The translations under genes were made by a program, and so were the position numbers. This document shows positions 1 to 64,000 of a stretch of 64,000 nt of DNA, piece after piece. The notes under the pieces are model-generated. The model was given only the letters and a program-made list of their open reading frames with translations. It searched no databases and was not told the DNA's origin. Within the stretch, counting starts at the first letter, position 1. Every line of letters begins with the position of its first letter. Origin of the DNA: an uncultured Verrucomicrobiota bacterium (GTDB lineage Bacteria > Verrucomicrobiota > Verrucomicrobiia > Opitutales > Opitutaceae). The stretch spans positions 1-64,000 of the forward strand of contig CAIRBK010000041.1 of assembly GCA_903876795.1 (NCBI GenBank), written 5' to 3'.

Positions 1-224
1 CACGCCTTCCCGCACTCAAACCACGTGAAATCATGATATTAAACACCTGTTAACCCACGCTTTTTGCGAGTGCACTCACGCTGGCCTCAGCAGGATGATT
101 TAAAATCACATCTGGAAATGAAATTAGGACCTCCCTTAAGTCGGTCATGTGCCCGGGTGAACGCCGGGAACTCCTGCGTTGTTTCTTTGCCGCTATTGGG
201 TGTGATTCGGGTATTTTGACCGGC
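1..224. other. Non-coding region upstream of the porin
   Basis: No convincing coding frame is seen in the first 323 bases; the part after 224 holds the candidate Pho-box listed separately. This stretch is AT-richer than the rest of the window, with a hairpin of five G-C pairs (152-156 with 164-168) that lacks a T-run. An upstream gene could end before the window edge. Nothing else could be supported here. Confidence 0.5.
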
Positions 225-266
225 TCGTAACATGGATGTCTTCATTTCGTAACAATCAACTGTCAA
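225..266 (+). promoter_or_regulatory. Candidate Pho-box-like direct repeats
   Basis: TCGTAACAT (225-233) and TCGTAACAA (247-255) are near-identical direct repeats 22 bases apart. A TGTCTTCAT stretch lies between them so that GT dinucleotides fall at 227, 238 and 249, an 11-base phase. CTGTCAA follows at 260-266, slightly out of phase. PhoB/PhoP-type regulators are known to bind 11-base-phased direct repeats. The site lies about 60-100 bases upstream of the porin that precedes the pst genes. A TTGACC at 216-221 could be a -35 element. The assignment as a phosphate-starvation operator is inference. Confidence 0.4.
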
Positions 267-323
267 ATTGGTTTAATTCGCACGGACCGTGCGTTTCCAG
301 CAAATCCACAAACACCCAAGAAC

Positions 324-1793
324 ATGGCTCAAACTTCATTCAAATGGCTCGCGCTGCTCGGCGGCGTGGCACTCGGCACCGCCTCATTGGCTGTCGCCCA
401 AGACAGCGGTCCTCTCATCGATGCCCTCGTCAAGAAGGGTATTCTGAACGACCAAGAGGCCGAGGAAATCCGCGCCGACCTCGTGCGTGATTTTGGCACC
501 AATTCCGCCGGTAAACTTGATGTCGCCTCCGGCGTCACCCGCCTGCGCATCTCCGGAGATGCCCGCGTGCGTTATCAGTTCGACAATGAACAGGCCAACC
601 CGGCCGGTGCCGCCAATGATCGTGATCGCAACCGTTATCGTTATCGCGTGCGCCTCGGCTTTCTGGCCGACATCGGCCCGAAGTGGACCGTAGCCACCCG
701 CCTGGAGACAGCCTCCGGCGCTACTTCGACCAACGCCGACTTTGGCAGCGGCACCGACAATTTCGACAAGGCTGGCGACGTGGTTTATTTCGGCCAAGCC
801 TATATCAACTATCGCGACAAGGACCTCCTGGGCTCCGATGCCCTTGACCTCCGCTTTGGCAAGCTCCCGCACAAGTTCTTCAACCCGGGTGTAAACGGCT
901 TCTGGATTGATTCCGATATTAACTTCGAAGGTGCCGCGCAGGAGTTGGTTTATAACGATCTAGGCATCAAGGACTCAAAATTGAGCTTCCGTTCTGGACA
1001 ATTCATTCTAAACAACAATGCCGCCAATTCAGGTTCTACCGCCGCAGGCAGTTCAACCACATACACGCTAACAGGCGCGGGTGGAGCCCTGCAGCGCATC
1101 GTAACCACAAATAACACTGCAACGAGCCCGTCTCTGCTGTTGATCAATCAGGCTGAGTTTGCGACCAAGACCTTCAAGCTGGCCCCAACTTATGTGATGT
1201 TTGCAGCTCCCGGTGAGCATGATAGTTCGACCGTTTCCACCAGCACGGTTACTGGTTATGCATTAAACGGCACCCCGACTTTTGGACCCGCTACAGTCAG
1301 CACGGGACAGAATAACGATACATCTGTTTATAACAATCTTCATGCCGTACTGTTGCCCGTAGAATATACGATGAGCCTAGGGGCCAAGCCATTGGCGCTC
1401 TACGGTAGTTACAGCTACAATTTCTCCGGAAAACAACGCGCTCAGCGTCTTGCTAATTCCACCACCATCAACGACGATGCTTCCATGTATAACTTGGGCG
1501 TTCGGTATGGCGAAAATCGCCTACGCGGCGACTATCAGTTGGTTGGTGAATATCGTTATGTTGGCAACGGCTCCTATTCCTCTCTCCTGCTGGATTCCGA
1601 TTTCAATGGCGGCCTCCTGAATGGTCAGGGCTTCATCTTCTCGGGAACCTACAGCTTCACCGATTCCATTACTTCTACGATTACCTACTTCAACTCGTTT
1701 AATATCGAAGAAAATCTCGCTGCCGGCACCAGCCGTGGTAATGGCTTCGGTTCCGCCCAAGTCCTTCAGATCGACCTATCGGCTCGCTTCTAA
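324..1793 (+). CDS. Putative outer-membrane porin
   Basis: A 489-residue protein that probably forms a beta-barrel pore in the outer membrane. The N terminus is a signal peptide with a hydrophobic core and a likely cleavage after LAVA (about residue 25). A short helical segment rich in Glu/Asp/Lys follows (about 28-55). The rest is alternating, aromatic-rich beta sequence with many Tyr, Asn, Gly and Thr, and the last residue is Phe in SARF, the classic BAM-recognition end. Length and layout fit the putative porins common in Verrucomicrobia. It sits directly before pstS, and a hairpin follows its stop. Phosphate or oligophosphate passage is inferred only from this context and the upstream repeats. 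No Shine-Dalgarno sequence precedes the start. Confidence 0.85.
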   Translation: MAQTSFKWLALLGGVALGTASLAVAQDSGPLIDALVKKGILNDQEAEEIRADLVRDFGTNSAGKLDVASGVTRLRISGDARVRYQFDNEQANPAGAANDRDRNRYRYRVRLGFLADIGPKWTVATRLETASGATSTNADFGSGTDNFDKAGDVVYFGQAYINYRDKDLLGSDALDLRFGKLPHKFFNPGVNGFWIDSDINFEGAAQELVYNDLGIKDSKLSFRSGQFILNNNAANSGSTAAGSSTTYTLTGAGGALQRIVTTNNTATSPSLLLINQAEFATKTFKLAPTYVMFAAPGEHDSSTVSTSTVTGYALNGTPTFGPATVSTGQNNDTSVYNNLHAVLLPVEYTMSLGAKPLALYGSYSYNFSGKQRAQRLANSTTINDDASMYNLGVRYGENRLRGDYQLVGEYRYVGNGSYSSLLLDSDFNGGLLNGQGFIFSGTYSFTDSITSTITYFNSFNIEENLAAGTSRGNGFGSAQVLQIDLSARF

Positions 1794-1809
1794 CCACATC
1801 ATTATATCA

Positions 1810-1845
1810 AGAGGATGGGGTTTGATCCGCGTCCTCTCTTTATTT
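1810..1845 (+). terminator. Terminator-like hairpin between porin and pstS
   Basis: AGAGGATG (1810-1817) pairs with CGTCCTCT (1830-1837), eight pairs with one G-T, followed by a T-rich stretch CTTTATTTCC. It lies between the porin stop and pstS, so it may end or attenuate porin transcription. A strong uninterrupted T-run is missing, so the call is moderate. Confidence 0.5.
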
Positions 1846-1864
1846 CCTCTCGCTTTTTCTCGCT

Positions 1865-2677
1865 ATGAAAAAATCACTTCTCTTCTTCGCCGCCTTATCA
1901 GTCGCGGCTGTACTCCCCGCCCAAGCCCAGAAGCTCGTCATCAAGGGTTCCGACACTCTCGGCGCCAAGCTCGTGCCTATGATCGCCGAAGAATATAAGG
2001 CCCAATTCCCGGGCATTTCCTTTGAGATCGCCGCCGAAGGTTCCACCACCGGCATCGCCGCCATCACTGACGGCACCGCCCAGATCGGCATGTCTTCCCG
2101 CCGCGCCCGTCCGACCGAGCTTTCCGGCGCCGCCGCCAAGGGCGTCACCATGAAGCCCATCATCGTGTGCTATGACGGCATGGCCGTGATCGTGAACGAA
2201 AATAATCCGGTCAGCGCCCTGACCCGTCGCCAGGTCGAGCAGATATTCACCGGAGATGTCACCGACTGGTCCGCCGTCGGCGGCACACCCGGCACGTTCT
2301 CGGTCTACACCCGCAACACCTCCTCCGGCACCTACCAAGACTGGAAGGACCTCGCGATGAAGAAGCGCGACTACGCCTCCGCCTCCCAGAAGATGGCCGG
2401 CAACGAACAGATCGCCGCCGAAGTGGGTAAAAACCCGAACGGCGTCGGCTACGTCGGCGTCGCCTACATCAAAGCCCCCGGCGTCAAGGTGATCCCCATC
2501 GAAGGCACCCTGCCCACCAAGGAACTGGTGCTCAGCAAGAAGTATCCCTACGCCCGTCCTAACTTCTTCTACACCAACGGTGAACCTTCCGGCGAGGCTG
2601 CCAAGTTCATCGACTTCGTGCTCGGCGCCGAAGGTCAACGCATTATCGAGAAAGTTGGTTTCATTCCGGTCAAGTAA
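1865..2677 (+). CDS. pstS: Phosphate ABC transporter substrate-binding protein PstS
   Basis: A 270-residue periplasmic phosphate-binding protein for the high-affinity Pst uptake system. A signal peptide spans about residues 1-21, ending AQAQ. The mature start LVIKGSDTLG is the typical PstS opening. EGSTTGI and a later NTSSGTYQDW segment match the phosphate-contacting Ser/Thr/Gly loops of the family. The length is usual for the short PstS type. It is followed by a strong hairpin and then pstC, pstA, pstB and phoU in the same direction. The start is preceded by a pyrimidine-rich stretch and no Shine-Dalgarno sequence. Identity is firm; regulation by phosphate is inferred. Confidence 0.95.
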   Translation: MKKSLLFFAALSVAAVLPAQAQKLVIKGSDTLGAKLVPMIAEEYKAQFPGISFEIAAEGSTTGIAAITDGTAQIGMSSRRARPTELSGAAAKGVTMKPIIVCYDGMAVIVNENNPVSALTRRQVEQIFTGDVTDWSAVGGTPGTFSVYTRNTSSGTYQDWKDLAMKKRDYASASQKMAGNEQIAAEVGKNPNGVGYVGVAYIKAPGVKVIPIEGTLPTKELVLSKKYPYARPNFFYTNGEPSGEAAKFIDFVLGAEGQRIIEKVGFIPVK

Positions 2678-2719
2678 TCGTGTCGTTGTAGTGTGCAGGT
2701 TTTTAACCTGACTGTCACG

Positions 2720-2762
2720 GAGGCCCGCTTGGCGGTGTTCCAGGCGGGCCTCTCTCTTTTTT
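2720..2762 (+). terminator. Strong rho-independent terminator after pstS
   Basis: GAGGCCCGC (2720-2728) pairs perfectly with GCGGGCCTC (2744-2752), followed by a T-rich tail ending in six Ts at 2757-2762. It lies 43 bases after the pstS stop and 60 bases before pstC. Partial read-through would give much more PstS than membrane components, which fits the known need for excess binding protein in ABC importers. Confidence 0.85.
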
Positions 2763-2821
2763 GACGACGCTACGCGTCCCCCTTCTTCCCGCAGTCCTTC
2801 AAGTTTGTTCCGATTTGCCGC

Positions 2822-4525
2822 ATGTCGTCCGCGCCCACCACGCCCCCTACAGAGAAACCGCCCGAGTCCGCCAAGGCGTTCCCGATTTTGAAGGAACGCA
2901 CCCGTTTTTTCGGTCTCACCCTTGACGAAACCATCCGCGCGTTCTTTGGCGGCAACGCCATCACCGCCGTGGTGGTTCTCGCGTTGATCACCTTCTTCCT
3001 GTTCAAGGAAGGCTCCGCATTTTTCGGATTAAACCGAGAGAGCGTAACACTTTACCGCAAAGCGGGCCTTGAGTACGTCGATTACATGCGCGCCCAGCAG
3101 GAGAGCCACACGGCGCTCACCCGGTATCTTTTTGATATTCGTCTGCGCGCCGTGAGCGAACTCACCGGGAAAGACGGCCTGTCGGTTGCCGAGGCCAACG
3201 CCAGACTTACCGCGTTTGACGACTTCGCCGGTCGCTACAGCGACACCATCGAGCCCATTCGTGGCATGGTTTCCGAGCTCACCGACGTCGCCGTCTCGAT
3301 CAAAGACAAATACACCATCAACGAAGACGCCAAGACCGAGCGAGCCCAGTTTCTCGCCGCCGGGATGACCGCCGAGGCCGACGCGGTGAGGATCATCGAG
3401 ATCGATTTCAAGGCCGAGCTCGCCCCGCTCGTCGGTGTCACACCGGTTTATATCGAGACCGCCAACGGCGTAGCCACCGCCATCACCGAGGTGCTGGCCA
3501 GCCCGCCCGCGTTGCCGGTGCCCGCGTTGGATTACCGGCTGACCCGCTTTAAGGAGCTCAACCGTCAGTTCCTCGCCACCTTCCCGGAAACCCGCCGCCT
3601 GGTGGAAACCTGGGATTTTCAGAAGCCGGTGCCCGTGCTCGACACCGTCACCGGATTTCTTTTCGGGCGGCAGTGGCTGACCGCCAGCTTTTGGCAGGAT
3701 TGGTATGGTATTTTGCCCCTGTTTATCGGCTCGCTCATGGTTTCGATCATCGCGCTTACCCTCGCCGTGCCGCTGGGGGTAGGGGCGGCGATTTACATCA
3801 ACCAGTTTGCCAGCCTGCGCGAACAACGCGTGATCAAGCCGGCCATCGAATTTATCTCCGCGATACCCTCTGTTGTGCTCGGGTTCTTCGGTATCGCGGT
3901 GCTTGGCTCCGTGCTGCGCGCCTGGTCGCAACAGGCCCTGACCCTGCCGGAGTTTCTTCAGGGCATTCCCCTGGTGTCGTGGGTGCTCGGTTTGCCGCTG
4001 CACGCGCTTAATGCCATCGCGCCGCACATACCTGGTTTTCCTTTTTCCGAACGCCTCAACTCGCTCACCGCAGGTTGCCTGCTCGCGTTGATTGCCGTGC
4101 CGACCATCTTCACGCTGGCCGAGGACGCGCTCAACAACGTGCCGCGGTCGTTCAAAGAGGCGTCCTTCGCCCTAGGGGCCTCGCGGATGCAGACCATCAT
4201 GCGCATCATCGTCCCCGCCTCCCTTTCCGGTATCGTTTCGGCCGTGCTGCTGGGTCTCGGTCGTGTGATTGGCGAAACCATGGTGGTGCTCCTGTGCGCG
4301 GGCAACCGCATCTCAATCCCGGATTTTTCCGAAGGGCTCAGCGTGTTCGTCCAGCCCGTCCACACCATGACCGGCATCATCGCGCAGGAAATGGGCGAGG
4401 TGGTGCGCGGCAGCATCCATTATCGGGCTTTGTTCATGGTCGGTCTCGTGCTGTTCTTTCTCGCCCTGCTCATCAACTTCTTCGCGCAAAAGATCGTGCG
4501 CAAATACCGCATCTCCATCGGCTGA
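2822..4525 (+). CDS. pstC: Phosphate ABC transporter permease PstC, with large periplasmic insertion
   Basis: One of two inner-membrane permeases of the Pst phosphate importer. The protein has 567 residues, against roughly 300 for classical PstC. A first membrane segment lies at about residues 45-65. A long hydrophilic stretch of about 220 residues follows. The conserved permease core with its remaining membrane helices runs from about residue 290 to the end. The ABC-permease coupling loop is visible around residues 435-465, in the [20 protein letters not shown] stretch. The extra domain sits between helix 1 and helix 2 and should face the periplasm. The gene is four bases before pstA, so the two are probably co-translated. 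Core identity is firm; the role of the insertion is unknown. Confidence 0.93.
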
Positions 4526-4529
4526 TCCC

Positions 4530-5609
4530 ATGAGCGAACCTTCAAATCCCTTCGCAACCAAGCCCAGCACCGGTCGCTCCCTCGAAAAGGTTGTCCTGGG
4601 CATCTTTCGCGCCGCGACCTACTTCGTTCTGCTGTGCGGCTTGGCCATATTCGCCGACATCGTCCTTAAAGGCCTGCCCACGGTGGCCAACGCCTTCAAG
4701 ACCACCTCGACCTTTCCTTACGTCACAAACACGTTCCTGTTCGAAGCGCCCGAATCGCTCTATGTGTTCGAACATGAGGGAAAGAAGCTCGAAATGGGGG
4801 ATCGCGAGTTCCGCGCCTTTCGCGAGGCCGAGGAGGCCAAGGCCGCCGCCGCCAAGCAACCGGCTCCTAAATTCAAGCCCGAGAGCTACGTCTATTCTGC
4901 GGGTGGAATCTGGCCGTGCATCGTCGGCACCGTGCTGCTGGTGGTCGGCTCGATGAGCATCGCACTATTTCTCGGCGTGTGCAGTGCTATCTACCTCAAC
5001 GAATACGCCAAGGACGGCCCGGTGGTTCGTTTCATCCGCCTCGCCATCCTCAATCTTGCCGGCGTGCCCTCCATCGTTTTCGGCCTCTTCGGCTTCGGCA
5101 TGTTCGTGATCTTTTTCGGTTGGAACGTCTCCCTCATGGCAGGCTGGTTCACGCTCGCTTTCATGGTGCTGCCCGTGGTCATCACCGCCTCGGAAGAATC
5201 CCTGAAAGCCGTGCCGAAGGGTTTTCGCGAGGGTTCGCTCGCCCTCGGCGCGACCAAGTGGCAGACTATCCGTAAAAACGTGCTCCCGTATGCGCTGCCC
5301 GGCATTCTCACCTCTTCGATCCTGGGCATCGCCCGCGTCGCCGGCGAGACCGCTCCGATCATGTTCACCGCCGCATACGTCGTCCGCGACAAGCTCCCTT
5401 GGGATGTCGAGAAATCAGCCGACTTCTTTTTCCAAGGCGTGATGGCGCTGCCGTACCACATCTACGTGGTCTCGTCGAAAATCCCGCAAAACGAGTACAC
5501 CGCGCGCGTTCAATACGGCACCGCCTTCGTCTTTCTCGGAATCGTCGCGACCATCGCGATGTCCTCGATCATTTTCCGCAACAAACTTCGCAGTCGCTAC
5601 AAATGGTAA
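4530..5609 (+). CDS. pstA: Phosphate ABC transporter permease PstA
   Basis: The second inner-membrane permease of the Pst importer, 359 residues. Helix 1 is at about residues 20-45, then a hydrophilic loop of some 80 residues rich in Lys, Glu and Ala. The permease core starts near residue 127. The coupling loop reads [20 protein letters not shown] (about 213-235), the PstA/PstC-type EAA motif. The loop between helix 1 and 2 is longer than in classical PstA, matching the larger insertion seen in PstC. The gene follows pstC after four bases and overlaps the likely start of pstB by seven bases. Assignment as PstA rather than PstC rests on order and length. Confidence 0.93.
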
Positions 5610-6472
5610 CCGACATATCGTCTTCCAAGACCACTCCGCACATGGAAACGCCCGCCGCTCCCGCCACGTTCAAGGTCAATGTCCCTTCGTCCTCGACCAA
5701 GCTTCCCGCCACCACCGGCACGCTGATCGACATCGACAACCTTGATTTCTATTACGGAGCCAAACAGGCGCTCTTCGACGTCAACCTCAAGCTCGACGAC
5801 AAACGCGTCACCGCGTTCATCGGCCCGTCCGGCTGCGGCAAATCCACGCTCCTGCGCTGCCTGAATCGCATGAACGACCTGATCGACGGCACCGAGGTGA
5901 AACGCGGCTCCATCAAAATCCGCGGCGTCGATATCTACGGAAAAAACGTGGACGCGATCGAGCTTCGCAAACGCGTAGGCATGGTCTTCCAGAAGTCCAA
6001 CCCGTTCCCCAAGTCCATTTACGAAAACATCGCCTACGGCCTACGCATCCAAGGCCAGAACAACAAGGTCCGCCTCGACGAGATCGTGGAAAAATCCCTG
6101 CGCGGCGCCGCGCTTTGGGAAGAGGTGAAAGACCGCCTGCACGAAAGCGGGCTCGGCCTCTCCGGCGGTCAACAGCAACGCCTCTGCATCGCGCGCACCA
6201 TCGCCGTTTCGCCCGAGGTCATTTTGATGGACGAACCCTGTTCCGCCCTCGATCCAATCGCCACGGCCAAGGTCGAGGAACTCATCCACGAGCTCAAAAA
6301 AGAGTTTACCATCATCATCGTCACCCACTCGATGCAGCAGGCCGCGCGCTGCTCGGACAAGACCGCGTTTTTCTACATGGGCAAACTCATCGAATACGAC
6401 GACACCCGCACGATTTTCATGAACCCCTCGAATCCGCAGACCGAAGCCTACGTCTCGGGCCGTTTCGGCTGA
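5603..6472 (+). CDS. pstB: Phosphate ABC transporter ATPase PstB
   Basis: The ATPase that powers the Pst phosphate importer. From the start at 5603 the protein has 289 residues. An N-terminal extension of about 45 residues rich in Pro, Thr and Ser precedes the ATPase domain. Walker A is GPSGCGKST (about 74-82), the signature is LSGGQQQRL (about 187), and Walker B is [12 protein letters not shown], all textbook PstB. The start at 5603 overlaps the pstA stop by seven bases; an alternative ATG is at 5642. The frame stays open further upstream but only inside pstA, so longer starts were rejected. phoU follows after 52 bases. Confidence 0.94.
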
Positions 6473-6524
6473 TCTGGCGCATACCTCTGTCCCGCTCAAC
6501 GTTTTCGCCCTCAACCTTTTTTCA

Positions 6525-7193
6525 ATGAAACGCTTCTTCGACACCGAACTCGAACAGTTCCGCTCCCACCTCATGCTCATGGGCGAGACGGCCATCCGCC
6601 AAGTACGCGATGCGCTCAAGGCCCTGGTTGATGTCGACGTGGCCTTGGCCGACCGAGTGATCGCGGCCGATGACGAACTTGATCGGCTGGAGATGGAAAT
6701 CGACGACGAAGCCATACGCTACATGAATCTGCGCGCCCCGGTGGCCACCGAACTGCGCCTGGTGATCGTTGGCATGAAGGCGTCCCACGACCTTGAGCGT
6801 GTCGGTGACGAATGCACCACGATCGCCAAGCGGGCGGTGCGACTGGCCGCCGAACCTCCGTTAAAACCTTATGTGGACATCCCCCGCATGGCCAACATCG
6901 CCATAGAGATGTTGCGCGAGGCGATGGAGTGCTTCCTGCACGGAGATACTGAAAAGGCCCTGGCCATCGTGCGCCGCGACGCCGAAGTCGATGCGATCAA
7001 CAAGCAGCTCTATCGTGAGCTCACCAGTTTCATGATCGAAAGGCCGGCGACCACCACCCGGGCACTGGAGCTCATGTTTATCTCCAAATCACTTGAACGT
7101 ATCGCCGACCACGCCTGTAACATCGCCGAAGAGATGGTGTTCCTCGCCAAGGCGCAGGACATACGCCACCGCGAAGAACTCAAGAAGAGCTGA
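6525..7193 (+). CDS. phoU: Phosphate signalling protein PhoU
   Basis: A 222-residue all-helical cytoplasmic protein that links Pst activity to the phosphate two-component system and represses it when phosphate is plentiful. Two repeated PhoU three-helix domains are visible (about residues 10-110 and 115-215), each with an acidic metal-binding patch: DELDRLEMEIDDEA in the first, DAEVDAINKQLYRE in the second. It ends the pst gene run, as is usual. The leader is pyrimidine-rich with no Shine-Dalgarno sequence. A weak 7-pair hairpin (7217-7223 with 7232-7238) lies between phoU and the convergent amn-like gene. No phoB/phoR pair is in this window. Confidence 0.93.
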   Translation: MKRFFDTELEQFRSHLMLMGETAIRQVRDALKALVDVDVALADRVIAADDELDRLEMEIDDEAIRYMNLRAPVATELRLVIVGMKASHDLERVGDECTTIAKRAVRLAAEPPLKPYVDIPRMANIAIEMLREAMECFLHGDTEKALAIVRRDAEVDAINKQLYRELTSFMIERPATTTRALELMFISKSLERIADHACNIAEEMVFLAKAQDIRHREELKKS

Positions 7194-7286
7194 GTCTGTC
7201 ACCGACAATTGACCCACCCGGTCTTGCAAACGGCCGGGCTGGTCTGGAGTCAGTCCGGGAGTCTCGTGTCTGAGGTGGGCGATTAT

Positions 7287-8057
7287 TCAGAACCTTAGGT
7301 GCTTAACCGTGAGTCCTTTGTTGATAAGTTGCTTGAGTGAGCCGATGCCGATCCTGAGGTGGTCCTCCACGTAAACTTTATCGACGGTCTCGTCGCTCTC
7401 TGCGGTCTTGATGCCCTCGGGGATCATGGGTTGGTCGCTTACAAGGAGCAGCGCGCCGGTCGGTGTTTCATTGTAGAAGCCGGTCATGAATATGGTGGCG
7501 GTCTCCATATCGATGGCCATGGCCCTGATTTTCCTCAGATATTTTTTGAATTCCGCGTCGTGTTCCCATACCCGGCGGTTGGTCGTATAAACCGTGCCGG
7601 TCCAGTAATCCCGGGCGTAGTCGCGTATGGTGGTTGAGATGGCCTTCTGGAGGGCGAAAGCTGGCAGGGCGGGCACCTCGGGCGGAAAATAGTCGTCGCT
7701 CGTTCCCTCGCCGCGAATCGCCGCGATGGGTATAATCAGGTCGCCGACCACGGCGCGGTGCTTGATGCCGCCACATTTGCCGAGGAAGAGGACGGCCTTC
7801 GGCTTGATGGCGCTGAGCAAGTCCATGACGGTGGCGGCGGTGGCGCTGCCCATGCCGAAGTTGATGATCGTGATGCGCCCGGCGGTGGCGCTGCTCATCG
7901 GCTTGTCCCGGCCCTGGACTTTGACCCGGTTCCACCGCGCGAAGAGCTTCACGTAGTGCTGAAAGTTGGTGAGCAGGATGTGATCTCCAAACTGGTTGAG
8001 AGGGACGCCCGTGTAGCGTGGAAGCCAGTTTTCGACGATCTCGCGCCGTGTCTTCAT
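7287..8057 (-). CDS. amn: AMP nucleosidase, short form
   Basis: Predicted to hydrolyse AMP to adenine and ribose 5-phosphate. The 256-residue protein belongs to the purine nucleoside phosphorylase superfamily: FGMGSATAATVMDLL (about 72-86), FLGKCGGIKHRAVVGDLIIP, and MAIDMETATIF with the conserved Met-Glu-Thr of the ribose site. It lacks the long N-terminal domain of the enterobacterial enzyme and matches the shorter Bacteroidetes-like form. The start chosen is MKTRREI at 8057; a start three codons upstream (8066) is possible. It is convergent with phoU and lies 232 bases downstream of lipA on the same strand. Another nucleoside hydrolase or phosphorylase activity cannot be excluded. Confidence 0.82.
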   Translation of the reverse strand: MKTRREIVENWLPRYTGVPLNQFGDHILLTNFQHYVKLFARWNRVKVQGRDKPMSSATAGRITIINFGMGSATAATVMDLLSAIKPKAVLFLGKCGGIKHRAVVGDLIIPIAAIRGEGTSDDYFPPEVPALPAFALQKAISTTIRDYARDYWTGTVYTTNRRVWEHDAEFKKYLRKIRAMAIDMETATIFMTGFYNETPTGALLLVSDQPMIPEGIKTAESDETVDKVYVEDHLRIGIGSLKQLINKGLTVKHLRF

Positions 8058-8289
8058 GCACCACACTTAACAGGTGTCGCGGTGAGCGCACGAGAAAACG
8101 TATTCGGAGAGGGCGGGGCACCGCTCTACCGATGATGCGATCTCACTTTTTTTAAACCAATGGCTGGATGCTTTTAGATTAAACGATCTCCAAACCGAAA
8201 TCGCTGCGCGGTTCCGCTACGTTGGGAACCCGCCGCGGAACGGCGGAGCTGTTTCGTCAGGCTAGTCTTAATTCACACAACCATTGGTA

Positions 8290-9189
8290 TCAGGCTTCGG
8301 CAAGAGCGTTGGCCGTGTTGAGATGCTCCGTGCCCGTAAATTTCTGCGACTGCTCGTCGGCATGGTAACTGGAGCGAACCATCGCTCCGCTTTCAACCAC
8401 GCCGATGCCCAGGGAAAGACCGTAGGCCTTCCACTTGGCGAACTCTTCAGGGTGAACCCAACGCGCGATTTTCCAGTGCTGTTGGGTTGGCTGAAGGTAT
8501 TGGCCGATGGTCACGATGTCGGTCTTGTCGTCGGCTATGTCCCGAAGTGTCCGGGCGATCTCTTCCTCGTGTTCGCCCAAACCGAGCATGATGCCGGTCT
8601 TGGTGGTGAAACCGCGTGACTTGGCGTGACGGAGGATGCTGCGCGAACGGTCGTAGCGGGCCTGGACACGGACGGGCTTTTGGAGGCGTTCCACGGTCTC
8701 GAGGTTGTGGTTAAAGATGTCCGGCCTGGCATCAAGCACGAGGTCGAGCAGGCCGGTGTTGCCTTTCCAGTCGGGGGTAAGGACCTCGATGGCGGTGTTG
8801 GGATTGAGGTGCTTGACGGCGCGGATGGTCGCAGCCCAGACGGAAGCGCCTCCGTCCAGCAACTCGTCGCGGGCGACGGAGGTGATGACGCAGTGCTTGA
8901 GATTCATCTTGGCGATGGACTCGGCTACGCGGGCGGGTTCGCCGAGGTCGAGCTCGGTCGGGCGGCCGGTTTGGATCGCGCAAAAATTACAGGAGCGAGT
9001 GCAGATGTTGCCCAGGATCATCACGGTGGCGGTGCCGCGGGACCAGCATTCGCCCAGGTTGGGGCATTGTGCGCTCTGGCAGACGGTGTGGAGCTTGTGA
9101 TCGTCCACTAGCTTGCGCACGGCTTGGTAACCGGGGCCGCTGGGGAGTTTGGCACGGAGCCAAGAGGGTTTGCGCGAAGTGTCGTCCAT
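8290..9189 (-). CDS. lipA: Lipoyl synthase LipA
   Basis: A radical-SAM enzyme that inserts two sulfurs into protein-bound octanoyl groups to make lipoate. The 299-residue protein has both iron-sulfur cluster motifs: the auxiliary cluster at Cys37, Cys42 and Cys48 (CQSAQCPNLGEC) and the radical-SAM cluster at Cys63, Cys67 and Cys70 (CTRSCNFC). The C-terminal RSSYHADE segment supplies the family's conserved serine. The start at MDDTS (9189) gives the usual length; an upstream ATG at 9222 in frame would add 11 residues. The leader before 9189 is pyrimidine-rich with no Shine-Dalgarno sequence. lipB lies 49 bases upstream on the same strand, so octanoyl transfer and sulfur insertion are encoded together. 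Confidence 0.96.
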   Translation of the reverse strand: MDDTSRKPSWLRAKLPSGPGYQAVRKLVDDHKLHTVCQSAQCPNLGECWSRGTATVMILGNICTRSCNFCAIQTGRPTELDLGEPARVAESIAKMNLKHCVITSVARDELLDGGASVWAATIRAVKHLNPNTAIEVLTPDWKGNTGLLDLVLDARPDIFNHNLETVERLQKPVRVQARYDRSRSILRHAKSRGFTTKTGIMLGLGEHEEEIARTLRDIADDKTDIVTIGQYLQPTQQHWKIARWVHPEEFAKWKAYGLSLGIGVVESGAMVRSSYHADEQSQKFTGTEHLNTANALAEA

Positions 9190-9238
9190 CGTGAAAGGAC
9201 GCAGAATGAAAACTCGCGTCACGAATGCACACCAAATT

Positions 9239-9961
9239 TTACCGAGCCGGCCGCCTATTCATGCCGCCAAAGTCTGGAATCAGCGGCTGCTGGCTGGTTA
9301 GAAACAACGGCAAAAGTCGCGAGAACTCTTTGGCCAGCAACGCCCTGACCTCTACGAGGTCGAGGGTGCGGCCAAACTCCGCTTGCAAGGAGGTGACGGT
9401 GCCTTCGGTGGCGCTGATGCCGCACGGGACGATGCCCTGAAAGTGGGCGAGGTTGGCGTTCACATTCAACGCAAAGCCGTGGTAGGCGACCCAGCGGCGC
9501 ACGGCCACGCCGATGGCGGCGACCTTTCGCGTGCCGATCCAGATGCCGGTCTTGCCCTCGCGTCGGGAGGCGACCAGTCCCAGCGAACCGACGGTGTTGA
9601 TCATGACCTGTTCGAGCAGTCGCAGGTATTCATGAAGATCTTTGCGCGAGGATAGATCAATGATGGGGTAGCCCACAATCTGACCGGGTCCGTGGTAGGT
9701 GATGTCGCCGCCACGGTTGGTTTTGACCACCTCGATGCCCTCGCGAGCCAGGTGCCCGGCTTCCCAGACGAGGTTGTGTTCGGCACCGCTGCGCAGGCCG
9801 ACGGTATAAACCGGTTCGTGCTCGGTGAACACGAGTGTGTCGCCGATATCGCCGGCGATACGGCGGACCACGAGTTCGTTCTGCCCAGCCAGGGCGACCT
9901 CGTAGCGGGTGAGTCCCCAGTCGAGTGTGGTTATGGCGTGCGCGGGTGCCGGGGCGGACAT
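9239..9961 (-). CDS. lipB: Octanoyltransferase LipB
   Basis: Transfers octanoate from acyl carrier protein to lipoyl domains, the step before LipA. The 240-residue protein carries the RGGDITYHGPGQ substrate motif (about 83-94), the conserved Lys in RKVAAIG (Lys146) and the catalytic Cys in PCGIS (Cys180). The length is normal for the family. It is the first gene of a lipB-lipA pair on the minus strand and is divergent from lysS, with about 88 bases between the two starts for both promoters. Identity is firm. Confidence 0.95.
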   Translation of the reverse strand: MSAPAPAHAITTLDWGLTRYEVALAGQNELVVRRIAGDIGDTLVFTEHEPVYTVGLRSGAEHNLVWEAGHLAREGIEVVKTNRGGDITYHGPGQIVGYPIIDLSSRKDLHEYLRLLEQVMINTVGSLGLVASRREGKTGIWIGTRKVAAIGVAVRRWVAYHGFALNVNANLAHFQGIVPCGISATEGTVTSLQAEFGRTLDLVEVRALLAKEFSRLLPLFLTSQQPLIPDFGGMNRRPAR

Positions 9962-10049
9962 AACCGGAGGCTAGTGGCAGGTGGACGGTTGTCAGGCCGA
10001 AGTTTCCGTTTGCGCAGGGTTGGGGGGCGCGCCACGGTTTTGGGTTCAC

Positions 10050-11525
10050 ATGAGCGAGACTCCTTCGACCGATATTTCCCACGACCAGCACGCCGTGCGC
10101 CGCCAGAAGCTGGCCGATATGCGAACCGGCGGTTTCGATCCGTTCCGTGCCAATGTCGCGACGACCCATTTCTCGCAGGATGCCAAGTCGCTCCATATCG
10201 ACGGGCAGGATTATGCGACCACCGTCAGCGTCGCCGGCCGCCTGGTCACCTTTCGCGTCCAGGGGGGCAGTTCGTTTGTGAAAATTCAAGACCAGCAGGG
10301 CCAGATTCAGCTCTACTTTCGCAGGGATGTGCTTGGCGAGGATCGCTACGGCGTCTTCAAGAAATCCCTGGACTTGGGCGACATCATCGGCGTCACCGGC
10401 ACGTTGTTCAAAACCAAGACCGGCGAGATCACCGTGCGCGTCGATTCTTTCACGCTTGTTTCCAAAGCCCTGCGGCCCCTCCCCGAGAAGTGGAGCGGGC
10501 TCACGGATTCCGAGCAGATTTATCGCCAGCGCTACCTCGATCTTATCGTCAACCAGGAGTCGCGCCATCGGCTTATGACGCGCTCCCGCATCGTGTCGCA
10601 CATCCGCCGTTTTCTCGAAGACCGACAGTTCCTCGAAGTCGAGACGCCGGTACTGCAGGCGGTCGCCGGCGGTGCGGCGGCGCGTCCGTTCCAGACCCAT
10701 CACAATACGCTCGGTGTGGACTTCGTGCTTCGCATCTCGCTCGAACTTTATCTCAAGCGCATGTTGGTCGGAGGTTACGACCGCGTGTTTGAGATCGGCC
10801 GCAACTTCCGTAACGAGGGCGTCTCGCGACGCCATAATCCCGAGTTTACCATGCTCGAGGTCTACCAGGCCTACAGCGACTATCGCGGCATGATGACTCT
10901 CGTGCAGGATCTGCTGCGTTCCCTTTGTCAAAACGTCCTTGGCGTTTCCGAAATCAAGCACGCCGCCAGCGGTGAAACCATCCATTTCGGAGTTCAGTGG
11001 CGCGAGGTTAGGTATAAAGACCTTATCATCGAAAAGACGGGCGACGCTGAATGGTTCAGCCGCAGCAAGGAGGAGAAAATCGCCGGGTTGCAAAAGCTCG
11101 GCCTCCATGCCGACCCGAAGTGGGAGGAGTTCGAGCTGACCAACGAGATTTTCGGAAAGCTCATCGAGCCCAAACTCATCCAGCCGACCTTTGTGACACA
11201 CCTGCCCAAGGAGTTGTGTCCGCTCGCGAAGATCACCGCCGACGACCCGACGACGATCGATGTGTTCGAACTCATCATCGGCGGCATGGAGATCGCCCCC
11301 GCCTATTCGGAGCAGAACGATCCCGACGTGCAGCGGGCGATGTTCGAGGCCCAGGCCGGCGAGGAGCAGCAGAAAATCGACAACGATTTCCTGCTGGCCC
11401 TCGAGCACGGCATGCCGCCCGCCGGCGGCATGGGCATCGGCATCGACCGACTTTGCATCCTGCTCACCGGGGCCGAGAGCATCCGTGACGTGATCCTTTA
11501 TCCGCAATTGCGTCCCGGCTCCTGA
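10050..11525 (+). CDS. lysS: Lysine-tRNA ligase, class II
   Basis: Charges tRNA-Lys with lysine. The 491-residue protein has the N-terminal OB-fold anticodon-binding domain (about 45-150) and the class II catalytic core with motif 2 FRNEGVSRRHNPEFT (about 252-267) and motif 3 GMGIGIDR (about 460). The start at MSETPS (10050) gives normal length; the frame runs 23 codons further up to an ATG at 9981, judged too long. The same MSETPS opening occurs at the unrelated gene at 58595, probably by chance. No Shine-Dalgarno sequence is seen. Confidence 0.96.
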   Translation: MSETPSTDISHDQHAVRRQKLADMRTGGFDPFRANVATTHFSQDAKSLHIDGQDYATTVSVAGRLVTFRVQGGSSFVKIQDQQGQIQLYFRRDVLGEDRYGVFKKSLDLGDIIGVTGTLFKTKTGEITVRVDSFTLVSKALRPLPEKWSGLTDSEQIYRQRYLDLIVNQESRHRLMTRSRIVSHIRRFLEDRQFLEVETPVLQAVAGGAAARPFQTHHNTLGVDFVLRISLELYLKRMLVGGYDRVFEIGRNFRNEGVSRRHNPEFTMLEVYQAYSDYRGMMTLVQDLLRSLCQNVLGVSEIKHAASGETIHFGVQWREVRYKDLIIEKTGDAEWFSRSKEEKIAGLQKLGLHADPKWEEFELTNEIFGKLIEPKLIQPTFVTHLPKELCPLAKITADDPTTIDVFELIIGGMEIAPAYSEQNDPDVQRAMFEAQAGEEQQKIDNDFLLALEHGMPPAGGMGIGIDRLCILLTGAESIRDVILYPQLRPGS

Positions 11526-11611
11526 GCTAAAGCCGTGAAAAACACCAAGGGCGCGACGTCGAACCCAACTTTCCGGTCTGCGTGCTCCCCAGATGATTTC
11601 GCGGTAAACAT

Positions 11612-12847
11612 ATGCCCTGGTATCTTTATCTCGCCCTGAAGCAGCTTTTCCCGAGCGGGAAACGGTTGTCGTTTTTCACGGCGATCTCGATCCTCGGCGT
11701 CGCGTTGGGTGTGGCCACGCTCGTCGTGACCAACAGTGTCATGGGAGGCTTTGGTTACGAGATTCGCCGCATGATCATCGACACCCAGGGGGAGGTGCAA
11801 ATCCGCGCCCGCAGCCTGATCGAAAATCCCTCCGAGGTGGCCGCCGCCGTTTCCAAGGTTCCTGGCGTGGTGGGCGTCACGCCGTATGCCCAGGGCGTCG
11901 GCATGTTGGAATACGGGAGGAAGCCCGCGTTTCCGCTCATCCAGGGTGTCGACGTCAATCGCGTGAACGACGTTATCCCTCTGCGACGCTTCATCCGCGC
12001 CGGTTCACTCGACGACCTTGATGACGACACGGTGATCCTGAGTTCGCAGCTCGCCGAATCTTTGGGTGCGCGCATCGGCGGAACAGTGACCATCTCATCC
12101 CCCCTGCTAATTGAGCGCCTGAAAAACGACGAAGTGTTTCTCCCTCGTGAACTCGTGGTGGCGGGTATTTTTGAAATCGGGCACCAGCAGCTCGACAGCA
12201 ACACCGTGCTCGTGACGCTGCGCCGTATGCAAGACCTCTACGGTCTTGGCGAGTCGGTGCACGGTTTTAACGTCAAAATCGCCCCCGGTCTCGATGCGGA
12301 TACCGTGGCCGCACGCATTAACGCCGCGTTGTCCGCGTATTCCGAGATGCGGGCGTTTTCTTGGCTCGATGCGAACAGCGAGTTTCTCTTCGTGATCCAG
12401 ATGGAGAAGAACCTCGTTTCGATTCTTCTGCTTTTTATCATCCTGGTGGCCTCGTTTTCCATCATGAGTTCGCTGCTGACCACAGTGGTGCGCAAGACCC
12501 GCGAGATTGGTCTGCTTGGTGCGCTGGGGGGCCGCCCCGGCCAGATAGCCGCCTGTTTTTGCGTGCAGGGTTTTCTGATCGGTGTGCTCGGCACCTCCGG
12601 GGGGCTGGCGCTGGGCTTCGGGTTTTTGCACGTTCGCAACGATGTTCTGCTTCTCTTCACGAAACTCACGGGCAGCCAGGCGACGCTCGAGCGGTTTTAT
12701 CAATTCAGCAATGTGCCCGCGCATATCGAGTCGGTCGATCTCGTGGTGATCATCGCCGGCACCATCGTGATCTCGACGCTAGCCGGTATCTTTCCGGCGT
12801 GGCGCGCGTCCAGACTCAATCCCGTGGAGGCCCTGCGCAATGAGTGA
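11612..12847 (+). CDS. LolC/LolE-type lipoprotein-releasing permease
   Basis: An inner-membrane permease of the MacB/FtsX fold, 411 residues, likely releasing lipoproteins from the inner membrane toward the outer membrane. Helix 1 is at about residues 22-45, a large periplasmic domain follows to about residue 265, and three helices cover about 270-300, 315-345 and 370-400. The end FPAWRASRLNPVEALRNE is the classic Lol/MacB C terminus. It overlaps the ATPase gene that follows by eight bases, confirming the transporter pair. Only one permease gene is present, so a homodimer is likely. A MacB-like efflux role is the main alternative. Confidence 0.88.
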   Translation: MPWYLYLALKQLFPSGKRLSFFTAISILGVALGVATLVVTNSVMGGFGYEIRRMIIDTQGEVQIRARSLIENPSEVAAAVSKVPGVVGVTPYAQGVGMLEYGRKPAFPLIQGVDVNRVNDVIPLRRFIRAGSLDDLDDDTVILSSQLAESLGARIGGTVTISSPLLIERLKNDEVFLPRELVVAGIFEIGHQQLDSNTVLVTLRRMQDLYGLGESVHGFNVKIAPGLDADTVAARINAALSAYSEMRAFSWLDANSEFLFVIQMEKNLVSILLLFIILVASFSIMSSLLTTVVRKTREIGLLGALGGRPGQIAACFCVQGFLIGVLGTSGGLALGFGFLHVRNDVLLLFTKLTGSQATLERFYQFSNVPAHIESVDLVVIIAGTIVISTLAGIFPAWRASRLNPVEALRNE

Positions 12848-13511
12848 GATCATCCTCGAAGCCTGCGGACTTCATAAAACCTACCTGAGCGGCGAACGTC
12901 GCCTGGGGGTGTTGCGCGATGTGAGCCTCTCGGTGGAGGACGGCGAAAGCGTATCCATCCGCGGCGAGTCTGGCTCCGGCAAATCCACCCTGCTCCATCT
13001 GCTGGCCGGGCTCGACGCTCCGGATTCCGGCCGTGTCGCTTGGGCCGGCCGCCCCGACACCGGAGCCGTCCGCCGGGCGCGGTTTCTGGGAATGGTCTTC
13101 CAGTCGTTTTATCTGATTCCCGAACTCGATGCGCTGGCCAACGTACTCATGGCCGCCCGCGTGGCCGGCCCGGTCGGCGCTGAGGAACGGCGGCGCGCCC
13201 GCGACTTGCTGGCTCGTGTCGGGCTGGATCAGCGTTCCCATCACCTGCCTGCGCAGCTTTCAGGCGGGGAGCGCCAGCGGGTCGCCGTGGCGCGCGCCCT
13301 GATGAATTCCCCGAGGCTCATCCTTGCCGACGAGCCCACTGGCAACCTTGATGAAAAGACCGGCGACTCGATCATCAACCTGCTATTGGGGCTCTGTACC
13401 GAGCAAGGCATCGCACTGGTGCTGGTCACCCATAACGCGTCCCACGCGGCCCGCACGGCGCGGACGTTGTTCATGCATGACGGCAAACTTCAAACGCTGC
13501 AAACTCCTTAA
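12840..13511 (+). CDS. lolD: LolD-type lipoprotein-releasing ATPase
   Basis: The ATP-binding subunit of the lipoprotein-releasing transporter, 223 residues. Walker A is GESGSGKST (about 41-49), the signature is LSGGERQRV (about 140), and Walker B is LILADEPTGNLD (about 160). These match the LolD/MacB-type ATPase family. The gene overlaps the permease gene by eight bases and is three bases before the oxidoreductase gene, so all three are likely one transcript. The order permease, ATPase, oxidoreductase, lpxB places lipoprotein and lipid A functions together. A MacB-family efflux ATPase cannot be ruled out from sequence alone. Confidence 0.88.
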   Translation: MSEIILEACGLHKTYLSGERRLGVLRDVSLSVEDGESVSIRGESGSGKSTLLHLLAGLDAPDSGRVAWAGRPDTGAVRRARFLGMVFQSFYLIPELDALANVLMAARVAGPVGAEERRRARDLLARVGLDQRSHHLPAQLSGGERQRVAVARALMNSPRLILADEPTGNLDEKTGDSIINLLLGLCTEQGIALVLVTHNASHAARTARTLFMHDGKLQTLQTP

Positions 13512-13514
13512 CCC

Positions 13515-14514
13515 GTGAGCTTCTTCTCTTCCACCAAGCCCAAGATCAAATGCGGCGTCGCCGGCGTCGGCTCCCTCGGTCAGCACCATGCGCGTATCTA
13601 TGCCTCGCTGCCCAATGTCGAGTTCATGGGCATCTACGAGGCCAGCGACGAGCGCGCCAGGGAGATTTGCGAACGTCACAACTGCCGGCGTTTCGCCTCC
13701 ATTGAGGAACTGGGCGACGCTTGCGATGCCGTCTCGGTGGTCGTGCCGACCGACAAGCACGAACTCGTCGCTTTGCCGCTCCTGGCCAAAAAATGCCACC
13801 TGCTGATCGAGAAACCCATCACGGCCACGCTCGCCGAGGCGGAGCGCGTGCTGGCCGCCGCCCAGGCGAACAATTGCATCGTCCAAGTCGGACACATCGA
13901 GCACTTCAATCCGGTGATGAGTTTCATGGAGAAACACATCGACCGCCCGGGTTACATCACGGCGGAGCGACTCGCGCCCTATACGCCGCGCGGCACCGAA
14001 GTCGGCGTGGTTCTCGACCTGATGATCCATGACATCGGTATCGTGCTCGCGCTGGCCAAGTCGCCGATACGCAAGATCGACAGCGTGGGTATCAACGTGC
14101 TCTCCAAGACCGAGGACATCGCCAACGCCCGCATCGAATTCGAGAGCGGCTGCGTGGCCAACCTCAGCGCCAGCCGCATGAGCCTGAAAAAAAACCGCGA
14201 GATCCGCATCTTTCAGGACAACGCCTACCCTCTCGCTCGATTTTATGAACCAGAAGGGCCACCTGGTGAAAAAGAACGATCTCATCGCCTATGGCCTTAA
14301 GCTGAAGGTGGGGCTGGCCAAGGCGGGCGACGCCAGTTCGATTCCGGTGGAGGATATTCCCATCGAGAAGGACGAGCCGCTGAAACTGGAGTTGATGCAC
14401 TTCACCGAGAGTGTGGCTGCCCGCACCCAGCCCAAAGTCGGTGCAACTCTGGCCAAGACGGCGCTCGAGGTCGCCATTCAGATCACCGAACAGATCAAGG
14501 CGGCCAAGAAGTGA
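13515..14514 (+). pseudogene. Gfo/Idh/MocA oxidoreductase, split by a one-base frameshift
   Basis: An NAD(P)-dependent sugar oxidoreductase read from a GTG start at 13515. The Rossmann motif GVGSLGQHHAR and the EKPI motif of the family are present in the first half. The frame goes wrong at the CCC run at 14228-14230: removing one C restores a natural continuation NAYLSLDFMNQKGH into the frame ending at 14514. As read, the first frame ends at 14300 and the other starts at ATG 14245. Restored length would be about 332 residues. It sits between lolD and lpxB, so a role in making a modified nucleotide sugar for lipid A (as GnnA does in other bacteria) is a possible inference. Sequencing error or a true mutation are both possible. 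Confidence 0.85.
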
Positions 14515-14637
14515 AACGATGACGACTGTTTTGAAAGTAACGGCCCCTGGGGCTGACGAGGCAGACGAGGATTGGGGGCGCCGGTTTTTCGCTCCTCGGA
14601 TTCGTTGCGAGATGCCCGTCTCTCTGAGATAAACCCT

Positions 14638-15789
14638 ATGGCTTCCGATTCTCTGGCCGCCTTCCAGCTTCCTCCGCCCGCCGCCGGGCGTGTCGATCTT
14701 TTGGTGATCGCAGGCGAGCATTCGGGTGACCAGCACGCGGCCATGATGGTGCGTGAATTACGGGCGAAGCGCCCGGATTTTTTCGTCGCCGCACTTGGCG
14801 GACCTGAGCTGGCCAAGGCGGGGGCGCAACTGCTGCACGATCTGACCGCCTCGTCCGTGGTTGGGCTGGTCGAGGTGCTGAGGAACATCTCCTTTTTCCG
14901 CGCCTTGTTTGACGAGACGCTGTGCTGGATTGAGAAATACCGGCCGCGTGCCGTGTGCTTCGTCGATTACCCCGGACTCAACTTGCGACTTGCCAAGGCA
15001 CTCCGTGAACGGGGCCTTTCAGTCAAGGGCGGCGGCTCCATCCGTTCGCTTTACTACATCTCTCCGCAGATATGGGCTTGGAAGGCCCGGCGCCGATTTA
15101 CGATGGCTCGCGATTTGGATGCGCTCGCGGTGATTTTTCCATTCGAGGTGGAATGCTACGCCGATACCGACCTGCCCGTTGAGTTCGTAGGCCATCCCTT
15201 TCTCGATGATGCGCATCAAGCACCCGTGCGTTATGATCCTGCCGGGCCGGTCCTGCTGCTGCCGGGCAGTCGCAAGCAGGCGGTGGAGCGCATTTTTCCT
15301 CTGCTGCTGGCCGGTCACGCGGCCTACGCCAAGCGCGATGCGGTCGTGTTGTATCCGAGCGAGTTGATCAAAAAAATCCTGCTAGCCGCGAAGCCCCCGT
15401 CCAATGTGAAGCTTCTGCCTGCCGGGTCCGCCGTGGCCGCGTCGGCCGTGCTCACATCAAGCGGAACCATGTCGATGCATTGCGCGCTGGCGGCGATTCC
15501 GGGTGCGGTGGTGTATCGGGCCAACCCCATAACCTACCTGCTCGGGCGTATGCTGGTGAAAGTCCCGTTTTTGGGCATCGCCAACTTGCTCCTGAAGGAA
15601 CCGATGTATCCCGAATACATTCAAGGCGCGGCCACGCCGAAGGCGCTGGCCTCCGAACTGGAGGTGTGCCTGAGCAAAATAGAGCGTCTCATCGCCACAC
15701 AAACACAGGCGGAGCGGTTACGAGGCTTGTTAAGCCGTCCGATTGGCGGCACCTCTGTCGATTGGCTTATCAAGCAGATGGCCAGATAG
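14638..15789 (+). CDS. lpxB: Lipid-A-disaccharide synthase LpxB
   Basis: Joins UDP-diacylglucosamine and lipid X into the lipid A disaccharide at the inner membrane (GT19 family). The 383-residue protein opens with VDLLVIAGEHSGDQHAAMM, the LpxB nucleotide-sugar motif. It continues with FVDYPGLNLRLAK, YYISPQIWAWK and LLLPGSRKQ, all family hallmarks, and ends with the usual SSGTMSMHCALAAIPGAVVY stretch. The start at MASDS (14638) was chosen because upstream codons look unlike protein; the frame is open to 14572. It follows the oxidoreductase gene and is convergent with the GT1 gene. It proves lipid A synthesis, hence a Gram-negative outer membrane. Confidence 0.95.
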   Translation: MASDSLAAFQLPPPAAGRVDLLVIAGEHSGDQHAAMMVRELRAKRPDFFVAALGGPELAKAGAQLLHDLTASSVVGLVEVLRNISFFRALFDETLCWIEKYRPRAVCFVDYPGLNLRLAKALRERGLSVKGGGSIRSLYYISPQIWAWKARRRFTMARDLDALAVIFPFEVECYADTDLPVEFVGHPFLDDAHQAPVRYDPAGPVLLLPGSRKQAVERIFPLLLAGHAAYAKRDAVVLYPSELIKKILLAAKPPSNVKLLPAGSAVAASAVLTSSGTMSMHCALAAIPGAVVYRANPITYLLGRMLVKVPFLGIANLLLKEPMYPEYIQGAATPKALASELEVCLSKIERLIATQTQAERLRGLLSRPIGGTSVDWLIKQMAR

Positions 15790-15843
15790 GCCGCCGGGAG
15801 GAAAAACTGTCGGGTGAAGAGCCCCGTTTCTCCAGCGTTGGGT

Positions 15844-17115
15844 TCAGGCGGTCGTGAACTTCTGGTTGGCCTGTGCGACGAAGTTCTCGAGCTCGGCGAC
15901 CGCGGTGGTCGGTCCATGCTCGGATAACAACTGGCGGCGAACCTCGGCGGCGCGGCGGGCATGGGACGCTTTGGTTGCAAGTCGGTCGAGCGCGGCGTGC
16001 AGCTGTTCGGGCCAGACGGTTTTTTTCAGGCGGAAGCCGCAGCCGAGACGTTCGACCTCCATGCCGAAGAAAGTCTGGTCTCCGATGTGTGGCACGACGA
16101 TCTGGGGCACACCGGCGTGAAGCGCACTCGCCGTGGTGCCGGCCCCGCCATGATGGATGATCGCGCTGGCGTGCTTGAACAACTGGTCGTGCGAGACCTT
16201 GCCGATAACCTTGATGTGGTCGTCGTCGCCGAGTTGGGGAAACTGGGCCCAACCGCGTTGAACTATGATTTTGCGATCACGCGGCCATGCGCGCACGAAG
16301 CGCTCCATCCATGCGCCTGGGTTATCGTAGACCATGCTGCCGAAGGTGAGCACGGGCACCCTTTCGCCGCCGGTGAAAGCGCTCAACTCGGCGTCGATCC
16401 CCGGATTCTCGGGTGATTGCCAGCGGCAGTAGCCGATGAACTTGAAGCGCGGGTCGAGCTCGGCTCCGGGCGGGCGCAGCAGGGAATCGGAGACGGTCAC
16501 CAGGACTCGGTCGGCAGGCTTGGAGAAAAAGTTGCGGACTTTGGGCAGGCGGGCGGCCTTGAGTTCGGCGTGGACGCACTTGTTGATGACGCGATCAACC
16601 ACGGCGTTGGCGATTTTCCAGAGCCAGCGATTCCAGGCGCGGCGAGTGGTTTCGCCCAACCAGCGAGGGGAGGGGATGTTCTCCGGAGGGTAATCGGGAG
16701 ACGGGATTACGTGAGGTGCGAAGGCGAGGGTGGCGAAGGGCACGCCGTGTTTTTCGGCGATGCCCCGGTTCATGGGGAAGAGGTAGCTGGAGACGAGCAG
16801 GTCGGTCTCGGGCATGATCGCGTCCATACGGGCGATCATCTCCGGGATGTATTTTTTGGCGCCTACATAGATCTCGCGGAGCTGGTAGATGGGCGTGCGA
16901 ATTTTTTGGAGACGCCCCATCCAGTAGCTGAGGTCGGCTTGTTCCCACTTTGGGCAGAGTGGATAGAACTCAATGCCGGCGGCCTCGATTTCATCCTTGT
17001 AATGGGGGATGGTGGCGAAGCGCACATGGTGGCCGGCCTTTTGCAGCGCGACCGCCAGGGCGATTACGGGATAGATGTCGCCGGTGGAGCCGTGTGAGGT
17101 GAGAATGACGCGCAT
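15844..17115 (-). CDS. GT1-type glycosyltransferase
   Basis: A 423-residue nucleotide-sugar-dependent glycosyltransferase of the GT-B fold. It opens with MRVILTSHGSTGDIYPVIAL, the typical acceptor-side motif of sterol, macrolide and rhamnolipid-type transferases. The C-terminal donor-binding box HHGGAGTTASALHAGVPQIV is clear at about 318-337, followed by GDQTFFGMEVERLGCG. Acceptor and sugar are unknown; lipid, sterol/hopanoid or a secondary metabolite are possible. The start at 17115 was chosen because it begins right at the conserved fold; the frame stays open to 17202. It is convergent with lpxB and downstream of the PilB-like gene. Confidence 0.85.
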   Translation of the reverse strand: MRVILTSHGSTGDIYPVIALAVALQKAGHHVRFATIPHYKDEIEAAGIEFYPLCPKWEQADLSYWMGRLQKIRTPIYQLREIYVGAKKYIPEMIARMDAIMPETDLLVSSYLFPMNRGIAEKHGVPFATLAFAPHVIPSPDYPPENIPSPRWLGETTRRAWNRWLWKIANAVVDRVINKCVHAELKAARLPKVRNFFSKPADRVLVTVSDSLLRPPGAELDPRFKFIGYCRWQSPENPGIDAELSAFTGGERVPVLTFGSMVYDNPGAWMERFVRAWPRDRKIIVQRGWAQFPQLGDDDHIKVIGKVSHDQLFKHASAIIHHGGAGTTASALHAGVPQIVVPHIGDQTFFGMEVERLGCGFRLKKTVWPEQLHAALDRLATKASHARRAAEVRRQLLSEHGPTTAVAELENFVAQANQKFTTA

Positions 17116-17226
17116 GTTGAGGTCAACGTGGCGCTTAACCGGAGTCGAGGCGAGAGACGGCTGGTGACGTTTCGGTGACGGCTGGCGATGCGTGCTTGCC
17201 AAGACAGACGATGCCGCTGGTCGCGG

Positions 17227-19410
17227 TTACTTGATGAGGTCGGGCGGGACGTTGGCCAGGGCCTCCTCAAGGGTGGTGAGCCCCTGCCGGACCTTCAGGA
17301 TCGAATCTTGGTGGAGTGTTTTCATGCCGGTGCGCATTGCGATGCGCTTGAGTTCGGCGACCTCGACCTCCTTGTTGATCGCGTTGGTGAGTTCCTCGTT
17401 GTTGATCATCAGCTCGTGGATGCCGACGCGGCCCTTGTAGCCGGTGCCGTTGCACACGGGGCAACCCTGGGGGTTGGCCTTGAAGATTTGCCCGCTCCAG
17501 CCGATGGCGTCCCCGAGGAGTTTCTTTTCGCGGCCGACGGGCTCGTAGGGCTGCTTGCAGTTTTTGCAGACGCGGCGGAGCAGGCGCTGGGCGCAGACGG
17601 CGACCAGTGATGCCGAGATGTTGAAAGGCTCGACACCCATCTCGCCGATGCGGGCGACGGTCGAGGGCGCGTCGTTGGTGTGCAGCGTGGAGACGAGCAG
17701 GTGGCCGGTGAGAGCGGCCTCGACGGCGATCTGCGCGGTCTCTTCGTCGCGGATTTCACCGACGAGGATGATGTCGGGATCCATGCGCAGGTAGCAGCGA
17801 AGGGCGCGGGCGAAGGTTAGCCCGATCTGCCGGTTCATCTGCATCTGGTTCAGGCCGGGAAGGGTGTATTCGATGGGGTCCTCGGCGGTCTGGATATTGA
17901 CGTCGGGCGTGTTCACCTCGGCCAGGGCGGAGTAGAGCGTCATCGACTTGCCGGAGCCGGTTGGACCGCAATGCAGGATCATGCCATAGGGTTGGCGGAT
18001 GCACTCCCTGTAGCGGGCGAGATTCTCATCGGAGAAACCGAGCGCGGGCAAGGGGAGGGTGGTCTTCTGCTTGTCGAGGATGCGCATGACGACCTTCTCG
18101 CCGTGGTTCATCGGACCGGTGGCGACACGCAGGTCGATATCGATGTTTTTCTTGGTGTATTTCTTGAAAACGATGCGACCGTCCTGCGGCAGGCGACGCT
18201 CGGCGATGTCGAGGTTGCACATGATCTTGAGCCGAGTGACGAGGCCGTTGGCGACCGCACGGGGAAGCCGAAGTTTTTCCTGGCAGAGACCATCGATGCG
18301 GTAGCGGATGACCAGGTCCTTCTCCATCGGCTCGATATGGATGTCGGAGGCGCCGGAGATATAGGCGTCCTCGATGATACGGTTGGTAAGTTGGATGACG
18401 GGGGCCGACTCCTCGTTTTCCAAGTCTTCAGCCTTCACGTCGCCACCCTCGCCGGTGTATGCGGAGCTGATGACCTCGGCGACGCTGGAGATGTCTACGT
18501 CGGTGGTGGTGGCGGCCGGGTCGTGTTTGAAATGTTTTTTGACCAGTGCCTCGATGAACGGCGCTGAGGCGATGCGGATGTCGTCGATGACGAGCTCGGT
18601 TGCCTGCTGAAAAGCCTCGCGGCGGGCGTAATCGAGCGGGTTGGTCATGAGCACGCCGATGGAATTCGGCGACGTGCGATTGCAGGGGAATATTTGCTCG
18701 CGGCGGATGATCGCGTCACCGATCGCGGTGACGAGGTTTTCGTCGATGGTGATCTCTTCGGGTTTGGTGATGAGCGGATGGTTGGTTAGCCTGGAGATGA
18801 ACTTTGCGGTGTCGTCGGCGCTTGGCTGAAACTTTGGATCCAGCATGCGCTGAATGAGCGCGGCCGAGTATTCTGCGACCTCCTGGAGCAGCAGGAGATC
18901 GTTGTCGGTAAACTCCCCCTGCGTGCCCTCGGTCGGCTCCTTGTTGAGAACTTGGATGGCCCCTATGGTTATGCTGCCGGACTGGAGCGGGACGGTAAGC
19001 ATGGAGCACACGTCGAAGCTGGTGGTCTGAGCCATCGACAGCATCATGGGTACCTGAGTCTGCGTGTTGCGAAAGAAGACGGGTTTTCCCTCGGCGATAA
19101 CCTTTCCGACTATGCCTTTGCCCAAGGGGAGTTTCAGATCAAGGAGCTTGACTGCGGTTGCCTTGAAATTGTCGGCTCTGGCCTTATCGGAGCCCCAAGG
19201 CGTGGGAGAATAGTAAACATGGCGGAAGGCGATGTCGTTGCCCTCGACCAAGTAGAGGGTCATCGACTGAGCCCGCAGTGCCTCGACAACCTTGGATGCG
19301 GTGAGTTCTATGACCGAGGAGACGTCTTCACGGCTCGGAGTCGGCTTTGAAATAACCTTGATCAGCAGTGAGCGCCGCAGGGTGCTGGCGATGGAAACGG
19401 TCGAAGCCAT
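17227..19410 (-). CDS. PilB/GspE-type secretion ATPase with N-terminal GAF domain
   Basis: A 727-residue hexameric ATPase of the type IV pilus/type II secretion family. Residues about 25-205 form a GAF sensor domain ([14 protein letters not shown], then MLTVPL and IGAIQVLNK). A T2SSE N-domain-like stretch follows (about 215-330). The ATPase core has DIHIEP, Walker A GPTGSGKS (about 480), Walker [11 protein letters not shown] and TLHTND. Paired cysteines CKNC (about 616) and CPVC (about 651) form the family's zinc site. The GAF fusion suggests that pilus extension or secretion is controlled by a small ligand. No pilin, pilC or pilT is nearby. The start at MASTVS (19410) was chosen; an in-frame ATG at 19473 is possible. 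Confidence 0.88.
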
Positions 19411-19508
19411 GAGTCGGATTTTTGCGCGAAAGGCGCGGAGTCTTGAATTGCCAGCGAGCCAACCGGGTCGCAATTATAATTCCTGCGGCGCATCCCGCGC
19501 CGGTGACT

Positions 19509-19937
19509 ATGTGGAGACTTTTTCGATCCTGGTTGTCATGTCTGCCTTTTTCGCGCGAGGTCACCACGGGTGAGCGCGGAGAGCGGATCGCCGCCGATTT
19601 TCTGCGAAAACAGGGCTACAGGGTGGTGGCGCGCAACTGGCGTAATCCCCGTGATCGGCGTGACGAACTCGATTTGGTGTGCCGGGACGGCGAGGTCCTT
19701 GTTTTTGTCGAGGTGAAGACCCGCGACAGCGGCGCGCTGGTGGCGGGTTACCACGCGGTTGATGTCCGCAAAAAGAAAGTCATTCTCCGCACGGCCAAGG
19801 CTTACCTCCGTAAAGTGCGCCCACTACCGAACACTTATCGGTTCGACATCGTGGAGGTCACTCTGGTGCCTGCCGGAGGGCCGGAGGTGCGCCACTACCA
19901 GAACATAGATCTGTTCCCCAAGCACTTCAGACCATGA
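19509..19937 (+). CDS. YraN/UPF0102-family protein, predicted nuclease
   Basis: A 142-residue member of the YraN (UPF0102) family, whose fold is that of restriction-type and Holliday-junction nucleases. GERIAADFLRKQGY opens the domain at about residue 22. The nuclease-like motif is DELDLVCRDGEVLVFVEVKT, with Asp and Glu followed by Glu-x-Lys (about 54-75). The true function in bacteria is still uncertain. The start at 19509 fits family length; the frame is open back to 19422. It is divergent from the GAF-PilB gene and lies upstream of zwf. Confidence 0.86.
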   Translation: MWRLFRSWLSCLPFSREVTTGERGERIAADFLRKQGYRVVARNWRNPRDRRDELDLVCRDGEVLVFVEVKTRDSGALVAGYHAVDVRKKKVILRTAKAYLRKVRPLPNTYRFDIVEVTLVPAGGPEVRHYQNIDLFPKHFRP

Positions 19938-20022
19938 GCGGAATTGTGCTATTCGATGCGGATTATTCACCGCATTAGCCTTGCTTGCCTGCCTCGGGGT
20001 GGACGAAATTCGGCCCATTTCC

Positions 20023-21561
<1,539 letters not shown>

Positions 21562-21671
21562 GGGCACGGTTGTGTCGCAAACTTAAATCCTTAATTCCCA
21601 ATACCACCCCTTTCTCGCCAGGCGGTTTTTTAACCACCAGGCGGGAATCGGAAAGTCGGCCCCTCTTCACG

Positions 21672-22649
21672 ATGTCGGAAATTTTCAACGCCTTGCCGGG
21701 CATCGAAGTGCCTGTTGGCTCGATCAAAAAGAGCATGACCAAGATGTGGGACGACACCTCCGCCGCCGGCGGCGTGGCGCCATCGCACGACGCGGCCAAG
21801 GCCACGCAGGTTAACTTTGTTGTCCAGTTTGGACTGCACACCACCGTCGAGGACGCCCGCGAGCAGTTCCAGACCGCCGTGCGCTTTTCGCGCCGCTATC
21901 CTTGCCGTGTCGTCGTGCTTTGTCCGATGCCGGATGAATCAACGGCCACCGAGATGCGCGCCAAAATCTATGGCGAATGTCACCTCGGGAAATCCAAGGG
22001 CGATACCCGTTGCTGCGAGTTCGTGATGCTCAACTACCCGTTTTCGGCCCGCCCCTTCGTCGAAAACCAAGTGTCGATCTGCCTTTCGACCGACCTCCCG
22101 CTCTACTACTGGCCGCATCGCTTCGTCTCCAGCGCGCGCATCAGCCAGTTCCAATATCTTCTCAACCGTTCGCAGCGTGTCATTCTCGACAGCGCGATCA
22201 CTCCCACCGACGCGATTTCTTTCCCTTGGCCCAAGCCCGAGACTGTCCGGGATCTCGCCCATGCGCGATTGCTGCCGGTGCGCCAGAGTATCGCCCAGTT
22301 TCTCAGTGCTTATCCGCCGGCCATGATCGTCGATGGGCTTAAGGGCATCACCCTGGTGCACCAGCCTGCCGTCGCTGCCGAGGCGCGGGTGCTGTCAAAG
22401 TGGCTTGGGGATCGCCTGGCTGACTGCGGCTCGTTTCCGGTTGCCGTGGATGTCCGTGAACGCACCGGCGGCATCTCCTTCGAGCTGGATTTCATCTACG
22501 ACAACCCGCACCGATTCCACTGGAGCGGCGATTTGGCCCACGGTAGCGGCAAATTCGAGGCCGATCTCGGCTCGGGCAAGACCACGCTGCCCACTGCAGT
22601 GAGCCTGCTCAGTCCCGAGGCCGCACTCGGCGAGGCGATGTTCTTCTGA
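21672..22649 (+). CDS. opcA: Glucose-6-phosphate dehydrogenase assembly protein OpcA
   Basis: A 325-residue OpcA-family protein, known from cyanobacteria and actinobacteria as an activator or assembly factor of glucose-6-phosphate dehydrogenase. It contains the conserved middle region with RVVVLCPMP, GECHLGKSKGDTRCCEFVML, and DLPLYYWPHR. The gene lies 110 bases downstream of zwf and 112 upstream of pgl, the expected partner context. The start at MSEIFNALPG (21672) was chosen because the longer frame to 21420 lies mostly inside the zwf end and looks unlike protein. How it acts is not fully settled even in model organisms. Confidence 0.88.
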   Translation: MSEIFNALPGIEVPVGSIKKSMTKMWDDTSAAGGVAPSHDAAKATQVNFVVQFGLHTTVEDAREQFQTAVRFSRRYPCRVVVLCPMPDESTATEMRAKIYGECHLGKSKGDTRCCEFVMLNYPFSARPFVENQVSICLSTDLPLYYWPHRFVSSARISQFQYLLNRSQRVILDSAITPTDAISFPWPKPETVRDLAHARLLPVRQSIAQFLSAYPPAMIVDGLKGITLVHQPAVAAEARVLSKWLGDRLADCGSFPVAVDVRERTGGISFELDFIYDNPHRFHWSGDLAHGSGKFEADLGSGKTTLPTAVSLLSPEAALGEAMFF

Positions 22650-22671
22650 TGTTTGTTGGGAATGTCGAAGC

Positions 22672-22686
22672 CTGCCTGCAGGCGAT
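22672..22686. repeat. REP-like repeat, copy 1 (upstream of pgl)
   Basis: CTGCCTGCAGGCGAT matches 14 of 15 bases of CTGCTTGCAGGCGAT at 23512-23526. GCCTG and CAGGC here can form a small stem. The two copies lie on either side of pgl, both in non-coding sequence. A GTAGGA string follows this copy at about 22689. The pattern recalls short palindromic intergenic repeats (REP), but only two copies are in this window. Confidence 0.45.
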
Positions 22687-22761
22687 TCGTAGGACAAACT
22701 CAGTCGTCAAACTCTCATCGCCGGCAATCTGGCTCCCGCCTTTCCGGCTTCGCTCCAATTT

Positions 22762-23493
22762 ATGAAAACGCTTACTACTGACTACGGCCGCGTGTTCATC
22801 GGCTCCAAATGCGAATTGTTTCAGCAGGCTCTCGACCTGGGGATGGCCGCCCGCGCGCAGACCACTCGCTCCCGTTTCCTCTGGGCTCTTACCGGCGGGG
22901 GCACGCCTAAGGAATGGTATCAGTGGGCCGTCGCGGAGCAAAAAATCACATCCGCCGAGGCAGCCGCCATCGAGTGGAGTGTGAGTGACGAACGCCATGT
23001 GCTGCTGAGCAGCTCCGAAAGCAACTTCGGCAACGCCGAACGCCAGTTCCTCGCCCCGCTCGGCGTGCCCACCGACCGCCGTCATCCGTGGATGGTGGCT
23101 TGGCCGGTTTCCGAGGCGGCCGAAGCCTACCGTCGCACGATGCTCATCCTCGCCGGTCCGGGCCGTGCTTACGACGTGTGTTTTCTCGGCATGGGCGACG
23201 ACTGCCACACGGCGTCGCTGTTCCCTGGCACACCGCTGCTCAAGGACGACGGAGGACTGCCTTTCGACGGGCAGGAGGTGCCCGGCAAGGGCTGGCGACT
23301 CACCATTACGCCCACCGGTCTGCGCCAGTGCGGATTGATCGTGGTGATGACGCTGGGGCCGGGCAAAGCCGAGGCTCTGCATCGCGTGATGCGCGGACCC
23401 CACGATCCGAACAACGTGCCATCGCAGATTCTGAAATCATGCGCCGACCGCGTGGTTTGGTTGGTGGACGACGCGGCGGCGGCAAAGCTGTGA
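22762..23493 (+). CDS. pgl: 6-phosphogluconolactonase
   Basis: Hydrolyses 6-phosphogluconolactone to 6-phosphogluconate, the step after Zwf. The 243-residue protein is of the SOL/DevB type: ALTGGGTPKEWYQWA (about 42-56), WSVSDERHV, and FLGMGDDCHTASLFP (about 144-158) are the phosphate-binding and active-site motifs. It is the third gene of zwf-opcA-pgl. The gene starts after a pyrimidine-rich leader without a Shine-Dalgarno sequence. It is flanked by the two REP-like repeats and is convergent with fcl. 6-phosphogluconate dehydrogenase is not in this window. Confidence 0.93.
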   Translation: MKTLTTDYGRVFIGSKCELFQQALDLGMAARAQTTRSRFLWALTGGGTPKEWYQWAVAEQKITSAEAAAIEWSVSDERHVLLSSSESNFGNAERQFLAPLGVPTDRRHPWMVAWPVSEAAEAYRRTMLILAGPGRAYDVCFLGMGDDCHTASLFPGTPLLKDDGGLPFDGQEVPGKGWRLTITPTGLRQCGLIVVMTLGPGKAEALHRVMRGPHDPNNVPSQILKSCADRVVWLVDDAAAAKL

Positions 23494-23502
23494 GGGATTT
23501 GA

Positions 23503-23526
23503 TGTAGGAGACTGCTTGCAGGCGAT
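23503..23526. repeat. REP-like repeat, copy 2 (downstream of pgl)
   Basis: A TGTAGGAG string followed by ACTGCTTGCAGGCGAT, with CTGC-TT-GCAG as a short palindrome. It is closely similar to copy 1 upstream of pgl. The layout (GTAGGAG head plus an imperfect palindrome ending GCGAT) resembles REP elements of pseudomonads, from memory. It sits in the convergent gap between pgl and fcl, where such elements often lie. Confidence 0.5.
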
Positions 23527-23594
23527 GAGGAGCCTGAATGCGGGCCGGAGGTTAATCGCGGGCAAGCGAGTGACTGCATTTTGAACGCTGCGCC

Positions 23595-24530
23595 TCACTG
23601 GCGCAATGTGCCGTCGGCCCGTTCGGCCTGGAAGGCGGCGTAGGTCCGCGCAAGACCGTCGCTCAATGAGATGCGCGCCCGCCAGCCCAGCGCGGTGAGT
23701 TTGGAGACGTCCATCAGCTTGCGCGGAGTGCCGTCGGGCTTGGTCGCATCCCAGGTGATTTTACCCTGGAAACCGGTGGCGGCGGCCACGGATTCGGTGA
23801 GTTCCTTGATGGTTACGTCGGTGCCGGTGCCGACATTTATCCAGTCGGGAGGGTTGTCCTGCCGGAGCAGGAAGGCGCAGGCGTCGGCGAGATCCTCCAC
23901 ATGGAGGAACTCGCGCCGGGGTGTGCCGGAGCCCCAGGCGACGACCTCGGTTTTTCCGGAGGCCCGCGCCTCATCGAACCGGCGAATGAGGGCGGGGAGC
24001 ACATGGGAGTTTTGCGGGTGGTAATTGTCGCCGGGTCCGTAGAGGTTGGTCGGCATGGCCGAGTGGAAGAGCACGCCGTGCTGCCTGCGGTAGTATTGGC
24101 AGAGCTTGAGCCCGGCGATTTTGGCGATGGCGTAGGCCTCGTTGGTGGCTTCGAGTTCGCCGGTAAGCAGGCAGTTCTCGGGCATGGGCTGCGGGGCGTG
24201 CTTGGGGTAGATGCACGAACTGCCGAGGAACAGCAGCCGCTTCACACCGTGGCGGTGGGCGCTGTGGATGGTGTTGGCGGCGACGATCAGGTTGTCGTAA
24301 ATGAAGTCGGCCGGGTAGGTGTTGTTGGCATGGATGCCACCGACCCTGGCGGCCTCGATGACGGCCGCGTCGGGCTTCTCGGCGGCGTAGAAAGCATCGA
24401 CGTCGGCCTGGGACGTGAGATCGAGTTCCTTGCGCGTGCGTAGCAAGAGAGTGACGCCCGATTCGCGCTGAAAGCGGCGCACGAGCGCGGAACCGACCAT
24501 GCCTTGGTGACCCGCGATGTAGAGTTTCAT
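23595..24530 (-). CDS. fcl: GDP-L-fucose synthase
   Basis: Converts GDP-4-keto-6-deoxy-mannose to GDP-L-fucose by epimerisation and NADPH reduction. The 311-residue short-chain dehydrogenase has the nucleotide motif [10 protein letters not shown] (about 7-16), the catalytic serine in GSSCIYP (about 103-109), and YAIAK with Tyr133 and Lys137. [16 protein letters not shown] is a family hallmark. It follows gmd by 10 bases, so both enzymes of GDP-fucose synthesis are co-transcribed. It is the last gene of the long minus-strand run, so fucose is likely a component of the surface polysaccharide encoded upstream. Confidence 0.95.
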
Positions 24531-24540
24531 GGGGCCGTTA

Positions 24541-25557
24541 TCAGGGCTTGGGAAGCTTGGCGACCTGCGCTTCGCGTTTGGCGAGGTCGATGTCGTGATC
24601 GACCATGAGCTCGACGAGTTCCTTGAAGCGGACCTTCGGTTCCCAACCTAGCTGTTTCTTGGCCTTGGCGGGGTTGCCGATGAGGAGATCGACCTCGGCG
24701 GGACGCTCGTAACGCTGGTCGTATTTAACATATTTCTCCCAATCGAGGCCGGCGCGGGCGAAGGCTACCTGGCAGAACTCTTTCACGCTGTGGGTCTCGT
24801 TGGTGCCGACCACATAGTCGTCGGGCTGGTCCTGCTGGAGCATCATCCACATCATCTCGACGTATTCCTTGGCGTAGCCCCAGTCGCGCTGGGCGTCGAG
24901 ATTGCCGAGGTAGAGGGAGTCTTGGAGACCCAGTTTGATGCGGCCGACGGCGCGGGTGATCTTGCGGGTTACGAAAGTCTCGCCGCGGCGGGGCGACTCG
25001 TGGTTAAAGAGAATGCCGCTTGAGGCGTGCAGGTTGTAAGACTCGCGGTAGTTCACCGTGAGCCAGTGGGCATACATCTTGGCACAGCCGTAGGGGGAGC
25101 GCGGCCAGAACGGGGTTTTCTCCGTCTGGGGGATTTCTTGGACCTTTCCGTACATCTCCGAAGAGGAGGCCTGGTAGTAGCGGACCTTTTTGACGAGGCC
25201 TGCCTCACGGATTGCTTCGAGGATGCGCTGGGCGCCGAGCCCGACGACATCACCGGTGTATTCGGGCACGTCGAACGAGACGCGCACGTGCGACTGGGCA
25301 CCCAAGTTGTAGACCTCGTCGGGCTGGAGCTGGTAGAGCAGCTTTACCATCTGGACGGAGTCGGCGAGGTCGCCGTAGTGGAGAAACAGACGCACCCCGT
25401 TCACATGCGGATCCATGTAAAGGTGATCGATGCGGCTGGTGTTGAAGGTGGACGCGCGCCGGATGACTCCGTGGACTTCGTAGCCTTTGGAGAGGAGCAA
25501 CTCGGCGAGATAGGAACCATCTTGTCCGGTGATACCTGTGATGAGGGCTTTTTTCAT
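24541..25557 (-). CDS. gmd: GDP-mannose 4,6-dehydratase
   Basis: Converts GDP-mannose to GDP-4-keto-6-deoxy-mannose, the first step to GDP-fucose, GDP-rhamnose and GDP-perosamine. The 338-residue protein has [12 protein letters not shown] (about 8-19), [10 protein letters not shown] (about 128-137) and YGCAK with Tyr156 and Lys160, all family markers. The start is preceded by a pyrimidine-rich leader and no Shine-Dalgarno sequence. It is 10 bases before fcl and 44 bases after the M42 peptidase gene. Supply of GDP-mannose (ManC/ManB) is not encoded here. Confidence 0.96.
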
Positions 25558-25601
25558 GATTGGGAAAGAATGGAGAAGCTATGGATACGAAAGATCAATG
25601 A

Positions 25602-26669
25602 TTACCAATGCAGGTAGTCGCCCTGGGCGAGCTCTTGGGCGAACTCGACGAAGAGCTGCACTGTCCGCTCTACGTCCTCAAGGTCCACGATCTCGCTCGG
25701 GGTGTGCATGTAGCGCATAGGGATGCTTACAAGGCCGGTGGCGATGCCGCCGCGGCCGATCTGAAGCGCACGGGCGTCGGTGCCAGTGGGCCGCGGATCG
25801 GCCTCCAGTTGGTAGGGGATTTCGAGTTTTTTGGCGGCTTTCACCAACCGTTCGTAAACCTTGGGATTGATGTTGGGGCCGCGACAAATGATGGGGCCGC
25901 CGCCCAGCTTGGCCTCGCCGTATTTGCGTTGGTCGCAATCGGGGTGGTCGGTCGCGTGGCCTACGTCAACGGCCAGGGCAACATGCGGGTTGACGGCGTA
26001 GGCGGCGGTGATGGCACCGCGGGTTCCGATCTCCTCTTGCACGGTGGCCACGGATACCAGTTGGGCGGCCAGCTTTTTCTTGCTCGGGGCAAGCCGGATC
26101 AGGGTTTCGCCGACGACGTAGGCACCCACTTTGTTGTCGAATGCGCGAGCGGTGCCGACGCTGCCGTGGATGAGTTCAAACTCGTGATCGTAGGTGACGG
26201 TGTCGCCGATGGCGACGCGTTCGAGGACCTCTTTTTTGGAGCGTGCGCCAATGTCGATCCAGATATCGTGGATCTCGGGCACCTTTTGGCGTTCCGCCTC
26301 GTCCATGAGATGGATGGCTCGTTTGCCGGTCACTCCCTTGACCGGGCCGTTGGCGGTCTGGATGACTACGCGGCGGCCGGAGATGATCGTGCGATCATGG
26401 CGGCCGATGATATCGAAGTAGATGAAGCCGTCCTTGTTGACGTAGGTGATGATGAGCCCGAGTTCATCCATGTGCCCCGCGAGCATGAGTACGGGATCGC
26501 CTTTGGGGTTGAGCGTGGCGATGCGGTTGCCGAGCGCGTCCTTGGCGTAGGTGTCGGCCGCCGGTTCGACGTAGTGGTCGAAGACCTTCTGGGCTTCGAA
26601 CTCGGCGCCGGAGGGCGAACGGGCGTGGAGTAGATCGACGAGAAAGGCGGGAGCCTGGTATTTGGACAT
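25602..26669 (-). CDS. M42-family aminopeptidase
   Basis: A 355-residue dinuclear metal aminopeptidase of the M42 (TET) family, probably a large cytoplasmic oligomer that trims peptides. The metal ligands are visible: His66 and Asp68 in LAGHMDELG, Asp in ARAFDNKVG, the Glu pair in VQEEIGTRGA, Asp in AVDVGHATDHP, and the final His in MRYMHTPSEIV. The start at MSKYQ (26669) was chosen; an in-frame ATG at 26714 would put the start inside the upstream gene. Its place between gmd and an FAD oxidoreductase has no clear pathway meaning and may just be shared transcription. Substrate is unknown. Confidence 0.9.
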   Translation of the reverse strand: MSKYQAPAFLVDLLHARSPSGAEFEAQKVFDHYVEPAADTYAKDALGNRIATLNPKGDPVLMLAGHMDELGLIITYVNKDGFIYFDIIGRHDRTIISGRRVVIQTANGPVKGVTGKRAIHLMDEAERQKVPEIHDIWIDIGARSKKEVLERVAIGDTVTYDHEFELIHGSVGTARAFDNKVGAYVVGETLIRLAPSKKKLAAQLVSVATVQEEIGTRGAITAAYAVNPHVALAVDVGHATDHPDCDQRKYGEAKLGGGPIICRGPNINPKVYERLVKAAKKLEIPYQLEADPRPTGTDARALQIGRGGIATGLVSIPMRYMHTPSEIVDLEDVERTVQLFVEFAQELAQGDYLHW

Positions 26670-26682
26670 GGGAGAAGGTGGA

Positions 26683-28083
26683 CTAGGATTTCGCGACCTT
26701 GATTTGGTCGGCAATCTCTTCCAGCGGGTAGATAAGGATTTCGGCGAGCGTGGGATGATACCACGGGGCGCGGAGCATATCGAACACGGTGGCCTTCATA
26801 GCCAGGGGGCCGCTGAAAACGTGGATTAACTCCCCGGCGTGCGGGCCGACGATCTCGGCGCCGAGGATGCGTCCGCGTTTCGGTTCGGCGATGACCTTCA
26901 CATAGCCGTAATTGGCGTCCATGAGGATCGACTTGCCGTGGTCGTTGAACGGGTAGGACGAGACGAGGAATTTCTCCCCGCGTGCGGCGAGTTCGCTTTC
27001 CTGCCGGCCGATGCTGGCCAGAGTGGGGTCGGTGAAAACCACGTTGAGCAGCAAGGCGTGGTTGATAGGCTTGAGATCCTTGACTCCGAAGGCGTGGCGG
27101 GCGGCGAGTTCGCCTTGGGCTACGGCGAGATGGACGATGTCGTGGGGGCCGCAAACATCGCCGCCAGCGTAGATGTGTTTGGCGGTGGTCTGCTGCCAGC
27201 GGTTGATTTTCACGCGGCCCGCCGGGGTCAGTTTGACACCGGCGGCGTCCAGATTAAGGCCCGTAGTGTTGGGTTCGCGTCCGAGGGCGTTGAAGAGATG
27301 CCGGGCGCGGCGGGTAACGGTTTTGCTGTCGCTGATGAATGTCACCGCCACCCCTTTGGCATCGCCGGAAATTCGGGTGATTTTTGTGTCGGTATGCAGG
27401 TCGATGCCTTCGTCCCGGAACGCCTGCTGGACGACCGCGCCGGCCTCGGTCGAGTGGTCTTTGAGGATGTGGGGGCTACGTTGAATGAGCGTGACCTTGG
27501 TGCCGATGCGGCGGAGGAATTGAGCAAGTTCGCAGGCAACGATGCCTCCGCCGAGCACGATTACGCTTTCGGGAATGAAATCCAAGTCGAGCACGTCGTC
27601 GCTGGTCCAGAATGGAGTGGCGGCAAGACCGGGCACGGCGGCGGGCACGCTGATCTTGGAGCCGGTGCCGATTAGGAAAAACCTGGCTGCGAGCCTTGAA
27701 CCGTCGGCGAGTTCAACGGTGTGCGGATCAATGAAGCGGGCGTGTTTGCGGTAGACGTCGTATTTGCCCGATTCGAGGGCCTTTGAGCGATAATCGGCGA
27801 ACTCGCCGATGATCTTCTTCTTGCGGGCGTGGAGCGCCTTCATGTCGGCCTTGGCGGAGGGGATGCGCAGGCCGAAGGTTTTTCCCTTCTGCGCGAGGTG
27901 CAGGATCTCCGTTGAATACAACAGCGTCTTGGAGGGCATGCATCCCTTGAGAATGCAGAGGCCTCCCAATTGAGGCGCGCCATCCACGATGGCCACGCGT
28001 TTGCCGAGCGAGACGGCGGTGCGGGCGGCGTTGAAGCCGGCGGAACCGCCGCCGATCACGAGTAAGTCGTAGGGTTTGTGCAT
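26683..28083 (-). CDS. FAD-dependent pyridine nucleotide-disulfide oxidoreductase
   Basis: A 466-residue flavoprotein of the dihydrolipoyl dehydrogenase/mercuric reductase family. The FAD motif GGGSAG is at 11-16, the redox-active pair is Cys43 and Cys48 in GGLCILKGCMPSK, and the second dinucleotide motif is VLGGGIVACEL. The C-terminal His-Pro of the catalytic base appears as WYHPTLAE near the end. No 2-oxoacid dehydrogenase or mercury gene is adjacent, so the substrate is open: lipoamide, another disulfide or a metal. The start at MHKPYD (28083) places the FAD motif at the usual distance. The stop is 13 bases before the M42 start. Confidence 0.87.
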   Translation of the reverse strand: MHKPYDLLVIGGGSAGFNAARTAVSLGKRVAIVDGAPQLGGLCILKGCMPSKTLLYSTEILHLAQKGKTFGLRIPSAKADMKALHARKKKIIGEFADYRSKALESGKYDVYRKHARFIDPHTVELADGSRLAARFFLIGTGSKISVPAAVPGLAATPFWTSDDVLDLDFIPESVIVLGGGIVACELAQFLRRIGTKVTLIQRSPHILKDHSTEAGAVVQQAFRDEGIDLHTDTKITRISGDAKGVAVTFISDSKTVTRRARHLFNALGREPNTTGLNLDAAGVKLTPAGRVKINRWQQTTAKHIYAGGDVCGPHDIVHLAVAQGELAARHAFGVKDLKPINHALLLNVVFTDPTLASIGRQESELAARGEKFLVSSYPFNDHGKSILMDANYGYVKVIAEPKRGRILGAEIVGPHAGELIHVFSGPLAMKATVFDMLRAPWYHPTLAEILIYPLEEIADQIKVAKS

Positions 28084-28099
28084 GGTGGCTTGGCGTGTC

Positions 28100-29452
28100 T
28101 TAACGGCCTTTTCCAAACAACATGATGTGAATGGTCTTCAGCACGATGGCGGCGTCTATGAAGAAGGAAAAATGACGGATGTAGTAGAGGTCGTATTCGA
28201 GTTTACGCAGGGTGTCCTCGATGTTGGCGCCGTAGGGGTAGTTGACCTGCGCCCAGCCCGTGATGCCCGGTTTGACCAGATGCCGGAAATGATAACACGG
28301 AATTTCAGCTTCGTAGCGCTCGACCAGCTTGTCCCATTCGGCGCGAGGGCCGATCAGGCTCATGTCGCCGATGAGCACGTTGAGCATCTGTGGAAGTTCA
28401 TCGAGTCGGGAGGCGCGCAGGAACCGGCCCGTCCGGGTGATGCGTCGGTCGCCGGCCTGGGTGTAGGCGTCGCCCTCGCCCGCGTTGAGGCGCATGGTGC
28501 GAAATTTGAGGAGGCGGAAGGGCACCCGGTTTTTCCCGATGCGCGTCTGGCGAAAGATCACCGGCCCTCGGTCGTCCAACCAGATGGCCAACGCAATGGC
28601 GGCAAACAACGGTGAGCCTAAGATGAGCGCAAAGAGGGAAAGCGCGATGTCACTGATGCGTTTGAGGCGTTCGAAGACCGGTTCGCGGGCGATTTGGAAG
28701 CCCTCTTGGAAGAGCCAGGCTTGGTTGAGCCGGTAGAGGGGGATCTTGCGCCAGTAAACCTGATGAAAGAGCTCCAGTGTATAGGTCGGAACACCTTGGA
28801 AAAAAAGTTCGACGAGGCGTTGGGAAAGGGGCGCGTGGAGATCTCGGTTGTTTTCATGGAGGACGATGGCTTCGACCCGTATCTCGCCGTGCTCAACCCC
28901 GTCGAGCACGCGGTCCACGGTTTGTAGACCGTCGCCTCCGGATTCCGCAGGAGAAACGTAAAGAACGGGCTGCTGGTAGCCCATGCGCGCGCATTCGGCG
29001 GCAAACCCGCGACCGCTTTCGGCATCGCCGATGAAGACGAGCGTGTTGCGGATGCGGAGGGCGTTGCCCAAGGCGTAGGCGTAGCGGCGGTAGGCGAGCG
29101 TCACCGGGGCGTAGAGCAGGAAACTAAGGGTGATCACGCCGCGGCTTTGTTGCAGCGGATAGTCCCCGGTGAGGAACACATAAGTGAAAAGCAGCGTGCC
29201 TATGAGCGCAAAAAAAACCGCGATGATGTGTTCGCTGGTGTAATTGAGGCTCATCATGTCGGTGCTCCGCTTGTAGGCATCGATCAGGTAGAATCCTCCG
29301 ACGACCAGAAGCGCGGGCACGGCCAGGGGCCAGAGAATCCATTGGTCGTTGATGAGGATGCCGCGCAGCCAGCCGACGATGTTGAAAATCGCCACCAGGA
29401 AAAACAAGTCGAGCGATAGAAAAACGAGGAATCGGTTGAGATGCTTGCGCAT
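28100..29452 (-). CDS. Polyprenyl-phosphate sugar-1-phosphate transferase (WcaJ/WbaP type)
   Basis: Starts a polysaccharide repeat by moving a sugar-1-phosphate from a nucleotide sugar to undecaprenyl phosphate at the inner membrane. The 450-residue protein has several N-terminal helices (about 8-28, 38-58, 78-98, 105-122), a soluble middle, and a C-terminal catalytic domain from about 255. Catalytic markers are LKFRTM, SRLDELPQMLNVLIGDMSLI, GPRAEW and PGITGWAQVNY. The layout matches the WbaP/WcaJ family. The sugar is not determined by sequence; hexose phosphate is likely. It is near the 3' end of the large glycan locus, 22 bases after a GT2 gene. Confidence 0.92.
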   Translation of the reverse strand: MRKHLNRFLVFLSLDLFFLVAIFNIVGWLRGILINDQWILWPLAVPALLVVGGFYLIDAYKRSTDMMSLNYTSEHIIAVFFALIGTLLFTYVFLTGDYPLQQSRGVITLSFLLYAPVTLAYRRYAYALGNALRIRNTLVFIGDAESGRGFAAECARMGYQQPVLYVSPAESGGDGLQTVDRVLDGVEHGEIRVEAIVLHENNRDLHAPLSQRLVELFFQGVPTYTLELFHQVYWRKIPLYRLNQAWLFQEGFQIAREPVFERLKRISDIALSLFALILGSPLFAAIALAIWLDDRGPVIFRQTRIGKNRVPFRLLKFRTMRLNAGEGDAYTQAGDRRITRTGRFLRASRLDELPQMLNVLIGDMSLIGPRAEWDKLVERYEAEIPCYHFRHLVKPGITGWAQVNYPYGANIEDTLRKLEYDLYYIRHFSFFIDAAIVLKTIHIMLFGKGR

Positions 29453-29474
29453 GGAAAGTGCGACCTGTGCTGTC

Positions 29475-30335
29475 TCAGCGTGAATCAGCGCGTTTAAGCT
29501 CGGCGGCCTTGGCGGCTCCGAGAAATTCGTAAAATGCCATCAGTCGGCAGAAAACATAGCCGCGATAACCGTCTAGGAAGCCGGCGCGCAGGACGTAGTG
29601 ATAGACAAAGCGCAGCAGAGGGCGGAACGGCAGTCGCGAGGCGAGTCGCTTGAGGCGGCGCTTGCGGGCCAGCGCGGGCGTGAGCGGGGCGGCGGAGGCC
29701 GCTTGTGCGCCGGTTTCGGAGAGAAGCAGTCGCGCCTCCCAGTTGGAGTAGCGGTTATGCTTCTCGACCCAGATGGAAATCGTCGGGAATGCATAGTGTT
29801 CCATCTCGTGGCGCAGGTGTCCGGAACGGCCGTCCAGAATGACATGTTCATGGACCTCGTTGTCGCCCGAGCCGGTGTCGCCCACGCCGTCGAGCTGTTC
29901 GTAGCGACCGGCGCGATGGCGGAAAAAGCGCAGGTTCCAGCTTGGGTAGTAACCGCAGTGCAGCAGCCAGCCATCCAGGAACCAGAAGCGACGATTTACA
30001 TAAAAACCGTCGCACTCCGGGGCGTTGACCACGGCTCGCAATTCTTCAGCCAAGCCCGGCGTGATGCGCTCATCGGCGTCCAGGATGAACACCCACTCGT
30101 GTTTCCAGGGCACGTGCGCGAGCGCCCAGTTCTTTTTTTTTGGAAACGTGCCGTCCCACTTAAAATCGACGACTTGGGCTCCCAGCGACCGGGCGAGCTC
30201 AGCGGTGCCGTCGGTGCTGCCGGAATCGACGACCACGATCTCGTCGGCAAACCGGGCCGAGGCGATGCAATCGCGCAGGTTGGCGGCCTCGTTTTTGGCA
30301 GGAATCAGGATGGAGATGGGGCAGGGCTCGGTCAT
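29475..30335 (-). CDS. GT2 glycosyltransferase, WaaE-like
   Basis: A 286-residue GT-A enzyme. It opens ISILIPAKNEAANLRDCIAS and has VVDSGSTDGTAELA and FILDADER, the DXD metal site (about 96-103). The body, with KKKNWALAHVPWKHEWVF, WNLRFFRHR and HVILDGRSGHLRHEMEHY, matches the WaaE/KdtX-type transferases that add glucose to the LPS inner core, suggesting core sugar addition. The start at 30335 shares an ATGA overlap with the ligase gene stop at 30332. Donor and acceptor are inferred from family only. Confidence 0.87.
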   Translation of the reverse strand: MTEPCPISILIPAKNEAANLRDCIASARFADEIVVVDSGSTDGTAELARSLGAQVVDFKWDGTFPKKKNWALAHVPWKHEWVFILDADERITPGLAEELRAVVNAPECDGFYVNRRFWFLDGWLLHCGYYPSWNLRFFRHRAGRYEQLDGVGDTGSGDNEVHEHVILDGRSGHLRHEMEHYAFPTISIWVEKHNRYSNWEARLLLSETGAQAASAAPLTPALARKRRLKRLASRLPFRPLLRFVYHYVLRAGFLDGYRGYVFCRLMAFYEFLGAAKAAELKRADSR

Positions 30336-31744
30336 GGCGATGAAGGCGACGCCTCCGGGGTCAGGGCAGCGTGGCGCGCGGCGATGAAGAATAACATCCA
30401 AAAGGTGATCATGACGGCGGCGTTGGCGAAGGGAAATTCGACCCATGCGTAGGCCAGCACCAGGCCGCATCCAACCAACGGATATGCGGTCAGCGGGTGG
30501 CGCAGGTTTCGCCAGGCACGTCCGGCAAGCGGGACGATGCCCATCAGCACCAGCAGGCCGGTTCCAACCAGTCCGGTTTCGGCCAGGGATTGCAGCCAGT
30601 CGCTATGGGCGGTCGCGTAGGCGTTCTGGTTTCGATCCCGCAGGTTAAGCGTGAACGGACGCTGGGTCTGGAAGCTGATCGCATAGGTGTTCAGGCCCCA
30701 CCCGAACCATGGTTTTTGACGAAACAGTTCCCAAGTGTCGCGGTACAAATCCGCCCTGTCTCCAAATGGCGATTGGTTCTGGTCGATCGCCAGCCGGGTT
30801 TCGACGTAGCGTTCGCGAAGATAACCAGAAGAGAGCCACCCGGCCGCACCGGCCGTTGCGATGGCCAGGGTAAGCACGAGCGCGACGCGCGGCCAGACGC
30901 GCTCATGCGCGTTCCGCCCCTCCTTTGTTATGCCGACAAGCCCGTGGACCATGGCCAGGCCGATGAAGACGGCGGTGATCACCGTGCTCGCGCGCGATGC
31001 GCTGACGGGGGCGCTGGTCGCGATGAGAACGGCGGCCACAAGCGCCGCGCTGAAGGGCGAGTGCCACAGGTCCCGCCCGCGATGTCGCGAGGCCAGGTTG
31101 AAGAGCAGCCCCAAGGCCGAGGCGAGCCCCAGAATCATAAACGCGCCCCAGTGGTTGTAATAGATAAAAGTGGCGAAAAACCTCGGGTTGGGTGATTCGG
31201 CCGCGCCAAAGTAAAAGCCCACGGAGGCCAGTTTTTGCAGGGTGCCAAAGATCGAAAGAACAAAGGTGTTGGCCACGATGAGAACCAGCAGCCGGGTCAA
31301 TGCCGTGCGACTACGGACAACGACCAAAAGGTTGAAGGCGGACAGGTAAACCGCCGCTCCAAACCACCATGCGCGCAGTGAGAGTTCCGCAGAAACCGTC
31401 TCTGGCCAGCCGGGATGTCTGGCGGTGCCGCGCACAAACGCGGTCTCGCCGTCGATGAGGACCGCGCGAAAGCCGGGGTTGTTTGCGCTGAGCCAGACAA
31501 GGCCGCTGAAGAGCAGCAGGGGCACAAGCAGGCCGATTTTGCTTCGTGCGGCCCTGCCTCGGGCGCCCGATTGAAAAAAGGCGGCCATTGTAAACAATGC
31601 GCCGACGGAGGCCCAGACGGATAGGGCGTCGCGCATCCAGGGCGTGTTGCCGCCATAAACCCAGGAAGAACCCAGCATGAGCACGGCCACGTGAAACAAC
31701 ACGACTTTTTCCAGCCAAGATAAAATGGGAAGGCTCCGGCTCAT
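30332..31744 (-). CDS. O-antigen ligase/polymerase-like membrane protein
   Basis: A 470-residue polytopic membrane protein with about ten hydrophobic helices. The C-terminal region has the Wzy_C-type signature: GDRADLYRDTWELFRQKPWFGWGLNTY, then HSDWLQSLAETGLVG. This is the pattern of WaaL-type ligases and Wzy polymerases, which act at the periplasmic face on undecaprenyl-linked glycans. WaaL (joining O-antigen to lipid A core) is preferred because a Wzm/Wzt exporter is in the locus and needs a ligase but no polymerase. It overlaps the following GT2 (ATGA) and the preceding GT4 gene (one base). Ligase versus polymerase cannot be decided from sequence. Confidence 0.86.
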   Translation of the reverse strand: MSRSLPILSWLEKVVLFHVAVLMLGSSWVYGGNTPWMRDALSVWASVGALFTMAAFFQSGARGRAARSKIGLLVPLLLFSGLVWLSANNPGFRAVLIDGETAFVRGTARHPGWPETVSAELSLRAWWFGAAVYLSAFNLLVVVRSRTALTRLLVLIVANTFVLSIFGTLQKLASVGFYFGAAESPNPRFFATFIYYNHWGAFMILGLASALGLLFNLASRHRGRDLWHSPFSAALVAAVLIATSAPVSASRASTVITAVFIGLAMVHGLVGITKEGRNAHERVWPRVALVLTLAIATAGAAGWLSSGYLRERYVETRLAIDQNQSPFGDRADLYRDTWELFRQKPWFGWGLNTYAISFQTQRPFTLNLRDRNQNAYATAHSDWLQSLAETGLVGTGLLVLMGIVPLAGRAWRNLRHPLTAYPLVGCGLVLAYAWVEFPFANAAVMITFWMLFFIAARHAALTPEASPSSP

Positions 31745-32868
31745 CAGTCGGCTGCGATGTGACGGTAAAAATCACTTAGGATCGAGGCGGTGGTCTCCCA
31801 TGAAAAAGTCGCGGTGGCCCAGGTGCGCGCCCGGTCTCCCGAGGCCGCCAGGGCACATTCGGAATTGGTCAGCAAAGCGTCCAATTCGGTGGCGTAGTCT
31901 TCCCAGGGCACGCAGCGGCCGGCGCCGTGCTCGGCCAGTTGCCGCCAGGGCGTTGTGTCGGTGGTGAGAACAGGCACGCCACGCACCAAGGCCTCGGCGA
32001 TGACCAAACCAAAGTTTTCAGAGTGGGAGGGGAGCAGAAACAAGGATGCGACCGCATAGGGAGGGGGAAGTCCCTGGCCGTCCCGCACGAGCACGCGGTC
32101 TCCCCCGCCGTTGCGCACAATGTGGCTTTTGAGTTGATTGACGGAGTATTCCTCGGGAATGCCGGCGACCAGCAGCAGCCAATCTGCCCGCGGTTTCGAG
32201 AGCCACAGGTCGATGAGTTCCAGCACGCGCTTCTTGGAGTGGAACCGGGAATAGAAAAGAGCCACGCGGCGTCCGGCGAGTTCGGGCAGTAGTTCGAGCC
32301 ATGCCAGCCGCGCCGTTGTTTCCTCGGTGGGGACCGGTGGGGTCACGCCATTGGGTGCGACGCAGATCGGTTGGCGGAACCCGAGGTTGCGTATATCCCG
32401 GGCCTCGGCCTCAGCGGTGGCATGCCAACCCCGGGCGGCTTGGAATGCCCCGGGATGCACGAACCAGGCGGCCAGCCGTTTTTTCCAACGGCGATGACCC
32501 CATGCCCACGGGCTCATCATGCCGCGCGGCGAAATAATCAAAGGTATGCCCGACTTGCGGGCCGCTTTGTTTGCGTAATGCAGCGGGCGCAGCCACAAAC
32601 CGTGGTTGTGAACGATGTCAAATTCCCGCGAAAGCAGGTGCCGGTGGAGCGATTCACTGCGCGCCAGCACCTCCGGTCGTTGACGTAAAAACGTGTGGAC
32701 AACCGGTGCCGCGTCTTCGGGCGACCGACTGTCTGCGACTCCTTTTCCGGTCGTCAGCAGTTCGATGTTTTCCCCCAGCCGGGACAATCCTTCCGCCAGT
32801 CCGCGCACCGAGCGGGAAGGCCCGCCGTGGCGGGCTTCGAGGCTGGGGACGATCTGGGCGACTTTCAT
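31744..32868 (-). CDS. GT4 glycosyltransferase
   Basis: A 374-residue retaining GT-B glycosyltransferase. The N terminus MKVAQIVPSLEARHGGPSRSVRGLAEGL holds the glycine-rich acceptor loop, and the C-terminal donor domain has RFHSKKRVLELIDLW and SENFGLVIAEALVRGVPVLT with the paired glutamates of GT4. The specific sugar is unknown. The gene overlaps the next gene (ligase-like) by one base and the previous acyltransferase gene by four (ATGA). It is one of eight GT4-type genes in the locus. Confidence 0.88.
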   Translation of the reverse strand: MKVAQIVPSLEARHGGPSRSVRGLAEGLSRLGENIELLTTGKGVADSRSPEDAAPVVHTFLRQRPEVLARSESLHRHLLSREFDIVHNHGLWLRPLHYANKAARKSGIPLIISPRGMMSPWAWGHRRWKKRLAAWFVHPGAFQAARGWHATAEAEARDIRNLGFRQPICVAPNGVTPPVPTEETTARLAWLELLPELAGRRVALFYSRFHSKKRVLELIDLWLSKPRADWLLLVAGIPEEYSVNQLKSHIVRNGGGDRVLVRDGQGLPPPYAVASLFLLPSHSENFGLVIAEALVRGVPVLTTDTTPWRQLAEHGAGRCVPWEDYATELDALLTNSECALAASGDRARTWATATFSWETTASILSDFYRHIAAD

Positions 32869-33401
32869 TGCGGATCGACGCGCGGCTTCAGGGGCCGGCA
32901 GGGATGCCCTCCGCAGACCATCCGGGCCGGTTGGTCCTTGATCGCCACGGAGCGGGCGCCGATCACCGCGAGTTCACCGATGGTTACGCCCGGCCCGACG
33001 AAGACCTCGGCCCCCAACCAGGCGTTGGCGCCGATGCGAATGGGTTTGGCCACCAGAGGCATCGCCCATCGCGAATAATCATGCGTGCCGGCGCAGAGGT
33101 GAACGCCTTGGCTGAGTTGAGCTCCATAGCCCAGGGTGACCGGCGCGAGATTATAGATGTTTACCCAAGGTCCCACCATCACACGGGCTTCGCAGGCCAG
33201 TTTCCACGGATAGATGATGCGCGCCGAGGGATAAATCCGCACTTGGCTGCCGGCCGGGATATCCGCTCCAAACAGCCGCAGGAGCCGGACACGAAATCCG
33301 TGACAGCCGCGCGGGCTCCAACGGAAAAGCGTGGCTTGCACCGCGCCCCACAACCAGCGGCGAGCGATCTCCCGGCGCGTGTTCGGACGGGAATTACCCA
33401 T
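32865..33401 (-). CDS. WcaF-like sugar O-acyltransferase
   Basis: A 178-residue left-handed beta-helix acyltransferase that probably acetylates a sugar in the polysaccharide. Hexapeptide repeats are visible from about residue 50 (PAGSQVRIYPSARIIYPWKL and later IGANAWLGAEVFVGPGVTIG). The HDYS loop with its His is the catalytic position in this family. The arrangement matches putative colanic acid acetyltransferase WcaF. The start at 33401 gives the usual length; in-frame ATGs at 33434 and 33458 are possible. It overlaps the GT4 gene by four bases. Confidence 0.87.
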   Translation of the reverse strand: MGNSRPNTRREIARRWLWGAVQATLFRWSPRGCHGFRVRLLRLFGADIPAGSQVRIYPSARIIYPWKLACEARVMVGPWVNIYNLAPVTLGYGAQLSQGVHLCAGTHDYSRWAMPLVAKPIRIGANAWLGAEVFVGPGVTIGELAVIGARSVAIKDQPARMVCGGHPCRPLKPRVDPQ

Positions 33402-33472
33402 GCCTAGAAAGGGTGGGGGGCATGTTGACGACATGAGCTCAAGTGTTTTGGCGACCAAAGGCGGGGCAACCG

Positions 33473-34648
33473 TTAAAGAATCCGCGGCGACGCAGCCGCT
33501 TCAATCGCCCGGGCCAGGCCTCGCGTCGCCTGCGGGTAGGTATAGCCCGCGATCCGCCCGGCGATGGCGGCTTTCATGCTTGTGAGATCGGCCGTCAACG
33601 CACGCGCGAGAGCGAACCGCAGTCCTTCAGTCGAACCGGCGGAGAACACCCAGCCGGTTTGTCCGTCGGTCACCAGGTCGCGCTGACAGCCCACGCGGTC
33701 GCTTACCAGGCAGGGTAAGCCGAGGTGCATGGCCTCGTTTACGGCCAGTCCCCACGTCTCGCCGGGTCCCTTCGAGGGGAGAACCAAAACGTCGGCCAGA
33801 AGGTAACGGGCCGGCATCTCGGTTTGATTGGCGAAAGGCAGGAAACGCACCGCAGTTTCGGGACGGTTCCTGGCCAGCGCCTGGATGACGGGCAACTGTT
33901 CGCCGTCGCCGACAAAGACCAGGGCGCTGTCTGCTCGTGCGACCGACAGGAAGGCCTCAAGCAGGGCAAGGGGTTGTTTTTTGGCGATGAACTTACCCGC
34001 AAACAGGACGATTCGCCGGTCCTCAAGACCGAGAGAACTCCGGAGCGCGGCGGCCTCTGCCAGCAGGGCTGGTGAGGGGGTGAAACGTTCAGCGTCCACG
34101 CAGTGCGGCACCGGGAAGAGCCGGGCTGATGGCACCCCGTTGGCCCGGAAGTAGTCGCGGTTGGCCTGGCCAACATAAGTGACCGCCGCAAAACGGGAGT
34201 AGAGCTCGGTGAGCAACCACGTCTTGAAAAGGGGCGGCTTGGGCCGATCCAGGAGATGGGAATCACCGCGAAAAATGAGGGGGCGGTCGGAACCGAGGAT
34301 CAGGCAAAGGTGGGTCAGATAATTGTAGCCGAAGATCAGAACCACGTCGGGTCTCCAAGCCTGCAAGCGTTGGCCGAGAGAGGGGTTGTTGAGTCCGCCA
34401 AAATGATGCGTGCCCGGCTCTCGCGCGATATTTGGCACCAACTCCCAATCGTAGCCCGAGAGGAGGTCCACATCCCAGAGGATGGGGCGCCCGAATTCGG
34501 GATCGTGTCGGCTGGCGATGCCAAAATCCCACAGGTAAAACACGCGCAGCGGCCAGCCGTTGGACGTCATCCATCTGAACCAAGGACTGTAGTATTGAAC
34601 GGGGTGGGAGACCACCACCGCAAGGCGTCTGGCGGGAAACGTCGTCAT
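33473..34648 (-). CDS. GT4 glycosyltransferase
   Basis: A 391-residue GT-B glycosyltransferase. The donor domain contains VLFAGKFIAKKQPLALLEAF and SKGPGETWGLAVNEAMHLGL, the GT4 EX7E-like region. The N-terminal domain starts RLAVVVSHPVQYYSPWF, a motif seen in some GT4 enzymes of polysaccharide clusters. The start at MTTFPARR (34648) overlaps the Wzy-like gene by ATGA; the frame is open well upstream but only inside that gene. Sugar specificity is unknown. Confidence 0.87.
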   Translation of the reverse strand: MTTFPARRLAVVVSHPVQYYSPWFRWMTSNGWPLRVFYLWDFGIASRHDPEFGRPILWDVDLLSGYDWELVPNIAREPGTHHFGGLNNPSLGQRLQAWRPDVVLIFGYNYLTHLCLILGSDRPLIFRGDSHLLDRPKPPLFKTWLLTELYSRFAAVTYVGQANRDYFRANGVPSARLFPVPHCVDAERFTPSPALLAEAAALRSSLGLEDRRIVLFAGKFIAKKQPLALLEAFLSVARADSALVFVGDGEQLPVIQALARNRPETAVRFLPFANQTEMPARYLLADVLVLPSKGPGETWGLAVNEAMHLGLPCLVSDRVGCQRDLVTDGQTGWVFSAGSTEGLRFALARALTADLTSMKAAIAGRIAGYTYPQATRGLARAIEAAASPRIL

Positions 34649-36189
34649 CCGATTTCGTCGTCCTCGGGGCGCACCAGGGTCGTGGAATCGACGAACGGCG
34701 CACAGGCCATGATTACGGTCAGCACGGCTTGAAACAGGGAGGTGATGAGGACGCTGGCAACCATCTCGAACGATGCGGCGATGCCGATTAACAAAACGAA
34801 GGTCACCATGCCCTCCATGGAGAGCAGCGGTTTGTTGACCGTAAGGTTTTCGAGGCCGGCGAAAATGAGTCCCAACGCCACCCCGAGCAGGCACGCGCCC
34901 CAGAAAGGTCCGAAGTTTCCATAGGCTTCGGGCAGCAAGCCCCAGGCGATGTAGGTGGTGAAGGAATCCTCGCGTAATTGGCGTCCAAAATGAACGTTGA
35001 GCCTGATTTGTCCCTCATGCGTGCGCGGTTTTTCGGGCCAAAGAATGCGAGGTATCAGCAACGGCGGGATGATGGCGTAGGTTTCCCCCATCAGCACCGG
35101 GCTGTTCCCATTGGTGACCCGATCAGAAACGAACAGAAGGTTTTGCAGGTTATCCATGCGCGCCAGCATGGTCTGTCGTTTGGCCCTGGTTGATGTTTCC
35201 TCTTCGCCGGCGCCTCCGGAGAATTTCTCCAGGCTGTAGCCCGCCCATTCCGAGAAAAATGCGGGGAACCCGCCTATGCCGGTGTGTTTACCGATCTGTC
35301 CTTCGGCTCCCCAGTAACGCTCGCGCATCTCAAACTTGCCCATGTTGAGGAAGGCAAGCGACGTGGCGCAGACGATGATGAAACTCTTGGGCAGCCGTCC
35401 CGAGCCCCAGAACAAGCCGATGACCACGGCACCGACGATGTTGATAACCGACGACAGCAGGATCGAGGATGAGAGCAGGATAAGGTGGGCGGTCAGCACG
35501 CACCAGAATATGGCCCGGGTGCTCGCACTGGCACCACCTCCCGCGACGAACATGGCGACCAGAAAATACCCCGACCTGCCGGCGGCGTTGACGATTGCCA
35601 CCGCGATGGAGGAGGTGCCTGAAGGCAGGGCGGCCATCACTTCGTCGATCAGTCCCAGGAGACGCACTAGCTCGTAGCCCGCGGAAAGTGTGATGAGGGC
35701 CACACCGACGCGATTTAACGCGCGGTTGCTGTCGCCGGTAAAAACGCGAAGGGTCAGCGCTGTCGGCTTTGAAGGCCTGAAAAACTCCATGCCCATGCGC
35801 CAAGCGGTCGAGCATGCAACCAGCAGGATGAGCACCTCCATGCCCGCGCGGTCGATCAGGGTTGTGTCATAACCCGCAAGCGTCTCGTTGCCATTGATCA
35901 GCGGGATTCCGTAAACGGCAAAATGCTGTATGGCGAGTATGGGCAGCAACGGGAGACCGATGCCGCCTCTACGCCAGGTGATCAGGGCCACGCAGGTTCC
36001 GACTCCTATCCATAGCAACGCCAGCCAGCCGATCGCTTCCGAAAAAAACATCCGGGCCACGAGCACGACAATGATCAAGACCACGATGGCGATGCCTTTT
36101 TTAAGCACTCCATGCAGAGCGTCGCCCAATTCCCCGATCCTAGTGTAGCGGTCCAGCGGACGAGTTATCCCTTGCGCGGTCGTGCTCAT
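34645..36189 (-). CDS. Polytopic membrane protein, possible Wzy-type polymerase
   Basis: A 514-residue protein with about 11-12 hydrophobic helices and a large hydrophilic loop at about residues 290-400. That loop contains GGFPAFFSEWAGYSLEKFSG and IIPPLLIPRILWPEKP, the latter reminiscent of Wzy-like and other polymerase-like proteins. I recognise no exact family. Its position among glycosyltransferases suggests a role in polymerising or moving lipid-linked glycans. A Wzx flippase is less likely because the large loop is untypical. It overlaps both neighbours by four bases (ATGA). Confidence 0.65.
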   Translation of the reverse strand: MSTTAQGITRPLDRYTRIGELGDALHGVLKKGIAIVVLIIVVLVARMFFSEAIGWLALLWIGVGTCVALITWRRGGIGLPLLPILAIQHFAVYGIPLINGNETLAGYDTTLIDRAGMEVLILLVACSTAWRMGMEFFRPSKPTALTLRVFTGDSNRALNRVGVALITLSAGYELVRLLGLIDEVMAALPSGTSSIAVAIVNAAGRSGYFLVAMFVAGGGASASTRAIFWCVLTAHLILLSSSILLSSVINIVGAVVIGLFWGSGRLPKSFIIVCATSLAFLNMGKFEMRERYWGAEGQIGKHTGIGGFPAFFSEWAGYSLEKFSGGAGEEETSTRAKRQTMLARMDNLQNLLFVSDRVTNGNSPVLMGETYAIIPPLLIPRILWPEKPRTHEGQIRLNVHFGRQLREDSFTTYIAWGLLPEAYGNFGPFWGACLLGVALGLIFAGLENLTVNKPLLSMEGMVTFVLLIGIAASFEMVASVLITSLFQAVLTVIMACAPFVDSTTLVRPEDDEIG

Positions 36190-37493
36190 AATGCCTTGAA
36201 GCCGGACGCCTGGTCGAAAATCTCTGCCAGACGCCTGGTCATGCTTTCGGCCGTGAACGGAAGGAACGAATCGGGATTGGCGGTCCGCAGGCGATGCATT
36301 TTCCCCTCATGGAACCAGCTCTGGAAGATGTCTCGGGCTATATCGTCGATCGCATCGGTGTTTTCGAATTCAAAGCATTCCCCGCAGTCGGCCTGCCGGG
36401 CGAACGCCAGCACCGGACTATGACGATTGAACAGGACGAGCATCGGGCGGTTCGCCAGGATGTAGGGGAATATCTTTGATGCGCTGTAGCTCGGATCGTT
36501 GGATCCGATCGCCAGCAATGCATGTGCATGCACCAAATAATGCAGCGCGTCGAAGTATGGGACGCGGTAGCAATGCTCCGTGACATAGGCTTGCACCCCT
36601 TCGGCACGGGCAACGGGCATGGCCCATTCCCGGCCAAGAGGCGGAGGCGCGTAGTCGGTCCCGATGAAGTGAAAGCGGACCTTGGCGGCCTTGTCCGGCT
36701 GTGCTTCCAGATAAAGTTTGAAGGCGCGGAAAATCGCAGTGAGCGATATGGACATGTCGGGCCCGCAGCGGCCGGCGTAGATGTGGTGAAAAAAACCATC
36801 TTCGAAATTCACCAAGGGCGAGGCAGGCCGATGCTGTTTAGCCTCATGAATATCCCGGGCGGCGGCGCCGAAGGGCAGCAACTCCACCCGGCCGGCGGGA
36901 AACCACGGGTATCGGGCGGCCAGGGTAGGTCCGTAAGCGTCGGAGACGGCGATCACGCCGGAGGCCTCTCTTAATGCGGCGGGTTCCCGTCGTTTCGCCC
37001 GCCACTGGGCGGCGGCAAATTTCAAAATGCCGCCCGGCGGCTTGGTTCGGGTGCGTTGGTAGTAGTCATTCACCCAGGGGTCTTGGTAATCGAGCACATA
37101 GGGAACCCCGAATTTCCTTTTCCAGAGCGGGCCGAGCGTAAACGCGTCAAACTGTGTGGTGGTAAAAAAAACCAGGTCGAATTTCTCTGCGGCCAGCAGC
37201 CGTTCACCCGCATGACTGAAGGCCCGGCCGCAACGCAGCCAGAGACTGCCGACGCCAAACCAGCGGGTGAAGCGAGCGGGAATCCCGCGGGTGCGGATGA
37301 CGCGTATGTCCGCCGGGTAAGTGGCTTCAAGCAGCGGATCTAGCACTCCCCCTTCGATCAGATCCGGCGCGATCGCCAGCACGACGGGCTCCCAGCCGCA
37401 GGCGCGCAGGTAGGGAAGCGCGAGGCGCGCGCGCTGCATGTCGGGCGCGTTGGTAGGAGCGAAATGCGGGCTGATGACGAGGACTTTTTTCAA
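36186..37493 (-). CDS. GT4-like glycosyltransferase
   Basis: A 435-residue GT-B protein opening VLVISPHFAPTNAPDMQRA, typical of the WbuB/GT4-like transferases. YVLDYQDPWVNDYYQ is a marker of this subgroup, and a donor domain with IYAGRCGPDMS and SYSASKIFPYILANRPMLVLF follows; the S-A-S-K-I-F segment replaces the usual EX7E helix. It overlaps the Wzy-like gene (ATGA) and lies 16 bases after the methyltransferase. Specificity is unknown. Confidence 0.83.
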   Translation of the reverse strand: MKKVLVISPHFAPTNAPDMQRARLALPYLRACGWEPVVLAIAPDLIEGGVLDPLLEATYPADIRVIRTRGIPARFTRWFGVGSLWLRCGRAFSHAGERLLAAEKFDLVFFTTTQFDAFTLGPLWKRKFGVPYVLDYQDPWVNDYYQRTRTKPPGGILKFAAAQWRAKRREPAALREASGVIAVSDAYGPTLAARYPWFPAGRVELLPFGAAARDIHEAKQHRPASPLVNFEDGFFHHIYAGRCGPDMSISLTAIFRAFKLYLEAQPDKAAKVRFHFIGTDYAPPPLGREWAMPVARAEGVQAYVTEHCYRVPYFDALHYLVHAHALLAIGSNDPSYSASKIFPYILANRPMLVLFNRHSPVLAFARQADCGECFEFENTDAIDDIARDIFQSWFHEGKMHRLRTANPDSFLPFTAESMTRRLAEIFDQASGFKAL

Positions 37494-37509
37494 CGGGATT
37501 CGGTACCGA

Positions 37510-38136
37510 TCATGCCGGGGTCTTGAGGCGAAGAACTTTTATATCCCAGACCTGACCCCGGTCATTGGCGGCCGTGCGGGCGTCGATCACAACGAAGTAG
37601 TCCTCGAGGTTTTTCCAGACGGCGGAGTAATTGCCCCAGCGAAAGTGCGACACGATGAGCACGCCGTTGGGGGACAGATAACCACCGAAGTCGGCTGCGG
37701 TTCTGGCGGGGTGTCTGGCATAGCCCAGGCACTCGTTGAATGTGATGACGTCATAAGGGCGATCAGGCCGCCACACCTCAAAGTTGCCCGAGGTGAAGTT
37801 GGCATGCGCCAGGTTAAGCGCGCGCGCCCGCTTGAGGCCCTCTTCCGAAAGATCGACGCCCAGGTGCGTTTCTATGCGCGCGGGATCGAGCATCGAGGCG
37901 AGCCGGCCGCTGCCGCAGCCTAGATCCAGCAATGCGGGGCGATTGGAGTAGGCGTAGATCAGTTCGAGAAGAACCTCGTGGCGGGCCTGTTCGGAGGGAC
38001 CGGTGAAGTGATCCCAGTTACCCGAGCGGTATTCCTCGTCAAGGGCGTGGACGGGCACGGGCTTGCCGCCGCCGCGGGGGGCGTGAACCAGGCGGTAATG
38101 GAGAAAATTCCAGGCCTTCTTAAGGAGATTAATCAC
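37510..38136 (-). CDS. SAM-dependent methyltransferase
   Basis: A 208-residue class I methyltransferase. The SAM-binding motif I is LLDLGCGSGRLAS (about 70-82), followed by the acidic end LGVDLSEEG and YDVITFNECLGYARHP as motif II. In this locus it probably methylates a sugar or a chain end; chain-terminating methylation is known in Wzm/Wzt systems, so that is one possible role. It overlaps the deacetylase gene by eight bases. Substrate is inferred only. Confidence 0.85.
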   Translation of the reverse strand: MINLLKKAWNFLHYRLVHAPRGGGKPVPVHALDEEYRSGNWDHFTGPSEQARHEVLLELIYAYSNRPALLDLGCGSGRLASMLDPARIETHLGVDLSEEGLKRARALNLAHANFTSGNFEVWRPDRPYDVITFNECLGYARHPARTAADFGGYLSPNGVLIVSHFRWGNYSAVWKNLEDYFVVIDARTAANDRGQVWDIKVLRLKTPA

Positions 38137-38917
38137 GGCAATGTTGGGGACAGGGGCGGATTATGAAAAATTCTTCGGTCGCGTCGAAAACACTTAAAAA
38201 AGCGTGCGACAACACGGGATGAGACCAAGGGGGGGAGGGCTCGACCTGGGATCGATACGCATTAATGGCGGCACGTTTCAACGCCGCGCTTTCTTCTGAC
38301 AGTTCACACCTATAGACCTCATGGGAGGCGCGCAGCACGCGCAGCAACAAGCGAGGGCTCCACTGGGACCATACCAGATATTCGAAAACGCGGGTTGGCC
38401 GCCCGGCGGAGGCGCGGCCCACGAGTTCGCAGGCGGCCTCGTGTTCGCTGCTGCCGTCGAGGGCTGAACACACGAACACGCAGTCGGGGTTCAGGCTTTT
38501 GATGAGGCCGCGCATGTGCTCGACCAGATGCGTCCGTTCGCGCGCTCCCAGGTGCGGCAGCCGTCCGTCGGGAGCTCCGAGGAAGAGAAGATTCTGAGAC
38601 GGCACGCCGAGAATGTCCGCCGCCGCGCGGGCCTCCCGCGCCCGCATCTCGGTCAATTGGGCGGGGGAGACTTCAGGATGTCCCGGGTGGGAATGACAGC
38701 CGTCGGTGATGAAGACCACATGGACGATTGCTCCCGCATCGACGGCTTGAATGATGAGACCTCCGCATCCGAGTGTCTCGTCGTCTTGATGGGGAGCGAA
38801 CACCAGAAGGGTTTCTCCGCGTCTAAACCGGGGCAGCGGTTGGCTCACGGAGCGCAGCTTCTGACGGAGCCAGGCCAGGAACCGGCGACGGAGCCATAGT
38901 TTTAAGTCCGGCATCAT
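38129..38917 (-). CDS. PIG-L family deacetylase
   Basis: A 262-residue zinc-dependent N-deacetylase of the PIG-L/LmbE fold. The metal motif is APHQDDETLGCGG (Pro42, His43, Asp45, Asp46), with Gln where the family often has Pro, and the later SEHEAACELV provides the second His. It probably removes an acetyl group from an N-acetyl sugar of the growing glycan. Its 3' end overlaps the methyltransferase start by eight bases. An alternative start is the second Met (38914). Confidence 0.88.
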   Translation of the reverse strand: MMPDLKLWLRRRFLAWLRQKLRSVSQPLPRFRRGETLLVFAPHQDDETLGCGGLIIQAVDAGAIVHVVFITDGCHSHPGHPEVSPAQLTEMRAREARAAADILGVPSQNLLFLGAPDGRLPHLGARERTHLVEHMRGLIKSLNPDCVFVCSALDGSSEHEAACELVGRASAGRPTRVFEYLVWSQWSPRLLLRVLRASHEVYRCELSEESAALKRAAINAYRSQVEPSPPWSHPVLSHAFLSVFDATEEFFIIRPCPQHCRD

Positions 38918-38936
38918 TTATCTGGATGGCTCCCCG

Positions 38937-40190
38937 TCACGATTCCTTCGCAGCTCCCCGAAGCGCCTTGGCCACAAGGCCCAGGAGGATGCCGCGTTCG
39001 TGTTCCCAGTTGAAGCGCTCCTGGCCCGCTTTCCAGGCCGCCGCCGCCGCCCGAGACAGCCTGCCCGAATCGGCGAAGAACGCATCAAGCGCGCGGGCGG
39101 TTTCCTCGGGGTGATCGAGATCGATGATCAAAGCGGCGTCTCCCAGCGAACGTGCGAAGTCGGTTTGGGCGCTCGTGGGCGTGCAGGCGACTGGCAGGCC
39201 GGCCAAAAGGTAGGTGAACAGTTTATTGGTCAGGCAGAGGTCGCGGTTTCTCGGGCGGGTCTGCTCCAGCGAAAGCCCCACGTCGTAGGTAGACGCCAGG
39301 ACTGCCATCTGATCGGAAGGTGCAAGTGGCAGAAATTCAAGCGAACCGGCGTATCCTGAAGATCGTGCATGTTGCGTAAGCATCTCCTGGAAGCCCGGTG
39401 CCGTGACTCCGCGAAGGTGAAGCGACGAAGGTGTGCGCAGATGCGCAAGAACCCCTACCATGCTTTCCAATCCCCTGCCTGGCCCGATAGTCTGCGAAAA
39501 CCAATAGAAACGCCGGGGCGCGTTGTCGTTTCGCGCCATATCCGGTGGAGGGAAAGGAGCCTCGCGCATCGGGAAGACGTTGAGGATAACAGCCGGTTCG
39601 GGGATGCCGTAGGTTTCCGTATAGGCGCGGGCGATCAATGGGGCGGCCGCCGTCGTATAAGCGGCTCCCGGCAGCAGCGCTCTCTCGATGGTGCTGAGCG
39701 CCAGACGCTCCGTTCCATCCTGTTCGCTCAAGTCGGTTTCAGCCGTATGGAAATCCTCTGCGTCGAACGCGTAGGGCACGCCTCGGTCGCGGGCGGCGAG
39801 GGCGGCGGCGGCCAGCCCGGCGACGGTGTGACCGATATAGAGATCGGCGGCTATGGACCTCGCGGCCGCCGCCAAGGCCGCCTGGGCGGGGTGCTGCGCG
39901 CGCATGGCAAGGTCGAGGGTCGGAGCGGCCTTGCGGGCGAGGCGGCGGCGGGCCAATCGATGCAGGGTGCGGCTGGGCAGCCGCCGCCAGGAGCGGGTGT
40001 AGTCGACCACGGTTGCCGTCCATGACGCGGCGCTGCGGATTTGCGCGTCGAACGGATCGACCGGCGCATAGTTTCGACCGCAGACGACGTGTACGCGGTA
40101 GCCTGCGGCCTTGAGCGCATCGGCCTCCTTCACGAGCCGGGGATTGCTCGCCAGGTGGGCGGGGGAGACCAGGCAGATGAGCGGACTCAT
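38937..40190 (-). CDS. GT4-like glycosyltransferase
   Basis: A 417-residue GT-B protein. It opens LICLVSPAHLASNPRLVKEADALKAAGY, a common start in polysaccharide GT4-like enzymes, and contains YAFDAEDFHTAE in the middle and a donor domain with RFYWFSQTIGPGRGLESMV and LCLTNKLFTYLLAGLPVACT. The start at MSPLICLV (40190) overlaps the next upstream gene by ATGA; the longer frame is only inside that gene. Sugar specificity is unknown. Confidence 0.84.
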   Translation of the reverse strand: MSPLICLVSPAHLASNPRLVKEADALKAAGYRVHVVCGRNYAPVDPFDAQIRSAASWTATVVDYTRSWRRLPSRTLHRLARRRLARKAAPTLDLAMRAQHPAQAALAAAARSIAADLYIGHTVAGLAAAALAARDRGVPYAFDAEDFHTAETDLSEQDGTERLALSTIERALLPGAAYTTAAAPLIARAYTETYGIPEPAVILNVFPMREAPFPPPDMARNDNAPRRFYWFSQTIGPGRGLESMVGVLAHLRTPSSLHLRGVTAPGFQEMLTQHARSSGYAGSLEFLPLAPSDQMAVLASTYDVGLSLEQTRPRNRDLCLTNKLFTYLLAGLPVACTPTSAQTDFARSLGDAALIIDLDHPEETARALDAFFADSGRLSRAAAAAWKAGQERFNWEHERGILLGLVAKALRGAAKES

Positions 40191-41455
40191 GGCTGGCGGC
40201 CGGAGAGAAAGCGCGTGACCGCCGAGCCGAGCGCCGCCCGATAATCGGTCCACTGCCAGGACGCGGCGGTCTCCCGGGCGTGTGCGCGCATTGCGTGAAG
40301 CTCGGCCCGGTTTTGCTGGCACCACTCGATGGAGGCGATCAACGAATCGACATCCCGCGTCCTTACGAGAAGTCCGTTCTCGCGGTCGCGCAGGAGGTCG
40401 TTGCATCCGGCCTGGTCGCTCGTGATCACCGGAAGACCTTGCGACCACGCCTCGGTGGCCACCATCCCGAAGCCGTCGCAGAGTGTGGGGAAAATCAATA
40501 CGTCGCTCTCCCGGTAGCGGGACATGAGTGCATCGCGTGGAATCGAGCCGCCGATCTCCACACCTTCCGGCAGCGGCAGCAGCAGACGGTCCGGCAGGGC
40601 GACGGCGCCGTAAATACGCAGGGTCGCGTGGCGGCCCAGCCGGCCCCGGCGCCAGGCTTCAAGCAGGTAATGCGCGCCCTTGCGCACGCCAAAAGTGCCC
40701 GCCCAAAGAACCGACAGCTTCGATGAAACACTTCCGCCGCCGACCGCTTCATCGGGCGAAATCGGCGGAGGAGCGCCAAGCGGCACCACGGCGACTTTGC
40801 CCGTGTCGCGTCCCGCCCGGGAAAACGTGTCGCGTGTAAATCGCGACGCGGCGACCACCAGGCCGGCGGCATCCCATTCGCGCTTTCGCCGGTCCGCCCT
40901 GCGCTCCTCACGCGCAAACGTGTGCCGGTAGAACGGAGTCTTAAGCTCGGGAAACTGATCCAGTTCGCGTTCCAGCATCGACTGCACAAAGGCCGGCTCG
41001 GGTGCGGGGACGTTGTAGATGATTTTCCGTCCGGTCGCCCGCGCCTTTTCAAAGGTGGCCAGCGAGCTGTGCTCGTAGCCGAAGACCGCAGTGATTTCCG
41101 AAGTCAGGCAATGCCTAGCCACATGGCGGTCGAAGCCGGTCTCGGCCCACTCCCAAACCAAGTCGCCGAGGCGCTGGGATGAATCAAGGCGGGCGGACAG
41201 CAGCCGCAACAATTCGCCGGCCGGCCGGCCGGTGACACGCTCCGCCGGGAGTTCGGTCACTTTCCTCCGGCGCAGATCGCGGTCGAAATCGTGGCGGGCG
41301 AATCGGGCGAGGTTGATCGCGATTTTTTGCCAGCGGCATTCCGGCTCGTAGCGCAGGGTGGTGTGCAGTTTTTCCAACAGGCCCGCCTCAAGCAGGGCGC
41401 GTGCATCCTGCTGCACATGCGGGGCGACACTGGGATGGAATATCAGGGTGCTCAC
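40187..41455 (-). CDS. GT4 glycosyltransferase (GTG start)
   Basis: A 422-residue GT4 enzyme. The donor domain shows VLWAGTFGVRKGAHYLLEAW and CDGFGMVATEAWSQGLPVIT with the two glutamates of the EX7E motif, then DQAGCNDLLRDRENG. The start is placed at GTG 41455 because it forms a GTGA overlap with the upstream gene stop and because the protein fold begins right there (VSTLIFHPSVAPHVQ). A much longer frame upstream lies inside the neighbouring gene and is a shadow. Specificity is unknown. Confidence 0.85.
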   Translation of the reverse strand: MSTLIFHPSVAPHVQQDARALLEAGLLEKLHTTLRYEPECRWQKIAINLARFARHDFDRDLRRRKVTELPAERVTGRPAGELLRLLSARLDSSQRLGDLVWEWAETGFDRHVARHCLTSEITAVFGYEHSSLATFEKARATGRKIIYNVPAPEPAFVQSMLERELDQFPELKTPFYRHTFAREERRADRRKREWDAAGLVVAASRFTRDTFSRAGRDTGKVAVVPLGAPPPISPDEAVGGGSVSSKLSVLWAGTFGVRKGAHYLLEAWRRGRLGRHATLRIYGAVALPDRLLLPLPEGVEIGGSIPRDALMSRYRESDVLIFPTLCDGFGMVATEAWSQGLPVITSDQAGCNDLLRDRENGLLVRTRDVDSLIASIEWCQQNRAELHAMRAHARETAASWQWTDYRAALGSAVTRFLSGRQP

Positions 41456-42450
41456 AGCGAATGGTTCGCCCGCGCCTCGGCGCTGATGTCCAGATAAGCA
41501 CGAGCTTGTCCCGCCAGGGTCAGATTTTCGGTCACATAAGCGCGCGGACTGAAGCCGCCTGCCTTCGCTTTTTTGAGGAAGCCGGGCAGCTTGGCGTTGA
41601 ACCCGGCCAGATCCGGAAAACGTTCGCCGCAGCGCGCGTCGAAATAGGGAACCGAGGTGACCCCGGAAAACCGGACACGGTGCGGATACATGTAGGGATC
41701 CTGCCAGAAGCCCCCGCGATCCCAGGCTAGCAAAGGTACATCGGAGGCAAGCGCCTGGAGATAGGCGAAGCCCTGGGTTTCGTGTTCGCAGAGAAACACC
41801 ATGGCGCGAACGCTCTTGAGCAGCGCATGATACTCCTCCTCGCGATAGTGGCCGTAGCGCAGGTAATGCACTTTCATACCCGCGGCGGCGAGTTGGTCGC
41901 GAATCGGGTTGAGCAGGGCGGGTTCCAGTTGGTCGCGTTGCCAGCGGATCTTGTCGTAGACGAGCACGGTGTCGGGTTCGGGCGGACGGGCCGGCGGAGC
42001 CCACAGGCGGGTGTCGATGCCCGCCGGCCAGACAACGGTGCGCAGAGGCACGCCTAGGTCCCGGTCATACATGGCCTTGAACCAGTCGCAGGAAATCACG
42101 AGACGACAAAGCTCGGGACGCCCCCAAAACGTGTTTTCAGTCGGGTGGTCGTCGATGCCGGGACCGTAAATGATCGGGTGTCCGGCGGGGATTTTTTCCA
42201 TCACATGGGATTTCCCGATCACATGGGCCCAGGCGCCGGGATTGCGGCGCAACCCGCGGTAGTCGTTTACCCGGTAATTGAAGCCGATTTCGTCGAGGCC
42301 GGCGCGGAGGTTAAGATACCAGCGCATGACGCCGCCCGGACGCGCCGGACCGCGCACGGCACGACGAACGATACGACGCAGGTAACGATCTCCACTGATC
42401 CAGCGGTCGGGATCGGGTTCCTCGTAAAAAAGAAAAAACGGTTCGATCAT
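41452..42450 (-). CDS. Probable GT-B glycosyltransferase
   Basis: A 332-residue protein that looks like a GT-B transferase with a shortened N-terminal domain. MRWYLNLRAGLDEIGFNYRV suggests an acceptor-side loop, and VVWPAGIDTRLWAP plus FLCEHETQGFAYLQALASDV with LAWDRGGFWQDP resemble the donor domain. A clear EX7E pair is not seen; Glu residues in ETQGFAYLQA may serve. The stop overlaps the following GT4 start (GTGA), and the start is one base from the GT8-like stop. Family assignment is tentative. Confidence 0.65.
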   Translation of the reverse strand: MIEPFFLFYEEPDPDRWISGDRYLRRIVRRAVRGPARPGGVMRWYLNLRAGLDEIGFNYRVNDYRGLRRNPGAWAHVIGKSHVMEKIPAGHPIIYGPGIDDHPTENTFWGRPELCRLVISCDWFKAMYDRDLGVPLRTVVWPAGIDTRLWAPPARPPEPDTVLVYDKIRWQRDQLEPALLNPIRDQLAAAGMKVHYLRYGHYREEEYHALLKSVRAMVFLCEHETQGFAYLQALASDVPLLAWDRGGFWQDPYMYPHRVRFSGVTSVPYFDARCGERFPDLAGFNAKLPGFLKKAKAGGFSPRAYVTENLTLAGQARAYLDISAEARANHSL

Positions 42451-42451
42451 T

Positions 42452-43513
42452 TCAGCGGGCCAGCCAGTCGGGCAGGAAGCGGGTGACCGTGCGTTTCAGA
42501 GTGCGCAGTTTCTCGCGTATCCAGACGCGACGAAAGGCCGGATCGCCGCGGTCGAGTCGTCCGCGAGTAAACAACAGGCGCCGGAATTCTTTCGTGAGTT
42601 TGACCCCGTCGAAGGTCTTGAAGGGGTAGGGTGCCGGAGGTGAACCGGTCACATGGACGGCCACGCCTTGGTGATAACGGGCCAGGACGGCGGCGAGCCA
42701 GGGAGCATTGGCCAGAACGGCGGCGTTGGCCTCGGCCGACATGTAAGTACAAACCACGCCGGGCCGCTCGAGGCGGTATCCGCTCAGGTGGAAAAACACG
42801 ACGGGGGAACCGTCGATTTCCCAGCGTGCATCGTCGCATTGGGCGACCGCGCGCTCGTGCACGTTCCAAAACGCGATGTTGAGGCGGGGGTCGCGGCAAA
42901 TCTCGACGTGGCGGGGGAAGTAGTGAGGCAGCAAGGGCAGCAGTTTCTGATCGACAAACATGCCGTGCGGGCGGTCGCAGAAGCCGTAAACGGGCAGCCG
43001 TGTACGCAACCAGTTCAACATCTCGACGGATTCCGGGCAACGCCGCCAGGCCGCGAACCCGCCGTTCAGCAACCCTTGGTCGACGATGTCGATCTCGGTG
43101 GTGTGGGTGATCGACAGTGGCGGAGGGACCAACTGATGCGGAGTAAGGAGCAGCGGTGCGGACTCCATCTGATCCCAGACTTCGGAAAACGAGCCCGTCA
43201 CGAGCAGATCGACATCGAGGCAGATGACCCGTTCGTGGTGTTGCGCGAAGAGATGGGAGACTAGGAATGGTTTCAGCGCGTTGCAGAACTCGAACGCGTC
43301 GAAATACCAGCGCATCAAGGGTGGCCCGGCGTCGGCAAGCTCGTCCAACGCGACAAAGCGCAGGCCGCCGCCCGACGGGGGCGGCTCCCCGCCGACCAAA
43401 TCGGTGATCAACACATGGAGCACTTCGGGGTTGCCTGCCGCACGCAGGGAATCTGCCAGAGCGCGGGCAAACGGCAGGTGGGAGCGGGTGCTGACGGTGC
43501 AGAACGATTTCAA
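42452..43513 (-). CDS. GT8-like nucleotide-sugar transferase
   Basis: A 353-residue GT-A protein with the metal-binding DXD in RVICLDVDLLVTGSF (Asp100 and Asp102). The later DQGLLNGGFAAWRR and FFHLSGYRLERP resemble the acceptor and product-side motifs of GT8-like enzymes of LPS synthesis. The start MKSFCTVSTRSHLPFARALADSL is typical of this group. It is 13 bases after the interrupted methyltransferase gene and one base before the next gene's start. Sugar and linkage are unknown. Confidence 0.8.
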   Translation of the reverse strand: MKSFCTVSTRSHLPFARALADSLRAAGNPEVLHVLITDLVGGEPPPSGGGLRFVALDELADAGPPLMRWYFDAFEFCNALKPFLVSHLFAQHHERVICLDVDLLVTGSFSEVWDQMESAPLLLTPHQLVPPPLSITHTTEIDIVDQGLLNGGFAAWRRCPESVEMLNWLRTRLPVYGFCDRPHGMFVDQKLLPLLPHYFPRHVEICRDPRLNIAFWNVHERAVAQCDDARWEIDGSPVVFFHLSGYRLERPGVVCTYMSAEANAAVLANAPWLAAVLARYHQGVAVHVTGSPPAPYPFKTFDGVKLTKEFRRLLFTRGRLDRGDPAFRRVWIREKLRTLKRTVTRFLPDWLAR

Positions 43514-43526
43514 ATGTGGGACGGAT

Positions 43527-44411
43527 TTAATTCAGAAAAGGCCGCAAGGATAGAGCCACGTCGGTAATCCGCTCCTTGGCGGTGGCGGAGCCTTTGGGTC
43601 GCAGGAAAACCCAGGCCATGGTCCAGTGACGATTCTCGGCGACGAGACCCTTGCGTACGGCGACGCATTCTCCAGCCAACAGCGGGGATTCACAGGTCTG
43701 CGCCTTGAACTCGTCGTCCGTGCTAACGATCAACCGCACCTCATGGGTGTCGGCGAAGGAAGTCATAATGTGGTCGAACGTGTTGTGAAGCTCGATCACG
43801 AGGTGGGCGTTGCGTAGGGTTTGCGCGATGTCCCGGTCAAACAGTTCACGTTCGGCACCCTCGCAATCACAGAAAATCAGTACCTGCGAATCGGGTGAAA
43901 ACGATTTTTCCCAGCCGGCGGGAGCGGCTCCCTGAATCTCAATCCTGGCATCGACGCCGTTATGGCGGGCCATCTTGGCGCAAAGCGAGCGGGCTTCGGC
44001 GTCGATATCGAAGGCCAAAACGCGGGCTTGCGGAAACATGCGGGCGAATCCTACGGCATAATAACCCTCGGCGCAGCCGATATCGGCAACAACGTCAAAT
44101 TGTCTGCCAGTCAGCTCGTGTCGGATCACCTCGTGGAGCTCTTTTTCATAGAGTCATAGCAGCTTGGGGTAGAGCGCGCTGCCAAAGGCGGTGAGTTCGG
44201 GGTAAGAGAGTCCGGCGAATGGTCCTGCGATCACGTGTCCGCCTGTCTCCTTATCGATCAGCCTCTTCACTGCAAAGGTACGCGCGCGCACAATCATCCC
44301 AGCAAGCCAGCAAAGAGGGCGGCCCAGAAGGCTACGAGCAGTTTTGGAGCCCAAACCTCCAACAACTAAACGTTTGACTAAGTATGAAAGTGTTTGATGC
44401 GCGATCTGCAT
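43527..44411 (-). pseudogene. FkbM-like methyltransferase split by in-frame TGA
   Basis: Read through, a 294-codon methyltransferase starts at ATG 44411 and ends at 43527. A TGA at 44154-44156 interrupts it; both sides are in the same frame. Upstream residues end FGSALYPKLL, downstream residues resume LYEKELHEVIRHEL, and the SAM site VVADIGCAEGYYAVGFA follows, then FCDCEGAERELF as in FkbM-like proteins. A single change of GGA to TGA would explain the break, because Gly is expected at that place in this group (from memory). The C-terminal half alone, from an internal start, would be about 200 residues and might still fold. The neighbours on both sides are intact. Sequence error remains possible. 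Confidence 0.8.
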
Positions 44412-44440
44412 GCAGAGACTGCCACAATGGGTTATTGTGA

Positions 44441-45316
44441 TTATTGATTCCGGGCGTGTTGCTCCCAGCGACGGGCGAGCAGAGGCATGGGCAGCCAGTA
44501 GCTCGCATGCCTGAATGCCAGGGTGGTGTTTCCTTTGAGCAAGTCGGCTACGCAGGCTTTCAGGTGAAAGTGCCGCAGTCGCATAAACTCGCGCTGCATG
44601 GCGGGGAGATCGCGATGCTTCATACGCACGAGCAACTCGTAGTTGAACATTTGTCGGGTATCGGTGGAAAGCGATCCATCCCGCAGGCGAATGTGTGTTT
44701 GGGTGTCTGGGCTTCCATCGTAGAAAAACGATGCGCCCGCACGGGCGCATCGGAGCCAAAAATCCCAGTCCTCGAATGAGCGCAGGGAGGGGTCGAAACC
44801 GTTGATTTCGCGTGCGACTGAACAGGGGACGAGAGCTGCACTTACTGGCATCAGGTTTTCGCGGGCCAACTTCTCCAGCATGGTCTCTGCATTGCAACTC
44901 TCGGCGTGGTGAACGGTCGGCTGATTTTCTTTGGTGCGATCACGAAAGTACGTGCAGCCGCTGTAAACGAGTGTTCGAGGCCGCTGCTGCGCTTCTTCCA
45001 GATTCAGTTCTAGTTTCCGCTGCGCAATCAGATCGTCCGAATCCAGGAAGAGGAGGTAATCGCTGCGCGCATTTTGTATGCCGATATTGCGCGCCGCAGC
45101 CGGCCCACGGCGGGATTGCCGGAAAAGTTGGATGCGAGAGTCGTAGCGCATGGCTGCGCGCACGATTTCCGGTGTGCCGTCAGTGGAGCCGTCGTCTACT
45201 ATGATGCATTCCCAAGCGGGCATGGATTGGGCCTGTACGCTTTTCAGCGTTTCCGCCAGGGTCGCTGCGGAGTTCCAAGCGGGGACAAGGACGCTTACGC
45301 GCGGGTTTTCAGGCAT
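44441..45316 (-). CDS. GT2 glycosyltransferase
   Basis: A 291-residue GT-A enzyme. It opens VSVLVPAWNSAATLAETLKS, then IIVDDGSTDGTPEIV, RRGPAAARNIGIQNA and LLFLDSDDLI with the DXD-like Asp pair (about 93-96), all standard GT2 markers. The C-terminal part contains GFDPSLRSFEDWDFWLRCARAGA, the ED(W/Y) acceptor-side motif. Base composition around this gene and the interrupted methyltransferase is less GC-rich than the rest. It overlaps the next upstream gene by eight bases. Specificity unknown. Confidence 0.9.
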   Translation of the reverse strand: MPENPRVSVLVPAWNSAATLAETLKSVQAQSMPAWECIIVDDGSTDGTPEIVRAAMRYDSRIQLFRQSRRGPAAARNIGIQNARSDYLLFLDSDDLIAQRKLELNLEEAQQRPRTLVYSGCTYFRDRTKENQPTVHHAESCNAETMLEKLARENLMPVSAALVPCSVAREINGFDPSLRSFEDWDFWLRCARAGASFFYDGSPDTQTHIRLRDGSLSTDTRQMFNYELLVRMKHRDLPAMQREFMRLRHFHLKACVADLLKGNTTLAFRHASYWLPMPLLARRWEQHARNQ

Positions 45317-46469
45317 GACGTCGAAGGATACGGGTTTTCACCCACGTTTTGGCTATAACGCTTGCGGTTCTCAGCGGCGCGGTTCGGGCGCAAAGCCGAA
45401 TAAGCGAAAGGTTGTGCAATAGGCCTGTGTATTTGATCTTCTGATGCAATTCTCCAAGCAGGTAGCGGGGCACCACTGCCCGCCAGAGCTCTCTAGCGGA
45501 AATCTCATGGGGTGTTAGGGGAAGAATCGTTGCCGGAACGGAATTCACACCAGCCGGGCTCAGCGCATCTACAAAGGAAGGATGCGCCATAATCGCAATG
45601 GCGAGGGTGCGCAGCACAGCACGTTCATCGGTTTCAAATCGCTCGGATTGAGAACCGGTTTTGGATGCGGCGTGTTCCCTGAATGTCGCCAGCGTCGACT
45701 CTATCCGGCAGATGGTTTTGCCACCACCATCGATCGCCAAAAGACGAACCCAAAGCTCGAAGTCCATGGCGAAATGAAGGGATTCGTTTACGCGCCCTAC
45801 AAACGAGGTCCGATAAAACATCGCTGGCTGGGCGGTGCGGTGGTTGACTATGTCGTCGGCGGTATTGCCCGTCAGTTTGATTCCGTAGTTACGGAGGACT
45901 TGACCATCACGCAGGACATTGAGCTGTCCGGCAATCAATCTGGCTTCGGGGTGGCTCGCAGCATTTTGAGCCAGTGTTGCCAGCGCGCCGGGCTGGAGAT
46001 AATCGTCGCTGTTCAGCCAGTTGAACCATTCTCCGGTGGCACGAGCCAGTCCCTTGTTGATGGCGTGGGATTGCCCGCGGTCGGGTTTACTTTCCCAATG
46101 GGAGATCCAAGGGGAGTATTTTTTAAGAATATCAACGGTGCCGTCGGTGCTGCCGCCATCGATTACGATGTATTCGAGATCGGGGTAGCCCTGCAAAAGG
46201 ACCGAACGTATTGTTTCCTCAATGAAGATTCCTTGATTAAAGGAAGGTGTGATGATCGTGATGCGCTGGCAGTTTTCCCCAGGCGTCACTTGATGCGTGG
46301 CCGACGCATAAGTCCACGGCCAGCCGGAACGACCCGAAGGCGGGGTAGGGAGGTCGGCTATCGTCGCGGGCCGGTTGCGCCCGGTCTGGCTTAGATACGA
46401 CTCATGATCCTTGGCCGATTGGGTAGATGCCGCGAAATCATACGTTCGTCCGCTGACGGGTTCATTCAT
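45309..46469 (-). CDS. GT2 glycosyltransferase
   Basis: A 386-residue GT-A enzyme with an N-terminal extension of about 65 residues. The core begins ITIITPSFNQGIFIEETIRS, continues YIVIDGGSTDGTVDIL, ESKPDRGQSHAINKGLARA, and has WLNSDDYL as the metal motif. These match the bacterial GT2 group of O-antigen loci. The 3' end overlaps the following GT2 gene by eight bases, and the start overlaps the GT4 gene upstream by ATGA. The N-terminal extension is polar and of unknown use. Confidence 0.88.
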   Translation of the reverse strand: MNEPVSGRTYDFAASTQSAKDHESYLSQTGRNRPATIADLPTPPSGRSGWPWTYASATHQVTPGENCQRITIITPSFNQGIFIEETIRSVLLQGYPDLEYIVIDGGSTDGTVDILKKYSPWISHWESKPDRGQSHAINKGLARATGEWFNWLNSDDYLQPGALATLAQNAASHPEARLIAGQLNVLRDGQVLRNYGIKLTGNTADDIVNHRTAQPAMFYRTSFVGRVNESLHFAMDFELWVRLLAIDGGGKTICRIESTLATFREHAASKTGSQSERFETDERAVLRTLAIAIMAHPSFVDALSPAGVNSVPATILPLTPHEISARELWRAVVPRYLLGELHQKIKYTGLLHNLSLIRLCARTAPLRTASVIAKTWVKTRILRRHA

Positions 46470-47725
46470 GATTTTTTATGCATCAGACTTTCGTAGACGC
46501 CCCGGTATCTGTTCGCGTTTATTGAGGGCGCATGGCGTGCGATTACGAGACGTCGACCTGATTCGATTAAGGCTCTTCGTAGTTCTTCGTCTCGGGTCAA
46601 TCGACGCAGGCTTTTTGACAGCAAACCTACATCGCCGACTGGAAAAAGCAGGCCTGCGCGACCTTCGTCCAGCGCCTCACGGATGCCGCCGACATCCGAT
46701 CCGATAACGGGTGTGCCGCAGGCGAGAGCCTCAATTGCGGTTTGCCCGAACGCCTCGGCGTGAGAAGGAATCACAAAACAATCCATCGCGGAGTAGGCCG
46801 CACACTTGAGATCATCGTTCTCCAAGTAACCGAGATGGATCCAAGGTGAAGACACCGAGTTTTTAACCGTGTCCGTAGGTCCGCTGCCAAAACTCAGCAG
46901 GGCCACTGGAACGGAGCGTTCGATTTCTCGAATCGAGGCCAGAAGATCGACCAGGCCCTTGCGCTTGTTGCGCAGACTGGTGCTTGCGAAGCCGATGATG
47001 AGGTGGTCAACTGGTAAGCCGAATGCGAGTTTGGCCGCTGTTTTGTCGCGAGGAGCGAACCGATTTGCATCTAGAGGATAAAAAATGGTTTCAAACCGTG
47101 TTTCTGCTGCGAAGAAACCCGATGCTTGGGCTGCAGTTGTGTTCCAAGTGCTGTTGCCGATGATTGCTAGCGGGGATACCGATTGAAGCCTTTTTCGTTT
47201 CAATGTGCGCCACCGATCGTCAAGTTTATGCAAAGCTGGATTATGTTCGCGATCGAGAGTGTAGTGAAAACCGCCGAGATAGGGGTTTTGGTCATGCAGG
47301 GTCCAGACGAGTGGTTTTGTGATCCGCGCAAAGAAGCGCGGATAATCGACGAATCCCGTAGTCCAGTGAAGATGAACCAGGTCGGCATCCGTCACCCATG
47401 GATGGGATTCGGGTGCGAAGCGCGCGTGCGGGCTGGAGAAAAGCTCGAATTCCGCCGCCCCTCCGGATTTTTGAATTTCCAAAACGGTATCTGCCTCATC
47501 CTTGGCGACAGGGTCGTGGACTTTTAGCAGGCGGCGCAGCCCACGCTTCCACAAGGGTGGAACCAGCGGCGGGCATGTAGTGCAGCTGTTGGCCGTGGAT
47601 TCGGCCCCAGCACGGGCGCAAAGAAAGCGGCTATTGATGCCGATGGTGCGAAGCGCTTCATGTTGGCGCCAGGCGGCGATTCCGGCCCCTCCGGTGTTGG
47701 TCGTGGCGATGTGGACGATATTCAT
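46466..47725 (-). CDS. GT4 glycosyltransferase
   Basis: A 419-residue GT-B enzyme. It opens MNIVHIATTNTGGAGIAAWRQ, with the glycine-rich loop, and has WTLHDQNPYLGGFHYT in the N domain and SHAEAFGQTAIEALACGTPVI with GSDVGGIREAL in the donor domain, a clear GT4 EX7E site. The start at 47725 forms an ATGA overlap with the GT2-acyltransferase gene stop. Specificity is unknown. Confidence 0.9.
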   Translation of the reverse strand: MNIVHIATTNTGGAGIAAWRQHEALRTIGINSRFLCARAGAESTANSCTTCPPLVPPLWKRGLRRLLKVHDPVAKDEADTVLEIQKSGGAAEFELFSSPHARFAPESHPWVTDADLVHLHWTTGFVDYPRFFARITKPLVWTLHDQNPYLGGFHYTLDREHNPALHKLDDRWRTLKRKRLQSVSPLAIIGNSTWNTTAAQASGFFAAETRFETIFYPLDANRFAPRDKTAAKLAFGLPVDHLIIGFASTSLRNKRKGLVDLLASIREIERSVPVALLSFGSGPTDTVKNSVSSPWIHLGYLENDDLKCAAYSAMDCFVIPSHAEAFGQTAIEALACGTPVIGSDVGGIREALDEGRAGLLFPVGDVGLLSKSLRRLTRDEELRRALIESGRRLVIARHAPSINANRYRGVYESLMHKKS

Positions 47726-49248
47726 GCCGGCCGGTCCTTGATCTTCCTGGCGGGAACACCGCCCCAAACCTCGAAGGAGGGCACGTCTTGGGTGACGACG
47801 CTGCCTGCCCCGATCACTGCGCCGCGACCGATATGAACACCCGGGAGAACGACCACGTTGCACCCCACCCAAACGTCGTCGTCGATTCGTACGGAAGCAC
47901 CGACGAAACCTTGGCATTGAATGGGCATCTCTCGGGAATGGTAACAGTGGTTGCTCGAGGTGATGTAGGTATTGGCCCCGATCAGAACCTGTCTTCCTAT
48001 GGTTATGTCAGCATATACGTTTAGCCGGGTGTTGAAGCCTAGAAAAACATGGTCGCCTATCTCAAGACGTCCCGCGCTTTGTTCTGGCGATGAAAACCAC
48101 AGACTCACCCCGTGCTCCCAAATCAGTTCCCGCCCGAGCACCATTGAGTCGGCCGACGGTAGATACCCGTAAACGCGCAACGACGGTTCGCAGTCGCCGC
48201 CGCCCCGAAAAATGCGCTTTCGTATCCGCGACGCGACGCGCCCCATGCGCCTCCTTGCTAGAAACCTCCTCCAAGGCCCGCAACGGTTCTCGATTATCCG
48301 CTCCAGATAGGTTTGCAGCAGGAATCCGTCGGCCAGCAGGAGACGCAGTTTGGACCAGCCGCGCGAATTTACCAGCAGGGCGAGACCAATATCGGCGCGG
48401 CGTATCCGATAGTGCATCGAGTGGAAATTCGGAGCAAAAAGCCGGTCAAGCTCGGCCAGCACTCGGGCTCCGTCTCGGGAGTCAAACGAGGCTGGGAACG
48501 GAGCCAATCCAAGGGCCCCCAGCAAGAGCTCCCGGGATGTTTCCGAAAGCGAAAGCCCCCGCACATACGACCGACGTATGATGGAAATTTGCGCTTCCTG
48601 TTGTGTTCGTCGGTTTACACCCACTGAAGCCCCGTGCCGCCGGTAGCGCAGGAGGGGATCAGGGAGATTCGCGAAACGGACGCGCGAGCTCAGCCGGCAC
48701 CACAATTCATAATCTTCGGTCACCCCGAAGGCCGGATCATAACGATTCAATGGATCGCGCAGCAGATGGGCCCGAATCATCAGTGCCGGATGCGCCAGAG
48801 GATCACGAAACATCAGTTCAGTCCTGATTTCCGCGTCCGAGAGCGGGTAGATCGTTCGCTCGCAGACTCGTCCTTCGGAATCGATGATTTCCAGACCGGT
48901 GCCGACTATGCCAATTTCCGGGTGGGCCTCTAGAAACGTTGTCTGGCGCGCGAATCGTTCGGGATGACACAGGTCGTCGCCGTCGAAGCGGGCGATGTAG
49001 GTGCAGCCTTCGCTTTTCTCCAACAGTGCGTTCAGGGAGGCGGCAACGCCCAGGCTCGTCTCATGACGAACGACCAAGACAGGGAAACGGCTCTCCCCGG
49101 AGAGAATCTCGCCTGTTGAGTCGGTCGAGCCATCGTCGCAAGCAAGCAGGCGGAAGTCTTGGAATGTTTGCCGGGCCAGGCTATCGAGCGCCGCCTTGAG
49201 AAAGCGCTCGCCGTTTTTTACGGGAAGAATGACGTCGATCCTGCTCAT
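47722..49248 (-). CDS. GT2 glycosyltransferase fused to a hexapeptide acyltransferase
   Basis: A 508-residue two-domain protein. Residues about 1-230 are a GT2 transferase: IDVILPVKNGERFLKAALDS, ACDDGSTDSTGEIL, and RFDGDDLCHPERFARQ as the metal motif. A middle region of about 160 residues is not recognised. Residues about 393-508 are a left-handed beta-helix acyltransferase: GDHVFLGFNTRLNVYADITI, NHCYHSREMP with the catalytic His, and VRIDDDVWVGCNVVVLPGVH, ending GGVPARKIKDRPA. The fusion suggests that one protein adds a sugar and acetylates it or its neighbour. No stop or frameshift lies between the halves. The start at 49248 overlaps the next gene stop by ATGA; an upstream ATG at 49284 is possible. 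Confidence 0.86.
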   Translation of the reverse strand: MSRIDVILPVKNGERFLKAALDSLARQTFQDFRLLACDDGSTDSTGEILSGESRFPVLVVRHETSLGVAASLNALLEKSEGCTYIARFDGDDLCHPERFARQTTFLEAHPEIGIVGTGLEIIDSEGRVCERTIYPLSDAEIRTELMFRDPLAHPALMIRAHLLRDPLNRYDPAFGVTEDYELWCRLSSRVRFANLPDPLLRYRRHGASVGVNRRTQQEAQISIIRRSYVRGLSLSETSRELLLGALGLAPFPASFDSRDGARVLAELDRLFAPNFHSMHYRIRRADIGLALLVNSRGWSKLRLLLADGFLLQTYLERIIENRCGPWRRFLARRRMGRVASRIRKRIFRGGGDCEPSLRVYGYLPSADSMVLGRELIWEHGVSLWFSSPEQSAGRLEIGDHVFLGFNTRLNVYADITIGRQVLIGANTYITSSNHCYHSREMPIQCQGFVGASVRIDDDVWVGCNVVVLPGVHIGRGAVIGAGSVVTQDVPSFEVWGGVPARKIKDRPA

Positions 49249-50402
49249 GGTTTGGGTGGAGCGCTGTTTGCCGATGCGGCGCAAACAAGTGTTTCGGCGA
49301 ACGTCGCTATAGGATCAGCCGGAGCGAGCGAGCGAATGTCCCGACCTGCGCGCAGTCCGAGTTCGCGCCATTCGTGGCGACGGAGCCAAGCGCGTTCGAG
49401 CGCTTCGTCGAGGGCGCGCATGGTCGGCCCTGCGGCAACGAAACCGTTAACGTTGTCGTCAACAATCTCGGGGTTTCCGGCCACGTCGGTCACAACACAC
49501 ATGCGGTGCGCCATCATCGCTTCGATCGCGGCCAGCGGCATACCCTCGACGCGACTTGGCAGCACGAGGGCGTGGTGGTCTTTCCAGACTGTTCCGATGT
49601 CATTGGCGAATCCTTCGAAGGTAACAGTTTCAAGTCCTGCGGCTGCCCGACGTAACACATCCTCCGAGGCACCATTGCCAAACAACGCGAAGCGCAGCGG
49701 TCTACGGCGCCACTTGGGCTGGTCGAGTACGCGGAAGAGGATATCCTGGCCCTTGCTTCCTGGTTCTAGGCGTCCCACGCAAGCCATCCTGAGTGGCTCG
49801 TCGACGGAGGGCCAAGTCGGCGTGGTATTGCGATCTATATTGAACGGGTTCCAGACGACTTCGGACTGCGGCAGCGGCGCCGCCAGCTGCATGCGTACCA
49901 GATCACGATTCGAGCGCGATACGAAGTAGCACCGGTGAGCGGATTCGAAGCCGAGGCGCAATTGTTCCAGATGTTCTCCGACCGGCCACCAAGCGTCTTG
50001 GGCGGCCTGAACCATCAAAGCGTAACGAACGCCCAGTTCCCGACATGCCCGAAGCCATTCCGAGCCGTCATATTGACCGGCCTGAGCGATAAAAACCAGG
50101 TCCGGGCGCAAGGCGCGCACCTGATGGTCGAGAATCTGGACTTCATGAGAAATTCGCTGCCACCGCCTCCGCCAGCGCCGCACACGCTCTCCCCATTTGG
50201 GACTGTAGCTTATCGGTATGGGTTGAAATTTAACGCCCGCAGCCAGCGTTTTCAGAAGGGTGGCGGGTTGCAGGGTGAATTCGCGCCTCAACACCACGAC
50301 TTCATGGCCTTGGTCCGCCATGCGACGTGCGGCCCCGGCCCACAGTTCTTCGCTGCCTCCCCATGGAACCACCTCAAGCGTCGAAATAATCAGAATACGC
50401 AT
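49245..50402 (-). CDS. GT4 glycosyltransferase
   Basis: A 385-residue GT-B enzyme. It opens MRILIISTLEVVPWGGSEELWAGA with the acceptor loop WGGSEEL, and has VGRLEPGSKGQDILFRVL and LPSRVEGMPLAAIEAMMAHR in the donor domain. RVEGMPLAAIEAM supplies the two glutamates seven residues apart. It overlaps the fusion gene by four bases and lies 16 bases after the GT2 gene upstream. Specificity is unknown. Confidence 0.89.
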   Translation of the reverse strand: MRILIISTLEVVPWGGSEELWAGAARRMADQGHEVVVLRREFTLQPATLLKTLAAGVKFQPIPISYSPKWGERVRRWRRRWQRISHEVQILDHQVRALRPDLVFIAQAGQYDGSEWLRACRELGVRYALMVQAAQDAWWPVGEHLEQLRLGFESAHRCYFVSRSNRDLVRMQLAAPLPQSEVVWNPFNIDRNTTPTWPSVDEPLRMACVGRLEPGSKGQDILFRVLDQPKWRRRPLRFALFGNGASEDVLRRAAAGLETVTFEGFANDIGTVWKDHHALVLPSRVEGMPLAAIEAMMAHRMCVVTDVAGNPEIVDDNVNGFVAAGPTMRALDEALERAWLRRHEWRELGLRAGRDIRSLAPADPIATFAETLVCAASANSAPPKP

Positions 50403-50418
50403 CGGCGTCTTTGCACTA

Positions 50419-51423
50419 CTATGACCTGCGGAATAGTTTCCTGCCCAAGGCCAACGCGAGGGGGGGAAGGAAAGCGGTCCACGTCAGTTCAAGCCCGACA
50501 GGGCGACTGTGCAGCGCGTCGAATTGATCGAGTGCCGGCGGAATCTGGTTTTCTAGTTTGAGGCCTTGAATACACCAAGGCGCGCGCAACAAGGAGAGTA
50601 CAGCGTTGAGCTGGCTCTGAGGGCATGACTGAAGCCGAGTCGCTAACAGGTTCTCAAGATCAACGCCGGCATCCCGGGTGGTCTGGAGTATCCAGCGTGT
50701 CGTGTCAGTCATGTGGGCGATGGTTTTTTCCGCATCGAAATTACGGCCGTCCTGCTGCGGATGCATGCGGATAAAGACTGCCGGAACCGGATCAAACAAA
50801 ACAGATCCCTGCCGGGAAAGGGCGACCGAGAGCATTCGATCCGTGTCAAACGGGTTGCCAAGCTCGTAAACCCCCAATGACGATTGCAGCGCCGTGCGCC
50901 GCGCGATCAAGCAGGAGTAACGCAGCGGTGTGCCCGCCAGGCAAGCAAGGCTGACATTGGGTGCCGAGAGGGACCACACGCCGGTCGTTGCTGGAAAACC
51001 CGCGCCCAACCAACAGGCGAAACTGGGGTCTCCCTGAGCGGGGGTGGTTTCAGCCGCCACTTCGCTAAAGGCGGCGTAGCGGGCGGCCGCCAGAGGGTTT
51101 GCATCGAGATCGGCCAACGATTGCGCGAGGTGATGCGGTGCCCACCAGTCGTCGTCGTGCAACACGGCCACGTAGTCGGTGGTCACCGAGTTCCCCAGCG
51201 CGACAAAGTGCGGATTGGGCAATAGCGCTGGCTCGCGGAAGGTGTAGCGGATAGGCAGTCCGGGGAATTCGCGGCAGACGCTTTCGGATGAACGGTCGCC
51301 GCCGTTTTCCGAAACATGCACAGCCGCTATCCGATCCTGGGCACGCTGGCGGCCGACTGAGGCCAGCGCTGTGCGCAACATTTCCGGTCGCCGGCAGGTG
51401 GGGATGATGACGGTCAGGTCCAT
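50419..51423 (-). CDS. GT2 glycosyltransferase
   Basis: A 334-residue GT-A enzyme. It opens DLTVIIPTCRRPEMLRTAL, then VAVLHDDDWWAPHHLAQSL with the Asp cluster of the metal site (about 92-95). A hydrophobic C-terminal segment near residues 315-325 may touch the membrane. The start at 51423 was chosen because it begins the GT2 fold and directly follows the wzt stop; the frame is open to 51555 only inside wzt. Specificity is unknown. Confidence 0.86.
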   Translation of the reverse strand: MDLTVIIPTCRRPEMLRTALASVGRQRAQDRIAAVHVSENGGDRSSESVCREFPGLPIRYTFREPALLPNPHFVALGNSVTTDYVAVLHDDDWWAPHHLAQSLADLDANPLAAARYAAFSEVAAETTPAQGDPSFACWLGAGFPATTGVWSLSAPNVSLACLAGTPLRYSCLIARRTALQSSLGVYELGNPFDTDRMLSVALSRQGSVLFDPVPAVFIRMHPQQDGRNFDAEKTIAHMTDTTRWILQTTRDAGVDLENLLATRLQSCPQSQLNAVLSLLRAPWCIQGLKLENQIPPALDQFDALHSRPVGLELTWTAFLPPLALALGRKLFRRS

Positions 51424-51424
51424 T

Positions 51425-52672
51425 TCAGGTGATCGCTGTGTTCTGCCAGTCCAACTTTGGGCGGATGCAGCCGATGATGGTTCCGGTAAACTCGTTCCTG
51501 CCCGCTCCGGTCTCATGCACCGTGAAAGTAATGGCGTCGGTAAGGTGGATCTCAATGCGCGCGGAATCCGTGATGAGAATAATGCTCACGCTGTAGAGCC
51601 CGTCGTTGAGGAAATTGGCCGGCAGACGCACCCGGTCGCGATAAATGCCTACGGAGGGGGTCGAATTTCCCGGGCCGCTGCTGAGGACGCAGGCGCCGTG
51701 CTTGTCGAAGAGATGGATACTCGAAGTAAGCGTGAGGTCGGGTGTGTGAACCGCAAACTCGTATTCGATAAAGACATCCCGATCAATCGGCACGTCGTGC
51801 GAGATACGACCTTCGGTGACGATCCGGGCGCGGTGCAGTCTGACACGGTTGTTGCCGGCCCGGGGGTCTTCCGGCGGCCAGGCGACCTCGCCACCCGCAT
51901 GATCTCCGGATCGGATGTAGGACGCGACGACCTCGCCGGCCTGTCCCGCGAATTTGACCCTACCGTTCTCCATGAAGATCGCTCGTCCGCAGAGATTGGC
52001 CACGACGCCCAGGTTGTGGCTTACGAAAATCACCGTGCGCCCGGCGTCGCGGGAAACCTGGTTGATTTTGCCGAGACATTTTTTCTGAAAGGCTGCGTCG
52101 CCCACGGCGAGGACCTCGTCGATGATCAGGATTTCGGGCTCCAGATGGGCGGCCACCGAGAATGCCAGACGCACATACATGCCACTGCTGTAGCGTTTCA
52201 CTGGTGTGTCCAAAAAACGCTCCACCTCGGCGAATGCGACGATCTCGTCGAACTTGCGGCGTATCTCCGCCCGGCTCATGCCGAGGATGGCGCCGTTCAG
52301 ATAGATGTTGTCCCTGCCGGTCAGATCCGGATGAAACCCCGTGCCGACCTCCAGCAGGCTGGCCGCGCGGCCCTGCAGCATGATGCGGCCGGTGGTCGGA
52401 CCGGTGATGCGCGAGAGGATTTTGAGCAGCGTGGATTTGCCCGCGCCGTTGCGGCCAATGATACCGACCACCTCGCCGCGCTTGATCTCGAAATTCACGT
52501 CGCGCAACGCCCAGAAATCCTCGCGTTGGAGGCGGGTGTTACAGCGCACGCGCCGCCATGCGAGGCGGGCCAGGTGGTGGAGGCTTTCGCCGAGGGTGTC
52601 CTGTCCGGCAAGGTGGCTCAGCCGGTAGCGCTTGGAAACGTTCTCCGCGCGGATGACAATATCGTCGCTCAT
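51425..52672 (-). CDS. wzt: Polysaccharide ABC exporter ATPase with C-terminal glycan-binding domain (Wzt type)
   Basis: The ATPase of an O-antigen/capsule-type ABC exporter. The 415-residue protein has Walker A GRNGAGKST (about 76), the Wzt/TagH-type signature RYSSGMYVRLAFS (about 160), Walker B ILIIDEVLAVGD and the H-loop VSHN. The C-terminal region (about 265-415) is a beta-sandwich like the Wzt carbohydrate-binding domain that recognises the finished chain end. The start at MSDDIV (52672) is two bases from the wzm stop; longer frames upstream lie in wzm. With Wzm it should export undecaprenyl-linked glycan to the periplasm. Confidence 0.93.
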   Translation of the reverse strand: MSDDIVIRAENVSKRYRLSHLAGQDTLGESLHHLARLAWRRVRCNTRLQREDFWALRDVNFEIKRGEVVGIIGRNGAGKSTLLKILSRITGPTTGRIMLQGRAASLLEVGTGFHPDLTGRDNIYLNGAILGMSRAEIRRKFDEIVAFAEVERFLDTPVKRYSSGMYVRLAFSVAAHLEPEILIIDEVLAVGDAAFQKKCLGKINQVSRDAGRTVIFVSHNLGVVANLCGRAIFMENGRVKFAGQAGEVVASYIRSGDHAGGEVAWPPEDPRAGNNRVRLHRARIVTEGRISHDVPIDRDVFIEYEFAVHTPDLTLTSSIHLFDKHGACVLSSGPGNSTPSVGIYRDRVRLPANFLNDGLYSVSIILITDSARIEIHLTDAITFTVHETGAGRNEFTGTIIGCIRPKLDWQNTAIT

Positions 52673-52674
52673 GG

Positions 52675-53511
52675 TCAGATAATGTCGGCAAACGAGCGCT
52701 CCGAGCGCCGGAAAAACCATACACCGGTCACGATCAAAACCGCCGCCCATGCCAAGGAAAAAACCAGACTTTCCAGGTGAAAGACCGCGCCTTCCCCAAG
52801 CAGGCACCAGCGAAATGCATCGATCACACCGGTCATGGGATTAAGCGCGAGCAAAGCCTGCCAGTTGGGTAGAAAATCGGTGCGATAACCGACCGGCGTG
52901 GCGAACACGCCGATCTGTAACAGGAACGGCACGACGATGCGGAAATCGCGAAACCGCACTGTTAGTGCCGCGAGCCAAAGACCGGCTCCGAGGGCGAGCG
53001 CCAGCGCGAGCAGGATGAACGCCGGCAGCAGCAGCGCCCGCCAAGTCGGTACAATGCCCGTCCATGCCAGCGCCGCGCCGAACAGACCGAGCAGAATCGC
53101 GAAATCGACCAATGCGACCGCCAGGGTGGCCAGAGGCACGGTCAGGCGGGGGAAGTAGATTTTGGAGATCAGGTGCGCATTTCCGACCATGCTGCCGCTT
53201 GTGTTGCTCAAGGTGTTGGCAAAGAGCTGCCAGGCCAGTTGGCCCGCCATCACCACGATGAAATAAGGCTCGTTGCCCGAGGGCATCCCGGCCAGTCGGC
53301 CGAAGACAAACGTGAAGATCGCGACCGAGGCCAGCGGCTGGATGATCGCCCATGCGGCACCCAGCAGCGTCTGCTGATAGCGCACCTTGATGTCGCGCCA
53401 TGCCAGGAAACCGAGTAGTTCACGGTAACGCCAAAGGTCGGCCCAATAGTGGCGCTCGGCGCGGCCTGCCTCGATCACCAGAGTCTGCGGCATGGCTGGG
53501 GGGATTTTCAT
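52675..53511 (-). CDS. wzm: Polysaccharide ABC exporter permease (Wzm type)
   Basis: A 278-residue ABC-2 type permease with six hydrophobic helices. The N-terminal YRELLGFLAWRDIKVRYQQT is the amphipathic interface helix of Wzm/TagG-like proteins, followed by LLGAAWAIIQPLASVAIFTF. A conserved NPMTGVIDAFRW lies before the last helix. It overlaps the upstream GT4 gene by ATGA and is followed by wzt. It forms the membrane channel for lipid-linked polysaccharide. Confidence 0.93.
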   Translation of the reverse strand: MKIPPAMPQTLVIEAGRAERHYWADLWRYRELLGFLAWRDIKVRYQQTLLGAAWAIIQPLASVAIFTFVFGRLAGMPSGNEPYFIVVMAGQLAWQLFANTLSNTSGSMVGNAHLISKIYFPRLTVPLATLAVALVDFAILLGLFGAALAWTGIVPTWRALLLPAFILLALALALGAGLWLAALTVRFRDFRIVVPFLLQIGVFATPVGYRTDFLPNWQALLALNPMTGVIDAFRWCLLGEGAVFHLESLVFSLAWAAVLIVTGVWFFRRSERSFADII

Positions 53512-54587
53512 GCTGAAAGGATACGTTGCAGCCGCTCCTTAAACAGAGGGAAGGAAAACCGGCGGACGCTGATGCGGATCGCCGCCGCATCCCATGTGGC
53601 AGTGAGCGCCGAGACACAGGCCGCCGCGAGTGCGGGCACGTCGGCGTAGGGCACCAGGCGCCCGCTTTCGGGCGTGATCACTTCGGGAGATCCGCCGGCG
53701 TCGGCCGCGATGCAGGGTTTTCCGTAAGCCATGGCTTCGAGGTAAACCAATCCGAACCCCTCCTTCTCGCTGGGCAGAGCGAAAATCGTGCAGCGCGCGA
53801 ATTCGTGGCGCAGCTGGCGGTCATCCACATAGCCGGCGAACTCGACCGCTGCATCCAGTGCGAGCTCGCGCACCCGTTGTTGCAACCTCGGGCGATCATC
53901 ACCGCGGCCGATGATGCGCAGTTTGGTGCCGGGCGCGCCTCGGAGGATGGCGGGCATTGCCTCGATGAGGTGATCCACGCCTTTGTAGCGGTCGGTGGAA
54001 CTCAGGCGCGACACCGCGAGGATGACCGGCTGGCTGGTGGTCGAAAGGGCGGAGTCCACCCCGTCCGCGTCGAGTTCCGGATCGAGGGCGTTGGGCAGCA
54101 CGACGACACGTTCCGGGTCGATCTGGATGTTTTTGAGGAGTTCTTTGCGCGTGAACTCGCTCACGCAGAGGACCCTCCAGGCACCCTTCAGGGCCCGGCG
54201 CTCCCAAAAGGTAAACGGACGCCAGACTTCGATGCCATGTGCGACCAGCACATAACGCAGTCCCGGGCGGCGCCAGCCCGCCAGCCAGGCGACAGGCAAC
54301 TGGGCCACATGGCCGCAGACTATGAGCTTGGCTCCGGCGCTTAGATTGAGCGCGGCGCGTATGAATCTGCCTATGTCACGGCCGCAGGCTTCCCAGCGAT
54401 CAAGCGCCGTTGCGAGGGAGTAGGGTCGCAGGTCCGCCGAGTCCACCGAAACGTCGTTGAGGGCGACAAATCGCACGCGGTCTTCTTTTCCGGCGAGGTC
54501 GCACAACGCCTTCAGGTAAAGCCGCAGGATACGAGGGATACCGCTGTCGGTCGTGAACAGTTCGGGGGCCAACAACAGCGTCTTCAT
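53508..54587 (-). CDS. GT4 glycosyltransferase
   Basis: A 359-residue GT-B enzyme. It starts MKTLLLAPELFTTDSGIPRI and the donor domain has ILAVSRLSSTDRYKGVDHLI, SEKEGFGLVYLEAMAYGKPCI, and ADAGGSPEVI, a complete GT4 EX7E signature. The start at 54587 forms an ATGA overlap with asnB; the longer frame upstream is inside asnB. The last residues overlap the wzm start by four bases. Specificity is unknown. Confidence 0.9.
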   Translation of the reverse strand: MKTLLLAPELFTTDSGIPRILRLYLKALCDLAGKEDRVRFVALNDVSVDSADLRPYSLATALDRWEACGRDIGRFIRAALNLSAGAKLIVCGHVAQLPVAWLAGWRRPGLRYVLVAHGIEVWRPFTFWERRALKGAWRVLCVSEFTRKELLKNIQIDPERVVVLPNALDPELDADGVDSALSTTSQPVILAVSRLSSTDRYKGVDHLIEAMPAILRGAPGTKLRIIGRGDDRPRLQQRVRELALDAAVEFAGYVDDRQLRHEFARCTIFALPSEKEGFGLVYLEAMAYGKPCIAADAGGSPEVITPESGRLVPYADVPALAAACVSALTATWDAAAIRISVRRFSFPLFKERLQRILSA

Positions 54588-56476
54588 GCGACAACAGGGC
54601 GCGGGCGGTTGATAAACGCGATGAGAATCGCCAGGGACCAGACGCGCGACCAGCCGGCGGCATCGCCTCCCGCCAGAAAACCTCGCCAATGATGTTGCAC
54701 GGTCTGCGCTTCAAAAAAACCGCTTCGGCCGATACTCTGTGTTGAGAACAAATCCTCGAGAAACGCCCTCAACGGACCGCGCATCCACACGGGGTAGGGC
54801 AACGAAAAACCTTGCTTGCGGCGGGTGTGCAGGCCGGGAGGAAGAACATCGCGTACCGCCTCGGCGAGCGCCGACTTCGGGCGGTCCGGCGTATGTCGGT
54901 ACGAGACCGGCTGGCCGGCCAGCCAGCGCACCAGCGGGCGGTCCACAAAGGGCACGCGCAGCTCCAGCGAGTGCCGCATGCTCATGACATCGCTGTCTCG
55001 CAGTAGCACGTCGGTCATGTAACCGCGCAGCTCCGCCACGCTGGCCAGGGTGAACAAGTCGGCCGAGGCGAGTTCTCCTGCGAGCGCGGCCTCGGCGGGG
55101 TGGGGTGCGTAGGGGAGGGAGGCTTCTGGTGAGAGCAGGGAGAGCCGTGTGGATTCGGCGAATACGCGCCGTTGCAGCAACGCTCGGGCCGCCGGTGAGT
55201 GGCCGTGGCGCAGGGTGTCGGCGAGTTTGCGCGAGCGGGTGTCGCCGAGATCACAGCAGTTAAGCAGGGCGGTGCGCAGCGGGCCGGGGACCCGGTTCCA
55301 GAGTGGCAACCAACGAGAGAGACGGGTGGTATTGGCAAACGAGGGATAGCCGCCGAAAAGTTCGTCCGCTCCGAGTCCTGAAACGGCGACCGTGACACCC
55401 CCGGCGCGAGCCGCTTGGCTGGCATAGTAGGTGTTGATGCCGTCGCCGGTCGGTTGGTCGAGGGAGGTGATGACCGTGTCGATTTCGGCGGCGAGGCGGG
55501 CACCCGTAAGCACGGTGGAGTGGTGGTCGGTTCCGAGGTGGCGGGCGTTATCGGCGGCCGTCTCGGCTTCAGAGTAACCGGTCTCTTCGAAGCCGATGGA
55601 AAACGTCTTCAGCCGGGAACCACCGGCGTGGGCCATCAGGGCGACGAGCGCGGTCGAGTCGAGTCCGCCGGAAAGAAACGCGCCGACCGGCACGTCGGCG
55701 GCGGAGTGCGCCCGCAGGGAGTCCTCCAGCTGCGCGCGCAGCCCGGTGGTAAATTCCTCGCGATTGCGTGCGGGTGTGGCCCCCGGGGCGGGGGCGGCCA
55801 GATCGCCCGGCGTATCGTAAGAGGTGATCGATAGCCGGCCGTCGTGCCACACGGCCGCATCGCCGGCACGGAGGCTTTGCACCGCCCGATAAATCGTGCG
55901 CGGGGCCGGCACCGAAAGCCAGGCGAGGTAGTCATTTACGCCGCCCGGGTCTATATCCGCAGGAACCGCGCCCGACGCCAACAACGCGTTGAGTTCGGAT
56001 GAAAACACCAGGCTGCCGTCGGGGCGGGTGTGGAGGTAAAGGGGTTTGATGCCGAAGGAATCACGAGCGAGCAGCAGGGTACGCTCAACCGAGTCCCAGA
56101 GCGCGAAGGCAAACATCCCTCTCAGTCGCGGCAGTGCATCGCGACCCCAGCGGACAAGCGCGGCGAGCAGCACCTCGGTGTCGCAATCGGTGGAAAATTC
56201 GTGGCGGGCGGCTAGTTCAGAGCGGAGCGCGCGGAAGTTGTAAATCGCACCGTTGAACACGAGATGCCAGCGGCCGTCGGGCGTGCTCATCGGCTGGTGT
56301 CCGCGGCCCGGGTCGAAAATCGCCAGCCGGCGCATGCCAAGTGTGGCCTCACCGCAGGTCGCCAGACCGCCATCGTCCGGGCCGCGATGCATCATGGCTT
56401 TATTCATACGCCCCACGGCTTGGGCGCGCTGATCTGGTGTCGAGTGGCGGCTGATGTAACCGGCTATGCCGCACAT
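54584..56476 (-). CDS. asnB: Asparagine synthetase-type glutamine amidotransferase
   Basis: A 630-residue two-domain enzyme. The mature Cys2 in MCGIAGYI is the glutaminase nucleophile, RLAIFDPGRGHQP and FNGAIYNFRALRSEL complete the Ntn domain, and AFLSGGLDSTALVAL (about 268-282) is the PP-loop that activates the carboxylate with ATP. It is the first gene of the locus and overlaps the next glycosyltransferase gene by four bases (ATGA). Free asparagine synthesis is possible. But AsnB-fold enzymes in O-antigen loci, such as WbpS, amidate sugar acids, and that role fits the context. A perfect 7-pair hairpin lies in the leader about 20-45 bases before the start. Confidence 0.9.
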   Translation of the reverse strand: MCGIAGYISRHSTPDQRAQAVGRMNKAMMHRGPDDGGLATCGEATLGMRRLAIFDPGRGHQPMSTPDGRWHLVFNGAIYNFRALRSELAARHEFSTDCDTEVLLAALVRWGRDALPRLRGMFAFALWDSVERTLLLARDSFGIKPLYLHTRPDGSLVFSSELNALLASGAVPADIDPGGVNDYLAWLSVPAPRTIYRAVQSLRAGDAAVWHDGRLSITSYDTPGDLAAPAPGATPARNREEFTTGLRAQLEDSLRAHSAADVPVGAFLSGGLDSTALVALMAHAGGSRLKTFSIGFEETGYSEAETAADNARHLGTDHHSTVLTGARLAAEIDTVITSLDQPTGDGINTYYASQAARAGGVTVAVSGLGADELFGGYPSFANTTRLSRWLPLWNRVPGPLRTALLNCCDLGDTRSRKLADTLRHGHSPAARALLQRRVFAESTRLSLLSPEASLPYAPHPAEAALAGELASADLFTLASVAELRGYMTDVLLRDSDVMSMRHSLELRVPFVDRPLVRWLAGQPVSYRHTPDRPKSALAEAVRDVLPPGLHTRRKQGFSLPYPVWMRGPLRAFLEDLFSTQSIGRSGFFEAQTVQHHWRGFLAGGDAAGWSRVWSLAILIAFINRPRPVVA

Positions 56477-56496
56477 GGGGAAAAGGCCGGAGAAAG

Positions 56497-56521
56497 CTTC
56501 GCCCCGTCGCTTCCGGCGAAG
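56497..56521 (-). other. Inverted repeat in the asnB leader
   Basis: CTTCGCC (56497-56503) and GGCGAAG (56515-56521) are a perfect inverted repeat with an 11-base spacer. It lies about 20-45 bases upstream of the asnB start, the likely leader of the whole glycan operon. No T-run follows, so it is not a simple terminator. It might affect initiation or bind a regulator. A chance occurrence in GC-rich sequence is possible. Confidence 0.3.
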
Positions 56522-56653
56522 GCGACTTCAGTGCGTGAAAAGGTCGGCGCGACCATGTGAAAACCGCGATCGGGGATTGATCGACGGTTGCGGCGTAAGT
56601 TGACGCATCGGAACGGTTTTCGGCAACGACTATGTTGCACGAAAGGCCTTCTC

Positions 56654-57193
56654 TCAGGCACAGATGGCGGCGGCGATTTCGCGGGCCTTTTCGGGCGAGA
56701 TCAATTTTTCAACCAAGTGGATTCCGAACTCGCAAGCGGTGCCGGCGCCACGGGACGTGAGAATGCGGCCATCGGCGACTACGCGCTCATCGCCCAAGAT
56801 GGCCGACAATTCATGGGCGACCGAACAATGAGCGGTGTAACGGCGGCCAAAGAGAAGACCGGCGTCGTGAAGCACGGTGGGGGCGGCACAAATGGCGGCA
56901 AGCCATCGATCGGCAGCATGGTGGGCGAGGACGATGGAGCGCACACGCGGATCCTCCCGGAGGTGTTTCACGCCCGGCCCGCCAGGCAAAAAAAGGAGAT
57001 CAAAGAGTCGGTCGCCGACTGCAGACAGCGGTGTGCTGGCATGAATGGTGATCTCGTTGCGACCGGTGACATGAATGGAGTCGGCGAGCGCGGCGACCGT
57101 GACCTCGACCCCGGCGCGCCTGAGCAGATCGACGGGGGCGACGGCTTCCATTTCTTCGAAGCCTTCGGGTAGAATGACAAGTGCGGTGGGCAT
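56654..57193 (-). CDS. DJ-1/PfpI family protein
   Basis: A 179-residue member of the DJ-1/ThiJ/PfpI superfamily. It opens ALVILPEGFEEMEAVAPVDLLRRAGVEV, with the conserved Glu in the GFEEME stretch, and has the nucleophilic elbow LAAICAAPTVL with Cys102. FLPGGPGVKHLRED is the usual glycine-rich loop. Members act as glyoxalases, deglycases or redox chaperones, and which applies here cannot be told. It is divergent from hisA with 278 bases between starts. It is likely a single gene, and its stop is 178 bases upstream of the asnB start. Confidence 0.9.
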   Translation of the reverse strand: MPTALVILPEGFEEMEAVAPVDLLRRAGVEVTVAALADSIHVTGRNEITIHASTPLSAVGDRLFDLLFLPGGPGVKHLREDPRVRSIVLAHHAADRWLAAICAAPTVLHDAGLLFGRRYTAHCSVAHELSAILGDERVVADGRILTSRGAGTACEFGIHLVEKLISPEKAREIAAAICA

Positions 57194-57471
57194 GATCTAA
57201 GGGGTTGGCCGGTTTGACTTAGTTGACCCCGTACGAAGTCCGTCCACGAGCGTAAATTCGCGCAGATGAAACACTGTCCGAGCCGGGTTGAGTCCGTGCC
57301 TTCGCAGGCTTCACGGATGTTTCTTGGCAACAAGTCAGTCGATCACTGAAGGTCTGCAAGCGAGGGACAGCGTGCATTCGGACGGCGTTGCCCTCGGTCG
57401 CCTTGGCCGAACACGCTTTCGCTCTCGCGCCGGGCCGGTTTATCTCCCAGACACACCCAGACTTTACTGCC

Positions 57472-58245
57472 ATGCCCACCCAGTTTCGCCCCTGCATCGA
57501 CCTACACGACGGCAAAGTGAAGCAGATCGTCGGAGGCAGCCTGCGCGACGACGGCGCCGGGCTGCGCGAGAACTTTGTGAGCGAGGACGGTGCCGGGGCG
57601 TTCGCCGCGCGTTACCGGGCCGACGGGCTTGCCGGCGGGCATGTGATCAAGCTGGGTCCGGGCAACGACCAAGCTGCGCGCGAGGCGCTGGCGGTGTTTC
57701 CCGGAGGTTTTCACATCGGGGGCGGCATCACGGCCGACAACGCCGAGTCCTGGCTTCATCTCGGCGCGAGCCATGTCATCGTGACCTCTTGGCTTTTTGA
57801 TTCGAACGGGCATTTCCTCAACGAGCGCCTTGAGATGCTGAAGAGTCGGGTGGGGGCCGACCGGCTGGTGCTCGACTTGAGTTGCCGCCGCACGGAGACC
57901 GGATGGACGGTCGCGATGAACCGCTGGCAGACGTTGACCGATCTTCAAGTCACGGAACGGACGCTCGACGGATTGGCGGGGAGCTGTGCGGAGTTTTTGA
58001 TCCATGCCGCAGACGTGGAGGGTTTGTGCGGAGGCATCGACGCCGATCTGGTGGCGCTGCTGGGAGCGTGGGGCAAGATTCCGATGACTTACGCCGGAGG
58101 TGTCGCCACGATGGATGATGTGCGCAAGGTGGAGCGGGTCAGCAGAGGTAAGTTGGACCTGACCGTAGGAAGTGCGCTGGATCTTTTCGGTGGTCACGGC
58201 GTGCGTTACGCCGACCTGGTTGCCTGGAACCGGCTTGTCACTTGA
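57472..58245 (+). CDS. hisA: HisA, eukaryotic (HIS6) type isomerase
   Basis: Predicted phosphoribosylformimino-AICAR ribotide isomerase, step four of histidine synthesis. The 257-residue TIM barrel has the N-terminal catalytic Asp in RPCIDLHDGKVKQIV (Asp10) and the second in LVLDLSCRR. It resembles yeast His6 far more than the usual bacterial HisA: VIKLGPGNDQAAREAL, VIVTSWLF, MNRWQTLTDL, FLIHAADVEGLCGGID and YAGG are nearly shared, from memory. The start at 57472 fits the barrel start; the frame is open to 57388. No other his gene is nearby. The leader is pyrimidine-rich with no Shine-Dalgarno sequence. Confidence 0.9.
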   Translation: MPTQFRPCIDLHDGKVKQIVGGSLRDDGAGLRENFVSEDGAGAFAARYRADGLAGGHVIKLGPGNDQAAREALAVFPGGFHIGGGITADNAESWLHLGASHVIVTSWLFDSNGHFLNERLEMLKSRVGADRLVLDLSCRRTETGWTVAMNRWQTLTDLQVTERTLDGLAGSCAEFLIHAADVEGLCGGIDADLVALLGAWGKIPMTYAGGVATMDDVRKVERVSRGKLDLTVGSALDLFGGHGVRYADLVAWNRLVT

Positions 58246-58283
58246 TAAGCCAAAGGGCCGTGTGGCCGGCCTCGTTCTTGAGG

Positions 58284-58314
58284 CATAAGAAAGCCGCGTC
58301 GGGCGACGCGGCTT
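58284..58314 (-). terminator. Terminator of the tRNA-Leu gene
   Basis: AAGCCGCGTC (58291-58300) and GACGCGGCTT (58305-58314) are a perfect 10-pair hairpin with a four-base loop. On the minus strand it is followed by TTTCTTAT-like sequence and comes five bases after the tRNA end. On the plus strand no T-run follows, so it serves the tRNA gene rather than hisA, though the hairpin could also protect the hisA message end. Confidence 0.75.
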
Positions 58315-58318
58315 AAAA

Positions 58319-58403
58319 TGGTGCTCAGGGCGGGACTCGAACCCGCACGCCTTTCGGCACACGCCCCTCAAACGTGTGTGTCTACCAATTCCACCACCTG
58401 AGC
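58319..58403 (-). tRNA. tRNA-Leu (anticodon GAG)
   Basis: The minus strand folds as a long-variable-arm tRNA: acceptor GCTCAGG (58397-58403) pairs with CCTGAGC (58323-58329). The D stem is GTG/CAC, and the anticodon stem is CACGT/GCGTG with loop TTGAGGG, giving anticodon GAG for CUC codons. A variable arm TGCCGAAAGGCGT follows, and the T arm is GCGGG-TTCGAGT-CCCGC. The CCA end is encoded (58319-58321). The long variable arm supports leucine. It lies between hisA and the gene at 58595, on the opposite strand. Confidence 0.95.
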
Positions 58404-58594
58404 GTTCCTAAACAAGGGAAGGCGGACTAAGATAAATCTTCGGAAACGTGTAAAGCCCCGAAATGCATTTTTCTCATTTCGGGAAACAGCTTGCTACTCC
58501 CCCGCCTGCATGGAGACTGCGTGCGCTCATCAGCAACTCTCAAGCCCGCCCTCAGTACAACACTTACGCAGGCCATACGCCCGCATCGCTCCGA

Positions 58595-60361
58595 ATGTCA
58601 GAGACGCCATCCAACGAAAAACCGGCCAAGGATTTTAACAAAATCGATCTGGGCCAACTCCAGAGCTTTAGCTTTGGAACGCAGTGGTCCCACGACAAAG
58701 CCGACACCTCCGGCCCGGCGGGCGGCGGTACGCGCGAACCGCGTCGAGACGACCGGCCGCGTCGCGAGGGGCCCGGCGCCGGTGCCGCCCCGCGCGACCG
58801 TCGCGGCTTCCGCAAGCCTGCCGGTCCCGGCGGCGAGGAAAGTGCTTCCGTTCCTGCGGGCGGCAACTCGTCGGCACCCGCGCCACGCGAGCGTCGCGAA
58901 GTCGGTTTCGACTCCCGCGGTCCGCGTCGCGACGGTCAGGGCGGTGGCGGAGCTCCCCGCGGTGATTTCCGCAGCGGCCAGGGCGGTGGTCCCCGCCGCG
59001 AGGCCGGTCCGCGTTTCAACGGTCCTCGCGACGGCGGTTTCCCGCCCCGCGAACAAGGACCCTACGTCAGTCCGTTTTTCAACGTCACGTTCTACCCAGA
59101 CGACACCGGTTTCACCGCGCTGGCCAAGGCCATCCGCGCCTCATGCCGCACCTACGAGCTTTTTGAGATCGCCCGGGTGATCGTCGGGAAGAACGACCGC
59201 TTCATCGCGGTGCTCCAGCACAAGCCCTCAGACAACTCGGAGGCAATCAAGCCGGCACCTTTAGCCATATCTGTTCCCGACGGGGTGCCCTTTGAAAACG
59301 AGGCGGCGGCCATCGCCCACGTCATTGAAAAACACATCGGACAATTTTTCGATTCGGCCGAGGTGGAAATCGAGGCGCCCAAGGGCAATTTCCAAGTCGT
59401 CAATCGCTGCACGATCACCGGCGCATTGCTCGGGCCGCCCAATTACCACCGGTACAACCAGATCGTCCAGCAGCACCATGCGGCCAATATCAAGCTGCCC
59501 TTCGAGGTCTATCGCGGAAAAATCGAATCCGTGCGCGATCCCGAGGTGATCGCCCAGTGGCTGGAAAAGATGAAGAAGACGGTGCGCTACACCTGGAAGC
59601 TCACGCCGCCCGCGCCCGCTCTCGCCGAGGGCGAGGCCGCCCCCGAGACCGTGCCTGCCGTGACCTTCGATTCGTTTGAAGAGGCCCGCCAACACCTCCT
59701 GGCCAACGCCAAGGACAAGATCGTGCGCACCGTCGAGTCGCTGCGTTTCCCGGGCAAGAATCTTGACGCTCTGCCCGCCGGCGAGATACGCCGCACCATC
59801 GAAGGCGCTCTCGAGCGCCAGCGTCGGTTCCCGCTCGATACGGCCAACGCGCTTCGCGGTCGTCTCCGGCGCGAGGGCTTCACGATTTTCAAGAAGGGCT
59901 CCAAGGGCGTGAGCTACGTCTGCGCGGTCAAGCGGAAGTTCCGCGTTCCGAACCAGACGTTCTCCGACTCTATCGGCACGTTGATCTCGTTCCTGGAGAC
60001 GCATCCGATGATAAAGGCCGGCGAGTTGTCGGAAAAGCTCCTTGGTTTCACAGTGCCCGCCAAACCCGCCGCCCCCGCCGAAGGCGAGACCGCCGCCGCG
60101 CCGGTCCCAGCCCCGTCGCTGATCCCTGAGCAGCAGGCCAAGTTAACCCGCCTTAATGGTGATTTGCGCTGGTTGGTCAGTGAAGGTTACGTGACCGAGT
60201 TCATTGACGGACGCCTCTTTGCCCCGGCTCCGGTGGTCGAATCCCGCAAGAAGGAAATCGAGAGCGCAGAGCATGATCCGGAGAATTTCCCCGAGGTGCC
60301 AGCCGCCGAAAACGCCAAGTCGGCCCCGGCGGATGCTTCTCCGGAAGAACCCGCCAGCTGA
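58595..60361 (+). CDS. Unrecognised protein with Arg/Gly-rich N-terminal region
   Basis: A 588-residue protein of unknown family. Residues about 1-35 are polar and conserved-looking. Residues about 35-150 are low-complexity and very rich in Arg, Gly, Pro, Ala and Asp, in RGG/RRD-like runs. From about 152 an ordered part starts (YVSPFFNVTFYPDDTGFTAL), with a central block to about 340, a Pro/Ala linker, and a helical block (about 365-490) with KRKFRVPNQTFSDSIGTLISFL. A second Pro/Ala stretch precedes the last domain LIPEQQAKLTRLNGDLRWLV. No signal peptide is seen. The basic disordered part suggests RNA or ribosome binding (inference). The start at MSETPSNE (58595) was chosen; the frame is open to 58463. 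A terminator follows. Confidence 0.75.
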   Translation: MSETPSNEKPAKDFNKIDLGQLQSFSFGTQWSHDKADTSGPAGGGTREPRRDDRPRREGPGAGAAPRDRRGFRKPAGPGGEESASVPAGGNSSAPAPRERREVGFDSRGPRRDGQGGGGAPRGDFRSGQGGGPRREAGPRFNGPRDGGFPPREQGPYVSPFFNVTFYPDDTGFTALAKAIRASCRTYELFEIARVIVGKNDRFIAVLQHKPSDNSEAIKPAPLAISVPDGVPFENEAAAIAHVIEKHIGQFFDSAEVEIEAPKGNFQVVNRCTITGALLGPPNYHRYNQIVQQHHAANIKLPFEVYRGKIESVRDPEVIAQWLEKMKKTVRYTWKLTPPAPALAEGEAAPETVPAVTFDSFEEARQHLLANAKDKIVRTVESLRFPGKNLDALPAGEIRRTIEGALERQRRFPLDTANALRGRLRREGFTIFKKGSKGVSYVCAVKRKFRVPNQTFSDSIGTLISFLETHPMIKAGELSEKLLGFTVPAKPAAPAEGETAAAPVPAPSLIPEQQAKLTRLNGDLRWLVSEGYVTEFIDGRLFAPAPVVESRKKEIESAEHDPENFPEVPAAENAKSAPADASPEEPAS

Positions 60362-60390
60362 ACCCAGAAACACGGTGCTTCATCAATTCG

Positions 60391-60418
60391 GGCCGCCCTT
60401 AAACGGGCGGCCTTTTTT
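60391..60418 (+). terminator. Rho-independent terminator
   Basis: GGCCGCCC (60391-60398) pairs perfectly with GGGCGGCC (60405-60412), with loop TTAAAC and six Ts at 60413-60418. It is 30 bases after the stop at 60361 and separates that gene from the sigma-54 activator. Confidence 0.9.
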
Positions 60419-60497
60419 GTCCGCCGAAAGCAGCGCTTCCTCTTGATGGCGGTTGCGGTGCCTTGACCCAGGGCGGTTGATTGCGTTGAAGGAGACC

Positions 60498-61913
<1,416 letters not shown>

Positions 61914-61974
61914 GGCGGCGGGTTAGTGATTGCCTCGACCGGCGGGCGACATTTGCTCGGTTCGTTTTCCCATC

Positions 61975-62841
61975 ATGCGTATTACCCCCTTGTTGTTGAT
62001 CGCGCTGCTCATGTCGTCGACAGTTCGCGCCGAGGTGCGTCTCGTCGGCTCGGATCTCCTCGGCAAGGAGTTCACCCAATCGCTCACCGACTACTCGAAG
62101 CGCAACGATCTCGGCGTGCAACTGGCGCTGGGCGGCAGCCGTGCCGGATTGGAGAAACTCAAGAGTGGTCAGGCCGAGCTCGGGTTAATGGTGTTCTCAC
62201 CCGAAGAAAAGCCGCCGGAGGCCCCGTTTGTGGCCTTGCCGGTCGCCTATCATACGGCGGTCGTCGTTGTGCCGGCATCGCTGCCGCTTACCCAGATCAC
62301 CTATGACCAGCTCAACATCATCTACGGTGACGAAGCCCGGTCCGGCTTGAAGCTTTGGGGGGATCTCGGTGTGACCGGCATGTGGTCTCTCAGGAATATC
62401 CAACCCAACATCACGGGGCCGGGGGCGGGACTGACCTACGATCTTTTCCGCTACACCGTGCTGAGAACTCCAGCCCTGAAGCCGACGGTCGGTATGCAGG
62501 CAGATTTGACCGAGAGTCTCACCCGTATCCGGGGCGATGAGGGCGGGGTGGCGATCTTGCCCCTGCTGCCGCCCAATGAACTGCGGTTAAAAACGCTGCT
62601 GGTCGCACGCGGTGCGCAGGATGTGGCGTTCGGACCCACGCCGGACAACATTCATTCGGGGGATTATCCGATTCGCTTGCCGGTGTATTTGGTTTTTCGC
62701 AAGGAGGCGGCCAAGCAACTCCAGCCGATTTTGCGTTATCTGCTCAGCGAAGATGCGGTGACGCTATGGCAGAGCGCACGGCTGGTGCCGTTGCCGATTC
62801 AGGTCCGCAATCAGCAAATCTTCGATTTGGAAGTTCTGTAG
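61975..62841 (+). CDS. Secreted PstS-like substrate-binding protein
   Basis: A 288-residue periplasmic binding protein. The signal peptide is about residues 1-18, ending VRA, and the mature part starts EVRLVGSDLLGKEF, which mimics the PstS opening KGSDTLG. LALGGSRAGLEKLKSGQAELGLMV and FVALPVAYHTAVVVVPASLP follow the type II binding-protein pattern. No permease or ATPase gene is adjacent. It may bind phosphate or a related anion, or act as a sensor partner. It lies 61 bases after the NtrC-family regulator. This is a second PstS-like gene besides the complete pst operon at the other end of the window. Ligand is inferred. Confidence 0.8.
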   Translation: MRITPLLLIALLMSSTVRAEVRLVGSDLLGKEFTQSLTDYSKRNDLGVQLALGGSRAGLEKLKSGQAELGLMVFSPEEKPPEAPFVALPVAYHTAVVVVPASLPLTQITYDQLNIIYGDEARSGLKLWGDLGVTGMWSLRNIQPNITGPGAGLTYDLFRYTVLRTPALKPTVGMQADLTESLTRIRGDEGGVAILPLLPPNELRLKTLLVARGAQDVAFGPTPDNIHSGDYPIRLPVYLVFRKEAAKQLQPILRYLLSEDAVTLWQSARLVPLPIQVRNQQIFDLEVL

Positions 62842-62894
62842 TGGGCAGGTGTTCGGCGCACTGTAGTGACACTTAAAAATCCCTAAAAAAGCAG

Positions 62895-62923
62895 TTGACG
62901 ATAGGTGCCAGGCATCTTGTTCT
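62895..62923 (+). promoter_or_regulatory. Candidate sigma-70 promoter of tRNA-Gly
   Basis: TTGACG (62895-62900) and TGTTCT (62918-62923) are separated by 17 bases and end 13 bases before the tRNA. The -35 matches five of six consensus bases; the -10 is weak. Position and spacing fit a tRNA promoter. Confidence 0.45.
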
Positions 62924-62936
62924 CCACCTCTCTCAC

Positions 62937-63012
<76 letters not shown>

Positions 63013-63021
63013 TTTTCATCC

Positions 63022-63060
63022 AAAGCCCCGTAGCTCATAGAGTTGTGGGGCTTTTGATTT
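63022..63060 (+). terminator. Terminator after tRNA-Gly
   Basis: AAAGCCCC (63022-63029) pairs with GGGGCTTT (63047-63054), eight pairs around a 17-base loop, with TTTTGATTT downstream. It follows the tRNA by nine bases. The rest of the gap up to 63240 holds two tandem copies of a TTCTAAAAAA-GCGC/GACGC type string (63078-63110) of unknown meaning. Confidence 0.8.
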
Positions 63061-63240
63061 TGGGGTTATGTTCCCGCTTTCTAAAAAAAGCGCGTAGGTT
63101 CTAAAAAAGACGCCAAGGATTGCCAGTGTCAGCAAAGTACCGAGGGGGATTGTTAAGCTCAATTGAAACGATACCATCTCAACCCCGCACCGCCGCCAAT
63201 CAGGCGTTGATACGTGCGGCTTGCGTCGCAAGGTGGATGC

Positions 63241-63711
63241 GTGGCGTTCGAAAAACACCTGTTCGTTGACGCGGCCAACGTCCTTCATGCCTGGCCGGAA
63301 TCCCGCGCCTTGCTCAAGCGTGACCGTTGGGCCGCGCGTTCTTGGTTGGTTCAGCGACTCTCGGCTTTGCACGACTCCGAGTCGGTGCTTGTCACCGTGG
63401 TGATCGATGGGCGCGGCGACGAAATCGTGATCGAGCATCCTTCGAAACAGGCAACGTTGACCATCGTTCATACGCCGTCGTCACTCACGGCCGATGATGT
63501 GATCGAGCAAATGGTCGCACGTTCGCCTGATCCTGCCCGCTGCGAGGTCGCCACCGACGACCAGGCCGAGCGCGATACGATCGAGGCTACAGGAGCCGTC
63601 TGGGTTCCGGCGGCAGATTTGCTCGTCCGCATCGAGAGATCAGAGCATAGGATCAACGCCAAGGTGGCGTCGATCAACCGTGCCAACAGACAAAATTGGA
63701 GGAATCGATAA
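63241..63711 (+). CDS. YacP-like NYN-domain protein
   Basis: A 156-residue protein of the NYN/PIN-like nuclease fold (YacP/Rae1 group), known or suspected to cut RNA. It opens with LFVDAANVLHAWPE, the conserved Asp of the metal site (Asp10), and has VTVVIDGRGDE and EVATDDQAERDTIEATGA, the other acidic patches. A GTG start at 63241 was chosen because AGGTGG lies four bases upstream; an in-frame GTG at 63214 is the alternative. It is two bases before the next gene, which suggests co-translation. Target RNA is unknown. Confidence 0.82.
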   Translation: MAFEKHLFVDAANVLHAWPESRALLKRDRWAARSWLVQRLSALHDSESVLVTVVIDGRGDEIVIEHPSKQATLTIVHTPSSLTADDVIEQMVARSPDPARCEVATDDQAERDTIEATGAVWVPAADLLVRIERSEHRINAKVASINRANRQNWRNR

Positions 63712-63713
63712 AC

Positions 63714-64000
63714 ATGGACGGTCATGGTAAAGAGCCGTGCTCATCGGTCGGCGTTGCCGAAGTTCAGGGACTCTACGGCGCGTTTTCGTTTTCAGAGCGC
63801 CTGCTGCAAAAAATCTGGCAGCGCGGGGACTTCGACCCGGTCGGCGCGCGCCTGGCCGACGGTCGTGATTTAAGGGTGCAGCATGTCGGACGGTGGAATC
63901 ACTTGGGCGGACCCGATTTCGCGGGCGCGCGTTTGCGCATGGATGGCCGCGATCTCGTCGGCGACGTGGAGCTGCACTTGCGAGAGAGCGACTGGGCCGC
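63714..64000 (+). CDS. DUF2851 family protein (N-terminal part)
   Basis: Starts at ATG 63714 after a GGAGG Shine-Dalgarno sequence and runs off the window edge, so only the first 95 residues are seen. LLQKIWQRGDFDP, then NHLGGPDFAGARLRMDG and GDVELHLRESDW, are marker segments of the DUF2851 family of unknown function. It is two bases downstream of the YacP-like gene. No function can be assigned. Confidence 0.85.
   Translation, partial: MDGHGKEPCSSVGVAEVQGLYGAFSFSERLLQKIWQRGDFDPVGARLADGRDLRVQHVGRWNHLGGPDFAGARLRMDGRDLVGDVELHLRESDWA

Follow-up and report, generated by a model that had tools for sequence, protein, structure and literature searches.

The window, the whole 64,000-nucleotide stretch of DNA analysed here, carries on its minus strand a gene (49248..47722) that translates as one intact frame of 508 codons plus a stop, with no internal stop; the plus strand over the same interval is interrupted by stops. 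Its product begins with a GT2 glycosyltransferase domain and ends with a hexapeptide acyltransferase domain, and both Pfam families score above their cut-offs, bearing out the first-pass annotation, which had described the two as joined in one 508-residue chain. At both ends the gene shares an ATGA overlap with its neighbour, the stop of the upstream GT4 gene overlapping the start of the fusion and the stop of the fusion overlapping the start of the downstream GT4 gene (a start, at 47725, that was chosen in this analysis, the listed ORF being longer), which makes the fusion frame part of a tight operon. Third-position GC ranges from 0.61 to 0.72 along the gene, and codon-position GC shows no marked break.

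The surrounding cluster contains many glycosyltransferase genes accompanying a Wzm/Wzt exporter (Table 1). At the C-terminus of the Wzt-like ATPase, the Wzt_C family (PF14524) gives 29.2 bits, slightly under its cut-off of 30.4. In ABC-exporter pathways, undecaprenyl diphosphate carries the glycan while it is assembled and finished in the cytoplasm, the compartment that supplies acetyl-CoA, and export comes afterwards; a glycan completed before export in this way is reachable by an acetyl-CoA-dependent enzyme. A PIG-L-type de-N-acetylase is encoded in the same region. A Pfam scan of 16 neighbouring proteins encoded in the window found no aminotransferase; three of the 16 matched no family.

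Table 1. Features of the fusion gene and its neighbours, in window coordinates.
Feature	Position	Strand	Basis
Wzm-like permease of the exporter	52675..53511	-	PF01061, 67.8 bits
Wzt-like ATPase of the polysaccharide ABC exporter	51425..52672	-	PF00005, 78 bits; start chosen here
GT4 glycosyltransferase gene, upstream of the fusion	49245..50402	-	Pfam PF13692/PF00534; ATGA junction
Fusion gene, 508 aa + stop: GT2, helical tail, basic helix, left-handed beta-helix acyltransferase (predicted)	47722..49248	-	Translation; Pfam; ATGA overlaps; ortholog
Residues 1-205, predicted GT2 GT-A catalytic domain	48634..49248	-	Pfam PF00535; VIA-align to 6p61_B
Residues 89-92, DGDD, putative metal/nucleotide-sugar motif	48973..48984	-	Conservation among unfused relatives
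Residues 178-179, ED motif, putative catalytic base	48712..48717	-	Conservation among unfused relatives
Residues 206-324, predicted helical tail of the GT2	48277..48633	-	AlphaFold; lengths of unfused GT2s
Residues 325-350, basic helix, probably N-terminus of the acyltransferase module	48199..48276	-	Charge count; first-Met positions
Residues 351-508, predicted left-handed beta-helix acyltransferase domain	47725..48198	-	Pfam Hexapep; PDB matches 3ect, LacA 1kqa
His434, putative catalytic histidine	47947..47949	-	LacA alignment; relatives
GT4 glycosyltransferase gene, downstream of the fusion	46466..47725	-	Pfam; junction; G045 comparison

Family and fold together identify residues 1–205 as a GT2 domain of GT-A type, with sugar transfer as its predicted activity. 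Pfam Glycos_transf_2 matches residues 6–127 with 79.3 bits against a gathering score of 23.3, and the solved structures related to this half by sequence include chondroitin synthase and 6p61, among others. A predicted model shows the GT-A fold, superposing on 6p61_B over 188 residues with a VIA-align Z of 26.8 and an rmsd of 1.6. In alignment A3, D89, D91 and D92 of the DGDD motif are present in all 40 unfused relatives, E178 in 36 and D179 in 37 of them; from the GT2 family, we take DGDD to be the metal/nucleotide-sugar motif and the ED pair at 178–179 to supply the catalytic base.

Residues from about 351 to 508 are a predicted hexapeptide (left-handed beta-helix) acyltransferase. Hexapep (PF00132) scores 54.3 bits against 27, with its best stretch at 453–486, and Hexapep_2 (PF14602) scores 47.9 against 27; solved relatives by sequence include 3ect, LacA (1kqa) and other acetyltransferases. 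His434 aligns with LacA His115, presumably the catalytic histidine, and is a histidine in 34 of 37 acyltransferase relatives, whose rows came from alignment A2, some of them from longer frames; this alignment drew GT tails across the acyltransferase region and served solely as a source of sequences for conservation counts. G404 stands opposite LacA Asn85, which we take to be a substrate-binding residue. The transferred group is probably acetyl.

The best curated NCBIfam scores of this half, over residues 392–506, are to WcaF (80.9 bits, cut-off 192) and WbbJ (76.4 bits, cut-off 243), and all 25 NCBIfam models listed stay below their cut-offs, including a second WcaF model (TIGR04008, 55.8 against 326.3), the maltose and galactoside O-acetyltransferases MAT/LacA (51.3 against 314 and 65.6 against 347) and the NeuD/PglB-type N-acetyltransferases (TIGR03570, 66 against 160.8). 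The Mac capping motif (PF12464) is absent from Pfam matches up to an E-value of 1. The earlier description of the domain as WcaF/maltose-acetyltransferase-like thus holds for the superfamily; at family level it does not, given the score of 80.9 against 192 for the WcaF model PRK10502 and the lack of a Mac domain. The sole structural model covering 351–508, a full-length prediction from a two-row alignment, was poor (pLDDT 43.6).

A second genome of the same genus (G045) encodes a full-length, end-to-end ortholog with 49% identity. In both clusters, with the G045 neighbours named by eye, the common order is an asparagine-synthase-like gene, a GT4 gene, Wzm, Wzt, other genes, the fusion, a GT4 gene and GT2 genes; the GT4 genes downstream of the fusion in the window and in G045 share 47% identity. 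Identity between the orthologs is 66.7% in the acyltransferase core (396–508), 48.8% in the glycosyltransferase and lowest, at 35.7%, in the middle (216–330). Although the source of the window is a draft assembly in 103 contigs, an assembly error, the artefact contemplated by the first-pass annotation, or a frameshift that fused two genes has a negligible probability and is ruled out by this ortholog, because the same fusion followed by the same downstream gene lies in a syntenic cluster on a 2.4 Mb contig of G045, and the window frame runs without an internal stop and overlaps its neighbours at both ends.

Between the two halves, at about residues 230–390, the first-pass annotation had placed a domain of unknown type, about 160 residues long. 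Several observations argue against a separate domain. Unfused GT2 relatives extend 268–350 aa from domain start to stop in 43 of 45 frames, and so already have a C-terminal tail as long as the one in the fusion; L030 (a frame with two GTs), L052, and the two fusions with their duplicate loci were excluded from this count. On the other side, the first methionine of 17 short unfused acyltransferase frames (selected as shorter than 260 aa, with a score above 70 and an ATG-type methionine only) falls at profile columns 306–347, approximately residues 300–341, and in the longest cases matches to unfused hexapeptide enzymes start at columns 353–376 (approximately residues 347–370). The tail of the GT2 and the start of the acyltransferase therefore meet or overlap at about 300–350, leaving no space for a further domain, and the protein resembles two complete genes placed end to end. 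A Pfam search with residues 230–508 alone returned, besides Hexapep, just a sub-threshold match to LbH_EIF2B.

Structure prediction of the middle region was proposed in the same annotation. In an AlphaFold model of residues 1–352 built from 42 sequences (mean pLDDT 92.3, pTM 0.87; residues 1–290 are spanned by at least one fifth of the alignment rows, and the model past 290 is barely checked), helices at 211–323 form a bundle following the GT-A domain, with block-mean pLDDT of 77–98 over residues 201–320, and a less certain helix occupies 325–348 (pLDDT about 68–71). Residues 325–350 contain 11 K/R and no D/E, and the ortholog is also basic there; this helix is probably the N-terminus of the acyltransferase module.

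Homology of the middle to GT2 tails was not detected by sequence beyond chance. A local profile-profile alignment of the whole protein against 43 unfused GT2s ended at column 243. When residues 206–345 were compared with the 28 measurable tails of these 43, the hhalign score of 13.2 was exceeded by the three best of 100 column shuffles (16.2, 15.2 and 13.4), and with a second tail set (25 of 40) the score of 14.1 fell below the top four of 100 shuffles. An HMM of the 25 tails ranked the two real middles 61st and 235th of 402 sequences, 400 of which were shuffles. The low identity of the two orthologs over this stretch also speaks against the tail reading. The assignment of the middle as GT2 tail consequently relies on position, length and the model, and we conclude that the middle is probably the tail of the GT2 plus the N-terminus of the acyltransferase.

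Two loci in the family, L064 and L069, carry adjacent unfused GT2 and acyltransferase genes in the same order as the fusion, separated by an ATGA overlap in L064 and by six bases in L069. The annotation had looked to two separate genes in relatives as a sign of artefact; such adjacent pairs do exist, but their GT2s are more distant, with scores of 33 and 44 bits against the profile of the fusion, and a gene fusion would itself lead one to expect separate genes elsewhere. Even with these more distant GT2s, the pairs show a route by which such a fusion could arise. A GT2–acyltransferase–glycosyltransferase triple in Hymenobacter (L138) was considered as a split counterpart and rejected, its GT2 being 22% identical and its third gene having no significant similarity to the window GT4.

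The fused form is rare in the genomes sampled. Counting its own genome each time, it occurred in 2 of 13 genomes of the genus, 2 of 288 of the phylum, and 2 of 387 of the phylum in an overlapping sample searched with a two-row profile and three candidates scored per genome. A screen of 252 genomes of the family with the acyltransferase half gave matches in 118; the matches listed included 16 further acyltransferase frames of at least 400 aa, none of which had a GT2 profile match, and Pfam was run on ten of them. The same half gave matches in 112 of 296 genomes from the phylum of a Paludibacter genome and in 129 of 299 from that of a Caulobacteraceae genome; among the matches listed, none of the 13 frames of at least 380 aa had a GT2 match in the same frame. 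Searches of plasmids and of phages found no record covering 80% of the query, and on plasmids one GT2-hexapeptide fusion of another kind was seen. A contig scan with two GT2 peptide patterns only recovered three loci with unfused GT2s, which says nothing on fusion. With just two natural examples of the exact fusion, a single pair of orthologs is the evidence that the two halves stay joined.

We propose that a GT2 gene and a hexapeptide acyltransferase gene, joined end to end, gave rise to a bifunctional enzyme of cell-surface glycan synthesis that would glycosylate and O-acetylate the same glycan, a reading that we hold with somewhat better than even confidence; a coupling of glycosyl transfer to O-acylation would be plausible. 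In such an enzyme, the GT-A domain would transfer one sugar from a nucleotide sugar to a growing lipid-linked glycan at the cytoplasmic face of the membrane. The left-handed beta-helix is a trimerising fold, and the C-terminal domain would assemble into a trimer with active sites between subunits, moving an acetyl group from acetyl-CoA to a hydroxyl of the added sugar or of its neighbour. The fusion would hold both steps together, with three glycosyltransferase units per acyltransferase trimer, and the basic helix at 325–350 may keep the enzyme near the membrane.

Less probable, though a serious competitor, is that both halves are active but have separate targets, either different parts of a glycan or different molecules; the fusion would then do no more than fix co-expression and stoichiometry or give the glycosyltransferase a trimeric scaffold. 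The side-by-side unfused GT2 and acyltransferase genes at L064 and L069 in the family, and at L138 in Hymenobacter, are consistent with this, as is the tight operon, by which expression is already coupled; that a second species has kept the fusion, at 49% identity, suggests instead that joining the halves brings some advantage, although one pair is weak evidence.

We consider it unlikely that, in the manner proposed for mimivirus L142, an amino sugar nucleotide is first N-acetylated by the acyltransferase half and its sugar then transferred by the glycosyltransferase half. That protein, a tested N-acetyltransferase with a predicted glycosyltransferase domain in the account given in PMC9614988, is a precedent for this order of events, and the PIG-L-type de-N-acetylase of the region would fit it; on the other hand, the Pfam scan of the 16 neighbours returned no aminotransferase (with three of them lacking matches), and the WcaF and WbbJ models fit the domain better than the NeuD/PglB model does.

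More improbable still is that one half is catalytically dead and structural, the beta-helix, for instance, acting as a trimer scaffold. The rarity of the fused form and the trimerising nature of the fold would suit such a role, but both halves retain their putative catalytic positions, and no part of the protein is better conserved than the acyltransferase core.

We also regard as a long shot that the fusion caps or marks chains, adding and acylating a terminal sugar whose acylated end would be read by the C-terminal Wzt domain of the exporter. Methyl or phosphate caps play such a role in known ABC-dependent O-antigens, and, were it so here, acetylation would be a signal for export or chain length.

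If both halves act on one sugar, the gene would offer a compact, genetically linked module of glycosylation and acylation for glycan engineering, and Rosetta-stone logic would predict that separate GT2 and acyltransferase neighbours share a sugar.

Among known systems, WcaF and WbbJ are stand-alone, single-domain polysaccharide O-acetyltransferases, whereas the domain described here is fused to a GT2. A protein encoded on an Allorhizobium pseudoryzae plasmid (WP_165222045.1, 817 aa), annotated only as a glycosyltransferase, resembles the fusion in that a single chain carries a GT2 and, after it, a hexapeptide domain, within a glycan cluster with an ABC exporter; it differs in an additional C-terminal methyltransferase and is about 35% identical over partial stretches of each shared half.

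Mimivirus L142 contains an acetyltransferase that we take to be of the hexapeptide type. As described in the sections of PMC9614988 devoted to it, L142 is a two-domain protein of 490 aa, a tested UDP-viosamine N-acetyltransferase with a predicted glycosyltransferase, and its acetyltransferase is PglB-like and a predicted trimer in which a histidine is important by mutagenesis. It thus resembles the fusion in combining an acetyltransferase and a glycosyltransferase in one chain of similar size. The text on this viral protein puts its acetyltransferase at the N-terminus, while Table 2 of the same review gives the glycosyltransferase as domain 1 (PMC9614988); in our protein the acyltransferase is C-terminal. 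The substrates may also differ, L142 acting as an N-acetyltransferase on UDP-viosamine (PMC9614988) and the domain here scoring 80.9 and 76.4 bits to WcaF and WbbJ against 66 to NeuD/PglB.

Neisseria PglB, according to the part of PMC11130364 that covers it, is an acetyltransferase/phosphoglycosyltransferase that makes diNAcBac. Like our protein, it joins a sugar acetyltransferase to a sugar-transferring enzyme in one chain, but its transferase is a phosphoglycosyltransferase and not a GT2 (PMC11130364). A further one-chain combination of a modification enzyme with glycosyltransferases is K. pneumoniae O7 ORF6, which the relevant passage of PMC11231755 describes as a methyltransferase, a coiled coil and two GT modules in an ABC-transporter-dependent O-antigen system, with a suggested role in polymerisation and termination; there the modification is a methyl group and the architecture is different, whereas the fusion carries an acyltransferase. 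Hexapeptide enzymes are one of two capsule O-acetyltransferase classes described in the corresponding portion of PMC7387560. The literature searched, which left out most subscription journals, yielded no description of a bacterial protein with a GT2 ahead of a hexapeptide domain. Joining a sugar acetyltransferase to a transferase is therefore a known idea, and the fusion combines two familiar enzymes in a way that is rare among the bacteria sampled.

The fusion lies within a large glycan region (window 28100-57000), which carries further sugar-transfer, acyl-modification and export genes. Two other proteins encoded there returned zero matches in a Pfam scan at 0.001; by eye, both have homologs, in the same gene order, in the cluster of G045, a second genome of the genus (locus L102).

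Coordinates of features in the glycan region and of related loci
Feature	Position	Counterpart or source
WbaP-like sugar transferase	window 28100-29452	
O-antigen-ligase-type protein	window 30332-31744	
Second hexapeptide acyltransferase	window 32865-33458	
PIG-L deacetylase	window 38129-38917	
Protein with G045 homolog	window 41452-42450	L102 17011-18006 (by eye)
Protein with G045 homolog	window 42452-43513	L102 14910-15983 (by eye)
Wzm/Wzt exporter	window 51425-53511	
Asparagine-synthase-like gene	window 54584-56476	
~550-575 aa protein	L086 1464-3188	genome G045
~550-575 aa protein	L137 2932-4581	Rhizobium plasmid

We also observed a conserved protein of ~550-575 aa, in which an N-terminal hexapeptide acyltransferase precedes a C-terminal region of ~330 residues that had no Pfam match at 0.01. 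The L086 and L137 copies, the only pair compared, share 42% identity across 550 columns. Frames of comparable length occur in loci L088, L089, L091, L095, L100, L116 and L117, and our guess, from size and domain position, is that these belong to the same group; of the seven, the Pfam scan covered L088, L089 and L116.

On an Allorhizobium plasmid (L052:7995-10445), a GT2, a hexapeptide and a methyltransferase domain share a single chain of 817 residues that is annotated as a glycosyltransferase only. The surrounding cluster includes gmd as well as genes for GDP-fucose synthase and an ABC exporter.
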